Shown in pieces: positions 1-64,000 of a stretch of DNA of 64,000 nt. Every line of letters starts with the position of its first letter. Position 1 is the stretch's first letter. The notes under the pieces were generated by a model, which was given only the letters and a program-made list of their open reading frames with translations, made no database searches and was not told the origin of the DNA. Source of the DNA: Saccopteryx bilineata (taxonomy: Eukaryota > Chordata > Mammalia > Chiroptera > Emballonuridae); the NCBI RefSeq assembly GCF_036850765.1, contig NC_089491.1:180709520-180773519 (forward strand), in the 5' to 3' direction. A program made the translations under genes and the position numbers.

Positions 1-2812
1 TTCCCAGCACCATTTATTGAAGAGGCTTTCTTTTCTCCATTGTATGTTCTTGGCCCCTTTATCAAAAATTATTTGACTATATATATGTGGTTTTATTTCT
101 GGACATTCTATTCTGTTTCATTGGTCTGAGTGTCTATTTTTCTGCCAGTACCATGCTGTTTTGATTGTCGTGGCCCTATAATATAGTTTGAAGTCAGGTA
201 TTGTAATGCCCCCAGCTTCATTCTTTTTCTTTAGGATTGCTTTGGTTATTCAGGGTTTTTTATAGTTCCATATAAATCTGATGATTTTTGCTCTATTTCT
301 TACAAAATGTCATTGGAATTTTGATGGAGATTGCATTAAATTTGTATATAGCTTTGGGTAATATAGCCATCATGATTATATTTATTCTTCCTATCCAAAA
401 GGAAGGAATATTCTTCCATCTCATTATATCTTTCTCAATTTCTCATAACAATGGTTTAAAGTTTTCATTATATAAGTCCTTTACATTCTTTCTTATGTTT
501 ATTCCTAAGTATTTTATTTTTTTTGTTGCAATTGTGAAGGGCATTATTCTTTTGAGTTCGTTCTCAGTTGTTTCATTGTTGGCATATAGAAAGGCTATTG
601 ACTTCTCTATGTTAATTTTGTATCCTGCGACCTTACTGTATTGGTTTATTGTTTCTAGTAGTTTTTTTGTGGATTCTTTGGGGTTTTCGATATATAGTAT
701 CATATCATCTGCAAAAAGTGATACCTTTACTTCTTTTCCGATATCGATGCCTTTTATTTCTTTGTCTTGTCTGATTGCTCTGGCTAGAACCTCTAGTACC
801 ACATTAAATAAGAGTGGAGAGAGTGGACAACCCTGTCTTGTTCCTGATTTAAGGGGGAAAGCCTTCAGTTTAGTGCCATTTAATATGATGTTAGCTGATG
901 GTTTATCATATATGGCCTTTATCATGTTGAGATATTTTCCTTCTATACCCATTTTGTTGAGAGTTTTAAACATAAAATTGTGTTGTATTTTATCGAAAGC
1001 CTTTTCTGCGTCTATTGATAAGATCATGTGGTTTTTGTTCTTTGTTTTGTTGATATGGTGTATTACATTAACCGTTTTACGTATGTTGAACCATCCTTGA
1101 GATTCTGGGATGAATCCCACTTGATCATGATGTATTATTTTTTTAATATGTTGTTGTATTCGATTTGCTAGTATTTTGTTTAATATTTTAGCATCTCTAT
1201 TCATTAGAGATATTGTTCTGCAGTTTTCTTTTTTTGTGCCATCCTTGCCAGGTTTTCGTATGAGGGTTATGTTGGCCTCATAAAATGTGTTTGGAAGTAT
1301 TGCTTCTTCTTCAATTTTTTGGAAGACTTTCAGTAGAATAGGAACCAAGTCTTCTTTGAATGTTTGATAAAATTCACTGGTATAGCCATCAGGGCCTGGA
1401 CTTTTATTTTTGGGGAGGTTTTTAATGGTTTTTTTTTCTATTTCTTCTTTACTAATAGGTCTGTTTAGGCTTTCTGCTTCTTCTTGACTCAGTTGAGGAA
1501 GGTTGTATTTTTCTAGGAATTTATCCATTTCTTCTAGATTGTTGAATTTAGTGGCATAAAGTTTTTCATTGTATTCTACAATAATTCTTTGTATAGCTAC
1601 AGTGTCCATTGTGATTTCACCTCTTTCATTTTGGATTTTGTTTATATGAGTTCTTTCTCTTTTTTCCTTAGTAAGTCTTGCCAAGGGTTTGTCAATTTTA
1701 TTGATCTTTTCAAAGAACCAGCTCTTTGTTCTATTAATTTTTTCTACAGTTTTACTGTTCTCTATTTCATTTATTTCTGCTCTGATTTTTATTATCTCCT
1801 TTCTTCAGCTGGTTTTGGGTTGTCTTTGTTCTTCTTTTTCCAGTTCTTTAAGGTGTGAAGTTAAGTGGTTCACTTGGGCTCTCTCTTGTTAGTTCATATA
1901 TGCCAGAAGTGATATGAACTTCCCTCTTATCACTGCTTTTGCTGCATCTCATAGATTCTGATATGTCGTATTGTCATTTTCATTAGTCTGTATATATGTT
2001 TTGATCTCTGCACTTATTTCTTCTTTGACCCATTCATTTTTTAAAAGTATGTTGTTTAGTTTCCACATTTTTGTGGGATTTTTTTCCTCATTTTTGCAGT
2101 TGAATTCTAGTTTCAAGGCTTTATGATCAGAAAATATGCTTGGTACAACTTTGATTTTTCTGAATTTGCTGATGTTGTTTTTGTGTCCCAACATATGGTC
2201 AATTCTTGAGAATGATCCATGTACACTGGAGAAAAATGTATACTCAGTCACTTTGGGATAAAATGTCCTGTAGATGTCTATCATATCCAGGTGCTCTAGT
2301 GTTTTGTTTAAGGTCACTATATCTTTGTTGATTCTCTGTTTGGATGACTGATCTAGAGCTGTCAGCGGTGTATTGAGGTCTCCAAGTATGATTGTATTTT
2401 TGTCAGTTTTTGTTTTAAGGTCAATAAGTAGCTGTCTTACATATTTTGGTGCTCCTTGGTTTGGTGCATATCTATTAAGAATTGTTATGTCTTCTTGATT
2501 CAGTGTCCCCTTAGCCATTATGAAATGGCCATTTTTGTCTCTGAGTACTTTTGTTGTCTTGTAGTCAGCATTAACAGATATGAGTATTGCTACGCCTGCT
2601 TTTTGTTGGATGTTATTTGCTTGGAGTATTGGTTTCTGGCCTTTCACTTTGAATTTGTTTTTATCCTTGTTACTTAGATGAGTTTTCTGTAGGCAGCATA
2701 CAGTTGGATTTTCTTTTTTAATCCATTCTGCTACTCTGTGCCTTTTTATTGGTGAGTTTAATCTGTTTACATTTAGTGTAATTGTTGACACTTGTGAGTT
2801 CCCTATTGCCAT
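1..2812 (-). pseudogene. L1 ORF2 (e1), disrupted, 3'-partial
   Basis: ORF2 encodes the L1 endonuclease/reverse transcriptase that nicks target DNA and copies L1 RNA at the nick. The start at 2812 opens with MAIGNSQVS, as in the intact copy at 22152. The endonuclease part is open for 287 codons (2812-1949) and then stops at codon 288, where the intact copy has Trp (TGG to TGA). The reverse transcriptase part reopens at 1684-443 and retains a FADDMILY catalytic motif. A further frame break follows near 440, and the remaining sequence continues to the window edge. Pseudogene status is seen directly. Confidence 0.95.
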
Positions 2813-3042
2813 TTTATAGATTGCTTTCTGTTAGTTTTGTGTCTTGTTTGATCCTTCTCTTTCGTTTTTCTATCTTTTGTTTTTATTTGGTTGTATTCCA
2901 TACATCTTTCCACTGTTGCTATCTTTTTTATCTCATGTGCTCCTGTGATGGTTTTTTCAATAGTAGTTACCTTTAAGTAATGAAAAGGGTTCCTACCCTG
3001 TTCATTGTAGCACACTATTTTGTGAGTACTTTTGCAGTCCAT
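2803..3042 (-). CDS. Spacer frame of L1 e1 (79 codons, overlaps ORF2 start)
   Basis: An open frame of 79 codons plus stop lies between ORF1 and ORF2 and ends inside the ORF2 start (shared bases AAATGGCAATAG; the ORF2 ATG precedes its TAG). The start has A at -3 and G at +4, a good Kozak context. The predicted peptide is hydrophilic and basic, rich in Lys, Thr and Glu, starting [10 protein letters not shown] and ending IKWQ. The same 240-nt frame occurs in e2, e3, e5 and e6. I know no protein family for it, and it may be untranslated spacer. Confidence 0.35.
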   Translation of the reverse strand: MDCKSTHKIVCYNEQGRNPFHYLKVTTIEKTITGAHEIKKIATVERCMEYNQIKTKDRKTKEKDQTRHKTNRKQSIKWQ

Positions 3043-3135
3043 CGTCCTTTGCTACTGTTAATCTACACCCTCTCTCCTTTCTTTTTGTTGTTGTCACAGT
3101 TTAAATTTGGTTTTACTGTGTTCTACTTGGAGCTT

Positions 3136-4133
3136 TTACTTGTGGCTTTAATTATTTTTGTTCTTTGTATCTGATTGGAGAACCCCCTTTAGTAATTCCT
3201 GGAGTGGGGGTTTTCTGATGATAAATACCCTCATCTTTTCTGTATCTGTGAATGTTTTTATATCTCCTTCATATTTGAAGGATAGCTTTGATGGGTATAG
3301 TATTCATGGCTGAAACTTCCTCTCTTTTAGGACTTTAAATATTGGGGTCTACTCTCTTCTAGTTTGTAGAGTTTCTGCTGAGAAATCTGATGATAATCTA
3401 ATGGGCTTTCCTTTATATGTTGTATTCTTCTTTTCCCTGGCTGCCTTGAGAATTTTTTTTTTGCCATTGGTTTGTGCCAATTTCATTATGATGTGCCTTG
3501 GAGTAGGGTTGTTGGGGTTAAGAAATCTCAGAGTTTTGTTTGCTTCATGAATTTGAGGCTTTAGTTCTTTCCACAGGCTTGGGAATTTCTCATCTATTAT
3601 TTGTTTGATTATGTTCTTCATTCCATTTTCTCTCTCTTCTCCCTTTGATATACCTATTATTCTTATGTTATTCTTTCTGATGAAGTCAGATAATTCTTAT
3701 AGGGCTATCTAATTTTTTTTTTTTTTTTTTGAGTCTCTTTATTCCTCTCTCTGTTGTGTCTCAAGTTGCTTGTCTTCTATTTCACTAATCCTTTCTTCTA
3801 TCTGGCTGTTCTATTAGCGAAGCTTTTTACCTCGTTTTTCAGCTCGTGAATTGAGCTTTTCATCTCTGTTTGATTTGTTTTTATAGTTTCAATTTCCTTT
3901 GACATATATTCTTTGTGTTCATAGAGTTGTTTTCTGAGCTCCCTAAATTGCCTTTCTGTGTTTTCTTGTATATCTCTGAGTATTTTTAGGATTTCTATCT
4001 TGAATTCTCTGTCATTTAGCTCCAAGTTTTCCAATATATTAAATTTTTTCTCTATAGATTTTTCCTCATCTATCTGTGTTACCTCTCTTTCTTTTGTATC
4101 CATGATATTCGATTTTTTCTTCCTTAATGGCAT
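3136..4133 (-). pseudogene. L1 ORF1 (e1), disrupted
   Basis: ORF1 encodes the L1 RNA-binding chaperone that packages L1 RNA. The start at 4133 reads MPLRKKKSNIMDTKEREVTQ and is followed by the coiled-coil region, open to 3798. The frame then breaks near the poly(T) tract at 3714-3731. A second open piece (3621-3349) covers the RRM-to-C-terminal-domain part, with a stretch like RPIRLSSDFSAETLQTRRE. The terminal stop aligns with that of the intact copy at 21825. At least two lesions make it nonfunctional. Confidence 0.92.
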
Positions 4134-6265
4134 CTGAGGGTGGTTTTGTTGATAGTATTAATGAGATTTAATAAAAAATAAAAAGTTAAAAAATAAAAAT
4201 CGAGAAAAGTTGTGTTTTTTTAATTAATAATGAAATAAAGAAAAATAAAATAAAATAAAAATTTTAAAAAAGGAAATTTTCCCCCCGTTTTTTTTCTCTC
4301 CTCTCCTCTCCCCTCTTTTTTGAGAAAATCTTTTGGTGAACTGTGAATTATATTGTATTTAATAAAACAAACAATGCCTCTAATGGAGGGCCTGAATTGG
4401 GGAAAAGTAATAAACAGGTAAGAAAAAAAATAATAAAAAAATAAAATAAAATAAAAAAGGGGTGTATGGACCCACAAAAAGCAAATAATGAAAAAATTTG
4501 AATCAAGATTGAAATGATTTGCATTTAGGTGTTTGTTAACTAAGAGTTATTATGAGAGGAGTAAGAGGGAAACAGGATAATGGGGGGACAAATTAAAAAA
4601 TTACTATTGTATTTAGTGGAACAAGAGCTTGATAAAATGAAGAGTCAGGGATGGGAGCACTGCTAGTGAGTTAAAAAGGTGAAGTAAAACCCCCCCAAAA
4701 TGCCACAAACATTAGTTTGAATCTCAGATAAAATAATTTGTTCGTTATTGAGGTTTGAATGAGAGGAGACGTAAAGGAGAAAGGAAGAAACTAATATAGA
4801 GGGAGAAAAGAAAGAGAAAGAGAGAGAGAGAAAAAAAGGCTACCACTAAAAGAAGAAAAAAGAAAAAGAGGAGAGAGAGAGAGAGAGAGAGTTAAGGATT
4901 TTGGAGTGCAACCCTCATAGAGAGAAAGGAAGAGGAAAGAAAAGATAATGGGAGATGTAACACTTATGGGTAGTGTAGTTCAAGGAGAGGAGAGAGTAAG
5001 ACCAGTAGAGAGTTAAATGACCAAATTGGAGGAGAAAAAAAAAATCAAGGATGAAGATAAGAGAAACAAGTGTGGTTCTCTCCCTGTTTCCCGGCTTTCG
5101 CCCTACCCTTGCAGGAGGAGCCCACTCATGGAACGGCTGCTATCCTTGGCTCTAACGGCCGGGCAGGATTGTGTGCCCATGCTCAGCTCAGTAGTGGAAC
5201 TTGCTTGTTCTGGGCTTTTGGCTCCACCCCTGTGGGAGGAGCTGACTCCCAAATCAGGCCACAAGCCTCGATTCCGGAGGCAGGGCAAGGCTGCGCTCCT
5301 GCCCCTTGCTCAAGGGCCTGTCTCCACCCCTTCCGGGGTTCCTGCCCTTCTCCCGCAGGCTGGATTACAGGTTGCCAGCAGCTGGTCTTGACTGCTTTTG
5401 CACACCTACTCCTCCCCAGCGGGGCAAGACTGAGCTCACACATGAGCCAAGTGGCAGCCAGCAGGCTTCCGCCCCTGCCAACAGAGCCATGCCTCCATAT
5501 CCCACCACCATCCACCCTCCGCCATGTGGGGTGTGAGAACTGCAGCTCAGACCCTAACACTCACTACTGTAGACCTGAAAGCTCCCTCCTTCTAAATGAC
5601 TCTGCTCTGAGTGCCGCGGGAGAGCATGTTTGGCTGGTGTCCTGCTTCCCTTTGCTGGTATTGCTGTTTCTGGGGGAAATATTCACTTCATATTTGGGGA
5701 GTGACTTGTCCCAGGGGTTAGGGTGGCTGTCTCCCAAAATGTTTCTCCCTGTACCTCCTAGATTACACTCTCTTACTGCTACTCTGGTCCTCTCCTCTCT
5801 CCTTATTCCCCGGAGCCCCAGGTGAGTGGTTGTGAAAGAGATTTTCTGCACAGTCCCTTTAAGAAGAATCCTGGGTCTGAGAAATCAGACTTTCTCACAA
5901 ACAGTATCCTGACTTGTTTCCAGCTAAATACTGTCCTATGCCTCTTCTAGGCTCTGGGGCTGCAGGCTGGGGCTTTGTTTCTGGGACTCAGGGCCCTCCC
6001 CTCTCTGTTAAACTCACTTCCCGCCATGCGAGTCTCTCTTGGCTGCTGTTCGCTCCATGGATCTGGGCAGCCCTCTCCACATTTCCACTTTTCCTACCAG
6101 TCTCGGTGTGGCTTCTTCAGTGTTCCTTGGTTGAAGAGTCCTCTTAGTTTAGTCCAAAGTTGGTTTTTCCAGATGATAGTTCTTGAAATTATTTTGTAAT
6201 CCACTTTGGTTCTGGGAGGTAGATGTTGGTATGTCTGCCTACTCCAGCACCATCTTGTCTTCTTA
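4134..6265 (-). promoter_or_regulatory. 5' UTR/promoter of L1 e1 (divergent type)
   Basis: The ORF1-proximal half (about 4134-5068) matches the 5' UTRs of e3, e5 and e6, including GA-rich tracts at 4800-4890. Upstream of about 5069 it changes to an unrelated GC-rich sequence that ends in 'aagatggtgctgg' at the 5' tip. That tip resembles a YY1-type start site, whereas e3/e5/e6 start with a CRE palindrome. Long GC-rich open frames in this stretch are composition artefacts. Promoter function is inferred from L1 biology. Confidence 0.75.
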
Positions 6266-6420
6266 CTGTTTCAATTCTTAATCTACAATCACAATTTTTA
6301 AAACAAAACAACAAAGCTATGTACTTCAAATCTTTTACACACAAAAAAGTGAAATTTTAAAAAGTGGAATGGGGTGATATATTGTATGTAAGAAAATTAC
6401 TAAAATGTTAATATTTTCAA
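6266..6420. other. Flanking unique DNA
   Basis: AT-rich sequence between L1 e1 and a SINE. No gene or recognised repeat is seen. Confidence 0.5.
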
Positions 6421-6756
6421 ATTTTATTTTATGTGTGTGAGAGACAGACAGACAGACAGGAAGGGATAGAGATGAGAAATATCAACTCATAGTCACAACA
6501 TCTTAGTTGTTCATTGATTGCTTTTTCATATTGCCTTGACCGAAGGGCTCCAGCAGAGCCAGTGATTCCCTGATCACATCAGTGACAGTGGGCTCATTCC
6601 AGTGACCACGGCGACATGTCTTTGATTGTACACTTAAGCTGGCAATCTTGCACACAAGCCAGTGAGCCCATTCTCAATCTGGTAATCTTGGGTTTTGAAC
6701 CTGGGTCCTCAGCATCCCAAGCTGATGCTTTATCCACTGCACCACCACCTAGTCAT
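6421..6756 (-). mobile_element. tRNA-derived SINE ('tgaccaggtggtgg' type)
   Basis: On the minus strand it starts with a tRNA-like head (about 'tgactaggtggtggtgcagt') with a B-box-like 'ggttcaaaacc', continues through a body of repeated 'gccagtga' phrases, and ends in a GACA-rich and A/T tail (rev. comp. of 6421-6470). It is the same family as 27456-27798, 29252-29447 and 31337-31745. It is diverged, and I found no clean target-site duplication. Confidence 0.85.
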
Positions 6757-7424
6757 GCATATTTGTTTCTTATCTTAAATATTGGATTATTCAGTGTTGT
6801 TTATAGTCACCTTACTTATTTCTGAGAATACACATGAATCATAGTTGAACATAACCAAGACATAAGGGAAGTCTAGCAACCATACTTCCTTTTCAGTTTG
6901 TAGATTGCTCATATCATTGTCTGTTCTGATTGAAGACTACTACTACCAGACATTTTGAAATCAATTGTTTAAAAAATTGGAGAAAGAAATAAAACAGTAC
7001 TTAGGATTTTAATGAAGTTTTATTCATTTACTTTTGTTTGTTTTCACCAACAGGAAAAACTGCACATATTTGAAGGTATGACTTTATGGATACAGAGAGG
7101 AAACCTTGGCACTTTTGGAAAAGGAAGGAATATATGATACATTCAGAGTTAGGAATAGAGTAGAATGTTAGCCTATTTTAGGTGTGAATGAGAATAGACT
7201 ATTGAAGCTGCAAGAAAATATAGAACTCTTTGATATCACCAGAAATATTGTATTATAGCAAATTTCTGAAGAAACGCAACATCTAAATAATGTTCATGTG
7301 GAGAAATAGAATTGATGTTAATAGCATCTGCATTTAGTCAACAGGATAGGGAAAAAGAAAACTGTTTTTAGTTCCAATATTACTTTATTGGTTTGGTTCT
7401 TATTTTCTTAGCTTGATGATAAAA
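6757..7424. other. Unique AT-rich DNA, no gene seen
   Basis: No ORF with recognisable similarity, RNA gene or repeat is seen in this stretch. Confidence 0.5.
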
Positions 7425-7915
7425 AGAAAAAGATGGGGAGTACTGCTCAACCATGAGGAAGAAGAAAATTCTGCATTTTAGATATGGATGGATTTTGGGA
7501 TCATTATACAAAGTAAAATAAACTCAGACAAATGAAAGTAAATAATGTATAATATCATTTATATGTGAAATAAAAACAGAAACTCATAGAAACAAAGAGT
7601 AGAGTAATGATTACCAGGGCCTGGCAGGTTGGAAAAATAGGAGATTTTTTCAAAGAGTACAAATTTGCAGTCAGAAGATTAGTAAATTTTAAGGATCTAA
7701 TGCACAGCATGGTGATTAATGTTAATGATACTGTGTTATATACTTGAAAATTGCTGCCACAAAAAATGGTAATTTTGTGATATGATAGAGGTGTTAGGTG
7801 ACACTATAGTGCTAACCATAATGCAGTGTAAAGATATGTCAAATCAGCAAGTTGTACACCTTGAACTTATACAATGTTATGTCCATTTTATCTCAATAAT
7901 CTGGAAGAAAAGAAA
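7425..7915 (+). mobile_element. Old 5'-truncated L1 3' end
   Basis: The stretch starts with decayed C-terminal ORF2 sequence ('ctcaaccatgaggaagaaga', then 'tagatatggatggattttgg'). It continues into an old-type L1 3' UTR with 'gattaccagggcctggcagg' and 'gcacagcatggtgattaatg', phrases typical of older mammalian L1MA/L1MB subfamilies. It is much more diverged than e1-e6 and predates them. Confidence 0.8.
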
Positions 7916-7976
7916 TATGTGTTGATGCAAAAAAAACATTAGACTTTATAGCAAAGTAGTTGGTAGTCATGAAATA

Positions 7977-7988
7977 AAAGATATTTGA
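7977..7988. repeat. Target-site duplication, left copy (L1 e2)
   Basis: The 12 bases 'aaagatatttga' recur exactly at 15776-15787 and flank L1 e2. The last two bases could belong to the element's 5' end, so the true length is 10-12 bp. Confidence 0.85.
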
Positions 7989-10356
7989 GGACGTCACGGA
8001 AATGGCGCCGTGAGCAGCGCGTCCGACAGATCTCCCCAAAATCTCAACAAATTTATCAACTAGAATCAGAAAAATTTATCCTCGGAGCATTCCAGAGTTC
8101 CACACACACTGAAAGTGAAAGGACTGTTATCACTTGAATCTGAGAGACGGGTCACAGCTGATGGTGTGAAGGAAGCTAACTACCGCACGGACGTTCATTC
8201 AAGCTGAGGAAAGAGTACGCCTGTGGTGAGTCAACCCACGAGTGCAACTGCCCGCCCACACTCGGGGAGCGGCAGCCTGGGCCCTGGCAGCCGCCAGTGT
8301 GCCCTGAGAAACCGTGCGCGTGCCCTGTGCCACGGTCCGGTCGCAGAGCGAGCTCTCTTACACCACCAGCATCCCCAGCAGCCTGCGCACTGCGAGTGAG
8401 GGTCCCCAGCCACCGGTATGCCCTGAGAGACCGCACACGTGCCCCGTGCCACGGTCTGGGAGGGGCGCTAAGGCTGTCTTCCCCGTTCCGGAGATTCTCT
8501 CCGTGGGTGGGGCACCTCACCCAGCCATTCAAGCTAACAATCAAGCATTGGGGGAGGGGCGTGCAGGCAGCCTGAAATACTTTCTGGAGCACAGCTGCAG
8601 ATCCAATCACTGAAATTAGCTTAACCCATGAAATCTTCGCACCCACAAGGCTATAATTGATAGGATCTCTCTCAGTTCATCAATCCAAGACAAGAGGCGT
8701 GACATTTTTCAGTGCCTCTCACTAAAGGGGCGGGGGCAACTTCTGATAGAGAGAGCCTCCATATTCAGGGATATATGCTAACAAGAGGGACTTGGCAGAT
8801 ATTAAGATCTATATAGCAAGCAGCGACTAGTGCCTCTTCTTCCCAGCCAAAATAGGTTACAAAGTGTGGAAAGCCTGGGTCGAGTGGTCCAACTGAATGC
8901 TAGGCGCTGAACAGTCACCTTGACAACAATTGACTCCCAGCCCCACCTGATTACGCTGGAGGCTCTGACTGCCAGAGCCTTACCCAGAGCCTTGTGCTGA
9001 GTGGGGATAGAGTGGGGATTTCCCAGCTCTTTGAGCCTCTTACTCCCAGACAGAAGCAGTGGCAACCTCATAACTGGATCACCAGGCTGCTAATTCAGGA
9101 AGGGGAGACTAGGAGAGAGACTCCAGGAAAGCAAACTCTCTCATTGTTGGACCCTGCAAACGCCAACAAGCCTTGACTACCAGCAAGACTAAAGCCAATT
9201 ATATGACATTGCCATAGAATCCCATCAACTGCAAATCCCTACCTAAGTGTGACACAGGGGCAGAGCCTGGGGTACAGAGTCACCGACCAGGAAGAGGGAG
9301 AGAAAAGAAAAAGAAAGAAGTTAACCTCTCAAAATCAAGAAAAATCCACAGACTTTATAACTTGTTCCACTAATTCTTCGTTGTTGTTGTTTCTTTCTTC
9401 TATCTTATTGCCTTTATTATTATTTCTATTTCCTCCACCTCGGTCCTTTTATTCTCTGCCCACCTTATGCTTACCTTTTCTTGAACTACACTACCCATGA
9501 GTGTTACATTTTATTTCTTTTCTTCATCCTTACTCTCCTTTAGGGTTACACTCCAAAACCCTTAACTCTCACTCTCTCCCCTTTTGTCTTTTTTTTCTCT
9601 TCCTTTTTTTTCTTCCTTCGTTTCTCTCTTTTTCTTATTTTTTCCTTTCTATTCATTTCTTCTTTTCTCCTTTTACTTTTCCTCCCATTCAATCCTCAAT
9701 CATGAACAAATTATTTAATTTGGGACTCAAGATTATTTTGGTTTTATTTTTTTTCATTTTTTATTTTTTATAATTATTTTTTTTGCTTTTGTTTTTGCTT
9801 TTTCTTTGTTTGTTTGTTTTTGTGGCATTTTGGGTACTTTTTACATTGCTTTTTAACTCACTAGCATTCCTCCCAACGCAAGGTCTTTGTTGTAGTTAGT
9901 CTTTGCTCCACTTAATACAACAGATTTTTACTTATTTTTATTTTTTTCTTCTTTAATTATTATTATTTTTTCTCTCCTTTCTTCTGTTTCCCTCTTACCC
10001 CTCTCATTATATCTCTTAGTTGACCATCACTTACAAGCAAATAATTTTATGCTTGTCTAAGATTTCCTCTATTTTTTTTTTTGCATTTAGTAGGTCCCTA
10101 CTCCCTTTTTTGCCCCTTGAACTCTTCACCCCAAATCAGGCCCTCTGTTATAGGCAGTTTTTGTTGCATTTAGCATAATATAATTCACAGGTCATCACGA
10201 TATTTCCCTAAGGAGGGGAGAGGAGGGGAAGAGAAGAAAGAAAAAAGGGGGAAATAATAAATTATTACTGTTTTTTTTTTGTGGGGTGCTTTCCATTTTT
10301 TTTCCTTTTTATTCTTTATTAATTCTAATTAATACTATCAACAAGACCACCCTCAG
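7989..10356 (+). promoter_or_regulatory. 5' UTR/promoter of L1 e2
   Basis: The 5' tip reads 'ggacgtcacggaaatggcgc', a one-base-degraded CRE (GGACGTCA) followed by a YY1-like 'aaatggcg'. A GC-rich block at 8220-8560 contains a duplicated unit of about 121 bp (copies starting near 8289 and 8410, both holding 'tgccctgaga' and 'gtgccacggt'). Downstream is a long pyrimidine-rich run to the ORF1 start. The duplicated unit differs from the ~241 bp monomers of e3/e5/e6. Confidence 0.75.
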
Positions 10357-11348
10357 ATGCCAATAAGAAAAAGGAAATCGAATATTATGGATACAAAAGA
10401 TAAAGAGGTAACACAAACAGATGTGGAAAAATCTATGGAGAAAAGATTTAATATATTGGAAGCCTTGGAGCCAAAGGAAAGAGAATTTAAAATAGAAATC
10501 TTAAAAATACTCAGAGATATACAAGAAAACACAGAAAGGCAATTTAGGGAGATCAGAAAACAACTCAACGATCAAAAAGAATATATTACCAAGGAAATTG
10601 AGACTATAAAAACAAATCAAACAGAAATGAAAAACTCAATTCACGAGCTGACAAAAGAGGTAACTAGCTTAGCTAACAGAACAGCCCAGATAGAAGATAG
10701 AATTAGTGAAATAGAAGACGGCAACTTGAGGCACAACAGAGAGAAGAAGAAAGAGACTCAAAAATAATAAACGAGAAAGCCCTAATGGAATTGTCTGACT
10801 CCATCAGAAAGAATAACATAAGAATAATAGGTATATCAGAGGGAAAAGAGAAAGAAAATGGAATGGAGAATATAATCAAACAAATAATAGATGAGAACTT
10901 CCCAAACCTGTGGAAAGAACTAAAGCCTCAAATTCAAGAAGCAAACAGAACTCCGAGTTTTCTTAACCCCAACAAACCCACTCCAAGGCACATCATAATG
11001 AAGATGACATAAACCCATGACAAAGAAAAAATTCTCAAGGCAGCCAGGGAAAAGAAGAGTACAACTTATAAATAAAGGCCTATTAGATTATCATCAGATT
11101 TCTCAGCAGAAACTCTACAAGCTAGAAGAGAGTGGACCCCAATATTTAAAGCCCTGAAAGAGAGGAACTTTCAGCCAAGAATACTATACCTATCAAAGCT
11201 ATCCTTCAAGTACGAAGGATATATAAAAACATTCACAAATATAGAAAAAATGAGGAAATTTATCATCAGAAAGCCCCCACTCCAGGAAATACTAAAGGGG
11301 GTTTTCCAACCAGATTCAAAGAACAAAAGAAAACAAAACCACAAGTAA
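10357..11348 (+). pseudogene. L1 ORF1 (e2), disrupted
   Basis: The start at 10357 opens MPIRKRKSNIMDTKDKEVTQ. The coiled-coil region is open to 10767, with a frameshift near 10720-10740 ('gacggcaac' against 'gacaagcaac' in the intact copy). The RRM part reopens at 10785-11012 and stops at a CAA-to-TAA change. A further in-frame TAA lies near 11072. The C-terminal domain sequence continues to the original stop at 11346-11348. Product (RNA-binding chaperone) is clear from alignment with the intact copy at 20830. Confidence 0.93.
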
Positions 11349-11441
11349 CAGCTCCACCAAGAAAAGAATAAAACCAAACAAACTGTGACAACAAAAGAAA
11401 AAAAGGGGGGAAAGGATGAAGATTAACAGTAGCAAAGGACG

Positions 11442-11681
11442 ATAAAGTGCAGAAATACTCATAAGATAGGGTACTACAATGAATATGGTAGGTACCCTTT
11501 TCATTACTTAATGGTAACCACCCTTGAAAAAACCACCACAAAAACACTTGACTTAAAAAAGGTAGCAACAGAGGAAAGAAATATGGAATACGAACAAACA
11601 AAAACAAATGATAGAAAAACAAAAGAGAAGAATCAAACAAGATACAAAACTAAGAGAAAGCAATTTATAAAATGGCAATAG
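11442..11681 (+). pseudogene. Spacer frame of L1 e2 (start codon lost)
   Basis: The 240-nt frame equivalent to 21922-22161 is present without a stop or indel, but its ATG is changed to ATA. Most of the roughly 35 differences from the e3 copy alter amino acids, so protein-level constraint is not evident. It ends in TAG overlapping the ORF2 start at 11672. Confidence 0.4.
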
Positions 11682-14600
11682 GGAACCCACAAGTGTCAAT
11701 AATTACACTAAATGTAAATGGATTAAACTTACCAATAAAAAGACACAGAGTAGCAGAATGGATTAAGAAACAAAATCCAGCTGTATGCTGCCTACAAGAA
11801 ACACATCTAAGCAACAAGGATAAAAACAAATTCAAAGTGAAAGGCTGGAAAACAATACTTTAAGCAAACAACACCCCAAAAAAAGCAGGTGTAGCAATAC
11901 TCATATCTAATAATGCTGACTACAAAACAGAAAAAGTACTCAGAGACAAAAATGACCATTTCATAATGATTAAGGGGACACTGAATCAAGAAGACATAAC
12001 AATTCTTAATATATATGCACCAAACCAAGGAGCACCAAAATATATAAGACAGCTACTTATTGACCTTAAAACAAAAACTAACAAAAATACAATCATACTT
12101 GGAGACCTCAATACACCGCTGACGACTCTAGATCGGTCATCCAAACAGAGAATCAACAAAGACATAGTGGCCTTAAACGAAATACTAGAACACCTGGATA
12201 TGATAGACATCTACAGGACACTTCATCTCAAAGCGACAGAATATACATTTTTCTCTAGTGTACATGGATCATTCTCAAGAATTGACCATATGTTGGGCCA
12301 CAAAGACAATATCAGCAAATTTAGAAAAATTGAAATTGTACCAAGCATATTCTCTGATCATAAAGCCTTGAAACTAGAATTCAACTGTAAAAAAGAGGGG
12401 GAAAACCCCACAAAATTGTGGAAACTAAACAACATACTTCTAAAAAATGAAAGGGTCAAAGAAGAAATAAGCGCAGAAATCAAAAGATATATACAGACAA
12501 ATAAAAATGACAATACGACATATCAGAATCTCTGAAATGCAGCAAAAGCAGTAATAAGAGGAAATTTCATATTACTTCAGGCCTATATGAACAAACAAGA
12601 GAGCCGAAGTAAACCACTTTACTTCACACCTTAAGGAACTAGAAAAAGAAGAACAAAGCCGACCCACAACCAGCTGAAGAAAGGAGATAATAAAAATCAG
12701 AGCAGAAATAAACAAAATAGAGAACAGAAAAACCATAGAAAAAATCAATAAAACAAGGAGCTGGTTCTTTGAAAAGATCAACAAAATTGACAAACCCTTG
12801 GCAAGACTCACCAAGGAAAAAAGGCACAGGACTCAAATAAATATAATCCAAAATGAAAGAGGAGAGATCACCACAGACATCATAGATATACAAAGCATTA
12901 TTGTAAAATACTATGAAAAATTATATGCCACAAAATACAACAATCTAGAAGAAATGGATAAATTCCTAGAACAATACAACCTTCCTAGACTGAGTCATGA
13001 GGAAGCAGAAAGCCTAAACAGACCAATCAGCAGGGAGGAAATAGAAAAAATTATTAAAAACCTCCCCAAAAATAAAAGTCCAGGCCCAGACAGTTATACT
13101 AGTGAATTCTATCAAACATTCAAAGAAGACTTGGTTCCTATTCTACTCAAAGTCTTCCAAAAAATTGAAGAAGAAGCAATACTTCAAAACACATTTTATG
13201 AGGCGAACATAACCCTCATACCAAAACTTGGCAAGGATGGCACAAAGAAAGAAAACTACAGACCAATATCTCTAATGAATACAGATGCTAAAATACTAAA
13301 CAAAATACTGACAAATCGAATACAACAACATATTAAAAAAATAATACATCATGATCAAGTGGGATTCATCCCAGAATCTCAAGGATGGTTCAACATACAT
13401 AAAACGGTTAACGTAATACACCATATGAACAAAATAAAGAACAAAAACCACATGATCTTATCAATAGATGCAGAAAAGGCTTTTGATAAAATACAACACA
13501 ATTTTATGTTTAAGACTCTCAACAAAATGAGTACAGAAGGAAAATATCTCAACATGATAAAGGCCATATATGATAAACCATCAGCCAACTTCATATTAAA
13601 TGGCATAAAACTGAGGACTTTCCACCTTAAATCAGGAGCAAGACAGGGTTGTCCACTCACTCCACTGTTATTTAACGTGGTGCTAGAAGTTCTGGCCAGA
13701 GCAATCAGAAAAGACAAAGAAATAAAAGGCATCGATATCGGAAAAGAAGAAGTAAAGGTATCACTTTTTGCTGATGATATGATCCTATACATCGAAAACC
13801 CGAAGGACTCCACAAAAAGATTACTAGAAACAATAAACCAATACAGTAAGGTCGCAGGATACAAAATTAACATACAAAAGTCCATAGCCTTTTTATATGC
13901 CAACAATGAAATATTAGAAAACGAACTGAAAAAAAATAATCCCCTTCACGATTGCAACAAAAAAAATAAAATACCTAGGAATAAACATAACAAAGAATGT
14001 AAAGGACCTATATAACGAAAACTACAAGGCATTGTTAAGAGAAATAGAAAAAATACACAATGAGATGGAAAAATATTCCTTGTTCTTGGATAGGAAAAAT
14101 AAATATAATTAAAATGGCCATATTACCCAAAGCAATATATAAATTTAATGCAATTCCCATCAAAATTCCTATGACATTTTTTAAAGAAATGGAACAAAAA
14201 ATCACCAGATTTATATGGAACTATTAAAAACTTCGAATTGCCAAAGTAATCCTAAGGAAAAAGAATGAAGCTGGGGGCATTACAATATCTGACTTTAAAC
14301 TATATTATAGGGCCACGATAATCAAAACATCATGGTATTGGCAGAAAAATAGACACTCAGACCAATGGAACAGAATAGAAAGCCCAGAAATAAAACCATA
14401 TATATATGGTCAAATAATCTTTGATAAAGGGGCCAACAACACACAATGGAGAAAAGAAAGCCTCTTCAACAAATGGTATTGGGAAAACTGGAAAGCCACA
14501 TGCAATAGAATGAAACTCAACTACAGCCTGTCCCCGTGTACTAAAATTCATTCAAAATGGATCAAAGACCTAAATATAAGATCTGAAACAATAAAATACA

Positions 14601-15504
14601 TAGAAGAAGACATAGGTACAAAACTCATGGACCTGTGTTTTAAGGAACATTTTATAAACCTGACTCCAATGGCAAGAGAAGTGAAGGCAAAGATAAATGA
14701 ATGGGACTACATCAGAATGAAAAGTTTTTGCTCATCAAGAGAAACTGATAACAAAATAAACAGACCGCCAACTAAATGGGAAATGATATTTTCAAACAAC
14801 AGCTCAGATAAGGGCCTAATATCCAAAATTTACAAAGAACTCATAAAACTCAACAACAAACAAACAAACAATCCAATAAAAAAATGGCAAGAGGACATGA
14901 ATAGACACTTCTCCCAGGAAGAAATACAAATGGCCAACAGATATATGAAAAGATGCTCATCTTCATTAGTTATTAGAGAAATGCAAATCAAAACTACAAT
15001 GAGATACCACCTCACCCTTGTTAGATTAGCTATTATCAACAAGACGGGTAATAGCAAATGTTGGAGTGGCTGCGGAGAAAAGGGAACTCTCATCCACTGT
15101 TGGTGGAACTGTAAAGTAGTACAACCATTATGGAGGAAAGTATGGTGGTTCCTCAAAAAACTGCAAATAGAACTACCTTATGACCCCACAATCCCTCTAC
15201 TGGGTATGTCCCCAAATGTTACGTATCAGAAACATTGATATGTAAAGACACATGTAGCCCCACATTCATTGCAGCACTGTTCACAGTGGCCTAGACATGG
15301 AAACAACCAAAAAGCCTTTCAATAGAAGACTGGATAAAGAAGATGTGGCACATATACACTATGGAATACTACTCAGCCATAAGAAATGATGACATCAGAT
15401 CATTTACAGCAAAATGGTGGGATGTTGATAACAATATATGGAGTGAAATAAGTAAATCAGAAAAAAACAAGAACTACATGATTCCATAAATTGGTGGAAC
15501 ATAA
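11672..15504 (+). pseudogene. L1 ORF2 (e2), disrupted
   Basis: The start reads [19 protein letters not shown]. Stops occur at codon 64 (CAA to TAA) and codon 288 (TGG to TGA, 12533-12535). Several frame breaks follow: near 12600, near 13930 after the reverse transcriptase FADD motif, and near 14040-14240. Open pieces carry endonuclease (11966-12535), reverse transcriptase (12798-14015) and the C-terminal region (14510-15238) with the cysteine motif. It cannot make a working ORF2 protein. Confidence 0.95.
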
Positions 15505-15775
15505 AAACGAGACTAAGAGACATGGACAAGTGTGTGGTGGTTACCAGGGGTGGGGGGAGGGAGGATGCAGGAGGGAGGGAGGGAGAGAGTTAGGTGGAGG
15601 GGGAGGGGCACAGAGAAAACTAGATAGAGGGTGATGGAGGACAATCTCAATCTGGGCGAGGGGTATGCAACATAATTTAATGACAAGATAACCTAGACAT
15701 GTTTTCTTTGAATATATGTACCCTGATTTATTAATGTCATCCCCTTAACATTAATCAAAATTTATTAAAAAAAAG

Positions 15776-15787
15776 AAAGATATTTGA
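15776..15787. repeat. Target-site duplication, right copy (L1 e2)
   Basis: Exact copy of the 12-mer at 7977-7988, immediately after the A-rich L1 end. Confidence 0.85.
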
Positions 15788-16934
15788 AATTTAAGTTAAA
15801 AAAATTATATAGCATACTGTGACCTTGTTTATAAAACTGGTTTGTTAATATGATCTTTATTGAATTAAAAATATAACCTAAGGGTATAATTTGTCTCTTC
15901 TCTCAACTGATTCTAAAAGCCTGGTTTTCAAGAGGTTAGGTAAGCATAAGTCCTCAGATTAGCTCTGTGCCGATGGGGGCACAGAGGGCCCAAGCAGGTG
16001 AGAGGATGACTGTGACAGTCTTTCATAAGGCTCATCACTGACTTGTGAAGAAGAAAAAAACACCATCTGTCCTGTCATCTTGTTAACCTTCTGCTTTAAA
16101 TAGGAATGGTAAATACTGAGACTAAGAAATGGATGCAAACAATATTGCATCAAGGCTGTTGAAAATCAAATTCAGGATGAATAACCTTCCAGTGTCTGTC
16201 ATGCTTATTATGCACAGGTTTTTGTAGATAGTTATCTTTATGACTGGGAAACTATTTGTTTTGTGGACATATAGTATGCATCAACTCTATTTTAAATTTG
16301 AAACTAGTCATCTACTTTTATGCATTTAAATAATACTATTGAGTTAGTGAGCTAATTAAGTAACAGTTGACTGGTTCTTATTTTTAATGTCTGTGTAAAT
16401 TTTTAATAACCATTTAGGGAAAAGGAAAGTAGTTTTGATTTTTACTAGTTATTTAGCAAAAAAGAAAAAAAGGAAAATTTTAATGTTAATTAAGCTATAC
16501 ATATTTTCTTGATTTGACTAAATTAGTGAAAAAATAATATTGTCTTTTGTAACCACTAGTCTTCTGGTTCCATACTATTTGACTGATTTAATTTCTCAAA
16601 CCCTTAAGACATTTCTTTCTTTCATTCTATCATATACTGTTCAAGGAAACAGAATTAATACTATTCAGATTCTCCAGGGTCTTTGCAAACATACATTGCT
16701 AGTCACAGTAATTTCTTATTTCTCTAAGTGCCTAGAATTTAGAGTCAAGCCCCATTTTTGAGCAATATTTATTTCCCTGTGATTCTTATATCTTATGTCA
16801 AGTTAGCTGTCACTTGTATTGTTTAACTTATATACCCACCTAACTTCTTACTACTATTTCTTTGCTTTACTTTAGTACATAACCATGTTCTAATTAAATG
16901 TATGCCCTTTTTTGCTAGTGATTTTATTATATAT
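15788..16934. other. Unique AT-rich DNA, no gene seen
   Basis: No recognisable gene, RNA or repeat. Short open frames are scattered and show no family resemblance. Confidence 0.5.
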
Positions 16935-16991
16935 AGGAGAAAACTACATAGTAAAGCATGTAAGGTCCTTTACAATTTGACTGAAACTAGT
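16935..16991 (+). mobile_element. Possible ancient L2-like fragment, left part
   Basis: The phrase 'catgtaaggtcctttacaat' resembles L2 LINE sequence. It may continue after the hAT insertion at 26466-26650 ('gcctcatatgcc...'). Weak, based on a remembered phrase only. Confidence 0.3.
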
Positions 16992-16999
16992 GTCTAGGA
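16992..16999. repeat. hAT target-site duplication, left copy
   Basis: The 8 bases GTCTAGGA match GTCTAGGG at 26458-26465 in 7 of 8 positions; 8 bp is the length hAT transposases make. Confidence 0.7.
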
Positions 17000-17089
17000 C
17001 AGTGGTTCTCAATGTGTGTGCCAGGGCACACTGGTGTGCCCTAGAAGATTTCCAGGTGTGCCCTATGGTATTCCAGAGAAATAAGTGAC

Positions 17090-17559
17090 TGTTGGGGACC
17101 AAAAAACCAATAGGGTTTTTGGAGTTTAGATTTTTGGGGGACAGAGGTGTGGGGAATTGGCTGTAAGCTGACAGTCTGCCCAACCCCCCACCTCATTTGC
17201 CTGATTAGGTTACAAAAGGCTGTTAAGCTGTGATGCTAGATTGTTTACACTACCCCCATGTTCCCCAGAAGGACTGGAGGCAAGTTTCTTCTATCCTTTC
17301 TTTGGCATAAAGTTAATATGATATATATAGTGGGGGCTTTCTGCACTTGGTAAAATTCTTGGTTTGCCTTGGAAACATGATCAAAGATCTTATTGATTTG
17401 CTAATGGCCCACTTTGCCTTATAAATAAAGCAAGAGTGGGTTTGGGGCCTATTTTGTTCTTGCCAGCAGCAATTACAGAGCCATCCCAGCCCCATAGTTT
17501 CTAATTCTGCACCATTCCCACTCAGGACCTGGAATTATTAGCTGCACTGGTTCATGGCA
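17090..17559 (+). mobile_element. Probable solo LTR of an endogenous retrovirus
   Basis: The block begins TGTTGGGGACC and can be ended at TGGCA (17559), giving TG...CA ends and about 470 bp. Inside are a TATA-like 'ttataaataaag' near 17420 and a pyrimidine-rich stretch. Flanking hexamers AGTGAC and TGTGCC agree in 4 of 6 bases, a weak target-site duplication. It interrupts the hAT element. Boundaries and class are uncertain; ERVK-like is a guess. No viral coding sequence is present. Confidence 0.45.
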
Positions 17560-17682
17560 TGTGCCCAGATATAAAAATAATATAGTTAATCTATTATACC
17601 ATTTCATTATGGAAATATCACTCATTTTGTTAACACATCATTATTATATTTATTATTAACACATTATTATATTATTTTTAGA

Positions 17683-18249
17683 TAAATACATCCAAATAAA
17701 ATCAATAGATTTCTCAAAAAGAAGCATGATATTAAAGAATCCGATTCTAGAAGTGAGCAAAAGTTAAGTGTAAATAAAATAGAACTTGAAGGCTGACGGA
17801 CAGGATTTAATTTATAACATTTTCCATCACTTAACACTGAACAATACGATTGAATTAGAAACCCATTCGTGGAAGCTTCAAGTGATTTTGGTTTAACATT
17901 AACAGAAGAAGAAGAACTGGCAGCTATATCCACTGATTGTGAATTGATGATTAAACCTAAAGAATTGTCTCTTGAAGCCTTTTGGATTTCTATAAAAGAA
18001 GAATATGTGGCAATATCTAAAAAAGCTTTGAACATTTTACTACAATTCTTAACATCCTATTTATGTGAATTAGGATATTCTACCCTCAATACAATTAAGA
18101 TTAAAAAGAGAGGAATTCTTTAATGTATTGATGAGGAAATGAGAGTTTGCCTTTCAAATATGTGCCCAAACATTGAAAAACATATCAGGACATATCAGGC
18201 TCATCTTTCTCATAAACACAAGAATGAAAAAAACTCAACACATTTGCGC
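17683..18249 (+). pseudogene. hAT transposase remnants (N- and C-terminal pieces)
   Basis: A short piece at about 17683-17797 reads NKINRFLKKKHDIKESDSRS, resembling the N-terminus of ZBED/SCAND3-like hAT proteins. From 17869 an open frame of 84 codons contains 'LTSYLCELGYSTLNTIKIKK', a typical hATC dimerisation-domain motif. A TAA at 18121 interrupts it, and the same frame continues with RVCLSNMCPNIEKHI to about 18249. The central catalytic region is missing. Loss of the middle plus stops makes it nonfunctional. Family assignment rests on the C-terminal motif. Confidence 0.7.
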
Positions 18250-18385
18250 CAGGACCTGCCAAATTTACTAAATCTTACTAAGAATGTATCTATATATATA
18301 AAAAGATAACTTTTTTGTTATTTTTAAAAATTTTAACCCCTCTTTTTTACAAATTCTAAAAAGCATAACTCAAAAAATGTAACAT

Positions 18386-18399
18386 AAAAATGTTTTTTA
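18386..18399. repeat. Target-site duplication, left copy (L1 e3)
   Basis: 'aaaaatgtttttta' recurs at 26250-26263 after the A tail (the leading A's merge with the tail). On the bottom strand the nick reads TTTTT/ATG, matching the L1 endonuclease preference TTTT/A. Confidence 0.88.
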
Positions 18400-18402
18400 G
18401 GA

Positions 18403-18410
18403 TGACGTCA
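18403..18410. promoter_or_regulatory. CRE palindrome TGACGTCA at L1 e3 5' end
   Basis: A perfect CREB/ATF-type site lies 3 bases inside the element. Identical octamers occupy the same place in e5 (44493-44500) and e6 (52168-52175). Confidence 0.7.
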
Positions 18411-18840
18411 GAGTAATGGCGGAGTAGGAAGCGATACCGATAAATCTCCCCCAAAACTCAACAAGATCTTCAACCAGAAACAGAAAAACCTATACTTGGA
18501 GCTTCCAGATTCTTCGCAATACACCCAAAGGTATGATTGAGTGAAAAATTGGCTAAATATATAACCAAACCCCGAAGGAAATAGGGAGTAAGAAATGCTC
18601 CGCCTTCCTCACTAACCTAAACAGGGCGGCTTTCTCTGGTAACTGTGAATATAGAAACTGAGGCGGGCAAAGGGGGTGAATAGATCCAGGCCGCCGCAGC
18701 AAAAACGGCCGAACCAGGCTGTGGCTCAGAGATCCAAGCCGAGGAAAATCTGATCCTGTGGCAACCCGGGCAATACAAGCTAACACTCGCGCCAAACCCA
18801 AACAAAGAAAGACAAGCGGAGCGGCCATTTTACCCGGTCT

Positions 18841-19430
18841 CCTGGTCGGTGCGCAGTTAGTGGAAGAGAGATTTCTTCCTAAGCCGCGGAAGTGGGTGCC
18901 CGTGTTGCCCCACGGAGAGGCAGGGTCAGAGGCCTTTCTGTGGGCTGAGGGCAGAGTCTCTGGGCAGCCCCAGCGCCCTGGGAAAGCCACGCACGGGAGG
19001 GAGTGAGAACTACTTCCAACGGTGGAGATTTTCCGTGCTGGTGAGGGTTTTACTCAGAGGGAACCGCGGCCGGCCTCATATCCTGGTGTGCGCGCGCAGA
19101 TAAGGAGTGAGCGATTCCTCCGAGTGCCTCGGCAGTGCGCGCCCGTGTTATCGCACAGAGGGGCAGAGTCAGGGGCCTTTGTGTGGGCCAAAGCGGAATC
19201 TCGGGCCGCCCCAGCGCCTTGCAAAAGCCGCACACGGGGACGGAGCGAGACTCAATTCCAACGCTGCAACTTTTCCCTGCGGTTGGGGGTTTCACTCAGA
19301 GCGTGAGACTGCTGGCCGGATATCCTGGTTGCAGACAGTGAGTGAGAGTTTCCTCCAAGCGCCCCGGAAGTAGGCGCCCGCTTGTGTTACCGGACAGAGT
19401 GGCAGAGCCAGTGGTCTTTGAGTGGGCGGA
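18841..19430 (+). repeat. Tandem ~241 bp 5' UTR monomers (L1 e3)
   Basis: Unit starts 'cctggt' fall at 18841, 19082 and 19324, spaced 241 and 242 bp. Each unit carries a 'gtgcccgtgtt'-like phrase, a 'gcagagtca' phrase and a 'cagccccagcgcc'-like phrase. There are two full units and a partial third. Confidence 0.8.
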
Positions 19431-20829
19431 AAGCCCACCTGATTATGCTAGCAGCTCTGACTGACTGAGCCTTACCCAGAGCCCTGTGCTGAGTGGAAAT
19501 AGAGTGGGGAGTTGCCAGCAATTTGAGCCTCTTACTATCCAGGCAGAGGCAGCAGCAACCCCATACCTGGACTATCAGGCTACTAATTGAGGAAGGAAAG
19601 ACTAGGAGAAAGGCTCCAGGAACACGGACTCTCTCACTGTCGGAGCCTATAAATGCTAATGAGCCTCAACTCCCAACGAGAATAAAGCATAATACATGAC
19701 ATTGCCATAGAGACTTATCAACTGCAAACCTCTACCTGAGCGTACCAAAGGGGCAGAACCCGGGGTACAGAGTCACCGACCAGGAAGAGGGAGAGAAAAG
19801 AAAAAGCAAGAAGATAACCTCTCAAAATCAAGAATAATCTGCAGACTTTATAACCTATCCCATTTTATTATATTTGTTCGTTTGTTTCTCTTATCTTCAT
19901 TCTTGAGACTTTTTTTTCCTCCTCCAATTTGGCCGATTAACTCTCTACCGGTCTTACTCTCTCCTCTCCTTGAACTACACTACCCATAAGTGGTACATCT
20001 CCCATTATCATTTCTCTTCTCTTCCTTTCTCTCTATGAGGGTTGCACTCCAAAACCCTTAACCCTTTCTCTCTCTCTCCTTTCTTTTTTCTTCTTTTAGT
20101 GGTTCCCTCTTTTTTTCTCTCTCTCTCTTTCTTTTCTCCCTCTATATTAGTTTCTTCCTTTCTCCTTTACATCTCCTCTCATTCAAACCTCAATAACAAA
20201 CAAATTATCTTATCTGGGACTCAAACCTATGTTTGTGGCATTTTGGGGGGTTTTTACTTCACCTTTTTAACTCACTAGCGGTGCTCCCATCCTTGGCTCT
20301 CCATATTATCTAGTTCTTGTTCCACTAAATACAATAGTAAGTTTTTAATTTGTCCCCCCATTTTTCCATTTTCCTCTTATTCCTCTCATCATAACTCTTA
20401 GAAAACCAACACCTAAAAGCAAATCATTTTATTCTTGACCCAAATTTTTTCCTTATTTCCTTTTTGTGGGTCCATACGCTCTTTTTTTTTTCTTTTCCTT
20501 TTTTTTTTTTTTTTTTTTTTTCTTTCTCTCTTTTTTGCCCCTTTATTACTTTTCCCCAATTCAGGCCCTCCATCACAGGCATTGTTTGTTATAACTCACA
20601 GTCCACCACAAGATTTTCTCAAGAAAGAGGGGAGAGGAGAGGAGAGGAAAAAAAGAGGGGGGGAATAATTTCCTTTTTTAAAAATTTTTATTTTATTTTA
20701 TTTTTCTTTATTTCATTATTAATTTTTTTTAAAAAAAACAACTCTTTTCGATTTGTTATTTTTTTATTTTTTTTTAACTTTTTATTCTTTATTAAATCTC
20801 ATTTATACTATCAACAAAACCACCCTCAG

Positions 20830-21825
20830 ATGCCATTAAGGAAGAGAAAATCGAATATCATGGATACAAAAGAAAGAGAGGTAACACAGCTAGATGAGGA
20901 AAAATCTATGGAGAAAAAATTTAATATATTGGAAACCTTGGAGCTAAATGACAGAGAATTCAAGATAGAAATCCTAAAAATCCTCCGAGATATACAAGAA
21001 AACACAGAAAGGCAATATAGGGAGCTCAGAAAACAACTCCATGAACACAAAGAATATATGTCCAAGGAAATTGAAAGTATAAAAACAAATCAAACAGAGA
21101 TGAAAAACTCAATTAACGAGCTGAAAAACGAAGTAACAAGCTTAGCTAATAGAACAGGTCAGATAAAAGAGAGGATTAGTGAAATAGAAGACAAGCAACT
21201 TGAGGCACAACAGAGAGAAGAAGAAAGAGACTCAAAAATTAAAAAAAATGAGATAGCCCTACAAGAATTATCTGACTCCATCAAAAAGAATAACATAAGA
21301 ATAATAGGTATATCAGAGGGAGAAGAGAGAGAAAATGGAATGGAGAACATACTTAAACAAATAATTGATGAGAACTTCCCAAGCCTGTGGAAAGAACTAA
21401 AGCCTCAAGTTCAAGAAGCAAACAGAACTCCAAGTTTTCTTAACCCCAACAAACCTACTCCAAGGCATATCATAATGAAATTGACACAAACCAACAGCAA
21501 AGAAAAAATTCTCAAGGCAGCCAGGGAAAAGAAGAATACAACATATAAAGGAAGGCCCATTAGATTATCATCAGATTTCTCAGCAGAAACTCTACAAGCT
21601 AGAAGAGAGTGGACCCCAATATTTAAAGTCCTGAAAGAGAGGAACTTTCAGCCACGAATACTATACCCATCAAAGCTATCCTTCAAATACGAAGGAGAAA
21701 TAAAAACATTCACAGATACAGAAAAGATGAGGGAATTTATCATCAGAAAACCCCCACTCCAGGAATTACTAAAGGGGGTTCTCCAATCAGATACAAAGAA
21801 CAAAAAAAAACAGAGCCACAAGTAA
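20830..21825 (+). CDS. L1 ORF1 protein, RNA-binding chaperone (331 aa), intact
   Basis: The protein binds L1 RNA as a trimer and forms the cytoplasmic L1 ribonucleoprotein. The start MPLRKRKSNIMDTK at 20830 is chosen because it aligns with the start in e1, e2, e5 and e6, although the frame is open for 122 codons further upstream through T-rich 5' UTR. A heptad-rich coiled coil spans about residues 22-153. The RRM begins at N155 (NIRIIGISEGE). The C-terminal domain begins near R242 (RPIRLSSDFSAETLQARREW). Length is close to human ORF1p (338 aa). It ends in TAA; ORF2 follows after 326 nt, a much longer spacer than in human L1. Confidence 0.96.
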   Translation: MPLRKRKSNIMDTKEREVTQLDEEKSMEKKFNILETLELNDREFKIEILKILRDIQENTERQYRELRKQLHEHKEYMSKEIESIKTNQTEMKNSINELKNEVTSLANRTGQIKERISEIEDKQLEAQQREEERDSKIKKNEIALQELSDSIKKNNIRIIGISEGEERENGMENILKQIIDENFPSLWKELKPQVQEANRTPSFLNPNKPTPRHIIMKLTQTNSKEKILKAAREKKNTTYKGRPIRLSSDFSAETLQARREWTPIFKVLKERNFQPRILYPSKLSFKYEGEIKTFTDTEKMREFIIRKPPLQELLKGVLQSDTKNKKKQSHK

Positions 21826-21921
21826 AAGCTCCAAGAAGAACACAATAAAACCAAATTTAAACTGTGACAACAACAAAAAGAAAGAGGGGGAGAAGACGGA
21901 GATTAACAGTAGCAAAGGACG

Positions 21922-22161
21922 ATGGAGTGCAAAAGTACTCACAAAATAGTTCGCTACAATGAACAGGGTAGGGACCCTTTTCATTACTCAAAGGTAACCA
22001 CCATTGAAAAAACCACCACAGAAGCACATGAGATAAAAAAGATAGCAACAGAGGAAAGATGTATGGAATACAACCAAATAAAAACAAAAGATAGAAAAAC
22101 GAAAGAGAAGGATCAAACAAGACACAAAACTAACATAAAGCAAGATATAAAATGGCAATAG
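21922..22161 (+). CDS. Spacer frame of L1 e3 (79 aa), unknown, overlaps ORF2 start
   Basis: This frame lies in the long ORF1-ORF2 spacer. Its ATG has A at -3 and G at +4. It ends with TAG at 22159-22161, 10 nt into ORF2, whose ATG is at 22152. Such an overlap would allow termination-reinitiation onto ORF2. The peptide starts [10 protein letters not shown], is basic and hydrophilic, has no membrane segment or motif I know, and ends KQDIKWQ. Equal-length frames occur in e1, e5 (before its SINE), e6 and, without an ATG, e2. Substitutions between copies are mostly nonsynonymous, so it may be noncoding spacer. Confidence 0.4.
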
Positions 22162-25100
22162 GGAACTCACAAGTATCAATAATTACACTAAATGTAAATG
22201 GATTAAACTCACCAATAAAAAGGCACAGAGTAGCAGAATGGATTAAAAAAGAAAATCCAACTGTATGCTGCCTACAGGAAACTCATCTAAGTAACAAGGA
22301 TAAAAACAAATTCAAAGTGAAAGGCTGGAAAACAATAATCCAAGCAAATAACATCCAAAAAAAAGCGGGTGTAGCAATACTCATATCGGATAATGCTGAC
22401 TACAAGACAGGAAAAGTACTTAGAGACAAAAATGGCCATTTCATAATGGCTAAGGGGACACTGAATCAAGAAGACATAACAATTCTTAATATATATGCAC
22501 CAAACCAAGGAGCACCAAAATATATAAGACAGCTACTTATTGATCTTAAAACAAAAACTGACAAAAATACAATCATACTTGGAGACCTCAATACACCGCT
22601 GACGGTTCTAGATCGGTCATCCAAACAGAGAATCAACAAAGACATAGTGGCCTTAAACAAAACACTAGAGCACCTGGATATGATAGACATCTACAGGACA
22701 TTTCATCCCAAAGTGACTGAGTATACATTTTTCTCCAGTGTACATGGATCATTCTCAAGAATTGACCATATGTTGGGCCACAAAAACAATATCAGCAAAT
22801 TCAGAAAAATTGAAGTTGTACCAAGCATATTTTCTGATCATAAAGCCTTGAAACTAGAATTCAACTGCAAAAAAGAGGAAAAAAATCCCACAAAAATGTG
22901 GAAACTAAACAACATACTTTTAAAAAATGAATGGGTCAAAGAAGAAATAAGTGCAGAGATCAAAAGATATATACAGACTAATGAAAATGACAATACGACA
23001 TATCAGAATCTATGGGATGCAGCAAAAGCAGTGATAAGAGGGAAGTTCATATCACTTCAGGCATATATGAACAAACAAGAGAGAGCCCAAGTGAACCACT
23101 TAACTTCCCACCTTAAGGAACTAGAAAAAGAAGAACAAAGACAACCCAAAACCAGCCGAAGAAAGGAGATAATAAAAATCAGAGCAGAAATAAATGAATT
23201 AGAGAACAGAAAAACTATAGAAAAAATTAATAGAACAAGGAGCTGGTTCTTTGAAAAGATCAACAAAATTGACAAACCCTTGGCAAGACTTACCAAGGAA
23301 AAAAGAGAAAGAACTCATATAAACAAAATCCAAAATGAAAGAGGAGAAATCACCACGGACACCGTAGCTATACAAAGAATTATTGTAGAATACTATGAAA
23401 AACTTTATGCCACTAAATTCAACAACCTAGAAGAAATGGATAAATTCCTAGAACAATACAACCTTCCTAGACTGAGTCAAGAAGAAGCAGAAAGCCTAAA
23501 CAGACCTATCAGTAGAGAAGAAATAGAAAAAACCATTAAAAACCTCCCCAAAAATAAAAGTCCAGGCCCTGACGGCTATACCAGCGAATTTTATCAAACA
23601 TTCAAAGAAGACTTGGTTCCTATTCTACTCAAAGTCTTCCAAAAAATTGAAGAAGAAGCAATACTTCCAAACACATTTTATGAGGCCAACATAACCCTCA
23701 TACCAAAACCAGGCAAGGATGGCACAAAAAAAGAAAACTACAGACCAATATCTCTAATGAATACAGATGCTAAAATACTAAACAAAATACTAGCAAATCG
23801 AATACAACAACATATTAAAAAAATAATACATCATGATCAAGTGGGATTCATCCCAGAATCTCAAGGATGGTTCAACATACGTAAAACGGTTAATGTAATA
23901 CACCATATCAACAAAACAAAGAACAAAAACCACATGATCTTATCAATAGACGCAGAAAAGGCTTTCGATAAAATACAACACAATTTTATGTTTAAGACTC
24001 TCAACAAAATGGGTATAGAAGGAAAATATCTCAACATGATAAAGGCCATATATGATAAACCATCAGCTAACATCATATTAAATGGCACTAAACTGAAGGC
24101 TTTCCCCCTTAAATCAGGAACAAGACAGGGTTGTCCACTCTCTCCACTCTTATTTAATGTGGTACTAGAGGTTCTAGCCAGAGCAATCAGACAAGACAAA
24201 GAAATAAAAGGCATCCATATCGGAAAAGAAGAAGTAAAGGTATCACTTTTTGCAGATGATATGATCCTATACATCGAAAACCCCAAAGAATCCACAAAAA
24301 GACTACTAGAAACAATAAGCCAATACAGTAAGGTCGCAGGATACAAAATTAACATACAGAAGTCAATAGCCTTTCTATATGCCAACAATGAAACAACTGA
24401 GAAGGAACTCAAAAGAATAATCCCCTTCACGATTGCAACAAAAAAAATAAAATACTTAGGAATAAACATAACAAAGAATGTAAAGGACTTATATAATGAA
24501 AACTATAAACCATTGTTAAGGGAAATCGAAAAAGATATAATGAGATGGAAGAATATACCTTGTTCTTGGCTAGGAAGAATAAATATAATCAAGATGGCTA
24601 TATTACCCAAAGCAATATACAAATTTAATGCAATTCCCATCAAAATTCCAATGACATTTTTTAAAGAAATAGAGCAAAAAATCATCAGATTTATATGGAA
24701 CTATAAAAAACCCCGAATAGCCAAAGCAATCCTAAAGAAAAAGAATGAAGCTGGGGGCATAACAATACCTGACTTCAAACTCTATTATAGGGCCACGACA
24801 ATCAAAACAGCATGGTATTGGCAGAAAAATAGACACTCAGACCAATGGAACAGAATAGAAAGTCCAGAAATAAAACCACATATATATAGTCAAATAATTT
24901 TTGATAAAGGGGCCAACAACACACAATGGAGAAAAGAAAGCCTCTTCAATAAATGGTGCTGGGAAAACTGGAAAGCCACATGCAAAAGAATGAAACTGGA
25001 CTACAGTCTCTCCCCCTGTACAAAAATTAACTCAAAATGGATCAAAGATCTAAACATAAGACCTGAAACAATTAAGTACATAGAAGAAGACATAGGTACT

Positions 25101-25979
25101 CAACTCATGGACCTGGGTTTTAAAGAGCATTTTATGAATTTGACTCCAATGGCAAGAGAAATGAAGGCAAAAATTAATGAATGGGACTACATCAGACTAA
25201 GAAGTTTTTGCTCAGCAAGGGAAACTGATAACAAAATAAACAGAAAGCCAACTAAATGGGAAATGATATTTTCAAACAACAGCTCAGATAAGGGCCTAAT
25301 ATCCAAAATATACAAAGAACTCATAAAACTCAACAACAAACAAACAAACAATCCAATAAAAAAATGGGAAGAGGATATGAATAGACACTTCTCCCAGGAA
25401 GAAATACAAATGGCCAACAGATATATGAAAAGATGCTCATCTTCTTTAGCTATTAGAGAAATGCAAATCAAAACGGCAATGAGATACCACCTCACACCTG
25501 TTCGATTAGCTGTTATTAGCAAGTCAGGTAATAGCAAATGTTGGAGAGGCTGTGGAGAAAAAGGAACCCTCATACACTGTTGGTGGGAATGTAAAGTAGT
25601 ACAACCATTATGGAAGAAAGTATGGTGGTTCCTCAAAAAACTGAAAATAGAACTACCTTATGACCCAGCAATCCCTCTACTGGGTATATATCCCCAAAAC
25701 TCAGAAACATTGATACGTAAAGACACATGCAGCCCCATGTTTATTGCAGCATTGTTCACAGTGGCCAGGACATGGAAACAACCAAAAAGCCTATCAATAG
25801 ATGACTGGATAAAGAAGATGTGGCACATATACACTATGGAATACTACTCAGCCATAAGAAATGATGACTTCGGAACATTTACAGCAAAATGGTGGGATCT
25901 TGATAACATGATACGAAGCGAAATAAGTAAATCAGAAAAAAACAGGAACTGTATTATTCCATACGTAGGTGGGACATAA
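22152..25979 (+). CDS. L1 ORF2 protein, endonuclease/reverse transcriptase (1275 aa), intact
   Basis: The enzyme nicks genomic DNA and reverse-transcribes L1 (and SINE) RNA at the nick. The apurinic-type endonuclease domain (about residues 1-240) keeps N14, E43, D145, N147, D205, D229 and H230. The reverse transcriptase domain carries FADD at 700-703 and upstream motifs such as [13 protein letters not shown] and [12 protein letters not shown]. The C-terminal CX3CX7HX4C motif starts at C1130. Length equals human ORF2p (1275 aa). The start [19 protein letters not shown] is shared by all copies here. No stop or frameshift is present, unlike every other ORF2 in the window. Confidence 0.97.
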
Positions 25980-26208
25980 TAGTGAAACTAAGAGACATTG
26001 ATAAGAGTGTGGTGGTTACGGGGGGGAGGGGGGAATGGGAGAGGGATAGGGGGTGGGAGGGGCACAAAGAAAACAAGATAGAAGGTGACAGAGGATAATC
26101 TGACTTTGGGTGGTGGGTATGCAACATAATTGAACGACAAGATAACCTGGACTTGTTATCTTTGAATATATGTATCCTGATTTATTGATGTCACCCCATT
26201 AAAAAAAT

Positions 26209-26216
<8 letters not shown>

Positions 26217-26254
<38 letters not shown>
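26217..26254 (+). repeat. Poly(A) tail of L1 e3 (38 A's)
   Basis: An uninterrupted run of 38 A's follows an AATAAA at 26206-26211. Long pure tails shorten and gain interruptions with age, so this supports recent insertion. Confidence 0.9.
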
Positions 26255-26256
<2 letters not shown>

Positions 26257-26263
26257 TTTTTTA
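26250..26263. repeat. Target-site duplication, right copy (L1 e3)
   Basis: Copy of 18386-18399; hAT sequence resumes after it. Confidence 0.85.
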
Positions 26264-26457
26264 ATGTCAGGATAAATTTAATTTTGTCATATTCATTTCA
26301 TTTAATTACTATAAAAGCATGCTTGGACTTTATATTTTTTCTTTAATATTTGAGTTAATTATTATAACATATTTTTCAGAAATTTGTATATAGTGTGCCT
26401 ACAATTATTTGTAGGATTTTAAATCTGTCCCGACTTCAAAATTTTTGAGACCCAGTG

Positions 26458-26465
26458 GTCTAGGG
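26458..26465. repeat. hAT target-site duplication, right copy
   Basis: GTCTAGGG, one mismatch from the left copy at 16992-16999. Confidence 0.7.
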
Positions 26466-27455
26466 CCTCATATGCCTTGATTCAATCAAACCCTATCTAT
26501 GAGCTGATCGTGGTTATGCAGCTTTTTACACACTAGGTTTTGGCCTAGATTGTATACACCACCAGTTCATTCTTACTTAACCCACATGCCTCTCTTATAT
26601 GAAACCTTCTATAATTTCCATAGTAATTCCTCTAGTATCTTTATTTCTTTATATCTTTTCCCCAAGTAATTTTTTCAGCAAAAGGGAGTAGAAAGTAAAC
26701 TTGATTGCATAAATATTGAAGATATCTAAATTATGTTCATATTTGAGATCAAAAGTATATTTTGACAGTTGTGGAAAAACTTACTGCAAAGGAGGTATTT
26801 TTCTCCTTAATGTACTTGTAGATTTAACATATTTTCTATTAATTTATAAAATTTAAAGGAAAAAATAAGAAATAATATATTTTTATGTAATATATGTATA
26901 TATTCCAAAGTTGGTACTATTATATTTTTAATTGTAATTCATAATAAAATAACATTTATTTTATTATTTCTTATAAAGAAAAGAACACAATTTTTTGTAA
27001 AGTTATTTACCTCTATATTTGCTTTTTTGTTCTAGACTGAGAGACACTTGATAAATTGTGTTCTATGATTTTTTTCTAAACTTAGAATATTGTTATAAAT
27101 AAATTATTCAAATAAATTGCTAGTATTAAGAATACTATTTTTGACTAACTCAATATCTTCTCATGGTCATACTCTCTTAGTAGAGTAAAGAAATACTTCT
27201 TAAGTGCTAAGTTATTAATTATGCCTAAAAATTTAGAAAATTTAGTATCTTCAGCTGAGATTTTGGGCATGATTTTTTTTTTTCTCATTGGAGTCTATAA
27301 CAATATAATTTCTAAGTAACTAACTATGTGTTCATTTTCTGATACTTTGAGACAAAAGATGTCTGTTTTTTAGGTACCTTAAAGAAAGTGGTTAAGGAAG
27401 AAAATATAAACCTTATCCTGATATTTATAATGAAGAACAAATTTAAAAAGGGCCC
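26466..27455. other. AT-rich DNA; possible L2 remnant at its left end
   Basis: No gene is seen. The first about 185 bases may continue the L2-like fragment left of the hAT element; the rest is unrecognised. Confidence 0.4.
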
Positions 27456-27798
27456 TGCCTGACCAGGTGGTGGCACAGTGGATAGAGTGTCAGACTGGGA
27501 TGCAGAGGACCCAGGTTCAAGAACCCAGGGTCGCCAGCTTGAGCACGGGTTCATCTGGTTTGAGCAAAGCTACCAGCTTGGACCCAAGATCACTGGCTAC
27601 TTGGTCTGCTGAAGGCCTGCGGTCAAGGCACATATGAAAAAGCAATCAATGAACAACTAAAGTGTCGCATTGCGCAACGAAACACTAATGATTGATGCTT
27701 CTCAGTTCTCCTTTCCTGCCTGTCTGTCCCTGTCTATCCCTCTCTCTGACTTTGTCTCTGTAAAAAAAACAAAACAAAACAAAACAAAAAACAAAAAC
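27456..27798 (+). mobile_element. tRNA-derived SINE ('cctgaccaggtggtgg' type)
   Basis: The head reads 'cctgaccaggtggtggcaca' with an A-box-like 'ggcacagtgg' and B-box-like 'ggttcaaga'. A body with 'gcttgagcacgg' and 'acccaagatcactggctac' follows, then 'ctctgactttgtctctg' and an interrupted A tail (27761-27798). It is the longest, best-preserved member of this family here. The duplication around it is unclear. Confidence 0.88.
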
Positions 27799-29236
27799 AA
27801 GGGGTCCTGACATTAGACCACAGATTAGAAAAACTAAACTAAACAAAACAAGGAGATATGCCCAGAGAAACCAATGTTCTGATGGAAAGAGACAGGATAC
27901 AGTGTAAGAGTTAGTAATTTCAAGTTTTTAATTAGAAAAATATATCGATATATGGCATCTAGAATTATAGAGACAATTATCTTGCTATGTAGTTTATGTA
28001 GTTTATATACATATCTATTATGCTTGCTATGAATCAAGTAGCAAAGGCAGCATACAAGAAACAGTATTCAAAGTGGAAATGATCAGAAGTTCTGTAGTTT
28101 ATCCATGGGCAACAGAAAATCAGCTGTTGAGAAAGGGTTCAAGAGCAGTGTTCAAGGAGTTCAATCATCTAATGCAGTGTTTACACAATTATCAAAGCAA
28201 CGGAACATAAACACAGGCATATACAATATGGTAACTTCTTAATTTTCTATATAATCTTTAAATCTTTAATATTATCTTATAATAAATTAGGAATATATTT
28301 GGGAGGTAGTTTAACATTTTTTTTCATGTTTATGTACATGACCAAAGGGAAAATTTGGTAGGTTCGGTCAACTGTATATTTTATATACGTATCTTATTGG
28401 CTTAGTCTTGGCCATAATTTTAACTTTTCCCCAAATCCTATTTCTAGTCTTTTTAATTTACTCTGAGTCAGATTTTATAAAATATTATTCATGTGTCAAA
28501 CTTCTATTTAGATATTTTTGCACCCTGAAATTCCATTTGGAGATGTCACAGAGATTAAACCAAATTTAAGACCCAAAATTATTGCCATAATAGACAGGCA
28601 AAATTAGAAAATGAGGAGTGCTCCTTTCATTTAAAATATATACATCAATTCTGAATTAAATAAAATATAAATATGAGGTTTCCTTGGACATTTATAGAAC
28701 ATCTAGTGTGCACACAAACATATTACTCAACATAATTAATTTAAACCAGGATTCTAATAGTGTAAAGAAAATCCATTATAGACACATGAATATTAAGGCA
28801 CATTAAAAATCTGAATAAGTTATTGCATTCTATTTCTAGCTATTGTAGTAATGGTCAATGTGAAAAACTAAGAATATTATTGAATATGTTCACATACATT
28901 AAATGGGTATTAAAAAGTTTCAGCTTCTATTATTGTCAATAAATTTTTTTTTTGCTATGTTATTATAACACTCAATAAATTATAAACTAGAATCTCATTT
29001 AAGTAACTAGAATGCAAATGCTCAGAAAGAAGACTATGCTGAGAAAACATTCAGAAGTTTCTGCATGTGTTTTATCTTTTATGGTTTGAAATTTGAATAT
29101 CTAACAAAAATAAAATTATATACTATTGCTGACTATTGAGTGAAAACTACTTAATTGGCTATTCATTTTTTTATTCACCCACTGCTAAAAGAGAATCAAA
29201 AGAAATAGAAAGTAGCATAAAAAGTTCTTTATAATT
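27799..29236. other. Unique AT-rich DNA, no gene seen
   Basis: No ORF, RNA gene or repeat is recognised in this 1.4 kb. Confidence 0.5.
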
Positions 29237-29251
29237 TATCTTCCTTTTCTT

Positions 29252-29447
29252 TTCTTTTTTAATTTTATTTATTCATTTTTAGAGAAGAGAGAGAGAGGGA
29301 GAGAGAAAACAGAGAGAGAGAAGGGGAGAGGAGCTAGAAGCATCAACTCCTATATGTGCCTTGACCAGGCAAGCCCAGGGTTTTGAACCGGCGACCTCAG
29401 TATTTCCAGGTCGACGCTTTATCCACTGCACCACCACAGGTCAGGCC
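29252..29447 (-). mobile_element. tRNA-derived SINE, short form, with target-site duplication
   Basis: The minus strand opens 'gcctgacctgtggtggtgca', with a B-box-like 'ggttcaaaac', and ends in a GA-rich and A/T tail. The 15-mer 'tatcttccttttctt' flanks it exactly at 29237-29251 and 29448-29462. At 196 bp it lacks most of the internal body of the 340-400 bp members. Confidence 0.9.
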
Positions 29448-29584
29448 TATCTTCCTTTTCTTGATGTAGCAGGTAAATTCTTCAGTATCCTCTCATTCCT
29501 TTTAATATAAAGACTGAATCTTAACAATTATGGTATTTTGCCTCAACTGCTTTGTTCTAAATCTTAAGTTGACCTCAAAAAATT

Positions 29585-30415
29585 AAAAATGAAATGGTCT
29601 TAGACCCAGTTATTCCACTTTTGCAAATATATCTGAAGAAACTCAAAACATGATTTGAAAGAACATATGCACCCCTATGTTCATCACAGCATTATTTACA
29701 ATAACCAAGATTTAGAAGCAGACCAAGTGCTTATTAGTAGATAAAAAACTGTGGTACATTTACCCAACAGAACACTACTTGGCTAAATAAAAATAAATAA
29801 ACACAATAAAGGAAATCTTACCTTTTGTGACAACATGGATAGACCTGGAGAGTATTATGTTAAGTGAAACAAGACAAAGAAACACAAATGCCATGTACTT
29901 TTGCCTATATGTGAACCTAATGAACAAAATAAACAAAATAAAAACACACAGGTACAAAGAACAGAGGAAATCTTACCTTTTGCAACAAAATGGATGGACC
30001 TGGAAACTATTATGCTAAGTGAAATAAGACAGGCAGAAAAAGAAAAATATCATATGACCTCACTCATTTGATGAATCCAATGAACAATGTGAACTGTGCA
30101 ACTGAACAGAGGCAGAGGGGGGATCAAAGGGACCAGAGGGAAAGTAGAGGAGAAGATGGGATCAGAGAAGGGAAAGAGATCATTGAAATTATATATACAT
30201 AACACAGCATTATAGAGAACAGGACAGCAAATCCTGGAGGAAAGGAGGATGTCATTGGGAGGAGGGGGTTTGGGGGGCAGGGGGGATAAGAGGGTGGGGG
30301 AGACATATTTAGTAGGACACTTGAATATACATAAACACAAATTAAAATCATAAATAAAAAAAATAAAAATAAAGAAAATGGAAAAAAGAAAAAAGAATAC
30401 ATATGTACAGTGTTA
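29585..30415 (+). mobile_element. Old L1 3' ends, two overlapping fragments
   Basis: Decayed ORF2 C-terminal sequence ('agacccagttattccacttt', 'acaatggatagacctgg'-like) runs to about 29945. A second copy of the same ORF2 end begins near 29965 ('ggaaatcttaccttttgcaa') and continues through a G-rich 3' UTR (30235-30305) to an A-rich end near 30410. This is best read as one L1 fragment inserted in another. Confidence 0.75.
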
Positions 30416-30429
30416 GGCTTTAAATTCAA

Positions 30430-30830
30430 CTTAGATGTATCTTAAAATGGTCAAATTCATAGAAGTAGAGAATACAATAGTATTTGCCAGGGACTGAAGG
30501 GGATGAGAAAAATAGGGAGTTTGTATTAAAGAATATAAAGTTTTAGTTATACTAGATGAATGAGTTTTAGATATCTGATGTCCAACACAGTGCCTAGAGT
30601 TACCAACATGGTATTGTGCATTCAAAAATTGCTAAAAGAATAGAATTCATGTTAATTTTTCTTACACCTCCAGACCAAGGAAATTTTGGGAGGTGTGGTT
30701 ATATCTATTACCTGATTACAGTGATAGCATCACAGGTATTTACATAGCACCAAACTTTAAAAAGTACATATTAAATATTTACAGCTCTTTTAATATCAAT
30801 TATACTTTAAGAAAGTGTTAAATACATTTT
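30430..30830 (+). mobile_element. Old L1 3' UTR, probable continuation of the outer fragment
   Basis: 'ttcatagaagtagagaatac', 'tttgccagggactgaagggg' and a stretch on 'cttacacctcc' are typical of older L1 3' UTRs. It probably continues the outer L1 interrupted near 29950. Confidence 0.65.
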
Positions 30831-31322
30831 AAATATAAAATGATTTTCATAATCTTTTTTGTCTTTCTTAAATTTTGTTTTAAGTTGTAAGTATATCCAC
30901 AGATATAGATGCTGTATGCCCCTCCAAAAATTAAACTGTAATAACTAAACTTTATCATGAAACTGTATTGCTTGCATGGATCTAATGTGGTTTCCAAGGG
31001 GTTGGGGAAGGACCTTTGTGTTCCAGTGACTAGTATTTGCCTTTTCACTTTCTTGATTAAGCACTATCTGTGAAACATCTAGTGTATTTGATAGCTTGTT
31101 TCTTTTTTCTTCTAAAGTCTGTACCTAAAGATTTTGTCACTGATTTTCAAGTCTTAGCTTAATGTATAATGATGAATGCATTCAAGTTTTGCTCTATCCT
31201 TTGCTTATCATGTGACATTGAAAAAATTATCTCTTTGAACATGGACTTTCCCAACTGAAAATATAGGGTTTCTATCCTCACTCAAAAATTTTGTATGATT
31301 CAAACTCACCAATGTGCCTTGT
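30831..31322. other. Unique DNA, no gene seen
   Basis: Nothing recognised. Confidence 0.5.
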
Positions 31323-31336
31323 TCATTTAATTAATT

Positions 31337-31745
31337 AATTAATTAATTTTTGACAGAGACAGAGAGTCAGAGAGAGGGACAGATAGGAACAGATAGACAG
31401 AAAGGGAGAGAGATGAGAAGCATCAATTATTCGTTGTAGCTCCTTAGTCTCCTTAGTTGCTCATTGATTGCTTTCTCAAATGTGCCTTGAGCAGTAGGTG
31501 ACAGCAGGTCCAGTGACCCCTTGCTCTAGCCAGTGATCTTGGACTCAAGCCAGTGACCTTTGATTTCAAGCCAGTGACCATGGGGTCATGTTAATGATCC
31601 CACATGCAAGCCAGCAACTCCTCGCTCAAGCTGGTGAGCCTGAGCTCAAGCCAGATGAGCCCGCACTCAAGCCAGCAACCTCAAGGTTTCAAACCTGGGT
31701 CCTCCATTTCCCAGTCTGATGCTCTGCACCACCAGCTGGTCAGGC
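31337..31745 (-). mobile_element. tRNA-derived SINE, long form
   Basis: The minus strand opens 'gcctgaccagctggtggtgc', then B-box-like 'ggtttgaaacc', a body of repeated 'aagccagtga'-type phrases, a GACAGA tail and a (TTAA)n end. Flanks 'tcatttaattaatt' (31323) and 'tcattttattaatt' (31746) differ at one base; the TTAA repeats make the left edge uncertain. Confidence 0.88.
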
Positions 31746-31759
31746 TCATTTTATTAATT

Positions 31760-32569
31760 CAATCAATAAATAACTCACTTTCTCATTCTCTTCTTTGTTA
31801 TTACTTGTACTTTTCTGTCAAATATCACATATACCTTAATTTTAATTAAAAAAAACCTTTCATTCTTATAAATATTTCAAACCAATCAGAACTTGTTTCC
31901 ATCTATGTTAGAGATTAACAATATATAGCATGTCATATATGCTCTTTGGCTTCTCAAAGCTCTGTTGTCATGGCTACGTCTTTGTCATCAAAGACCATTT
32001 GAGCTGGGTTAGTTACAGAAATGTAACCCTGTGGAAAGTTAACATGACCTAAAGACTTTTTAATATTTTTTTAAACATTTATATTTTTTTAGAATAAAAT
32101 ATACTAATGCAATATAACTACAGATTTGTGAACTATGCGAAAATACACATATCTTGTTTTCTCTGCTTTATATCATTTAGTGTTTTTGTCTTCTTTCTCT
32201 TAAAATCTAAAAAGATTTTTAAAAAGGTTTATAACACTATTTAAAATTTCCAAATAAGAAATCAGAAAAATGCAAATGCTATTTTATATTACTTTCCAAA
32301 AATTATACATACTTTATAATCAACAGTTCATTTAGTATACCTAATGATTTATAATACTAGCTGTGCTGTATGTGAATAAATTTATCACATTTGCACTTAC
32401 CATGTTTCTGCAATTTCCAATCTGAAACCATCTAATTTATTTTATCAATAGCTTTTCTAATTTTATTAGATATTATAATTTCTTTTTATTATAAGTAAAA
32501 GTGAAGAAAAAGTAAAAATTATACTTAATTCTTTCTTTTGTGCAGTTATTTCATTTTATTTTCTTTAAA
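31760..32569. other. Unique AT-rich DNA, no gene seen
   Basis: Nothing recognised. Confidence 0.5.
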
Positions 32570-33390
32570 AAATATAAAATTATCAAGGAAATGCATATCA
32601 AAATCACAATGAGATACCACTTCATACCAATCAGAAAGGCTGTTATCAAAAAATCAACAAATATCATGACAAGGATGTGTAGAAAATAAAACCCCCATGC
32701 ACTGTGGTAGGACTGCAAACAGTTGCAACCCCTGTGGAAAAAAGTATGGAGATTCTTCAAAAAACCTAAATATATATATATACTAATTGACACAGCAATT
32801 CCACTTCTGGGTATATATTCAAAGAAAACAAGAACATTAATTAAAAAAAATCATGCACTCTTATGTTCATTGCAGCATAATTTATAATAGCCAAGATATG
32901 GAGCAACCTGGATGTCCATCAATAGATGAATGGATAAAGAAGATGTGATACACACACACACACACACACTAGAATCTTAAGCAGCAATAAAAAAAGAATG
33001 ACATCTTGCCATTTGAGACATGTGTGGATCTAGAGGTTATTAGGATAAGTGAACTAAAGCAGAGAAAGACAAATATCTTATCGTTTCACTTATGTATGGA
33101 ATCCAAAAACAAAACAAAATAAACAAACATAAAACAAGACTCATAGAAAACGAAAGCAAAGGATGGTTACCAGAAGGGAGAGGGTGGAAGATAGGTGCAA
33201 ATGGTAAGGAAAATTTAGTCAATAATATTTAGTAAGTTTACATGGTGATAAATGATTACTAGAATTAGTGGAGTGATCAGATCATAAGTTATAAAAATGT
33301 CTAATCACTATTTTGTACACATGAATTTAATACAACTAATATAAGATTGTATACCAACTTACTTAAATAAAAAAATAAATTAAAAAATGC
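32570..33390 (+). mobile_element. Old 5'-truncated L1
   Basis: ORF2 C-terminal sequence ('aaatgcatatcaaaatcaca', 'gagataccac') leads through 'gatgtccatcaatagatgaa' into a 3' UTR and an A-rich end near 33385. Many substitutions and indels mark it as older than e1-e6. A (CA)n run sits at 32951-32969. Confidence 0.85.
32951..32969. repeat. (CA)n microsatellite
   Basis: About nine CA units inside the old L1. Confidence 0.9.
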
Positions 33391-34144
33391 AATTCACAGT
33401 TTTCTTCTTTAGGAATTTTAAGTACTATGATCCATTCACCTCTTTTCTTTACCTCTTAAAGCTCTTCATTTCAAATTCCATGTTAAACTGCAACAACAAC
33501 CTACAAGTGTGTCCCAAATGATTGTAAGTCTCCTTTTTTTTAGTTTGTGTTTGCAACTAGTATCTGTGTTGAATGGAATTTAATGTTAGGGCCAACTGAC
33601 AATATTAAGTCCCTATGCAAGTTTCATTGCTTGATACATAGGTGCATGTCAGCACAATGGACTGTGGAAAGGTTCAGAATGTATTTTTTTTCTCTGCTGA
33701 TACTGTCATTAAGCTTATATATATCTGCAGTGGCAGGGCAATATTTCAGCCAAGATTGAAGGCACAATATTATCAATGATTCCTGTAGAATAGAAGGGCA
33801 TTAAGATCTGTCCAGTGAAATGATTTATCCAACAACATTTACATGGAAACTTATTATGAGTACCAGGCTGTGTTTTGGTTGGTTGACTTTCTAAACCACT
33901 GGAGAAACTGATAAGCAAATACAGCTGTAGTTTAAAACCAATATTAACTTCTTCTGTGAGATGTGACTTGATGTAATTACTCAGGTGCACATTGATCTTA
34001 TCCGGCTCCTGCTCTGACTTCTTGTTTCACTCTAAAAAGGAGAGAGATTTTCCGCATATTTTTGAGTTACCACCGCATCTCATAAATGAAGAGCTGAAGG
34101 GCTAATCACAACCTTCAGCCATCTTCTAGGGGTAACAATAATAG
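33391..34144. other. Unique DNA, no gene seen
   Basis: Nothing recognised; small open frames only. Confidence 0.5.
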
Positions 34145-34390
34145 TAATTGCAATAATATCTAAAATTAACTGTTCATCATGGTTCACACACTATTCCATT
34201 CCATGTTAATCCATTTAATCCCCACAAGAGCCCTGGGAAGTAGTCACCTATTGATTTCTTGCAGACAAGGAAATTGGGACACAGTTTAATAGTTTGCACA
34301 AGTCATAAAGATAATAAGCACAAAAACTGAGATACTACTCAAAGCATTATAGACTACAAAGTCCATTTCTTAACCACTATGTTAAACTGA
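34145..34390 (+). mobile_element. MIR SINE
   Basis: The order of phrases fits MIR: 'ttaatccatttaatccccac', 'aagagccctgggaagtag', 'cagacaaggaaattgggaca', and 'cttaaccactatgttaaact' at the end. This ancient mammalian SINE is diverged, as expected. Confidence 0.85.
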
Positions 34391-34639
34391 AGAACAGGGA
34401 AGCATTTTTCTGCCAGTGATTTACCAACTTGTTCTTTCCTCCACTCAACAGGCTCTTTGCTCCTTTTGCATGCAATAGAGCACCTAGGTCAAGGCTTAGT
34501 CTGCCATCCTCTCGGGATATCATCAGCCAACGTGTAAGCAACAGAAACTTACTCTGCAGAATAACATTTTACTGAAAATATATTCCATAGTTCACGAAGG
34601 TTTTTAAGAAGTTAAATTTCAAAAAAATATGAACAGAAG

Positions 34640-34940
34640 ATGAGAACAAGAATGCAGATTTCAATGCCATTAACATCAAGCTTTGTTTTGTGACTTGCTT
34701 TGGATAATGGAATGTAAATGGAATATTTTTATTACACTTCTGAGAAGAAACTTTAAGAGGAATTGAATGATTCTACCATCTTCTCTCTTTCAAAAATTCT
34801 GCATTTACAATATAGAAACTATATGGCACCTCTGTCTATGGCATGAGTACCCAAAAATAAATGATTATAGTGTTTAATCCCTGAAATTTTTAGTTGTTAG
34901 TTAAGCAGCATGAACTAGTTTAAACAGACTCAGTTGAAAA
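34640..34940 (+). mobile_element. MLT1-like LTR (ERVL-MaLR)
   Basis: 'tgtgacttgctttggataat' followed by 'cttctgagaagaaactttaa' and 'accatcttctctctttc', and an end resembling 'aagcagcatgaactag', match the usual order in MLT1 LTRs. Family from remembered consensus. Confidence 0.65.
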
Positions 34941-35800
34941 GTACTCAGAAACAAGCAAAATTATATCCAAAATAATATGACAGTGTCAGCTGAGTAAGAA
35001 TACTGTTTGTTTCTCCAAGAAAAGGTAAGTTGGACAGCTGGTACTGCTGCCTCCATTACTACTCAACACTGAACCCCAGTCAGACACCACTGCCATCATT
35101 GTACCAGAAACAGAATTTGCTGTTGCCACAGCCACTGCAATCACTTTACACAATTCATGTTTCTTTAGTTTCCAATTTAGTGTCTAAGAGAGAGGCATCT
35201 CATTCATGAGAGTTTAGGACTAGTACTTTTGCCTCAGTTGCAAAGTTACCCAGGAAAGAAAGTATCTGGGCTTTTCAGGTTCTATAGGAAGAGAAAGGCT
35301 CTTCTCAGCAACACTCATACTGAGGAACTGCTCAAATAAGAAAGGAGGATATCATCACACACATCTGAATCTCCAAGATGTAAGTAAACATCCCAATTAA
35401 GGAAGCTTAAGTTCTCTCTCTCTTTCGCATTTCTTATGTCTCCTCTCTCTCTTCCTCCCTCTCTCTAACCCTAATTCTGCCTCTTTAACTGCAATGAGTT
35501 TTATAAAAGCTGTCAATTCCCATAAATAGGGGTGGATTATAACGAGAAGAGATGCAGTGATAAGACCAAAATTCTGCTGATAAAAATTACATTATTCATT
35601 TGTGTTTACCATTAACAAAGATGATGCAAACATTTTAATTTGAAATCTATATGTTTCTCATTTTACTCAGAATTTGTATGAAAGGAAGACTAATAATAAT
35701 CAGCACATCTTAAAATTAAATACACTTATTGTCTGAACAATGAAGTCCAGGAATTCTGGCTTTTAATTCAGAGAAGAATGCATAGAGGCAGTTTCTCAGT
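34941..35800. other. No gene recognised
   Basis: It holds a possible old repeat near 35040-35340 that I cannot name, and a CT-rich run at 35415-35465. Confidence 0.4.
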
Positions 35801-35814
35801 AGTGTTGCTGTTTC
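35801..35814. repeat. Target-site duplication, left copy (L1 e6)
   Basis: 'agtgttgctgtttc' matches 'agtgttgctatttc' at 52188-52201 with one mismatch. Confidence 0.85.
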
Positions 35815-36074
35815 TTTTTTTTTTTTTTTTAACATATATTTTTTATTGTATTTATTTTTAATAAGGTGAAATCAGTAAATCAAGATACATATATTCAAAG
35901 ATAACATGTCCAGGTTATCTTAAAGTTCAATTATGTTGCATACCCATCACCCAAAGTCAGATTGTCCTGTCACCCTCTATCTAGTTCTCTTTGTACCCCC
36001 CTCCCCCTTCCCTCTCCCTCTCCCCCCTACCCCCATAACCACCACACTCTTATCAATGTCTCTTGGTCTCACTT

Positions 36075-36270
36075 TTATGTCCCATCTACGTATGGAAAAA
36101 TGCAGTTCCTGTTTTTTTCTGATTTACTTATTTCACTCCGTATAATGTTGTCAAGATCTAACCATTTTGCTATAAATGATCCAATGTCATCATTTCTTAT
36201 GGCTGAGTAGTATTCCATAGTGTATATGTGCCACATCTTCTTTATCCAGTCATCTATTGATGGGCTTTTT
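36075..36270 (-). pseudogene. L1 ORF2 (e6), C-terminal part
   Basis: The last 65 codons of e6 ORF2, ending with TAA at 36075-36077, were cut off from the rest (44518-48141) by the e5 insertion. Codes for the region matching [13 protein letters not shown] in the intact copy. Confidence 0.85.
36258..36270. repeat. Target-site duplication, left copy (L1 e5)
   Basis: 'tgatgggcttttt' recurs exactly at 44505-44517 and is itself part of L1 e6 ORF2. Confidence 0.9.
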
Positions 36271-36527
36271 TTTTTTTTAATTTTGTAAATAATTTTATTT
36301 TTTTAATGGGGTGACATCAATAAATCAGGATACATATATTCAAAGATAACAAGTCCAGGGTATCTTGTCGTTCAATTATGATGCATACCCATCACCCAAA
36401 GTCAGATTGTCCTCTGTCACCTTCTATCTTGTTTTCTTTGTGCCCCTCCCCCTCCCCCTTTCCCTCTCCTATTCCCCCCTCCCCCCCGTAAACACCACAC
36501 TCTTATCAATGTCTCTTAGTTCCACTT

Positions 36528-39500
36528 TTATGTCGCACCTACGTATGGAATAATGCAGTTCCTAGTTTTTTCTGATTCACTTATTTCGCTTCGTATCATG
36601 TTATCAAGATCCCACCATTTTGCTGTAAATGTTCCGATGTCATCATTTCTTATGGCTGAGTAGTATTCCATAGTGTATATGTGCCACATCTTCTTTATCC
36701 AGTCATCTATTGACGGGCTTTTTGGTTGTTTCCATGTCCTGGCCACTGTGAACAATGCTGCAATAAACATGGGGCTGCATGTGTCTTTACGTATCAATGT
36801 TTCTGAGTTTTGAGGGTATATACCCAGTAGAGGGATTGCTGGGTCATAAGGTAGTTCTATTTTCAGTTTTTTGAGGAACCACCATACTTTCTTCCATAAT
36901 GGTTGTACTACTTTACATTCCCACCAACAGTGTATGAGGGTTCCTTTTTCTCCACAGCCTCTCCAACATTTGCTATTACCTGTCTTGCTAATAATAGCTA
37001 ATCGAACAGGTGTGAGGTGGTATCTCATTGCTGTTTTGATTTGCATTTCTCTAATAGCTAAAGAAGATGAGCATCTTTTCATATATCTGTTGGCCATTTG
37101 TATTTCTTCCTGGGAGAAGTGTCTGTTCATATCCTCTTCCCATTTTTTTATGGGATTGTTTGTTTGTTTGTTGTTGAGTTTTATGAGTTCTTTGTATATT
37201 TTGGATATTAGGCCCTTATCTGAGCTGTTGTTTGAAAATATCATTTCCCATTTAGTTGGCTTTCTGTTTATTTTGTTATCAGTTTCTATTGCTGAGCAAA
37301 AACTTCTTAGTCTGATGTAGTCCCATTCATTAATTTTTGCCTTCACTTCTCTTGCCATTGGAGTCAAATTCATAAAATGCTCTTTAAAACCCAGGTCCAT
37401 GAGTTGAGTACCTATGTCTTCTTCTATGTACTTAATTGTTTCAGGTCTTATGTTTAGATCTTTGATCCATTTTGAGTTAATTTTTGTACAGGGGGAGAGA
37501 CTGTAGTCCAGTTTCATTCTTTTGCATGTGGCTTTCCAGTTTTCCCAGCACCATTTATTGAAGAGGCTTTCTTTTCTCCATTGTGTGTTGTTGGCCCCTT
37601 TATCAAAAATTATTTGACTATATATATGTGGTTTTATTTCTGGACTTTCTATTCTGTTCCATTGGTCTGAGTGTCTATTTTTCTGCCAATACCATGCTGT
37701 TTTGATTGTCGTGGCCCTATAATAGAGTTTGAAGTCAGGTATTGTAATGCCCCCAGCTTCATTCTTTTTCTTTAGGATTGCTTTGGCTATTCGGGGTTTT
37801 TTATAGTTCCATATAAATCTGATGATTTTTTGCTCTATTTCTTTAAAAAATGTCATTGGAAGTTTGATGGGAATTGCATTGAATTTGTATATTGCTTTGA
37901 GTAATATAGCCATCTTGATTATATTTATTCTTCCTAGCCAAGAACAAGGTATATTCTTCCATCTCATTATATCTTTTTCAATTTCCCTTAAAAATGGTTT
38001 ATAGTTTTCATTATATAAGTCCTTTACATTCTTTGTTATGTTTATTCCTAAGTATTTTATTTTTTTTGTTGCAATCGTGAAGGGGATTATTCTTTTGAGT
38101 TCGTTCTCAATTGTTTCATTGTTGGCATATAGAAAGGCTATTGACTTCTGTATGTTAATTTTGTATCCTGCAACCTTACTGTATTGGCTTATTGTTTCTA
38201 GTAGTCTTTTTGTGGATTCTTTGGGGTTTTTGATGTATAGGATCATATCATCTGCAAAAAGTGATACCTTTACTTCTTCTTTTCCGATATGGATGCCTTT
38301 TATTTCTTTGTCTTGTCTGATTGCTGTGGCGAGAACCTCTAGTACCACATTAAATAAGAGTGGAGAGAGTGGACAACCCTGTCTTCTTCCTGATTTAAGG
38401 GGGAAAGCCTTCAGTTTAGTGCCATTTAATATGATGTTAGCTGATGGTTTATCATATATGGCCTTTATTATGTTGAGATATTTTCCTTCTATACCCATTT
38501 TGTTAAGAGTCTTAAACATAAAATTGTGTTGTATTTTATCAAAAGACTTTTCTGCGTCTATTGATAAGATCATGTGGTTTTTGTTCTTTGTTTTGTTGAT
38601 ATGGTGTATTACATTAACCGTTTTACGTATGTTGAAACATCCTTGAGATTCAGGGATGAATCCCACTTGATCATGATGTATTATTTTTTTAATATGTTGT
38701 TGTATTCGATTTGATAGTATTTTGTTTAGTATTTTAGCATCTGTATTCATTAGAGATATTGGTCTGTAGTTTTCTTTTTTTGTGTCATCCTTGCCTGGTT
38801 TTGGTATGAGTGTTATGTTGGCCTCATAAAATGTGTTTTGAAGTATTGCTTCTTCTTCAATTTTTTGGAAGACTTTGAGTAGAATAGGAACCAAGTCTTC
38901 TTTGAATGTTTGATAAAATTCGCTGGTATAGCCGTCAGGGCCTGGACTTTTATTTTTGGGGAGGTTTTTAATGGTGTTTTCTATTTCTACTCTACTGATA
39001 GGTCTGTTTAGGCTTTCTGCTTCTTCTTGACTCAGTCTAGGAAGGTTGTATTTTTCTAGGAATTTATCCATTTCTTCTAGGTTGTTGAATTTCGTGGCAT
39101 AAAGTTTTTCATAGTATTCTACAATAATTCTTTGTATATCTACGGTGTCCGTGGTGATTTCTCCTCTTTCATTTTGGATTTTGTTTATATGAGTTCTTTC
39201 TCTTTTTTCCTTGGTAAGTCTTGCCAAGGGTTTGTCAATTTTGTTGATCTTTTCAAAGAACCAGCTCCTTGTTCTATTAATTTTTTCTATAGTTTTTCTG
39301 TTCTCTAATTCATTTATTTCTGCTCTGATTTTTATTATCTCCTTTCTCCGGCTGGTTTTGGGTTGTCTTTGTTCTTCTTTTTCTAGTTCCTTAAGGTGGG
39401 AAGTTAAGTGGTTCACTTGGCTCTCTCTTGTTTGTTCATATATGCCTGAAGTGATATGAACTTCCCTCTTATCACTGCTTTTGCTGCATCCCATAGATTC

Positions 39501-40354
39501 TGATATGTCGTATTGTCATTTTCATTAGTCTGTATATATCTTTTGATCTCTGCACTTATTTCTTCTTTGACCCATTCATTTTTTAAAATTATGTTGTTTA
39601 GTTTCCACATTTTTGTGGGATTTTTTCCCTCTTTTTTGCAGTTGAATTCTAGTTTCAAGGCTTTATGATCAGAAAATATGCTTGGTACAACTTCAATTTT
39701 TCTGAATTTGCTGATGTTGTTTTTGTGTCCCAACATATGGTCAATTCTTGAGAATGATCCATGTACACTGGAGAAAAATGTATACTCAGTCACTTTGGGA
39801 TGAAATGTCCTGTAGATGTCTATCATATCCAGGTGCTCTAGTGTTTTGTTTAAGGCCACTATGTCTTTGTTGATTCTCTGTTTGGATGACCGATCTAGAG
39901 CCGTCAGCGGTGTATTGAGGTCTCCAAGTATGATTGTATTTTTGTCAGTTTTTGTTTTAAGGTCAATAAGTAGCTGTCTTATATATTTTGGTGCTCCTTG
40001 GTTTGGTGCATATATATTAAGAATTGTTATGTCTTCTTGATTCAGTGTCCCCTTAGCCATTATGAAATGGCCATATTTATCTCTGAGTACTTTTCCTGTC
40101 TTGTAGTCAGCATTATCTGATATGAGTATTGCTACACCTGCTATTTTTTGGATGTTATTTGCTTAGAGTATTGTTTTCCAGCCTTTCCCTTTGAATTTGT
40201 TTTTATCCTTGTTACTTAGATGAGTTTCCTGTAGGCAGCATATAGTTGGATTGTCCTTTTTAATCCATTCTGCTACTCTGTGCCTTTTTATTGGTGAGTT
40301 TAATCCGTTTACATTTAGTGTAATTATTGATACTTGTGAGTTCCCTATTGCCAT
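36528..40354 (-). pseudogene. L1 ORF2 (e5), two lesions
   Basis: The start [19 protein letters not shown] is at 40354. Codon 64 is TAA instead of CAA (40163-40165). A single-base deletion near 39420 ('cttggctctc' for 'cttgggctctc') shifts the frame between the endonuclease and reverse transcriptase parts. The piece 39494-36528 (988 codons) is otherwise open, with FADDMILY, and the C-terminal CX3CX7HX4C motif. It could not give a full-length ORF2 protein. Confidence 0.95.
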
Positions 40355-40485
40355 TTTATATCTTGCTTTCTGTTAGTTTTGTGTCTTGTTTGATCCTTCT
40401 CTTTCGTTTTTCTATCTTTTGTTTTTATTTGGTTGTATTCCATACATCTTTCCTCTGTTGCTATCTTTTTTATCTCATGTGCTTC

Positions 40486-40500
40486 TGTGGTGGTTTTTTC
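40486..40500. repeat. Target-site duplication, left copy (nested SINE)
   Basis: 'tgtggtggttttttc' recurs exactly at 40903-40917. Confidence 0.95.
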
Positions 40501-40902
40501 TTCTTTTATTTTATTTTTTTCATTTTTCTGAAGCTGGAAACAGGGAGAGACAGTCAGACAGACTCCCGCATGCGCCCGACCGGGATCCACCCGGCACGCC
40601 CACCAGGGGCGGTGCTCTGCCCCCCAGGGGGCGATGCTCTGCCCATCCTGGGCGTCGCCATATTGCGACCAGAGCCACTCTAGTGCCTGAGGCAGAGGCC
40701 ACAGAGCCATGCCCAGCGCCCGGGCCATCTTTGCTCCAATGGAGCCTTGGCTGCGGGAGGGGAAGAGAGAGACAGAGAGGAAAGCGCGGCGGAGGGGTGG
40801 AGAAGCAAATGGGCGCTTCTCCTATGTGCCCTGGCCAGGAATCGAACCCGGGTCCTCCGCACGCTAGGCCGACGCTCTACCGCTGAGCCAACCGGCCAGG
40901 GC
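40501..40902 (-). mobile_element. tRNA-derived SINE ('gccctggccggttggctca' type) nested in L1 e5
   Basis: The minus strand opens with a tRNA-like head: A box 'ggctcagcggtagagcg', B box 'gggttcgattcc'. A GC-rich body with 'ctctctgtctctctcttccc' and 'gtgccgggtggatcccggtc' follows, then 'gaaaaatgaaaaaaataaaa'. A perfect 15 bp duplication flanks it. It entered the ORF1-ORF2 spacer of e5. Long GC-rich open frames here are composition artefacts. Confidence 0.95.
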
Positions 40903-40917
40903 TGTGGTGGTTTTTTC
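40903..40917. repeat. Target-site duplication, right copy (nested SINE)
   Basis: Exact copy of 40486-40500. Confidence 0.95.
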
Positions 40918-40973
40918 AATGGTGGTTACCTTTGAGTAATGAAAAGGGTCCCTACCGTGTTCATTGCAGCAAA

Positions 40974-42095
40974 CTATTTTGTGAGTACTTTTGCACTCCA
41001 TCGTCCTTTGCTACTGTTAATCTCCATCTTCTCCCCCTCTTTCTTTTTGTTGTTGTCACAGTTTAAATTTGGTTTTATTGTGTTCTTCTTGGAGCTTTTA
41101 CTTGTGGCTCTGTTTTTTTTTCTGTTTTTTGTATCTGATTGGAGAACCCCCTTTAGTAATTCCTGGAGTGGGGGTTTTCTGATGATAAATTCTCTCATCT
41201 TTTCTGTATCAGTGAATGTTTTTATTTCTCCTTCATATTTGAAGGATAGCTTTGAAGGGTATAGTATTCGTGGTTGAAAGTTTCTTTCTTTGAGGACTTT
41301 AAATAATGGGGTCCACTCTCTTTTAGCTTGTAGAGTTTCTGCTGAGAAATCTGATGATAATCTAATGGGCCTTCCTTTATATGTTGTATTCTTCTTTTCC
41401 CTGGCTGCCTTGAGAATTTTTTTCTTGCTGTTGGTTTGTGTCAATTTCATTATGATATGCCTTGGAGTAGGTTTGTTGGGGTTAAGAAAACTCAGTGTTC
41501 TGTTTGCTTCTTGAATTTGAGGCTTTAGTTCTTTCCACAGGCTTGGGAATTTCTCATTTATTATTTGTTTGAGTATGTTCGCCATTCCATTTTCTCTCTC
41601 TTCTCCCTCTGATATACCTATTATTCTTATGTTATTCTTTTTGATGGAGTCAGATAATTCTTGTAGGGCTTTCTCATTTTTTTTAATTTTTGAGTCTCTT
41701 TCTTCTTCTCTCTGTTGTGCCTCAAGTTGCTTGTCTTCTATTTCACTAATCTTCTCTTCTATCTGACCTGTTCTATTAGCTAAGCTTGTTACTTCATTTT
41801 TCAGCTCGTGAATTGAGTTTTTCATCTCTGTTTGATTTGTTTTTATAGTTTCAGTTTCTTTGGACATATATTCTTTGTGTTCATTGAGTTGTTTTCTCAG
41901 CTCCCTAAATTGCCTTTCTGTGTTTTCTTGTATATCTCGGAGGATTTTTAGGATTTCTATCTTGAATTCTCTGTCATTTAGCTCCAAGGTTTCCAATATA
42001 TTAAATTTTTTCTCCATAGATTTTTCCTCATCTAGCTGTGTTACCTCTCTTTCTTTTGTATCCATGATATTCGATTTTCTCTTCCTTAATGGCAT
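40974..42095 (-). pseudogene. L1 ORF1 (e5), full-length with shifted C-terminus
   Basis: The start MPLRKRKSNIMDTKEREVTQ at 42095 leads through coiled coil, RRM (NIRIIGISEGEERENG) and C-terminal domain (RPIRLSSDFSAETLQAKREW) without interruption. Near the end, a frameshift in the A-rich 'gaaaaaaacagagccac' stretch skips the usual stop (41098-41100) and adds about 45 residues, giving 373 aa. The three functional domains are complete, so an RNA-binding product is possible; the tail is abnormal. Confidence 0.85.
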
Positions 42096-43580
42096 CTGAG
42101 GGTGGTTTTGTTGATAGTATTAATGAGATTTAATAAAGAATAAAAAGTTAAAAAAATAAAAAATCAAAAAGAGTTGTTTTTTTTTAAAAAATTAATAATG
42201 AAATAAAGAAAAAAAAAATAATAATTTTTTAAAAAAGGAAATTATTCCCCCCCTCCTTTTTTCCTCTCCTCTCCCCTTTATCTTGAGAAAATCTTGTGGT
42301 GAACTGTGAATTATAACAAACAATTCCTGTGATGGAGGTCCTGAATTGGGGAAAAGTAATAAAGGGGAAAAAAAAATAAAATAAAAAAATTAAAAAATAA
42401 AAAAAAAAAAGGAAAAAAAAAGGGGGGGCGGTATGGACCCACAAAAAGCAAATAAGGAAAAAATTTGCATCAAGAATAAAATGATTTGCTTTTAGGTGTT
42501 GGTTGTCTAAGAGTTATGATGAGAGGAATAAGAGGAGAACAGAAAAATGGTGGGACAAATTAAAAAAATACTATTGTATTTAGTGGAACAAGAACTAGAT
42601 AAAATGGAGAGCCAGGGATGGGAGCACTGCTAGTGAGTTAAAAAGGTGAAGTAAAAACCCCCCAAAATGCCACAAACATAAGTTTGAGTCCCAGATAAGA
42701 TAATTTGTTTGTTATTGAGGTTTGAATGAGAGGAGATGTAAAGGAGAAAGGAAGAAACTAATATAGAGGGAGAAAAGAAAGAGAGAGAGAGAAAAAAAGA
42801 GGAAACCACTAAAAGAAGAAAAAAGAAAGGAGAGAGAGAGAGTTAAGGGTTTTGGAGCGCAACCCTCATAGAGAGAAAGGAAGAGGAGAAAAAAGACAAT
42901 GGGAGATGTAACACTTATGGGTAGTGTAGTTCAAGGAGAGGAGAGAGTAAGACCGGCAGAGAGTTAATTGGCCAAATTGGAGGAGGAAAAAAAGTATCAA
43001 GAATGAAGATAAGAGAAACAAACGAACAAATATAATAAAATGGGATAGGTTATAAAGTCTGCAGATTATTCTTGATTTTGAGAGGTTATCTTCTTGTTTT
43101 TTCTTTTCTCTCCCTCTTCCTGGTCGGTGACTCTGTACCCCAGGTTCTGCCCCTTTGGCACGCTCAGGTAGAGGTTTGCAGTTGATAAGTCTCTATGGCA
43201 ATGTCATGTATTGTGCTTTAGTCTCGTTGGGAGTCAAGGCTCATTAGCATTCATAGGCTCCGACAGTGAGAGAGTCCGTGTTCCTGGAGCCTTTCTCCTA
43301 GTCTTTCCTTCCTCAATTAGTAGCCTGATAATCCAGCTATGGGGTTGTTGCTGCCTCTGCCTGGATAGTAAGAGGTTCAAAGAGCTGGCAACTCCCCACT
43401 CTATTCCCACTCAGCTCAGGGCTCTGGGTAAGGCTCAGTCAGTCAGAGCTGCTAGCATAATCAGGCGGGCTTTCCGCCCACTCAAAGACCTCTGGCTCTG
43501 CCACTCTGTCCGGTAACACAGGCGGGCACCCACTTCCGGGGCGCTTGAAGGAAACTCTCATTCACTATCTGCACGCGCAG

Positions 43581-44066
43581 ACCAGGATATCCGGCCAGTA
43601 GTCTCACGCTCTGAGTGAAACCCCCAACCGCATGGAAATTTGCAGCGCTGGAATTCGCTCTCGCTTTGTCCCCGTGCGCGGCTTTTGCAAGGTGCTGGGG
43701 CGGCCCGAGATTCCACTTTTGCCCACACAAAGGCCCCTGACTCTGCCCCTCTGTGCGATAACACGGGCGCGCCCTGCCGAGGCACTCGGAGGAATCTCTC
43801 ACTACCTATCTGCGCGCACACACCAGGATATGAGGCCGGCTGCGTTTCCCTGAGTGAAACCCTCAACAGCATGGAAAATTTCCACCATTGGAATTAGTTC
43901 TCGCTCCCTCCCGTGCGCGGCTTTCCCAGGGCACTGGGGCTGCCCAGAGATTCTGCTTTCAGCCCACAGAAAGGCCTCTGACCCTGCCTCTCTGTGGGGT
44001 AACATGGACACCCACTTCTGGGGCTTAGGAAGAGATCTCTCGCCCACTAACTGAGCACCAACCAGG
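43581..44066 (-). repeat. Tandem ~241 bp 5' UTR monomers (L1 e5)
   Basis: Junctions at 43581, 43822 and 44061 give spacings of 241 and 239 bp; a partial unit extends toward about 43475. Same arrangement and number as in e3. Confidence 0.8.
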
Positions 44067-44492
44067 AGAACGGGTAAAATGGCTGCCCCGCTTGTCTTTC
44101 TTTGTTTGGGTTTGGCGCAAGTGTTAGCTTGTATTGCCCGGCTTGCCACAGGATCAGTTTTTCCTCCGCTAGGATCTCCGTGCCACAGCCTGGTTCGGCC
44201 GTTTGTGCGTGGCCTGGATGTATTCACCCCCTTTGCCCGCCTCAGTTTCTATATTCACAGTTACCAGAGAAAGCCGCCCTGTTTAGGTTAGTGAGGAAGG
44301 CGGAGCATTTCTTACTCCCTATTTCCTTCAGGATTTGGTTATATATTTAGCCAATTTTTCACTCGACCATACCTTCGGGTGTATTGTGAAGCATCTGGAG
44401 GCTCCAAGTATAGGTTTTTCTGTTTCTGGTTGAAGATCTTGTTGAGTTTTGGGGGAGATTTATCGTTATCTCTTCCTACTCTGCCATTACTC

Positions 44493-44500
44493 TGACGTCA
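44493..44500. promoter_or_regulatory. CRE palindrome TGACGTCA at L1 e5 5' end
   Basis: Perfect octamer, four bases from the element's 5' edge. Confidence 0.7.
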
Positions 44501-44504
44501 TCTC

Positions 44505-44517
44505 TGATGGGCTTTTT
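44505..44517. repeat. Target-site duplication, right copy (L1 e5)
   Basis: Exact copy of 36258-36270. Confidence 0.9.
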
Positions 44518-47500
44518 GGTTGTTTCCATGTCCTGGCCACTGTGAACAATGCTGCAATGAACATGGGGCTGCATGTGTCTTTAAGTATCAATGTTTCTGA
44601 GTTTTTGGGATATATACCCAGTAGAGGGATTGCTGGGTCATAAGGTAGTTCTATTTTCAGTTTTTTGAGGAACCACCATACTTTCTTCCATAATGGTTGT
44701 ACTACTTTACATTCCCACCAACAGTGGATGAGGGTTCCTTTTTCTCCACAGCCTCTCCAACATTTACTATTACCTGTCTTGTTAATAATAGCTAGTCTAA
44801 CAGGTGTGAGGTGGTATCTCATTGCACTTTTGATTTGCATTTCTCTAATAACTAAAGAAGATGAGCATTTTTTCATATATCTGTTGACCATTTGTATTTC
44901 TTCCTGGGAGAAGTGTATGTTCATATCCTCTTCCCATTTTTTTATGGGATTGTTTGTTTGTTTGTCTTTGAGTTTTATGAGTTCTTTGTATATTTTGGAT
45001 ATTAGGCCCTTATCTGAGCAGGTGTTTAAAAATATCATTTCCCAATCAGTTGGCTGTCTGTTTATCTTGTTATCAATTTCTCTTGCTGAACAAAAACTTC
45101 TTTGTCTGATGTAGTCCCATTCATTAATTTTTGCTTTCACTTCTCTTGCCTGTGCAGTCAAATTCATAAAATGCTCTTTATAGCCCAGGTCCATGAGTTT
45201 GGTACCTATGTCTTCTTCTATGTACTTAATTGTTTCAGGTCTTATGTTTAGATCTTTGATCCATTTTGTGTTAATTTTAGTACAGGGGGACAAACTGTAG
45301 TCCAGCTTCATTCTTTTGCATGTGGCTTTCCAGTTTTCCCAGCACCATTTGTTGAAGAGGCTTTCTTTTCTCCATTGTGTGTTGTTGGCCCCTTTATCAA
45401 AAATTATTTGACTATATATATGTGGTTTTATTTCTGGACTTTTTATTTTGTTCCATTGGTCTGAGTGTCTATTTTTCTGCCAATACCATGTTGTATTGAT
45501 TGTCGTGGCCCTATAATAGAGTTTGAAGTCAGGTATTGTAATGCCCCCAGCTTCATTCCTTTTCTTTAGGATTGCTTTGGCTATTCGGGGCTTTTTATAG
45601 TTCCATATAAATTTGATTATTTTTTGCTCCATTTCTTTATAAAATGTCATTGGAAGTTTGATGGGAATTGCATTAAATTTGTATATAGCTTTGGGTAACA
45701 TGGCCATCTTGATTATATTTATTCTACCTAACCAAGAACAAGGAATATTCTTCCATCTCATAATGTCTTTTTCGATTTCCCTTAACAATGGTTTATAGTG
45801 TTCATTGTATATGTCCTTTACATTCTTTGTTATGTTTATTCCTAGGTATTTTATTTTTTTTGTTGCAATCATGAAGGGGATTATTCTTTTGAGTTCATTC
45901 TCAAATGTTTCATTGTTGGCATATAGAAAGGCTATTGACTTCTGTATGTTAATTTTGTATCCTGCGACCTTACTGTATTGGCTTATTGTTTCTAGTAGTC
46001 TTTTTGTGGATTCTTTGGGGTTTTCAATGTATAGGATCATATCATCTGCAAAAAGTGATACCTTTACTTCTTCTTTTCCGATATGGATGCCTTTTATTTC
46101 TTTGTCTTGTCTGATTGCTGTGGCAAGAACCTCCAGTACCACATTAAATAAGAGTGGAGAGAGTGGACAACCCTGCCTTGTTCCTGATTTAAGGGGGAAA
46201 GCCTTCAGTTTTGTGCCATTTAGTATGATGTTAGCTGATGGTTTATCATATATGGCCTTTATCATGTTGAGATATTTTCCTTCTATACCCATTTTGTTGA
46301 GAGTCTTAAACATAAAAGTGTGTTGTATTTTATCAAAAGCCTTTTCTGCGTCTATTGATAATATCATGTGGTTCTTGTTCTTTGTTTTGTTGATATGGTG
46401 TATTATGTTAACCGTTTTACGTATGTTGAAACATCCTTGAGATTCTGGGATGAATCCCACTTGATCATGATGTATTATTTTTTTAATATGTTGTTGTATT
46501 CAATTTGCTAGTATTTTGTTTAGTATTTTAGCATCAGTATTCATTAGAGATATTGGTCTGTAGTTTTCTTTTTTTGTGTCATCCTTGCCTGGTTTTGGTA
46601 TAAGTTTGCCTCATAAAATGTGTTTGGAAGTATTGCTTCTTCTTCAATTTTTTGGAAGACTTTCTGTAGAATAGGAACCAAGTCTTCTTTGAAGGTTTGA
46701 TAAAATTCGCTGGTATAGCCGTCAGGGCCTGGACTTTTATTTTTGGGGAGGTTTTTAATGGTTTTTTCTATTTCTTTTCTACTAATAGGTCTGTTTAGGC
46801 TTTCTGCTTTTTCTTGACTCAGTCTAGGAAGGTTGTATTGTTCTAGGAATTTATCCATTTCTTCTAGGTTGTTGAATTTAGTGGCATAAAGTTTTTCATA
46901 GTATTCTACAATAATTCTTTGTATATCTACGATGTCCGTGGTGATTTCTCCTCTTTCATTTTGGATTTTGTTTATATGAGTTCTTTCTATTTTTTCCTTG
47001 GTAAGTCTTGCTAAGGGTTTTTCAATTTTGTTGATGTTTTCAAAGAACCAGCTCCTTGTTCTATTAATTTTTTCTATAGTTTTTCTGTTCTCTATTTCAT
47101 TTATTTCTGCTCTGATTTTTATTATCTCCTTTCTTCGGCTGGTTTTAGGTTGTCTTTGTTCTTCATTTTCTAGTTCCTTAAGGTGTGAAGTTAAGTGGTT
47201 CACTTGGGCTCTCTCTTGTTTGTTCATATAGGCCTGAAGTGACATGAACTTACCTCTTATCACTGCTTTTGCTGCATCCCATAGATTCTGATATGTCATA
47301 TTGTCATTTTCATTTGTGTGTATATATCTTTTGATCTCTGCACTTATTTCTTCTTTGACCCGTTCATTTTTTAAAAGTATGTTGTTTAGTTTCCACATTT
47401 TTGTGGGATTTTTTCCCTCTTTTTTGCAGTTGAATTCTAGTTTCAAGGCTTTATGATCAGAAAATATGCTTGGTACAACTTCGATTTTTCTGAATTTGCT

Positions 47501-48141
47501 GATGTTGTTTTTGTGGCCCAACATATGGTCAATTCTTGAGAATGATCCATGTACATTGGAGAAAAATGTATACTCAGTCACTTTGGGATGAAATGTCCTG
47601 TAGATGTCTATCATATCCAGGTGCTCTAGTGTTTTGTTTAAGGCCACTATATCTTTGTTGATTCTCTGTTTGGATGACCGATCTAGAGCCGACAGCGGTG
47701 TATTGATGTCTCCAAGTATGATTGTATTTTTGTCAGTTTTTGTTTTAAGGTCAATAAGTAGCTGTCTTATATATTTTGGTGCTCCTTGGTTTGGTGCATA
47801 TATATTAAGAATTGTTATGTCTTCTTGATTCAGTGTCCCCTTAGCCATTATGAAATGGCCATTTTTGTCTCTGAGTACTTTTGCTGTCTTGTAGTCAGCA
47901 TCATCAGGTATGAGTATTGCTACGCCTGCTTTTTTGTGGATGTTATTTGCTTGGTGCATTGTTTTCCAGCTTTCACTTTGAATTTGTTTTTATCCTTGTT
48001 ACTTAGATGAGTTTCTTGTAGGCAGCATAGAGTTGGATTTTCTTTTTTGATCCATTCGGCTACTCTGTGCCTTTTTATTGGTGAGTTTAATCTGTTTACA
48101 TTTAGTGTAATTATTGACACTTGTGAGTTCCTCATTGCCAT
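44518..48141 (-). pseudogene. L1 ORF2 (e6), main part, disrupted
   Basis: The start is at 48141 ([20 protein letters not shown]). A frameshift near 47950 separates the first 70 codons from the rest of the endonuclease. A deletion near 46605 removes part of the 'ANITLIPKP' region and shifts the frame again. The reverse transcriptase and C-terminal part is open from 46460 to the e5 junction, with FADDMILY and the CX3CX7HX4C motif. The final codons are at 36075-36270. Confidence 0.93.
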
Positions 48142-48371
48142 TTTATAGATTGCTTTCTGTTAGTTTTGTGCCTTGTTTGATTCTTCTCTTTCATTTTTCT
48201 ATCTTTTGTTTTTATTTGGTTGTGTTCCATACATCTTTCCTCTGTTGGTATCTTTTTTAAATCATGTGCTTCTGTGGTGGTTTTTTCAATGGTGGTTACC
48301 ATTAAGTAATGAAAAGTGTTCCTACCCTGGTCATTGTAGTGCACTATTTTGTGAGTACTTTTGCACTCCAT
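48132..48371 (-). CDS. Spacer frame of L1 e6 (79 codons, overlaps ORF2 start)
   Basis: 240 nt, same position and length as 21922-22161. It starts [12 protein letters not shown] and ends SIKWQ, with G at -3 and G at +4 around its ATG. It is open although both neighbouring ORFs of e6 are broken. No known family. Confidence 0.35.
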   Translation of the reverse strand: MECKSTHKIVHYNDQGRNTFHYLMVTTIEKTTTEAHDLKKIPTEERCMEHNQIKTKDRKMKEKNQTRHKTNRKQSIKWQ

Positions 48372-48474
48372 CGCCCTTTGCTACTGTTAATCTCCATCCT
48401 CTCCCCCCCTTTCTTATTGTTGTCACAGTTTAAAGTTGGTTTTGTTATGTTCTTCTTGGAGCTTTTACTTGTGG

Positions 48475-49467
48475 CTTTGTTTTTGTTTTGTTTTTTATTC
48501 TTTGTATCTGATTGGAGAACCCCCTTTAGTATTTCCTGGAGTGGGGGTTTTCTGGTGATAAATTCTCTCATCTTTTCTGTATCTGTGAATGTTTTTATTT
48601 CTCCTTCATATTTGAAGGATAGCTTTGATGGGTATAGTATTCATGGCTGAAAGTTTCTCTCTTTCAAGACTTTAAATATTGGGGTCCACTTTCTTCTAAC
48701 TTGTAGAGTTTCTGTTGAGAAATCTGATGATAATCTAATGGGCCTTCCTTTATATGTTGTATTCTTCCTTTCCCTGGCTGCCTTGAGAATTTTTTCTTTG
48801 CAGTTGGTTTGTGCCAATTTTATTATGATGTGCCTTGAAGTAGGTTTGTTGGGGTTAAGAAAACTTGGAGTTCTGTTTGCTTCTAGAATTTGAGGTTTTA
48901 GTTCTTTTCACAGGCTTGGGAAGTTCTCATCTATTATTTGTTTGAGTATGTTCTCCATTCCATTTTCTCTCTCTTCTCCCTCTGATATACCTATTATTCT
49001 TATGTTATTCTTTTTGATGGAGTCAGATAATTCCTGTAGGGCTATCTCATTTTTTTTTTTAATTTTTGAATCTCTTCTTCTCTTTGTTGAGCCTCAAGTT
49101 TCTTGTCTTCTATTTCGTTAATCGTCTCTTCTATCTGGCCTGTTCTATTAGCTAAGCTTGTTACCTCATTTTTCAGCTCGTGAATTGAGTTTTTCATCTC
49201 TGTTTGATTTGTTTTTATAGTTTCAATTTCCTTGGAGATATACTCTTTGTGTTCATCGAGTTGTTTTCTGAGCTCCCTAAATTGCCTTTCTGTGTTTTCT
49301 TGTATATCTCAGAGTATTTTTAAGATTTCTATTTTAAATTCTCTGTCGTTTAACTCCAAGGTTTCCAATATCTTAAATTTTTTCTCCATAGATTTTTCCT
49401 CATCTCTCTGTGTTACCTCTTTTTCTTTTGTATCCATGATATTCAATTTTCTCTGCTTTAATGGCAT
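48475..49467 (-). pseudogene. L1 ORF1 (e6), disrupted
   Basis: The start reads MPLKQRKLNIMDTKEKEVTQ at 49467. In-frame stops and frameshifts follow (for example TGA at 'ctcagagtatt', about 49310, and indels near 49050-49070). The C-terminal piece with KPPLQEILKGVLQSDTKNK is recognisable near 48490-48560. Nonfunctional. Confidence 0.88.
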
Positions 49468-51008
49468 CTGAGGGTGGTTTTCTTGATAGTATTAATGAGA
49501 TTTTATAAAGAATAAAAGGATAAAAAAATAAAAATAAAAATAAAAAATTGCGTTTTTTAAAAATTAATCATTAAATAAAGAAAAATAAAATAAGATAAAA
49601 ATTTGAGGAAAAAAAGGGAATAATTCCTTCCCCTCCTTTTTTCCTCTCCTCTCCTCTCCCCTCTTTTTTGAGAAAATGTTGTGATGAACTTTGAATTATA
49701 TTGTACTAAATAGAACAAACAATACCTGCAGTGGAGGGCCTGAATTGGGGAGAAGTAATATAGGGGTAAAGGAAAAAAAAAAGAAAAGAAAAAAATATTT
49801 ATATATAAAAAAGGGGGGGAGAAGTATAGACCCACAAAAAGCAAATTAGGAAAAAATTTGGGTCAAGAATAAAATGATTTGCTTTTAGGTGTTGGCTGAC
49901 TCAGAGTTATGATTAGAGGAATAAGAGGGAAACAGGAAAAAGGGGTGGAAAATTAAAAAATTACTATTGTATTTAGTGGAACAAGAACTAGATAAAATGG
50001 AGAGCTAGGGATGGGAGCACTGCTACTGTGTTAAAAAGGTGAAGTAAAAACCCTCCAAAATGCCACAAACTTAAGTTTGAGTCCCAGATAAGATAATTTG
50101 TTCGTTATTGAGGTTTGAATGAGAGAAGACGTAAAGGAGAGAGGAAGAGACTAATATAGAGGGAGAAAAGAGAGAGAGAGAGGGAGAGAGAGAGCGAGAG
50201 AAAAGATGGAACCAAGATGGAACCACTTAAAGAAGAAAAAAGAAAAAGGAGGAGAGAGAAAGAGAGAGTTAGGGGTTTTGGATTGCAACCCTCATAGAGA
50301 GAAAGGAGGAGGAAAGAAAAGATAATGGGAGATGTAACACTTATGGGTAATGTAGTTCAAAGAGAGGTGAGAGTAAGACTGAGAGAGAATTAAATGACCA
50401 AATTGGAGTAGAAAAAAAAATCAAGAATGAAGAATAGAGACACAGATGAACAAATATAATAAAATGGGATAGGTTATAAAGTCTGCAGATTATTCTTGAT
50501 TTTGAGAGGTTATCGTCTTGCTTTTTCTTTTCTGTCTTTCTGGTCAGTGACTTTGTACCCCAGGTTCTGCCCCTGTGGCACGCTCTGGAAGAGGTTTGCA
50601 GTTGATAATTCTCTATGGAGATGTCATGTATTGGGCTTCAGTCTCGTTGGCAGTCTAGGCTCATTAATGTTTATAGGCTCCAACAGTGAGAGGATCTCTC
50701 ACTGTGAGAGTGTTCCTGGAGCCTCTCTCCTAGTCTTTCCTTCCACAATTAGAAGCCTGATAGTCCAGCTATGGGGTTGCTGTTGCCTCTGCCTGGATAG
50801 TAAGAGTCTCAAAGAGCTGGCAACTCCTCACTCTATTCCCACTCAGCACAGGGCTCTGAGTAAAGCTCAGTCAGTCAGAGCTGCTAGCATAATCAGGCGG
50901 GGCTTCCTCCCACTCAAAGACCTCTGGCTCTGCCCCTCTGTGGGATAACTCGAGTGCCCACTCCTGAGGCGTTCGGAGGAATCTCTTGCCCACTCTCCGT
51001 GCACACCC

Positions 51009-51757
51009 ACCAGGATGTCAGACCAGACAGGTCACACTTTGAGTGAAATCCCTACCCACACAGAAAAGATCGAGCTTTGGAATTGGCTTTTGCTCTATCC
51101 CCGTGCGGCTTTCCCAAGGGGCTAGGGCTGCCTGAGATTCTGCTCCTGGCCCGCTCACGGACCTCTGACTCTGCTCCTCTGTGGGAAAAACACGGGCGCC
51201 CACCCCTGAGGAGTTCGGAGGAATCTCCTGTCCACTCTTCGTGCGTGCGCCCTGACCAGAATATCAGGCTCAGGCGGGACGCCTCTCACTCCAAGAAAGC
51301 CCTCTGGCCACACGGAAGAGTTACTGAGTTGGAATTGGTTTTCGCTCTGTCCCCGTGCAGCTTTCCCAGGGCACTGGGGCTTCCGCTCCTGGCCCGCTCA
51401 CAGGCCTCTGACTCTGCTCCTCTGAGGGAAAACACGGGTGCCCACCCCTGAGGAGTTTGGAGGAATCTCCTGCCCACTCTGTGTGCATGCACGCTGAGTA
51501 GATTATGAGGCTCAGGCGGGACGCCTCTCGCTCCAAGAAAGCCCTCCTCCCACACAGAAAAGTTCCGCCATTGGAGTTAGCTCCAGATCTCTCCCCATGT
51601 CCGGTCCCCTCAGGGCGCTGGGGCTCCTAGGAGATGCTGCTTTTTGCCCACACAGAGGCCTCTGACTCTGCTTCTCTGTGGGTTAGCATGGTCTGCGCCC
51701 ACCCCTGAAGTGTTCGTAGGAATCTCTTGCCCACTAACCATGTGCACGCCAACCAGG
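51009..51757 (-). repeat. Tandem ~241-256 bp 5' UTR monomers (L1 e6)
   Basis: Junctions ('accagg' or a variant on plus) at 51009, 51255, 51496 and 51752, spaced 246, 241 and 256 bp: three full units, one more than in e3/e5. Repeated phrases include 'aggcgggacgcctctc' and 'cacccctgaggagtt'. Confidence 0.78.
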
Positions 51758-52167
51758 AGATACGGAAAATGGCTGCCCCACTTGTCTTTCTTTGTCTGGG
51801 TTTGGCACGCGTGTTAGCTTGAATTGCCCAGGTTTTTCCACGGCTTGGATCTCCGTGCCACAGCCTGGTTTGGCTGTTTGTACCGCAGCCTGGATCTATT
51901 CACTCCCTATGCCCGCCTTAGTTTCTATATTCTCAGTTCTCAGTGAAAGCCATCCTGTTTGGATTAGAGAGGAAGGCGGAGCATTTCTTACTCCTTATTT
52001 CCCCCGGAGTTTGACCATATGTTTAGCCAATCTTTTGCTCGATCCTACCTTCGGGTGTGTTGTGAAGCATCTGAAGACTCCAAGGATAGGTTTTTCTGTT
52101 TCTGGTTGAAGAACTTGTTGAGTTTATGGGGAGATTTTCGGTATCGCTTCCTACCGCGCCATCACTG

Positions 52168-52175
52168 TGACGTCA
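52168..52175. promoter_or_regulatory. CRE palindrome TGACGTCA at L1 e6 5' end
   Basis: Perfect octamer near the 5' edge, as in e3 and e5. Confidence 0.7.
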
Positions 52176-52187
52176 TCCCCTCTAACC

Positions 52188-52201
52188 AGTGTTGCTATTT
52201 C
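52188..52201. repeat. Target-site duplication, right copy (L1 e6)
   Basis: Matches 35801-35814 with one mismatch. Confidence 0.85.
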
Positions 52202-52688
52202 ATACAGTGGTCCATAGTCTGGAGCAGAGAAATTGGATTTTCTTTGTGTTCCATTTATGTTTATATTTATCAAAGAGAGATTGCATAAATAAAATTTATA
52301 CAAGCTACACACATAAACATACATGCCAATAATGTCAATGAAGTAACTGAAAGATATTGCTTTCTAGGTAGGAATCATTGTGTCCTCTCTGCTCACATTT
52401 TAAAAGAGAAAAATAGTGATCAATAATTGCTTGATATGATTGACCCCATTGTTTGAATAGCACGACTTCCATTTGCAAAACAGTTCTTGCCAATTCCAGC
52501 TATAGTAGCTTTCTGAGAGGTGTCCATGTGTAGCAGAAATAACCAATAAATTCTCATTGAGGGGGTGAGGTTCATGGGAATCTGAGAAAGCTTTTGCTTT
52601 CTTGATAAAAGATCCATAATCTAGCTGAAATTACTCCTTTTCTTTTATTGTTTCCTTTCATGCACACATAGAGATGGGGCCACCAAAT
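52202..52688. other. Unique DNA, no gene seen
   Basis: Nothing recognised. Confidence 0.5.
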
Positions 52689-53247
52689 TAAGGAAAGCAT
52701 AAAGAAGAAAAATCAACAAGTTCAGGATGGTAGGGCAGTAATATAGAAAAATCTCAGTTCTTTGAATATATTATTTCACATCTGGGTAAATACTATTAAC
52801 TACATGATACTTGTTAATTTATTAATAAGTGCTTTTATATTTCAAGACACTATTAGATATTTTGTTCATTGAAAGCAAAAGTATTCCCTCTAATTCACAT
52901 AACAAACATAAAATCATATGAAAGATAATAAAATGTTCACTACTTTATTAGAAGAAATATTTGACATAAATTTTGGGAAACCCAGTGAAATAATCTTATC
53001 ATGAAAAGTCAAGGATACTTTATTAGAAATAAAATTGACCCCTTACAGTTTTATTTTCAGTATTTTTTGTGTAGATAATATTTAATGTACTGTGGATTTT
53101 GTCTATGGTAGCTTAATTTCTACAATTTTAGGCTGGTCACTAATACATAGCAAAATTCACAATTTGAATTAAATTGTTTACTTTTTTCTATTAAACCTCA
53201 GGTCTTGTCTCTTTAAGAATTGATCTTTATTAGTTTCTAGATTATAA
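52689..53247 (+). repeat. Inverted duplication, arm A
   Basis: About 559 bp that match the reverse complement of 59955-60514 along their whole length with scattered substitutions and few indels, e.g. 'gaaaagtcaaggatacttta' here and its reverse complement near 60190. It matches no repeat family I recognise. Beyond the arms similarity stops. Confidence 0.85.
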
Positions 53248-53565
53248 TATATCTAAGACTCATTGCTTTAGAGATGAAGTTTGAATCTGCAACTAATTAG
53301 CTGTTGAGCTAAAGCAAGGTGTTTAACTAAAGCTTTATGAATCTGTGCCTTAAATTTTACCTTATTTAATTTCTTAAGTATATGCTGAAGTTTCTCTCAT
53401 ATTGTGATATCCTAGGCTTCTCTCAAAATAACAGTATATTATTTCAATACTTAATTTACAATTTTTTAAATTTTTCATAGTTTTTTAAAGTTTGCTTCCA
53501 TGATTTTGTCTTTGGATACAAGAAAAACATTTAACAGAATATCTACTCAAGAGAAATATTTTTTA
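53248..53565. other. Unique AT-rich DNA, no gene seen
   Basis: Nothing recognised. Confidence 0.5.
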
Positions 53566-54659
53566 ACACATTCATTTATCCTTTGCCTTCACTTCCCTTG
53601 CCTTTGGAGTCAAATTCATCAAGTGCTCTTTATAACCAAGATTTATAGTTTAGTACCTATATTTTCTTCTATGTAAACAGATAGCCAACTAAATGGGAGA
53701 TGGTATTTTCAAACAACAGCTCAGATAAGGGCCTAATATCCAAAATATACAAAGAATGCATAAAACTCAACAACAAACAAACAAACAATATAATGAAAAA
53801 AATGAGAAGAGGACATGAACAGACACTTCTCCCAGGAAGAAATACAAATGGCCAACAGATATATAAAAAGATGCTCATCTTCATTAGCTTTTAGAGAAAT
53901 GCAAATCAAAACTACAATGAGATATCACTTTACACCTGTTGGATTAGCTATTATCAACAAGACAGGTTTGGAGAGGCTGTGGAGAAAAAAGAACCCTCAT
54001 CCACTGTTGGTGGGAATGTAAAGTAGTACAACCATTATGGAAGAAAGTATGGTGGTGCCTAAAAAAATTAAAAGTAGAACTACCATATGACCCAGCAATC
54101 CCATTACTGGTATATACTCCCAAAACTCAAAAACACTGGTACATCAAGACACATGCAGCCCCATGTTCATTGCAGTATTGTTCACAGTGGTCAAGACATG
54201 GAAACAACCAAAAAGCCCTTCAATAAATGACTGGATAAAGAAGATGTGGTACATACATACTATGGAATACTTACTCAGCCATAAAAAATGATGACATCGA
54301 ATCCTTTACAACAACATGGATGGACCTTGATAACATTATATTGACTGAAATAAGTAAATCAGAAAAAAATAAGAACTATATGATTCCATTCATAGGTGGG
54401 ATATTAAAATGAGACTCATGGACATGGAAAAGAGTTTGGTGATTACTGTGGGGGTGGAAAAAGGAAGGAGAGGGAGGGTTTGGGGGGAGGGGAGGGGCAC
54501 AAAGAAAACCAGATAAAAGGTGACGGAGGACAATCTGACTTTGGGTGATGGGTATGCAACATAATCAAATGTCAAAATAACATGGAGATGTTTTCTCTGA
54601 ACCTATGTATCCTGATTTATCAATGTCACCCCATTAAAATTAATAACAAAATTAAAAAA
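53566..54659 (+). mobile_element. L1 element e7, 5'-truncated with 5' inversion
   Basis: From about 53566 to 53677 the sequence is L1 ORF2 in minus orientation (matching 25076-25180 of e3). At about 53678 it switches to plus orientation (matching e3 from about 25245) and runs through the ORF2 end, a G-rich 3' UTR (54450-54500) and an A-rich end. Inversion of the 5' end with a nearby break is the usual product of twin priming. Frames are broken ('gttttggagaggctg' lacks several codons). Duplication unclear. Confidence 0.88.
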
Positions 54660-55599
54660 AATTGTAAAAATATTGCCAAATTTTATTTAACTAGAACAAT
54701 ATTTTGAAGTTAGTTTGAGTAAGAGTAAAGACATTTTATACAATTTATGCAAAACATGATTTTTTTTCCTTCCCCTGGCCTCAGTCATCCCAAAAAGACA
54801 TGCATAGAGACACTTGGTTAACTTTAAAATTTATTTTCCTCTTTGAAAAGAGGGAAATCTATAATTCATTTTTCAGACAATGCTATCATCAATAAATGTC
54901 ATTTAAACATAAAGTTACTGGTAATAGAGTTAGAAATGATCTCATTATTTAGACTATTCAGTGCAAAGTATGATTCATGTATATCTGAGATATTTTGAGG
55001 GTACTAACAAGCTGCTTATGAAATTGCTATCTAAATCTTAGTGAGGTTAAAAGATGTTTTTATTTCTATCTAGAATATTGCCATTTATTTCTATGTAGAG
55101 TATGCTGGGTGTTTAGAATTTCAGTTGGCTTTTTAATTTCCTCCCTTAATTTTATATTTATTCCATACTAAATTATTAGAATTCAATTTTAATACTTGAC
55201 AATTTAAGCAGACAAATTACTCAGAATTAAATCTAATTATGTGATCATTGAAAGGTAATATCATATGCAGTTTGGTACAACCCATAAAATAATTCTTTCT
55301 AAAGGAACTGAAACTTTAATTATGTGTGCATATCATTTTATATTATTATCTAAATTGTTATGCTGTCTTTCATATATAATTCAATTTAGTGTGTTTCACT
55401 TAATGTTCCCTACATTCATTTTTTTATGTTCCTCAGTTTAAAGTTGGTCCTTTGTTACATATTAGTATTGATGTTACATAGACACATATTTATTTTAACC
55501 TTCCTTACTCCCCAAATATATATTAATATTACTATAAAGGCTTTTTGTGATAAAACTGATTAGTATCAGAGGTCAGAAGAATCATTTGGAACTCTAATG
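54660..55599. other. AT-rich DNA, no gene seen
   Basis: Nothing recognised. Confidence 0.5.
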
Positions 55600-55905
55600 A
55601 AGACTCATTCCATTTTCAATGTTGAGTCCAGACAGCTTTCAGACACCACTTTCCTCTACCTGCTACCCCACATTCAGACAAGTTGATAAAATAAGCCTGG
55701 GCACTCTCTCTTTTTGTACTGGTAGGAAGTTCAAAGCATGAGATTTCTAGCTATGTTCACTCCAGCTCTCTTCCCTAACTGCAGAGGGGAACTAGTCTCT
55801 TTTTGAACCATTGTAGAAAGTTATCCTGTTTATCCATAAACCTCATTATGTCAGTATAAACTTTTCCACATTGTCTTGCGGTGTGCATGTGTGTAGCATC
55901 ATTGG
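55600..55905 (+). mobile_element. LTR-like repeat, copy 1 (weak)
   Basis: Shares phrase order with 63330-63700: 'gcctgggcactctctctttt', 'ggtaggaagttcaaagcatg', then a pyrimidine-rich stretch. It resembles LTR33-type ERVL LTRs from memory, strongly diverged. Confidence 0.35.
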
Positions 55906-56700
55906 TCTCAAAACCCAAACCAAATGCTGAGTGGGTAGCCATCCCATCATTGTGAGTTGGTCACAACAGACAGCACTGTAAACAGTCTGTTTAGGCAGTG
56001 GTGACCACCGCTAGTATCCTCCTCCTCTTGCTTTGGTTTGCTGCCTTTTGGCAAGCATGTTCTCTGAGCTGTGCTTCTCTGTGCCGCATTTGCTGAGTAC
56101 AACTGACCCTCTTGTAGATTTACAAACATAAATTGCAAGTTTTGATAACTGACATTTAAGTACAGGAGTATGGGACTGGCCCCTTCTCGAAGTGGTCCTA
56201 AATTTAATGTTTTGATCCAGATTATCCTTGTGTTTTAGTTCAATCATGTGTCTTAATTCCAATAGAAGTCATAACTCAGGAGAACAACTCTTGCCTTGTG
56301 ACTGCTGGTTATGTGTCTAATCCAGACACAGGGCTCATTCAATAGCGTATTCAGAGGAAAACTGATATTCTTTGCAGTATGTGGGCCTACTGGGTAGTTG
56401 CTTCTATAAAGAATGGTATGCTGAGATAACATTTTAAAAATCAAATGGGTTACTTTATAAATGTTTTCATTGTTGCTGTGACCTATGTTTCTGTGGCCAA
56501 AGAAAACATCATGATCCTCATGGTTTTAGGCAAACACACCCATGGCATCCCTGTGGCAGAGCATTAGGATTAATTCAACCCAGGGTTGTTAGCTCTATAA
56601 TGCAACCACAGCCATGAGGGAGCCCTTAAGCCTGATGATATTGATTTATGGCTCTCTGGAGAAAGAAACATAAATATGGACAGAGAGTCCCCCTGGAGTG
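55906..56700. other. Unrecognised DNA between two LTR-like copies
   Basis: Several short minus-strand open pieces (56444-56253, 56262-56011, 56138-55947) lie here, but I recognise no family. It could be internal remnant of a deleted endogenous retrovirus or plain unique DNA. Confidence 0.3.
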
Positions 56701-56705
56701 GCTCT

Positions 56706-56825
56706 AATAACTATGGGGAAGAAGAAGAAAGAAGAAGAAAGAGGAGGGGAGAGGAGGGGAGGGAGAGCAGAAGGAGACAGAAAAGAAGGGAGGGGAGGAC
56801 AGAAAAGAGGAAGAGAAAGAGAAGT
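56706..56825 (+). repeat. GA-rich low-complexity tract
   Basis: Purine-only runs of AAGAAG and GAGGGGA units. Confidence 0.85.
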
Positions 56826-56989
56826 GGTACTCATTGTCTAGAATGAAGTATTTACCTCACTTTTCAGCATCTGTTACAGGCCTCACAGGCAACAAAATGT
56901 CTTAAATAGGTTCAAATTTAATTAGCTGAAACCTGGCACATTTTAGTCATTAAACATCTAGGTGAATTGCAATGAAGGGTCTAATTCTA

Positions 56990-57420
56990 CTTTTTATGTC
57001 TGATGGCTGACAGCTTTTAAATTCCAGCACTCCCCGTTCACCCTCCACTCGCTCCACACCTGGCTAGTCTTGGAAGATGGTCTGAGTGCTCTCCCCTTCC
57101 ACACCAGTGGCAAGTTCAGGACATGCAAGTTTTGTGGGAAATCTCGCTCCAGGTGCATCCTCTTAATCACCATACAAAACAAGCCAGATTTTTTTTTCAT
57201 TGCTCTCTAAGGTCATTTTAGGGGCAGGTATGGAGGTCACTCTGTTTTTCCCGGAAAATCTTTTTATACCTTATTGGTGAACATGAAGCATCTGGTGGTG
57301 TCTTGATATCTGAACCAAATTTTGAACACAGCGATCTATATCTTGCTTTTATGAGTGGCAACAATAGAAATATGCATCAGATGTCATTTTTTCTATTATA
57401 GAGTACAGAGAAAAAATATA
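56990..57420 (+). mobile_element. LTR-like repeat, copy 2
   Basis: Contains 'ggcaagttcaggacatgcaa', 'cctcttaatcaccatacaaa', a TATA-like 'ctttttatacctta', and 'gtcttgatatctgaaccaaa', in the same order as 63330-63700. LTR33-like assignment is from memory. Confidence 0.45.
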
Positions 57421-57724
57421 TTTTCTCAAAAATATCCAAGGCTAAAACCACAATGGTAATTTGAACATCCTAACAATTACAGAGATTCCCACATTACTGA
57501 AACACTGTTGCTATTATAGATGAATATTATTAACCAAAGGGATAAAATGTTTAAGCACCATCACAACAAAGTGTTGGCATCCTTGTGCATAACGACATAA
57601 AACATGTTTGGAAAGAAGAAATGGTTTACTCGTGTCTCATTCTACATCTAAAGGGATTGATTTTTATTTTATTGCTTACTTTGGTTCTCTAAGTGCATTA
57701 TTTAAAAGTTTGGAAGCATTCATT
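57421..57724. other. Unique DNA, no gene seen
   Basis: Nothing recognised. Confidence 0.5.
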
Positions 57725-57735
57725 TATTTTTCTTT

Positions 57736-58110
57736 TTCTTTTTTTCATTTTTCTGAAGCTGGAAACAGGGAGAGACAATCAGACAGACTCCCTCATGCGC
57801 CCGACCGGGATCCACCCAGCACGCCCACCATGGGGCGACGCTCTGCCCACCAGGGGGCGATGCTCTGCCCATCCTGGGCGTTGCCATGTTGCAACCAGAG
57901 CCACTCTAGCGCCTGGGGCAGAGGCCAAGGAGCGACCCCAGCGCCCGGGCCATCTTTGGCTGCGGGATGGGAATAGAGAGACAGAGAGGAAAGTGCAGCA
58001 GAGGGGTGGAGAAGCAAATGGGCGCTTCTCCTGTGTGCCCTGGCCGGGAATCGAACCCGGGTCCTCGCACACTAGGCCGACGCTCTACCGCTGAGCCAAC
58101 CGGCCAGGGC
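57736..58110 (-). mobile_element. tRNA-derived SINE ('gccctggccggttggctca' type)
   Basis: Same family as the SINE nested in e5. The minus strand opens with the head (A box 'ggctcagcggtagagcg', B box 'gggttcgattcc') and ends in an A/G-rich tail. 'tatttttcttt' flanks it exactly at 57725-57735 and 58111-58121. Confidence 0.93.
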
Positions 58111-58121
58111 TATTTTTCTTT

Positions 58122-58661
58122 GTAAGGAGTACAGATATGATACTTGTGCAACTTGTATGACTCCTATTAAAATTTTTCTGACCCTTAGAAATAAGCATAT
58201 CATTTGCATGTTTATTTTTAGAAACCATTTCCATTCATCAGTTAATCACTAATCAACTATTATCCTTGGGAGCATAATACAAAAGTGCAGTGCCGGGGGT
58301 GGGGGGATAAAATACAACGAAACCTGTTAGATTGAAACCATGTTTTAGCATTAACTGGCATGTTTTGATTCACAGATGAGGGTAAGAATAATGCCCCCAC
58401 ACTCTACCAAAGAAGTATCAAAGTGCAGTGATTAGTACCATTTTCAGTTATATATCACGTCCTCTAATATGTCCGAGAGTGTGTGGTGCTTAATAGTATT
58501 CCAAAGCTGTTCCTGCAATATTTTTTTGGCTTGTAACAATAAGAAAGAAACTGTTAAATTAAGGATTCCTCAGTTTGTCCAAGAAGCAGCTTGTTCTAGA
58601 AAATATGAGCCTTTTCTTTAAAGAGTCATTAAATGTCTAATATGGTCAAGTTCCAGAGAGC
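58122..58661. other. Unique DNA, no gene seen
   Basis: Nothing recognised. Confidence 0.5.
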
Positions 58662-58679
58662 TAAAACCCATATAAACTT

Positions 58680-59049
58680 GGCCCTGACCGGTTGGCTCAG
58701 TGGTAGAGCGTTGGCCTGGTGTGCAGGAGTCCCGGATTTGATTCCCAACCAGGGCACACAGAAGAGGGACCTATCAGCTTCTCCACCCCTTCCCCTCTCC
58801 TTCCTCTCTGTCTCTCTCTTCCCCTCCCACAGCCAAGGCTCCATTGGAGCAAAGTTGGCCTGGGTGCTGAGTATGGCTCCGTGGCCTCTGCCTCAGGTGC
58901 TAGAATGGCTCTGGTTGCAACAGAGCAACGCCCCAGATGGGCAGAGCATCGCCCCCTGGTGGGCATGCCGGGTGGATCCTGGTCGGGCGCATGCAGGAGT
59001 CTGACTGCCTCCCTGTTTCCAACTTCAGAAAAATACAAAAAAAAAAAAA
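58680..59049 (+). mobile_element. tRNA-derived SINE with perfect 18 bp duplication
   Basis: Head 'gccctgaccggttggctcag' with A box 'ggctcagtggtagagcg' and a degraded B box 'ggatttgattcc', the family body, and an A tail (59036-59048). 'taaaacccatataaactt' flanks it exactly at 58662-58679 and 59050-59067. Confidence 0.95.
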
Positions 59050-59067
59050 TAAAACCCATATAAACTT

Positions 59068-59954
59068 AAGAGATTTGCTGCAGCACTGCTTGTCAGTTGG
59101 AACTGGACCCATGAATGCAAGATATTCTATGATATGTTAAAGACAGAGGATAGATTATTTCAAAAGGAGACAAAGATATTGTATATACGTTGAAAGTATT
59201 AAGATAGATATTTAACTTCTGAAAATATCTTTTATTGTTTAAATTTATCATTTATTGTATACATAGAAAAATATTTGATTTTTAAAATTTTTATTGTAGA
59301 ATGTTATATTCTGTCCAGTTATCTTGCTGTAGACATGCCTATAAATTATACTGTGAACCATGGACTATGGTTTTTCAGCTTTAAATTCCTCAATCAACTA
59401 ATACACTAGTTAATTGCCATTATAAATATTTCCTAATAGTTGAGCTGAAATGAAAGCTAATGGTACAAATGTTTTAAGATTATCTTAAGCATGAATAAGG
59501 TAAACAGCACTTATGAAGAAGGGGTCCAACATGTGTACCTGATTCCAAATGTGGACTTGCATAAACATGAGAACATATTTTGCCTAATTGGTTAATATTT
59601 ATAGGATGGAGAAAAATGGTAGATCGTGGAGGTAAGAGCAGTTGTTAGTATCATCTGCTTATATTTAGTTCCTTATTCTAGATTGAAGTTAAGTCATTAC
59701 AAGGTCAAATAATATTGTTATCTAATTTGAAAAGCATAGCAATGCTATATAATGAAAACAGATTTAGCTATTATCAAGCCCAGAAAAACTAATTATAGCT
59801 GTTTATGCCTTTCTATGTCATACATCGATACCATTGTTAAAGCTCGTATTGTAATTTCCAGTTTAGCCTTCTTCATCTCTCAACTTCCAGTACTTACCAC
59901 AGCTCATGGTCCATTCTAAATACTCAGCACATATTGTAAAATAAATTTATAGTT
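59068..59954. other. Unique DNA, no gene seen
   Basis: Nothing recognised. Confidence 0.5.
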
Positions 59955-60514
59955 TTATAATCTAGAGACTAATGAATATCAATCCTTAAAGAGACAAGAC
60001 CTGAGGTTTAGTAGAAAAAAAGTAAACATTTAATTTGAACTGTATATTTTTCTATGTAGTTAGTGACCATCATAAAATTGTAGAAAATAAGCTACCATAG
60101 ACAAAAGCCATAGTACATTAAATATTGTCTATACAAACAGTACTAGAAATAAACTGTAAGGGGTCAGTTTTATCTCTAATAAAGTATCCTTGACTTTTCA
60201 TGATAAGATTATTTCACTAGGTTTCCCAAAATTTATGTGAAATATTTCTTCTAATAAAGTAGTGAACATTTTATTATCTTTCATATGATTTTATGTTTGT
60301 CATGTGAATCAGAGAGAATACTTTTGCTTTCAATGAACAAAATATCTAACAGTACCTTGAAATATAAAAGTACTTATTATTAAATTAACAAGTATCATAT
60401 AAGGTAATAGTATTTACTCAGCTGTGAAATAATATATTCAAAGAACTGGGATCTTTCTGTATTATTGCCCTACCATCCTGAAGTTACTAGTTTTTCTTCT
60501 TTATGCTTTTCTTA
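59955..60514 (-). repeat. Inverted duplication, arm B
   Basis: Reverse-complement partner of 52689-53247. Similarity starts at 'ttataatctaga' (59955) and ends at 'tttatgcttttcttaa' (60514). Confidence 0.85.
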
Positions 60515-61288
60515 AGGACTTATTTCCTTATAGTCTTATTCGAATTATAAGATTACCACTTGCGAGTCTAGAACTCATGTCACCCTTTGATAAATTCTGC
60601 CATTACATGTGACAGTAAAAATTTTAAATAAATAAAAATTAATATTCTTGATAAATAAAACCTTTGCAGGGGTTTTATAGCAATGGCTTGGTTTCACAGA
60701 TGTTGAGTTAAAACTCTCATTATTATTCTGATAAATGTTTCTTAGACAAATTGAAAGAGGAATTAGCTGTTAGTGTATCATGAACCTTCAAAAGTGAAAC
60801 TAACATTAACTGTGTAGACAAAAATGAACACAGAAAGTAAACCTGTTACTTCATTAAATTTTCATCTACCCAAAAGAAGAATATTAACAATAATTTATGT
60901 CATTATTAATCAGTCATAAAGTTGATGGTAATAACTAATACTTAACAACCTTTTTCAAAAAATTTGGGGTCTAAAAACTGGGTGCGTCTAATACAGTGGT
61001 TGAAGATTTTTTTACTTGCATTTCTTGCTTTTTCATGCTTGTCTTTGCACTTATTGTTTAATGATGAATAAATCTTGAGTTCAATAACTGATTACTTTTG
61101 CCAATTATGTGGAATAGTAGCTTTCAAACTATTACTAGGGAGTCAAAGGCCTTGGTGTAATGCACAGAAACAGAAGGCTCTCTTCACACCCCCAGCCAAT
61201 TAACAAATATTTGTTTATTACATATATTGGAGCTGTGGGCAAAATATTTTATTTAAACTTAGTTTTCTCAAGGGAAAAAAGATGAGAG
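60515..61288. other. Unique DNA, no gene seen
   Basis: Nothing recognised. Confidence 0.5.
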
Positions 61289-61291
61289 AAA

Positions 61292-61323
<32 letters not shown>

Positions 61324-61324
61324 A

Positions 61325-61388
<64 letters not shown>

Positions 61389-61391
61389 AAA
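61289..61391 (+). repeat. (AAAG)n microsatellite
   Basis: About 100 bp of AAAG units with one interruption near 61321-61325. Confidence 0.95.
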
Positions 61392-61511
61392 CAGAGGGAT
61401 GGGGAGAAAGTGGAAGAAGAAGGACTAGGAGTAAGAAGGAAGGAAGAACAAAGAATAGGTGGGAGAGAGGAGAGGAAGGGAGGAGGGAAAGAGGAGGATA
61501 GGAAGGAAAGA

Positions 61512-61591
61512 TGGAAGGAAGGAAGGAAGGAAGGAAGGAAGGAAGGAAGGAAGGAAGGAAGGAAGGAAGGAAGGAAGGAAGGAAGGAAGGA
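61512..61591 (+). repeat. (GGAA)n microsatellite
   Basis: About 20 uninterrupted GGAA units, likely length-polymorphic. Open frames across it are artefacts. Confidence 0.95.
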
Positions 61592-61780
61592 AAACAAGGA
61601 AGGCAGGCAGGTTATATGCACAGACCATAGGAATTAAAGGCATAAGGAAGAACGGAATCTCTCGCAAGTTTTCCAGAAAAATGATGGCTGAGAAAGTAAA
61701 ACTACTTCACACACATAGTTCAGATAAACATGTAAATAAGAAGATAAGAATAAATGTTTTACAAAGGAAATATTTATATA

Positions 61781-61901
61781 TGGGGTGTGACAAAAGTAGG
61801 TTTATGTTTCTGAATATGCAAAATAGAGTTTATTCTTATATTATTAATAATTGTATTATTTTTCGTACAAACTACTGTAAATCTACTTTTGTTCCACCTT
61901 G
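61781..61901. mobile_element. Mariner-like MITE (121 bp)
   Basis: The left end 'tggggtgtgacaaaagtagg' and the reverse complement of the right end ('caaggtggaacaaaagtaga') form imperfect terminal inverted repeats of about 24 bp. TA dinucleotides flank both sides (61779-61780, 61902-61903), as Tc1/mariner insertion gives. No coding capacity. Confidence 0.8.
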
Positions 61902-61903
61902 TA

Positions 61904-62840
61904 TTTACCTTTTTACTAATTATGAAATAGTAGAAGAAAACAGATTTGTATCTAGCATTTGTTTCCAAGTAAAACATTTCTAAGGAAAAGGATTAAATTG
62001 GGATCAGTAAGAGTTAATTGTTTTTCTAAATGCATATTCATTATTAGAAAAAAAAGATATGTACTATTTCTTTTCTTTTACCTAAAATCTATACTATAAG
62101 AATATATCAGAAGTTGAATTTCTTGAACAAGAGCAAATAAATGAAATACTCTGACCTTTAGAGTGTTCTCTCATTTCTGAGTGAAAAGACATTTCCTTTG
62201 GTTACTTTATCATAGCTTTATATTCCTTTAGCTTATTGTACAGAAATTTGACTTTTTAATTATTTTTACTGGGACTGGAACTCTCATGAACATTTTATTC
62301 TCTACTTGAGGTTTGAAGTTAGGGAGATGACACAAAAGAGAAGGGTGAACTATCTATCATGTTACCAGATAGAGTCACATGGACTGAAGCTATGTTTCAA
62401 CGACCACCAAAGAGAAAATAGTCTAGGATCTCTTGAAATGCCTACCAAGAAGTAATATAAGGTTATGGCTAGAAATTTGTATTCTGAAATAGTATTCTCT
62501 GTGTTCTCTAAATCTATTTCTATATTTTACTAACTTACTTAAACATCAATGTTACAATTATACCATTTGTAAAATGAGGATTATGAAATTTTTCCCTTAC
62601 AGATTTGTCATTCATTGAATCAGAAAATCTCTGCAATAAATTTAGAAAAGTACATGAATACAAATCCAGTGCTCAAGAAAATTAGTTAATGTTATTATCA
62701 TAGGCTGCATCAGTACACACAGATGAACACTTAAAGTGATAGTACCCGGTGTTCTCCAGAGCAAGACTTTTGTCACTTTTTATTAAGCACTTGAGAAAAA
62801 CTTCAACATAAATGTGGGACAAAAGAAAACAGCATCTCAG
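61904..62840. other. Unique DNA, no gene seen
   Basis: Nothing recognised. Confidence 0.5.
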
Positions 62841-63175
62841 CCCTGGCCTGTAGCTAAATGGATAAAGTGTTAGCCTGGTGTATGTACATCCTGGGTTAAA
62901 TTCCTGTTCAGGGCACAGAGGAGAAGTGACCATCTGCTTTTCCTCCCCTCTCCAACCTCCCTCTCTCTTCCCCTTTCTCATCCAGTGGCTAGACTGGTTT
63001 GAGTGTGGCCCTGAGCACTGAGGATAGCTGGGTTGGTCTGAGTGCATCAGCCTCAGGAGTTAAAGATAGCTCAATACTTGAGTGTTGGCTTCAGATGGGG
63101 TTGCCAGGTGGATCCTGGTCTGGGCACATTCAGGACAATGCTTCACTATCTCCCCTTCTCTCACTTAAAAAGAAA
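62841..63175 (+). mobile_element. Older diverged tRNA-derived SINE
   Basis: Head 'gccctggcctgtagctaaat', B-box-like 'gggttaaattcc', body 'ccaggtggatcctggtctgg' and a weak A tail. More substitutions than the copies at 40501, 57736 and 58680. Confidence 0.85.
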
Positions 63176-63329
63176 TCACCTTGAACAATTTATAAATTAA
63201 TTTCTTCATATGTGAAATAAAGAAAATGGGGTTTTAGGAATGCTCAAATGAGATAATGGATGTGAAGCTTTTATCATAGGACCTGGAAAATGTTAGTAAT
63301 AAAATTTTACTTTTGATTAATATAAATGT

Positions 63330-63700
63330 CTATGCCCCACACCTCCCTCTTCCAGTTCTGCCCCACATCTGAGCAAGCAGATGAGAAAGCCCAGTGCTCC
63401 TCCTTTTAACTCTAGCAGGAAGTTCAAACATGCACCTGCTCAGGAACTCACATTCTGGTCCAATGGCCTCCTCATTTTATAAAACAGCAAGCTAGTTTCC
63501 TTCCCCTGGTTTCTTAAACAATTTTCAGAATAACTTATTGTCTGCCTTTTTTATTTCCTGGAAAAATTCTTTATGTAAGTAAAATCTTTTCACACTCTCC
63601 TGATACATGTGGGTATCAACATCTGAACATTACATTCTAACCAAATTTTAGGTGGGGTATATTCTGCTTCTATAGAGAGGCTACAACAAAAAGCAATTTT
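63330..63700 (+). mobile_element. LTR-like repeat, copy 3
   Basis: Best of the three copies: 'gcaggaagttcaaacatgca', 'ccaatggcctcctcatttta' followed by TATA-like 'ttataaaaca', 'gtaagtaaaatcttttcaca', 'tatcaacatctgaacattac' and 'ctgcttctatagag'. The order of promoter- and polyadenylation-like parts fits an LTR; LTR33/ERVL-like is from memory. Confidence 0.5.
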
Positions 63701-64000
63701 ATAGGCCCCGTAACAACTTTACTCTTGCAAAGTAAGAATTCTATGAAATATAACTCAGACAAACTGTATTTGAAATACTTATACCATATTGAAGGAAAGA
63801 AGAATTAATGTAACATCTCAGGTCAATTTTTAACACCTTGAGGTAGGAAATTCAACAAAGTGTCAATGGAGGTTCTTTGTAAATTGTAAGGAGTAAACTT
63901 TCTAAGTCATCATTTTTTTTGATGACTTTTTAAGTCATCATTCTTGATTCACTCTTTTTTGAGTGTGTATGAATATAACTCATATATTTGAGGTGTATTT
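63701..64000. other. Unique DNA to window end
   Basis: A small hairpin-like 'aagtcatcattttttttgat' phrase is repeated near 63903 and 63931. No gene seen. Confidence 0.4.

What the first reader, a model, noticed from the sequence alone, without database searches (positions are those of the whole stretch)
18400..26254. Full-length L1 with both ORFs open: candidate active retrotransposon
ORF1 (331 aa) and ORF2 (1275 aa) have no stop or frameshift. Endonuclease residues N14, E43, D145, N147, D205, D229 and H230, RT FADD 700-703 and the C-terminal cysteine motif are present. A 38-base pure A tail, AATAAA and a 14 bp duplication indicate a recent insertion. All other L1s here are broken.
Basis: partly seen in the sequence, partly recalled or inferred. 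Interest (0 to 1): 0.75.

Follow-up and report, generated by a model that had tools for sequence, protein, structure and literature searches.

The report
Young full-length bat LINE-1 copy
This is a recent, structurally intact copy of an ordinary LINE-1 jumping gene in what looks like a bat genome, one of many nearly identical copies, with no sign that this copy has itself produced offspring.

Summary
Window 18400-26254 is a full-length LINE-1 with ORF1 (331 aa) and ORF2 (1275 aa) open, catalytic and Cys-motif residues present, a polyadenylation signal, an A tail and a perfect 14-bp target-site duplication. The other L1 copies found in the window are broken or fragments. The window's own genome (2.61 Gb) gives context. 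At least 39 other copies match 201 bp of its 3'UTR exactly (40 of 1102 candidates scored). Of 24 of these fetched, 10 are full length and differ from it by 0.31-0.86%; 1 of those 10 also has both ORFs open. They form a near-star tree, so the family expanded recently and may still be active. This copy is a young leaf with 14 private substitutions in 7816 sites. Two are missense at residues constant in the relatives aligned (ORF1p 113, ORF2p 1214). Only this copy matches its own segment around its 3'-most private base perfectly; the 39 next-best score one mismatch lower, so no offspring are detectable. 'Candidate active' fits the family and is unproven for this copy. New member of a well-known kind. 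Side observations: promoter turnover behind a conserved start; an A run giving ORF1 three alternative ends.

The parts
18386..18399 (+). target-site duplication, upstream copy (AAAAATGTTTTTTA)
   Evidence: 14/14 match to 26250-26263
18400..20829 (+). 5'UTR / presumed internal promoter, 2430 bp; first 1.44 kb GC-rich with 68 CpG (o/e 0.65)
   Evidence: promoter function inferred
18403..18410 (+). TGACGTCA, CRE-like octamer (name recalled) at +4; ATGGCGG (YY1-like core, recalled) follows at 18416-18422
   Evidence: 3 in window, all at L1 5' ends, against 0.14 expected, 0 of 100 shuffles reach 3; whole octamer in 7 of 9 other full-length copies inspected, L019 keeps GACGTCA, L017 lacks it
18851..19427 (+). 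about 2.4 tandem units of ~243 bp, 73-83% alike, inside the 5'UTR
20830..21825 (+). ORF1, 331 aa (RRM-like and C-terminal domains; coiled coil)
21802..21810 (+). A9 run in the last codons of ORF1, length-variable between copies (331, 339 or 373 aa ends)
21826..22151 (+). spacer between ORF1 and ORF2, 326 bp
22152..25979 (+). ORF2, 1275 aa: endonuclease, reverse transcriptase, C-terminal Cys motif
24249..24260 (+). RT FADD motif, residues 700-703
25539..25592 (+). C-x3-C-x7-H-x4-C motif, residues 1130-1147
   Evidence: translation; aligned with solved human ORF2p
25980..26216 (+). 3'UTR with G-rich tract (26020-26045) and AATAAA (26206-26211)
26217..26254 (+). A tail, 38 A (33-38 after allowing for overlap with the duplication)
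26250..26263 (+). target-site duplication, downstream copy

Best explanation
This is a recent full-length insertion of a currently or very recently expanding LINE-1 family, made by target-primed reverse transcription: an internal-promoter transcript, ORF1p and ORF2p bound to it, an endonuclease nick at a T-rich site, reverse transcription from the A tail, and a 14-bp duplication on joining. It is one terminal leaf among many near-identical copies. Shown here: intact anatomy, duplication, youth of copy and family, and no progeny seen that carry its 3'-most private change. Inferred: the insertion mechanism, from known L1 biology. Whether this copy is transcribed or mobile is open; my estimate that it is retrotransposition-competent is about one in three.
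For: Both ORFs open with conserved residues. PDB match to human L1 ORF2p over residues 4-1274 and to ORF1p. Perfect 14-bp duplication and long A tail. 40 of 40 listed genome matches to 201 bp of its 3'UTR are identical, itself included (1102 candidates, 40 scored). Of 24 fetched, 10 are full length at 24-67 substitutions from it. Near-star tree. 14 private substitutions in 7816 sites, with 5 nonsynonymous to 1 synonymous in its ORFs, as expected after insertion. By contrast its differences polarised against D are 16 nonsynonymous to 13 synonymous against a neutral ratio of about 2.8:1, one-sided p 0.026, so the parent lineage was under constraint; D's own are 36 (one a stop) to 27, p 0.004.
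Against: Private missense changes at ORF1p 113 (one residue in 16 of 16 relatives aligned) and ORF2p 1214 (13 of 13) may weaken or kill it. Its own 201-bp segment around 25792 finds only itself as a perfect match; the 39 others listed score one mismatch lower (40 of 1474 candidates scored). Internal branches of the young cluster are weakly supported, 0.17-0.88. No transcript or allele data. The empty-site search did not complete.
Confidence: 0.88

Rival explanations
1. This copy is itself a hot source element: transcribed, competent and seeding new insertions.
For: Intact ORFs, CpG-bearing full 5'UTR with the conserved start, youth.
Against: The 39 other best matches to 25700-25900 all score one mismatch lower than this copy, most simply its 25792 base. 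All 14 private changes are absent from the 10-20 fetched copies covering each site. Two private missense changes fall at otherwise constant residues. Progeny made before those changes arose would not be recognised.
Confidence: 0.1
2. A dead-on-arrival or soon-dead copy: structurally complete but disabled by missense change or silencing.
For: Private missense at ORF1p 113 in the coiled-coil region and ORF2p 1214; no progeny seen. PMC7449397 (abstract read) reports that single coiled-coil changes can abolish retrotransposition.
Against: The same abstract reports that the coiled coil also tolerates many substitutions. No frame or active-site lesion. Youth alone explains the lack of progeny.
Confidence: 0.45
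3. The apparent intactness or the lesions of its relatives are assembly artefacts (homopolymer errors, collapsed repeats).
For: Several frame differences among copies lie in A runs.
Against: Ten full-length copies each have their own singletons in the ORFs, and the flanks printed for nine of them differ. Older window copies carry many lesions of their own. The window copy has no lesion to explain away.
Confidence: 0.05

Closest known systems
Human LINE-1 (ORF2p structures 8sxt, 8uw3, 9k6g; ORF1p structures 2yko, 2ykp)
   Same: Two-ORF layout, ORF2 of identical length (1275 aa) aligned without offset over 4-1274, active-site positions, Cys motif; A tail and target-site duplication (human side recalled).
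   Different: 5'UTR 2.4 kb and spacer 326 bp, both longer than in human L1 as recalled; no nucleotide comparison with human L1 was made.
Rhinolophus L1 (P0068, Rhinolophus ferrumequinum; P0001 and P0002, unnamed)
   Same: P0001 and P0002 are the two best ORF1 matches of 120 listed (62-63% identity) and look nearly identical to P0068 (57% over 69% of the query, listed 68th) over the ORF1 part.
   Different: Different N-terminus and C-terminal tail; not the same subfamily.
Equine/perissodactyl L1 families (PMC5872511)
   Same: Equus asinus is the best-scoring named ORF2 (71%); the single better one, P0121 (72%), is unnamed. Passages read report 5'UTRs of 305-2855 bp, two types with tandem repeats, and elements of 5.5-7.9 kb; another passage gives 328-476 bp and about 375 bp for what appears to be the ORF1-ORF2 spacer, the subject being cut off.
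   Different: That paper's title and passages describe extinction of L1 in the horse; here the family looks freshly amplified.

Membership tests
LINE-1 (L1) clade of non-LTR retrotransposons | ORF1 with L1 RRM-like and C-terminal domains and a coiled coil | tested here: met
   PF02994 E 2.6e-24, PF17490 E 3.2e-28; 2yko E 5.3e-66; ORF1 chain 6fia E 9.9e-5 over 54-149
LINE-1 (L1) clade of non-LTR retrotransposons | ORF2 with N-terminal APE-like endonuclease, RT with FADD, C-terminal Cys motif | tested here: met
LINE-1 (L1) clade of non-LTR retrotransposons | 3' A tail and target-site duplication | tested here: met
   38 A; 14/14-bp duplication
LINE-1 (L1) clade of non-LTR retrotransposons | Insertion at a T-rich endonuclease site (consensus TTTT/AA, recalled) | tested here: met
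   bottom strand at the duplication edge reads TTTTT/AT, five of six consensus letters, given the longest duplication (read by eye from the flank printed)
Currently active L1 family | Many near-identical copies genome-wide | tested here: met
   counts are lower bounds
Currently active L1 family | Insertions polymorphic between individuals | not testable with these tools
   one assembly; upstream-flank search for an empty allele did not complete, downstream flank neither
Active (source) L1 copy | Progeny carrying its private alleles | tested here: not met
   only itself matches 25700-25900 perfectly; 39 others listed one mismatch lower. Only this one private site was searched; the ORF1 site was asked for and not answered
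Active (source) L1 copy | Transcription and retrotransposition | not testable with these tools
   no expression data or assay available

The most novel reading that the evidence does not exclude
An L1 lineage in a bat that is expanding now, keeps a short start (GACGTCA followed by ATGGC) while the rest of its 5'UTR turns over, and carries a slippery A run at the end of ORF1 that lets copies switch between three ORF1p C-termini without losing function.
Probability: 0.2. Interest if true: 0.45.

Novelty: new member of a known kind. Interest (0 to 1): 0.22.

Why it matters
An L1 family with at least 40 copies identical over 201 bp of 3'UTR in one genome is good material for studying current L1 activity and host control, in a group (bats, by my inference) where intact LINE ORFs are reported for some species and not others (PMC10239488, passages read: found in Myotis myotis, M. 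lucifugus and Rhinolophus ferrumequinum, none in Molossus molossus, Rousettus aegyptiacus or Pteropus vampyrus). The single locus is ordinary.

Tried and rejected
Suspected that ORF1 was cut short by a frameshift, because neighbour D reads 373 aa. Rejected: A and B share this copy's frame there, and recent copies vary in that A run. Suspected that ORF2 residue 406 (Ala here, Glu in 15 of 15 relatives aligned) was a disabling private change. Rejected as private: the site is about evenly split in the family, 8 copies with this copy's base (itself included) and 7 with the other. In all, this copy departs from 25 of 455 ORF2 columns and 5 of 62 ORF1 columns that are at least 90% conserved in 16 relatives each, chosen from 120 listed; only ORF1 113 and ORF2 1214 are among its 14 private changes. 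A first age estimate using D as nearest relative was superseded by the closer copies. A scan of viral contigs for ORF1 matched 8 stretches, none confirmed. Paper searches returned nothing; those were read as listings, and from them I opened passages or the abstract of three papers only; one wanted paper is not held. Antisense ORFs of 175-270 aa over the RT region occur in A-E and were taken, untested, as a codon-composition by-product.

Full report
What is there. The window holds a full-length LINE-1 at 18400-26254 on the plus strand (here 'C'). ORF1 spans 20830-21825 and ORF2 22152-25979, both without internal stop or frameshift. Pfam recognises the L1 RRM-like and C-terminal domains in ORF1 and the endonuclease and RT in ORF2. 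In the PDB, ORF2 aligns with human L1 ORF2p over residues 4-1274 without offset, and ORF1 with human ORF1p. A perfect 14-bp duplication flanks the element, and the tail is 38 A, of which 5 may belong to the duplication.

Surroundings. L1 matches cover about 58% of the window, a slight underestimate because B's unalignable 5' part is not counted. Relatives of C are: A (1-5069, minus, cut by the window edge); B (full length, 7989-15775, duplication AAAGATATTTGA); D (36266-44502, minus), which carries a tRNA-derived SINE in its spacer (about 40500-40902, duplicated GAAAAAACCACCACAG) and is itself inserted into E (E occupies about 35811-36278 and 44497-52178; the duplication at D's ends is AAAAAGCCCATCA); F (53569-54661), a 5'-inverted fragment; and an old fragment at 32588-32959. 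A, B, D and E all have frame lesions. So the nested order E, then D, then the SINE is read directly from the sequence.

The family in its own genome. The genome that holds the window (2.61 Gb, 256 contigs) was searched with 201 bp of C's 3'UTR. All 40 matches listed, C among them, were identical; only 40 of 1102 candidates were scored, so this is a lower bound. I fetched 24 of the 39 other places (15 not fetched). They were picked for an identical 3'UTR, so they lean towards young copies. Ten of the 24 are full length (start within 11 bases of C's) and differ from C by 24-67 substitutions (0.31-0.86%); the other 14 matches begin inside the element. Of the ten, one (L012) has both ORFs open at 331 and 1275 aa; one more (L015) has ORF2 open but a stop in ORF1; the other eight all have a broken ORF2, and three of them a broken ORF1 too. 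The tree of the ten with C is close to a star, with terminal branches of about 0.1-0.5% and weak internal support (0.17-0.88); D, then A, then E, with B as the chosen root, sit on deeper branches. That fits the single-lineage succession known from other mammals (recalled), ending in a recent burst.

C itself. Against these copies C has 14 private substitutions in 7816 sites (0.18%), none at CpG. With the 0.13% per million years used for perissodactyl L1 in PMC5872511 (passage read) this is at most about 1.4 million years; with 0.22% (recalled) about 0.8. Unsampled closer copies would lower it. Among C's private changes in the ORFs 5 are nonsynonymous and 1 synonymous; over all 11 copies they are 69 to 32, plus 5 stops, against about 2.8:1 expected without constraint. 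This fits decay after insertion. Two of C's private changes are missense at residues otherwise constant in the aligned relatives: ORF1p 113 (16 of 16) and ORF2p 1214 (13 of 13). Whether they matter is unknown. PMC7449397 (abstract only) reports both tolerance and single-change loss in the ORF1p coiled coil.

No detectable progeny. A search with C's 25700-25900, which contains its 3'-most private base at 25792, returned C as the only perfect match; the 39 others listed score one mismatch lower (40 of 1474 candidates scored, best first). Because the 20 fetched copies covering 25792 all lack C's base, the mismatch is most simply that base. So no copy long enough to reach that site and made after that change is seen. 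Copies made earlier, or shorter than about 425 bp, would be missed. A like search on C's private ORF1 stretch did not complete.

Promoter and ORF1 end. The 5'UTR is 2430 bp with about 2.4 tandem units of 243 bp and a pyrimidine-rich second half. Long and tandem-bearing 5'UTRs are reported for equine L1, so this is not unusual. The octamer TGACGTCA lies at +4 in C and at the same place in D and E (3 in the window against 0.14 expected), and whole in 7 of 9 other full-length copies inspected. The start of B's 5'UTR resembles C's for roughly the first 60-70 bp by eye, but over 906 aligned bases it is 45% identical, near the shuffled control of at most 43%: promoter turnover behind a kept start, or very fast divergence. 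An A9 run in the last ORF1 codons varies in length; ORF1 ends at 331, 339 or 373 aa in different copies. Homopolymer assembly error could contribute.

Host. Not named. The two best-scoring ORF1 relatives (unnamed) look nearly identical to a Rhinolophus ferrumequinum protein, and the next three are from another bat, Cnephaeus nilssonii. The SINE looks like the type I recall from horseshoe-bat relatives; no paper found here confirms that. A bat is my inference. Against it, the best-scoring named full ORF2 is equine, perhaps for lack of bat entries.

Verdict. The finding is real and correctly described. As a claim about this locus, 'candidate active' is possible but unproven, and the copy is not special within its family. 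The family as a whole is young and probably still active.

Noticed in passing
21802-21810; also about 41100-41135 (D) and fetched copies L009-L032: A run at the end of ORF1 varies in length between copies (unchanged in 4, +1 in 4, +2 in 1, +3 in 1 of ten full-length copies), giving ORF1 ends of 331, 339 or 373 aa where the rest of ORF1 is open.
   Followed up: partly
18400-18460, 44443-44503, 52119-52179, 7989-8050: All four full-length L1 5' ends in the window share a GACGTCA plus ATGGC start, although B's 5'UTR as a whole aligns with C's hardly better than the shuffled control.
   Followed up: partly
35811-52178: Nested insertions: L1 D sits inside L1 E, and a tRNA-derived SINE sits inside D, the last two with clear target-site duplications.
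   Followed up: yes
ORF2 codon 64 in B and D; codons 288 and 336 in A and B; ORF1 codon 276 in A, E, L015 and L021: Broken copies share identical premature stops although the window ones differ by 8-9% overall in ORF2 for the pairs A-B and B-D; recurrent mutation (codons 276 and 336 contain a CpG), gene conversion or mobilisation in trans could explain it.
   Followed up: no
1-64000: About 58% of the window is L1, most of it from related families.
   Followed up: partly
57734-58111, 58681-59054, 62838-62974: Further copies of the SINE found inside D (89%, 80% and 70% identical).
   Followed up: no
23861-24469 (minus) and equivalents in A, B, D, E: Long antisense ORFs over the RT region recur in all five copies; probably a by-product of codon composition.
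   Followed up: no
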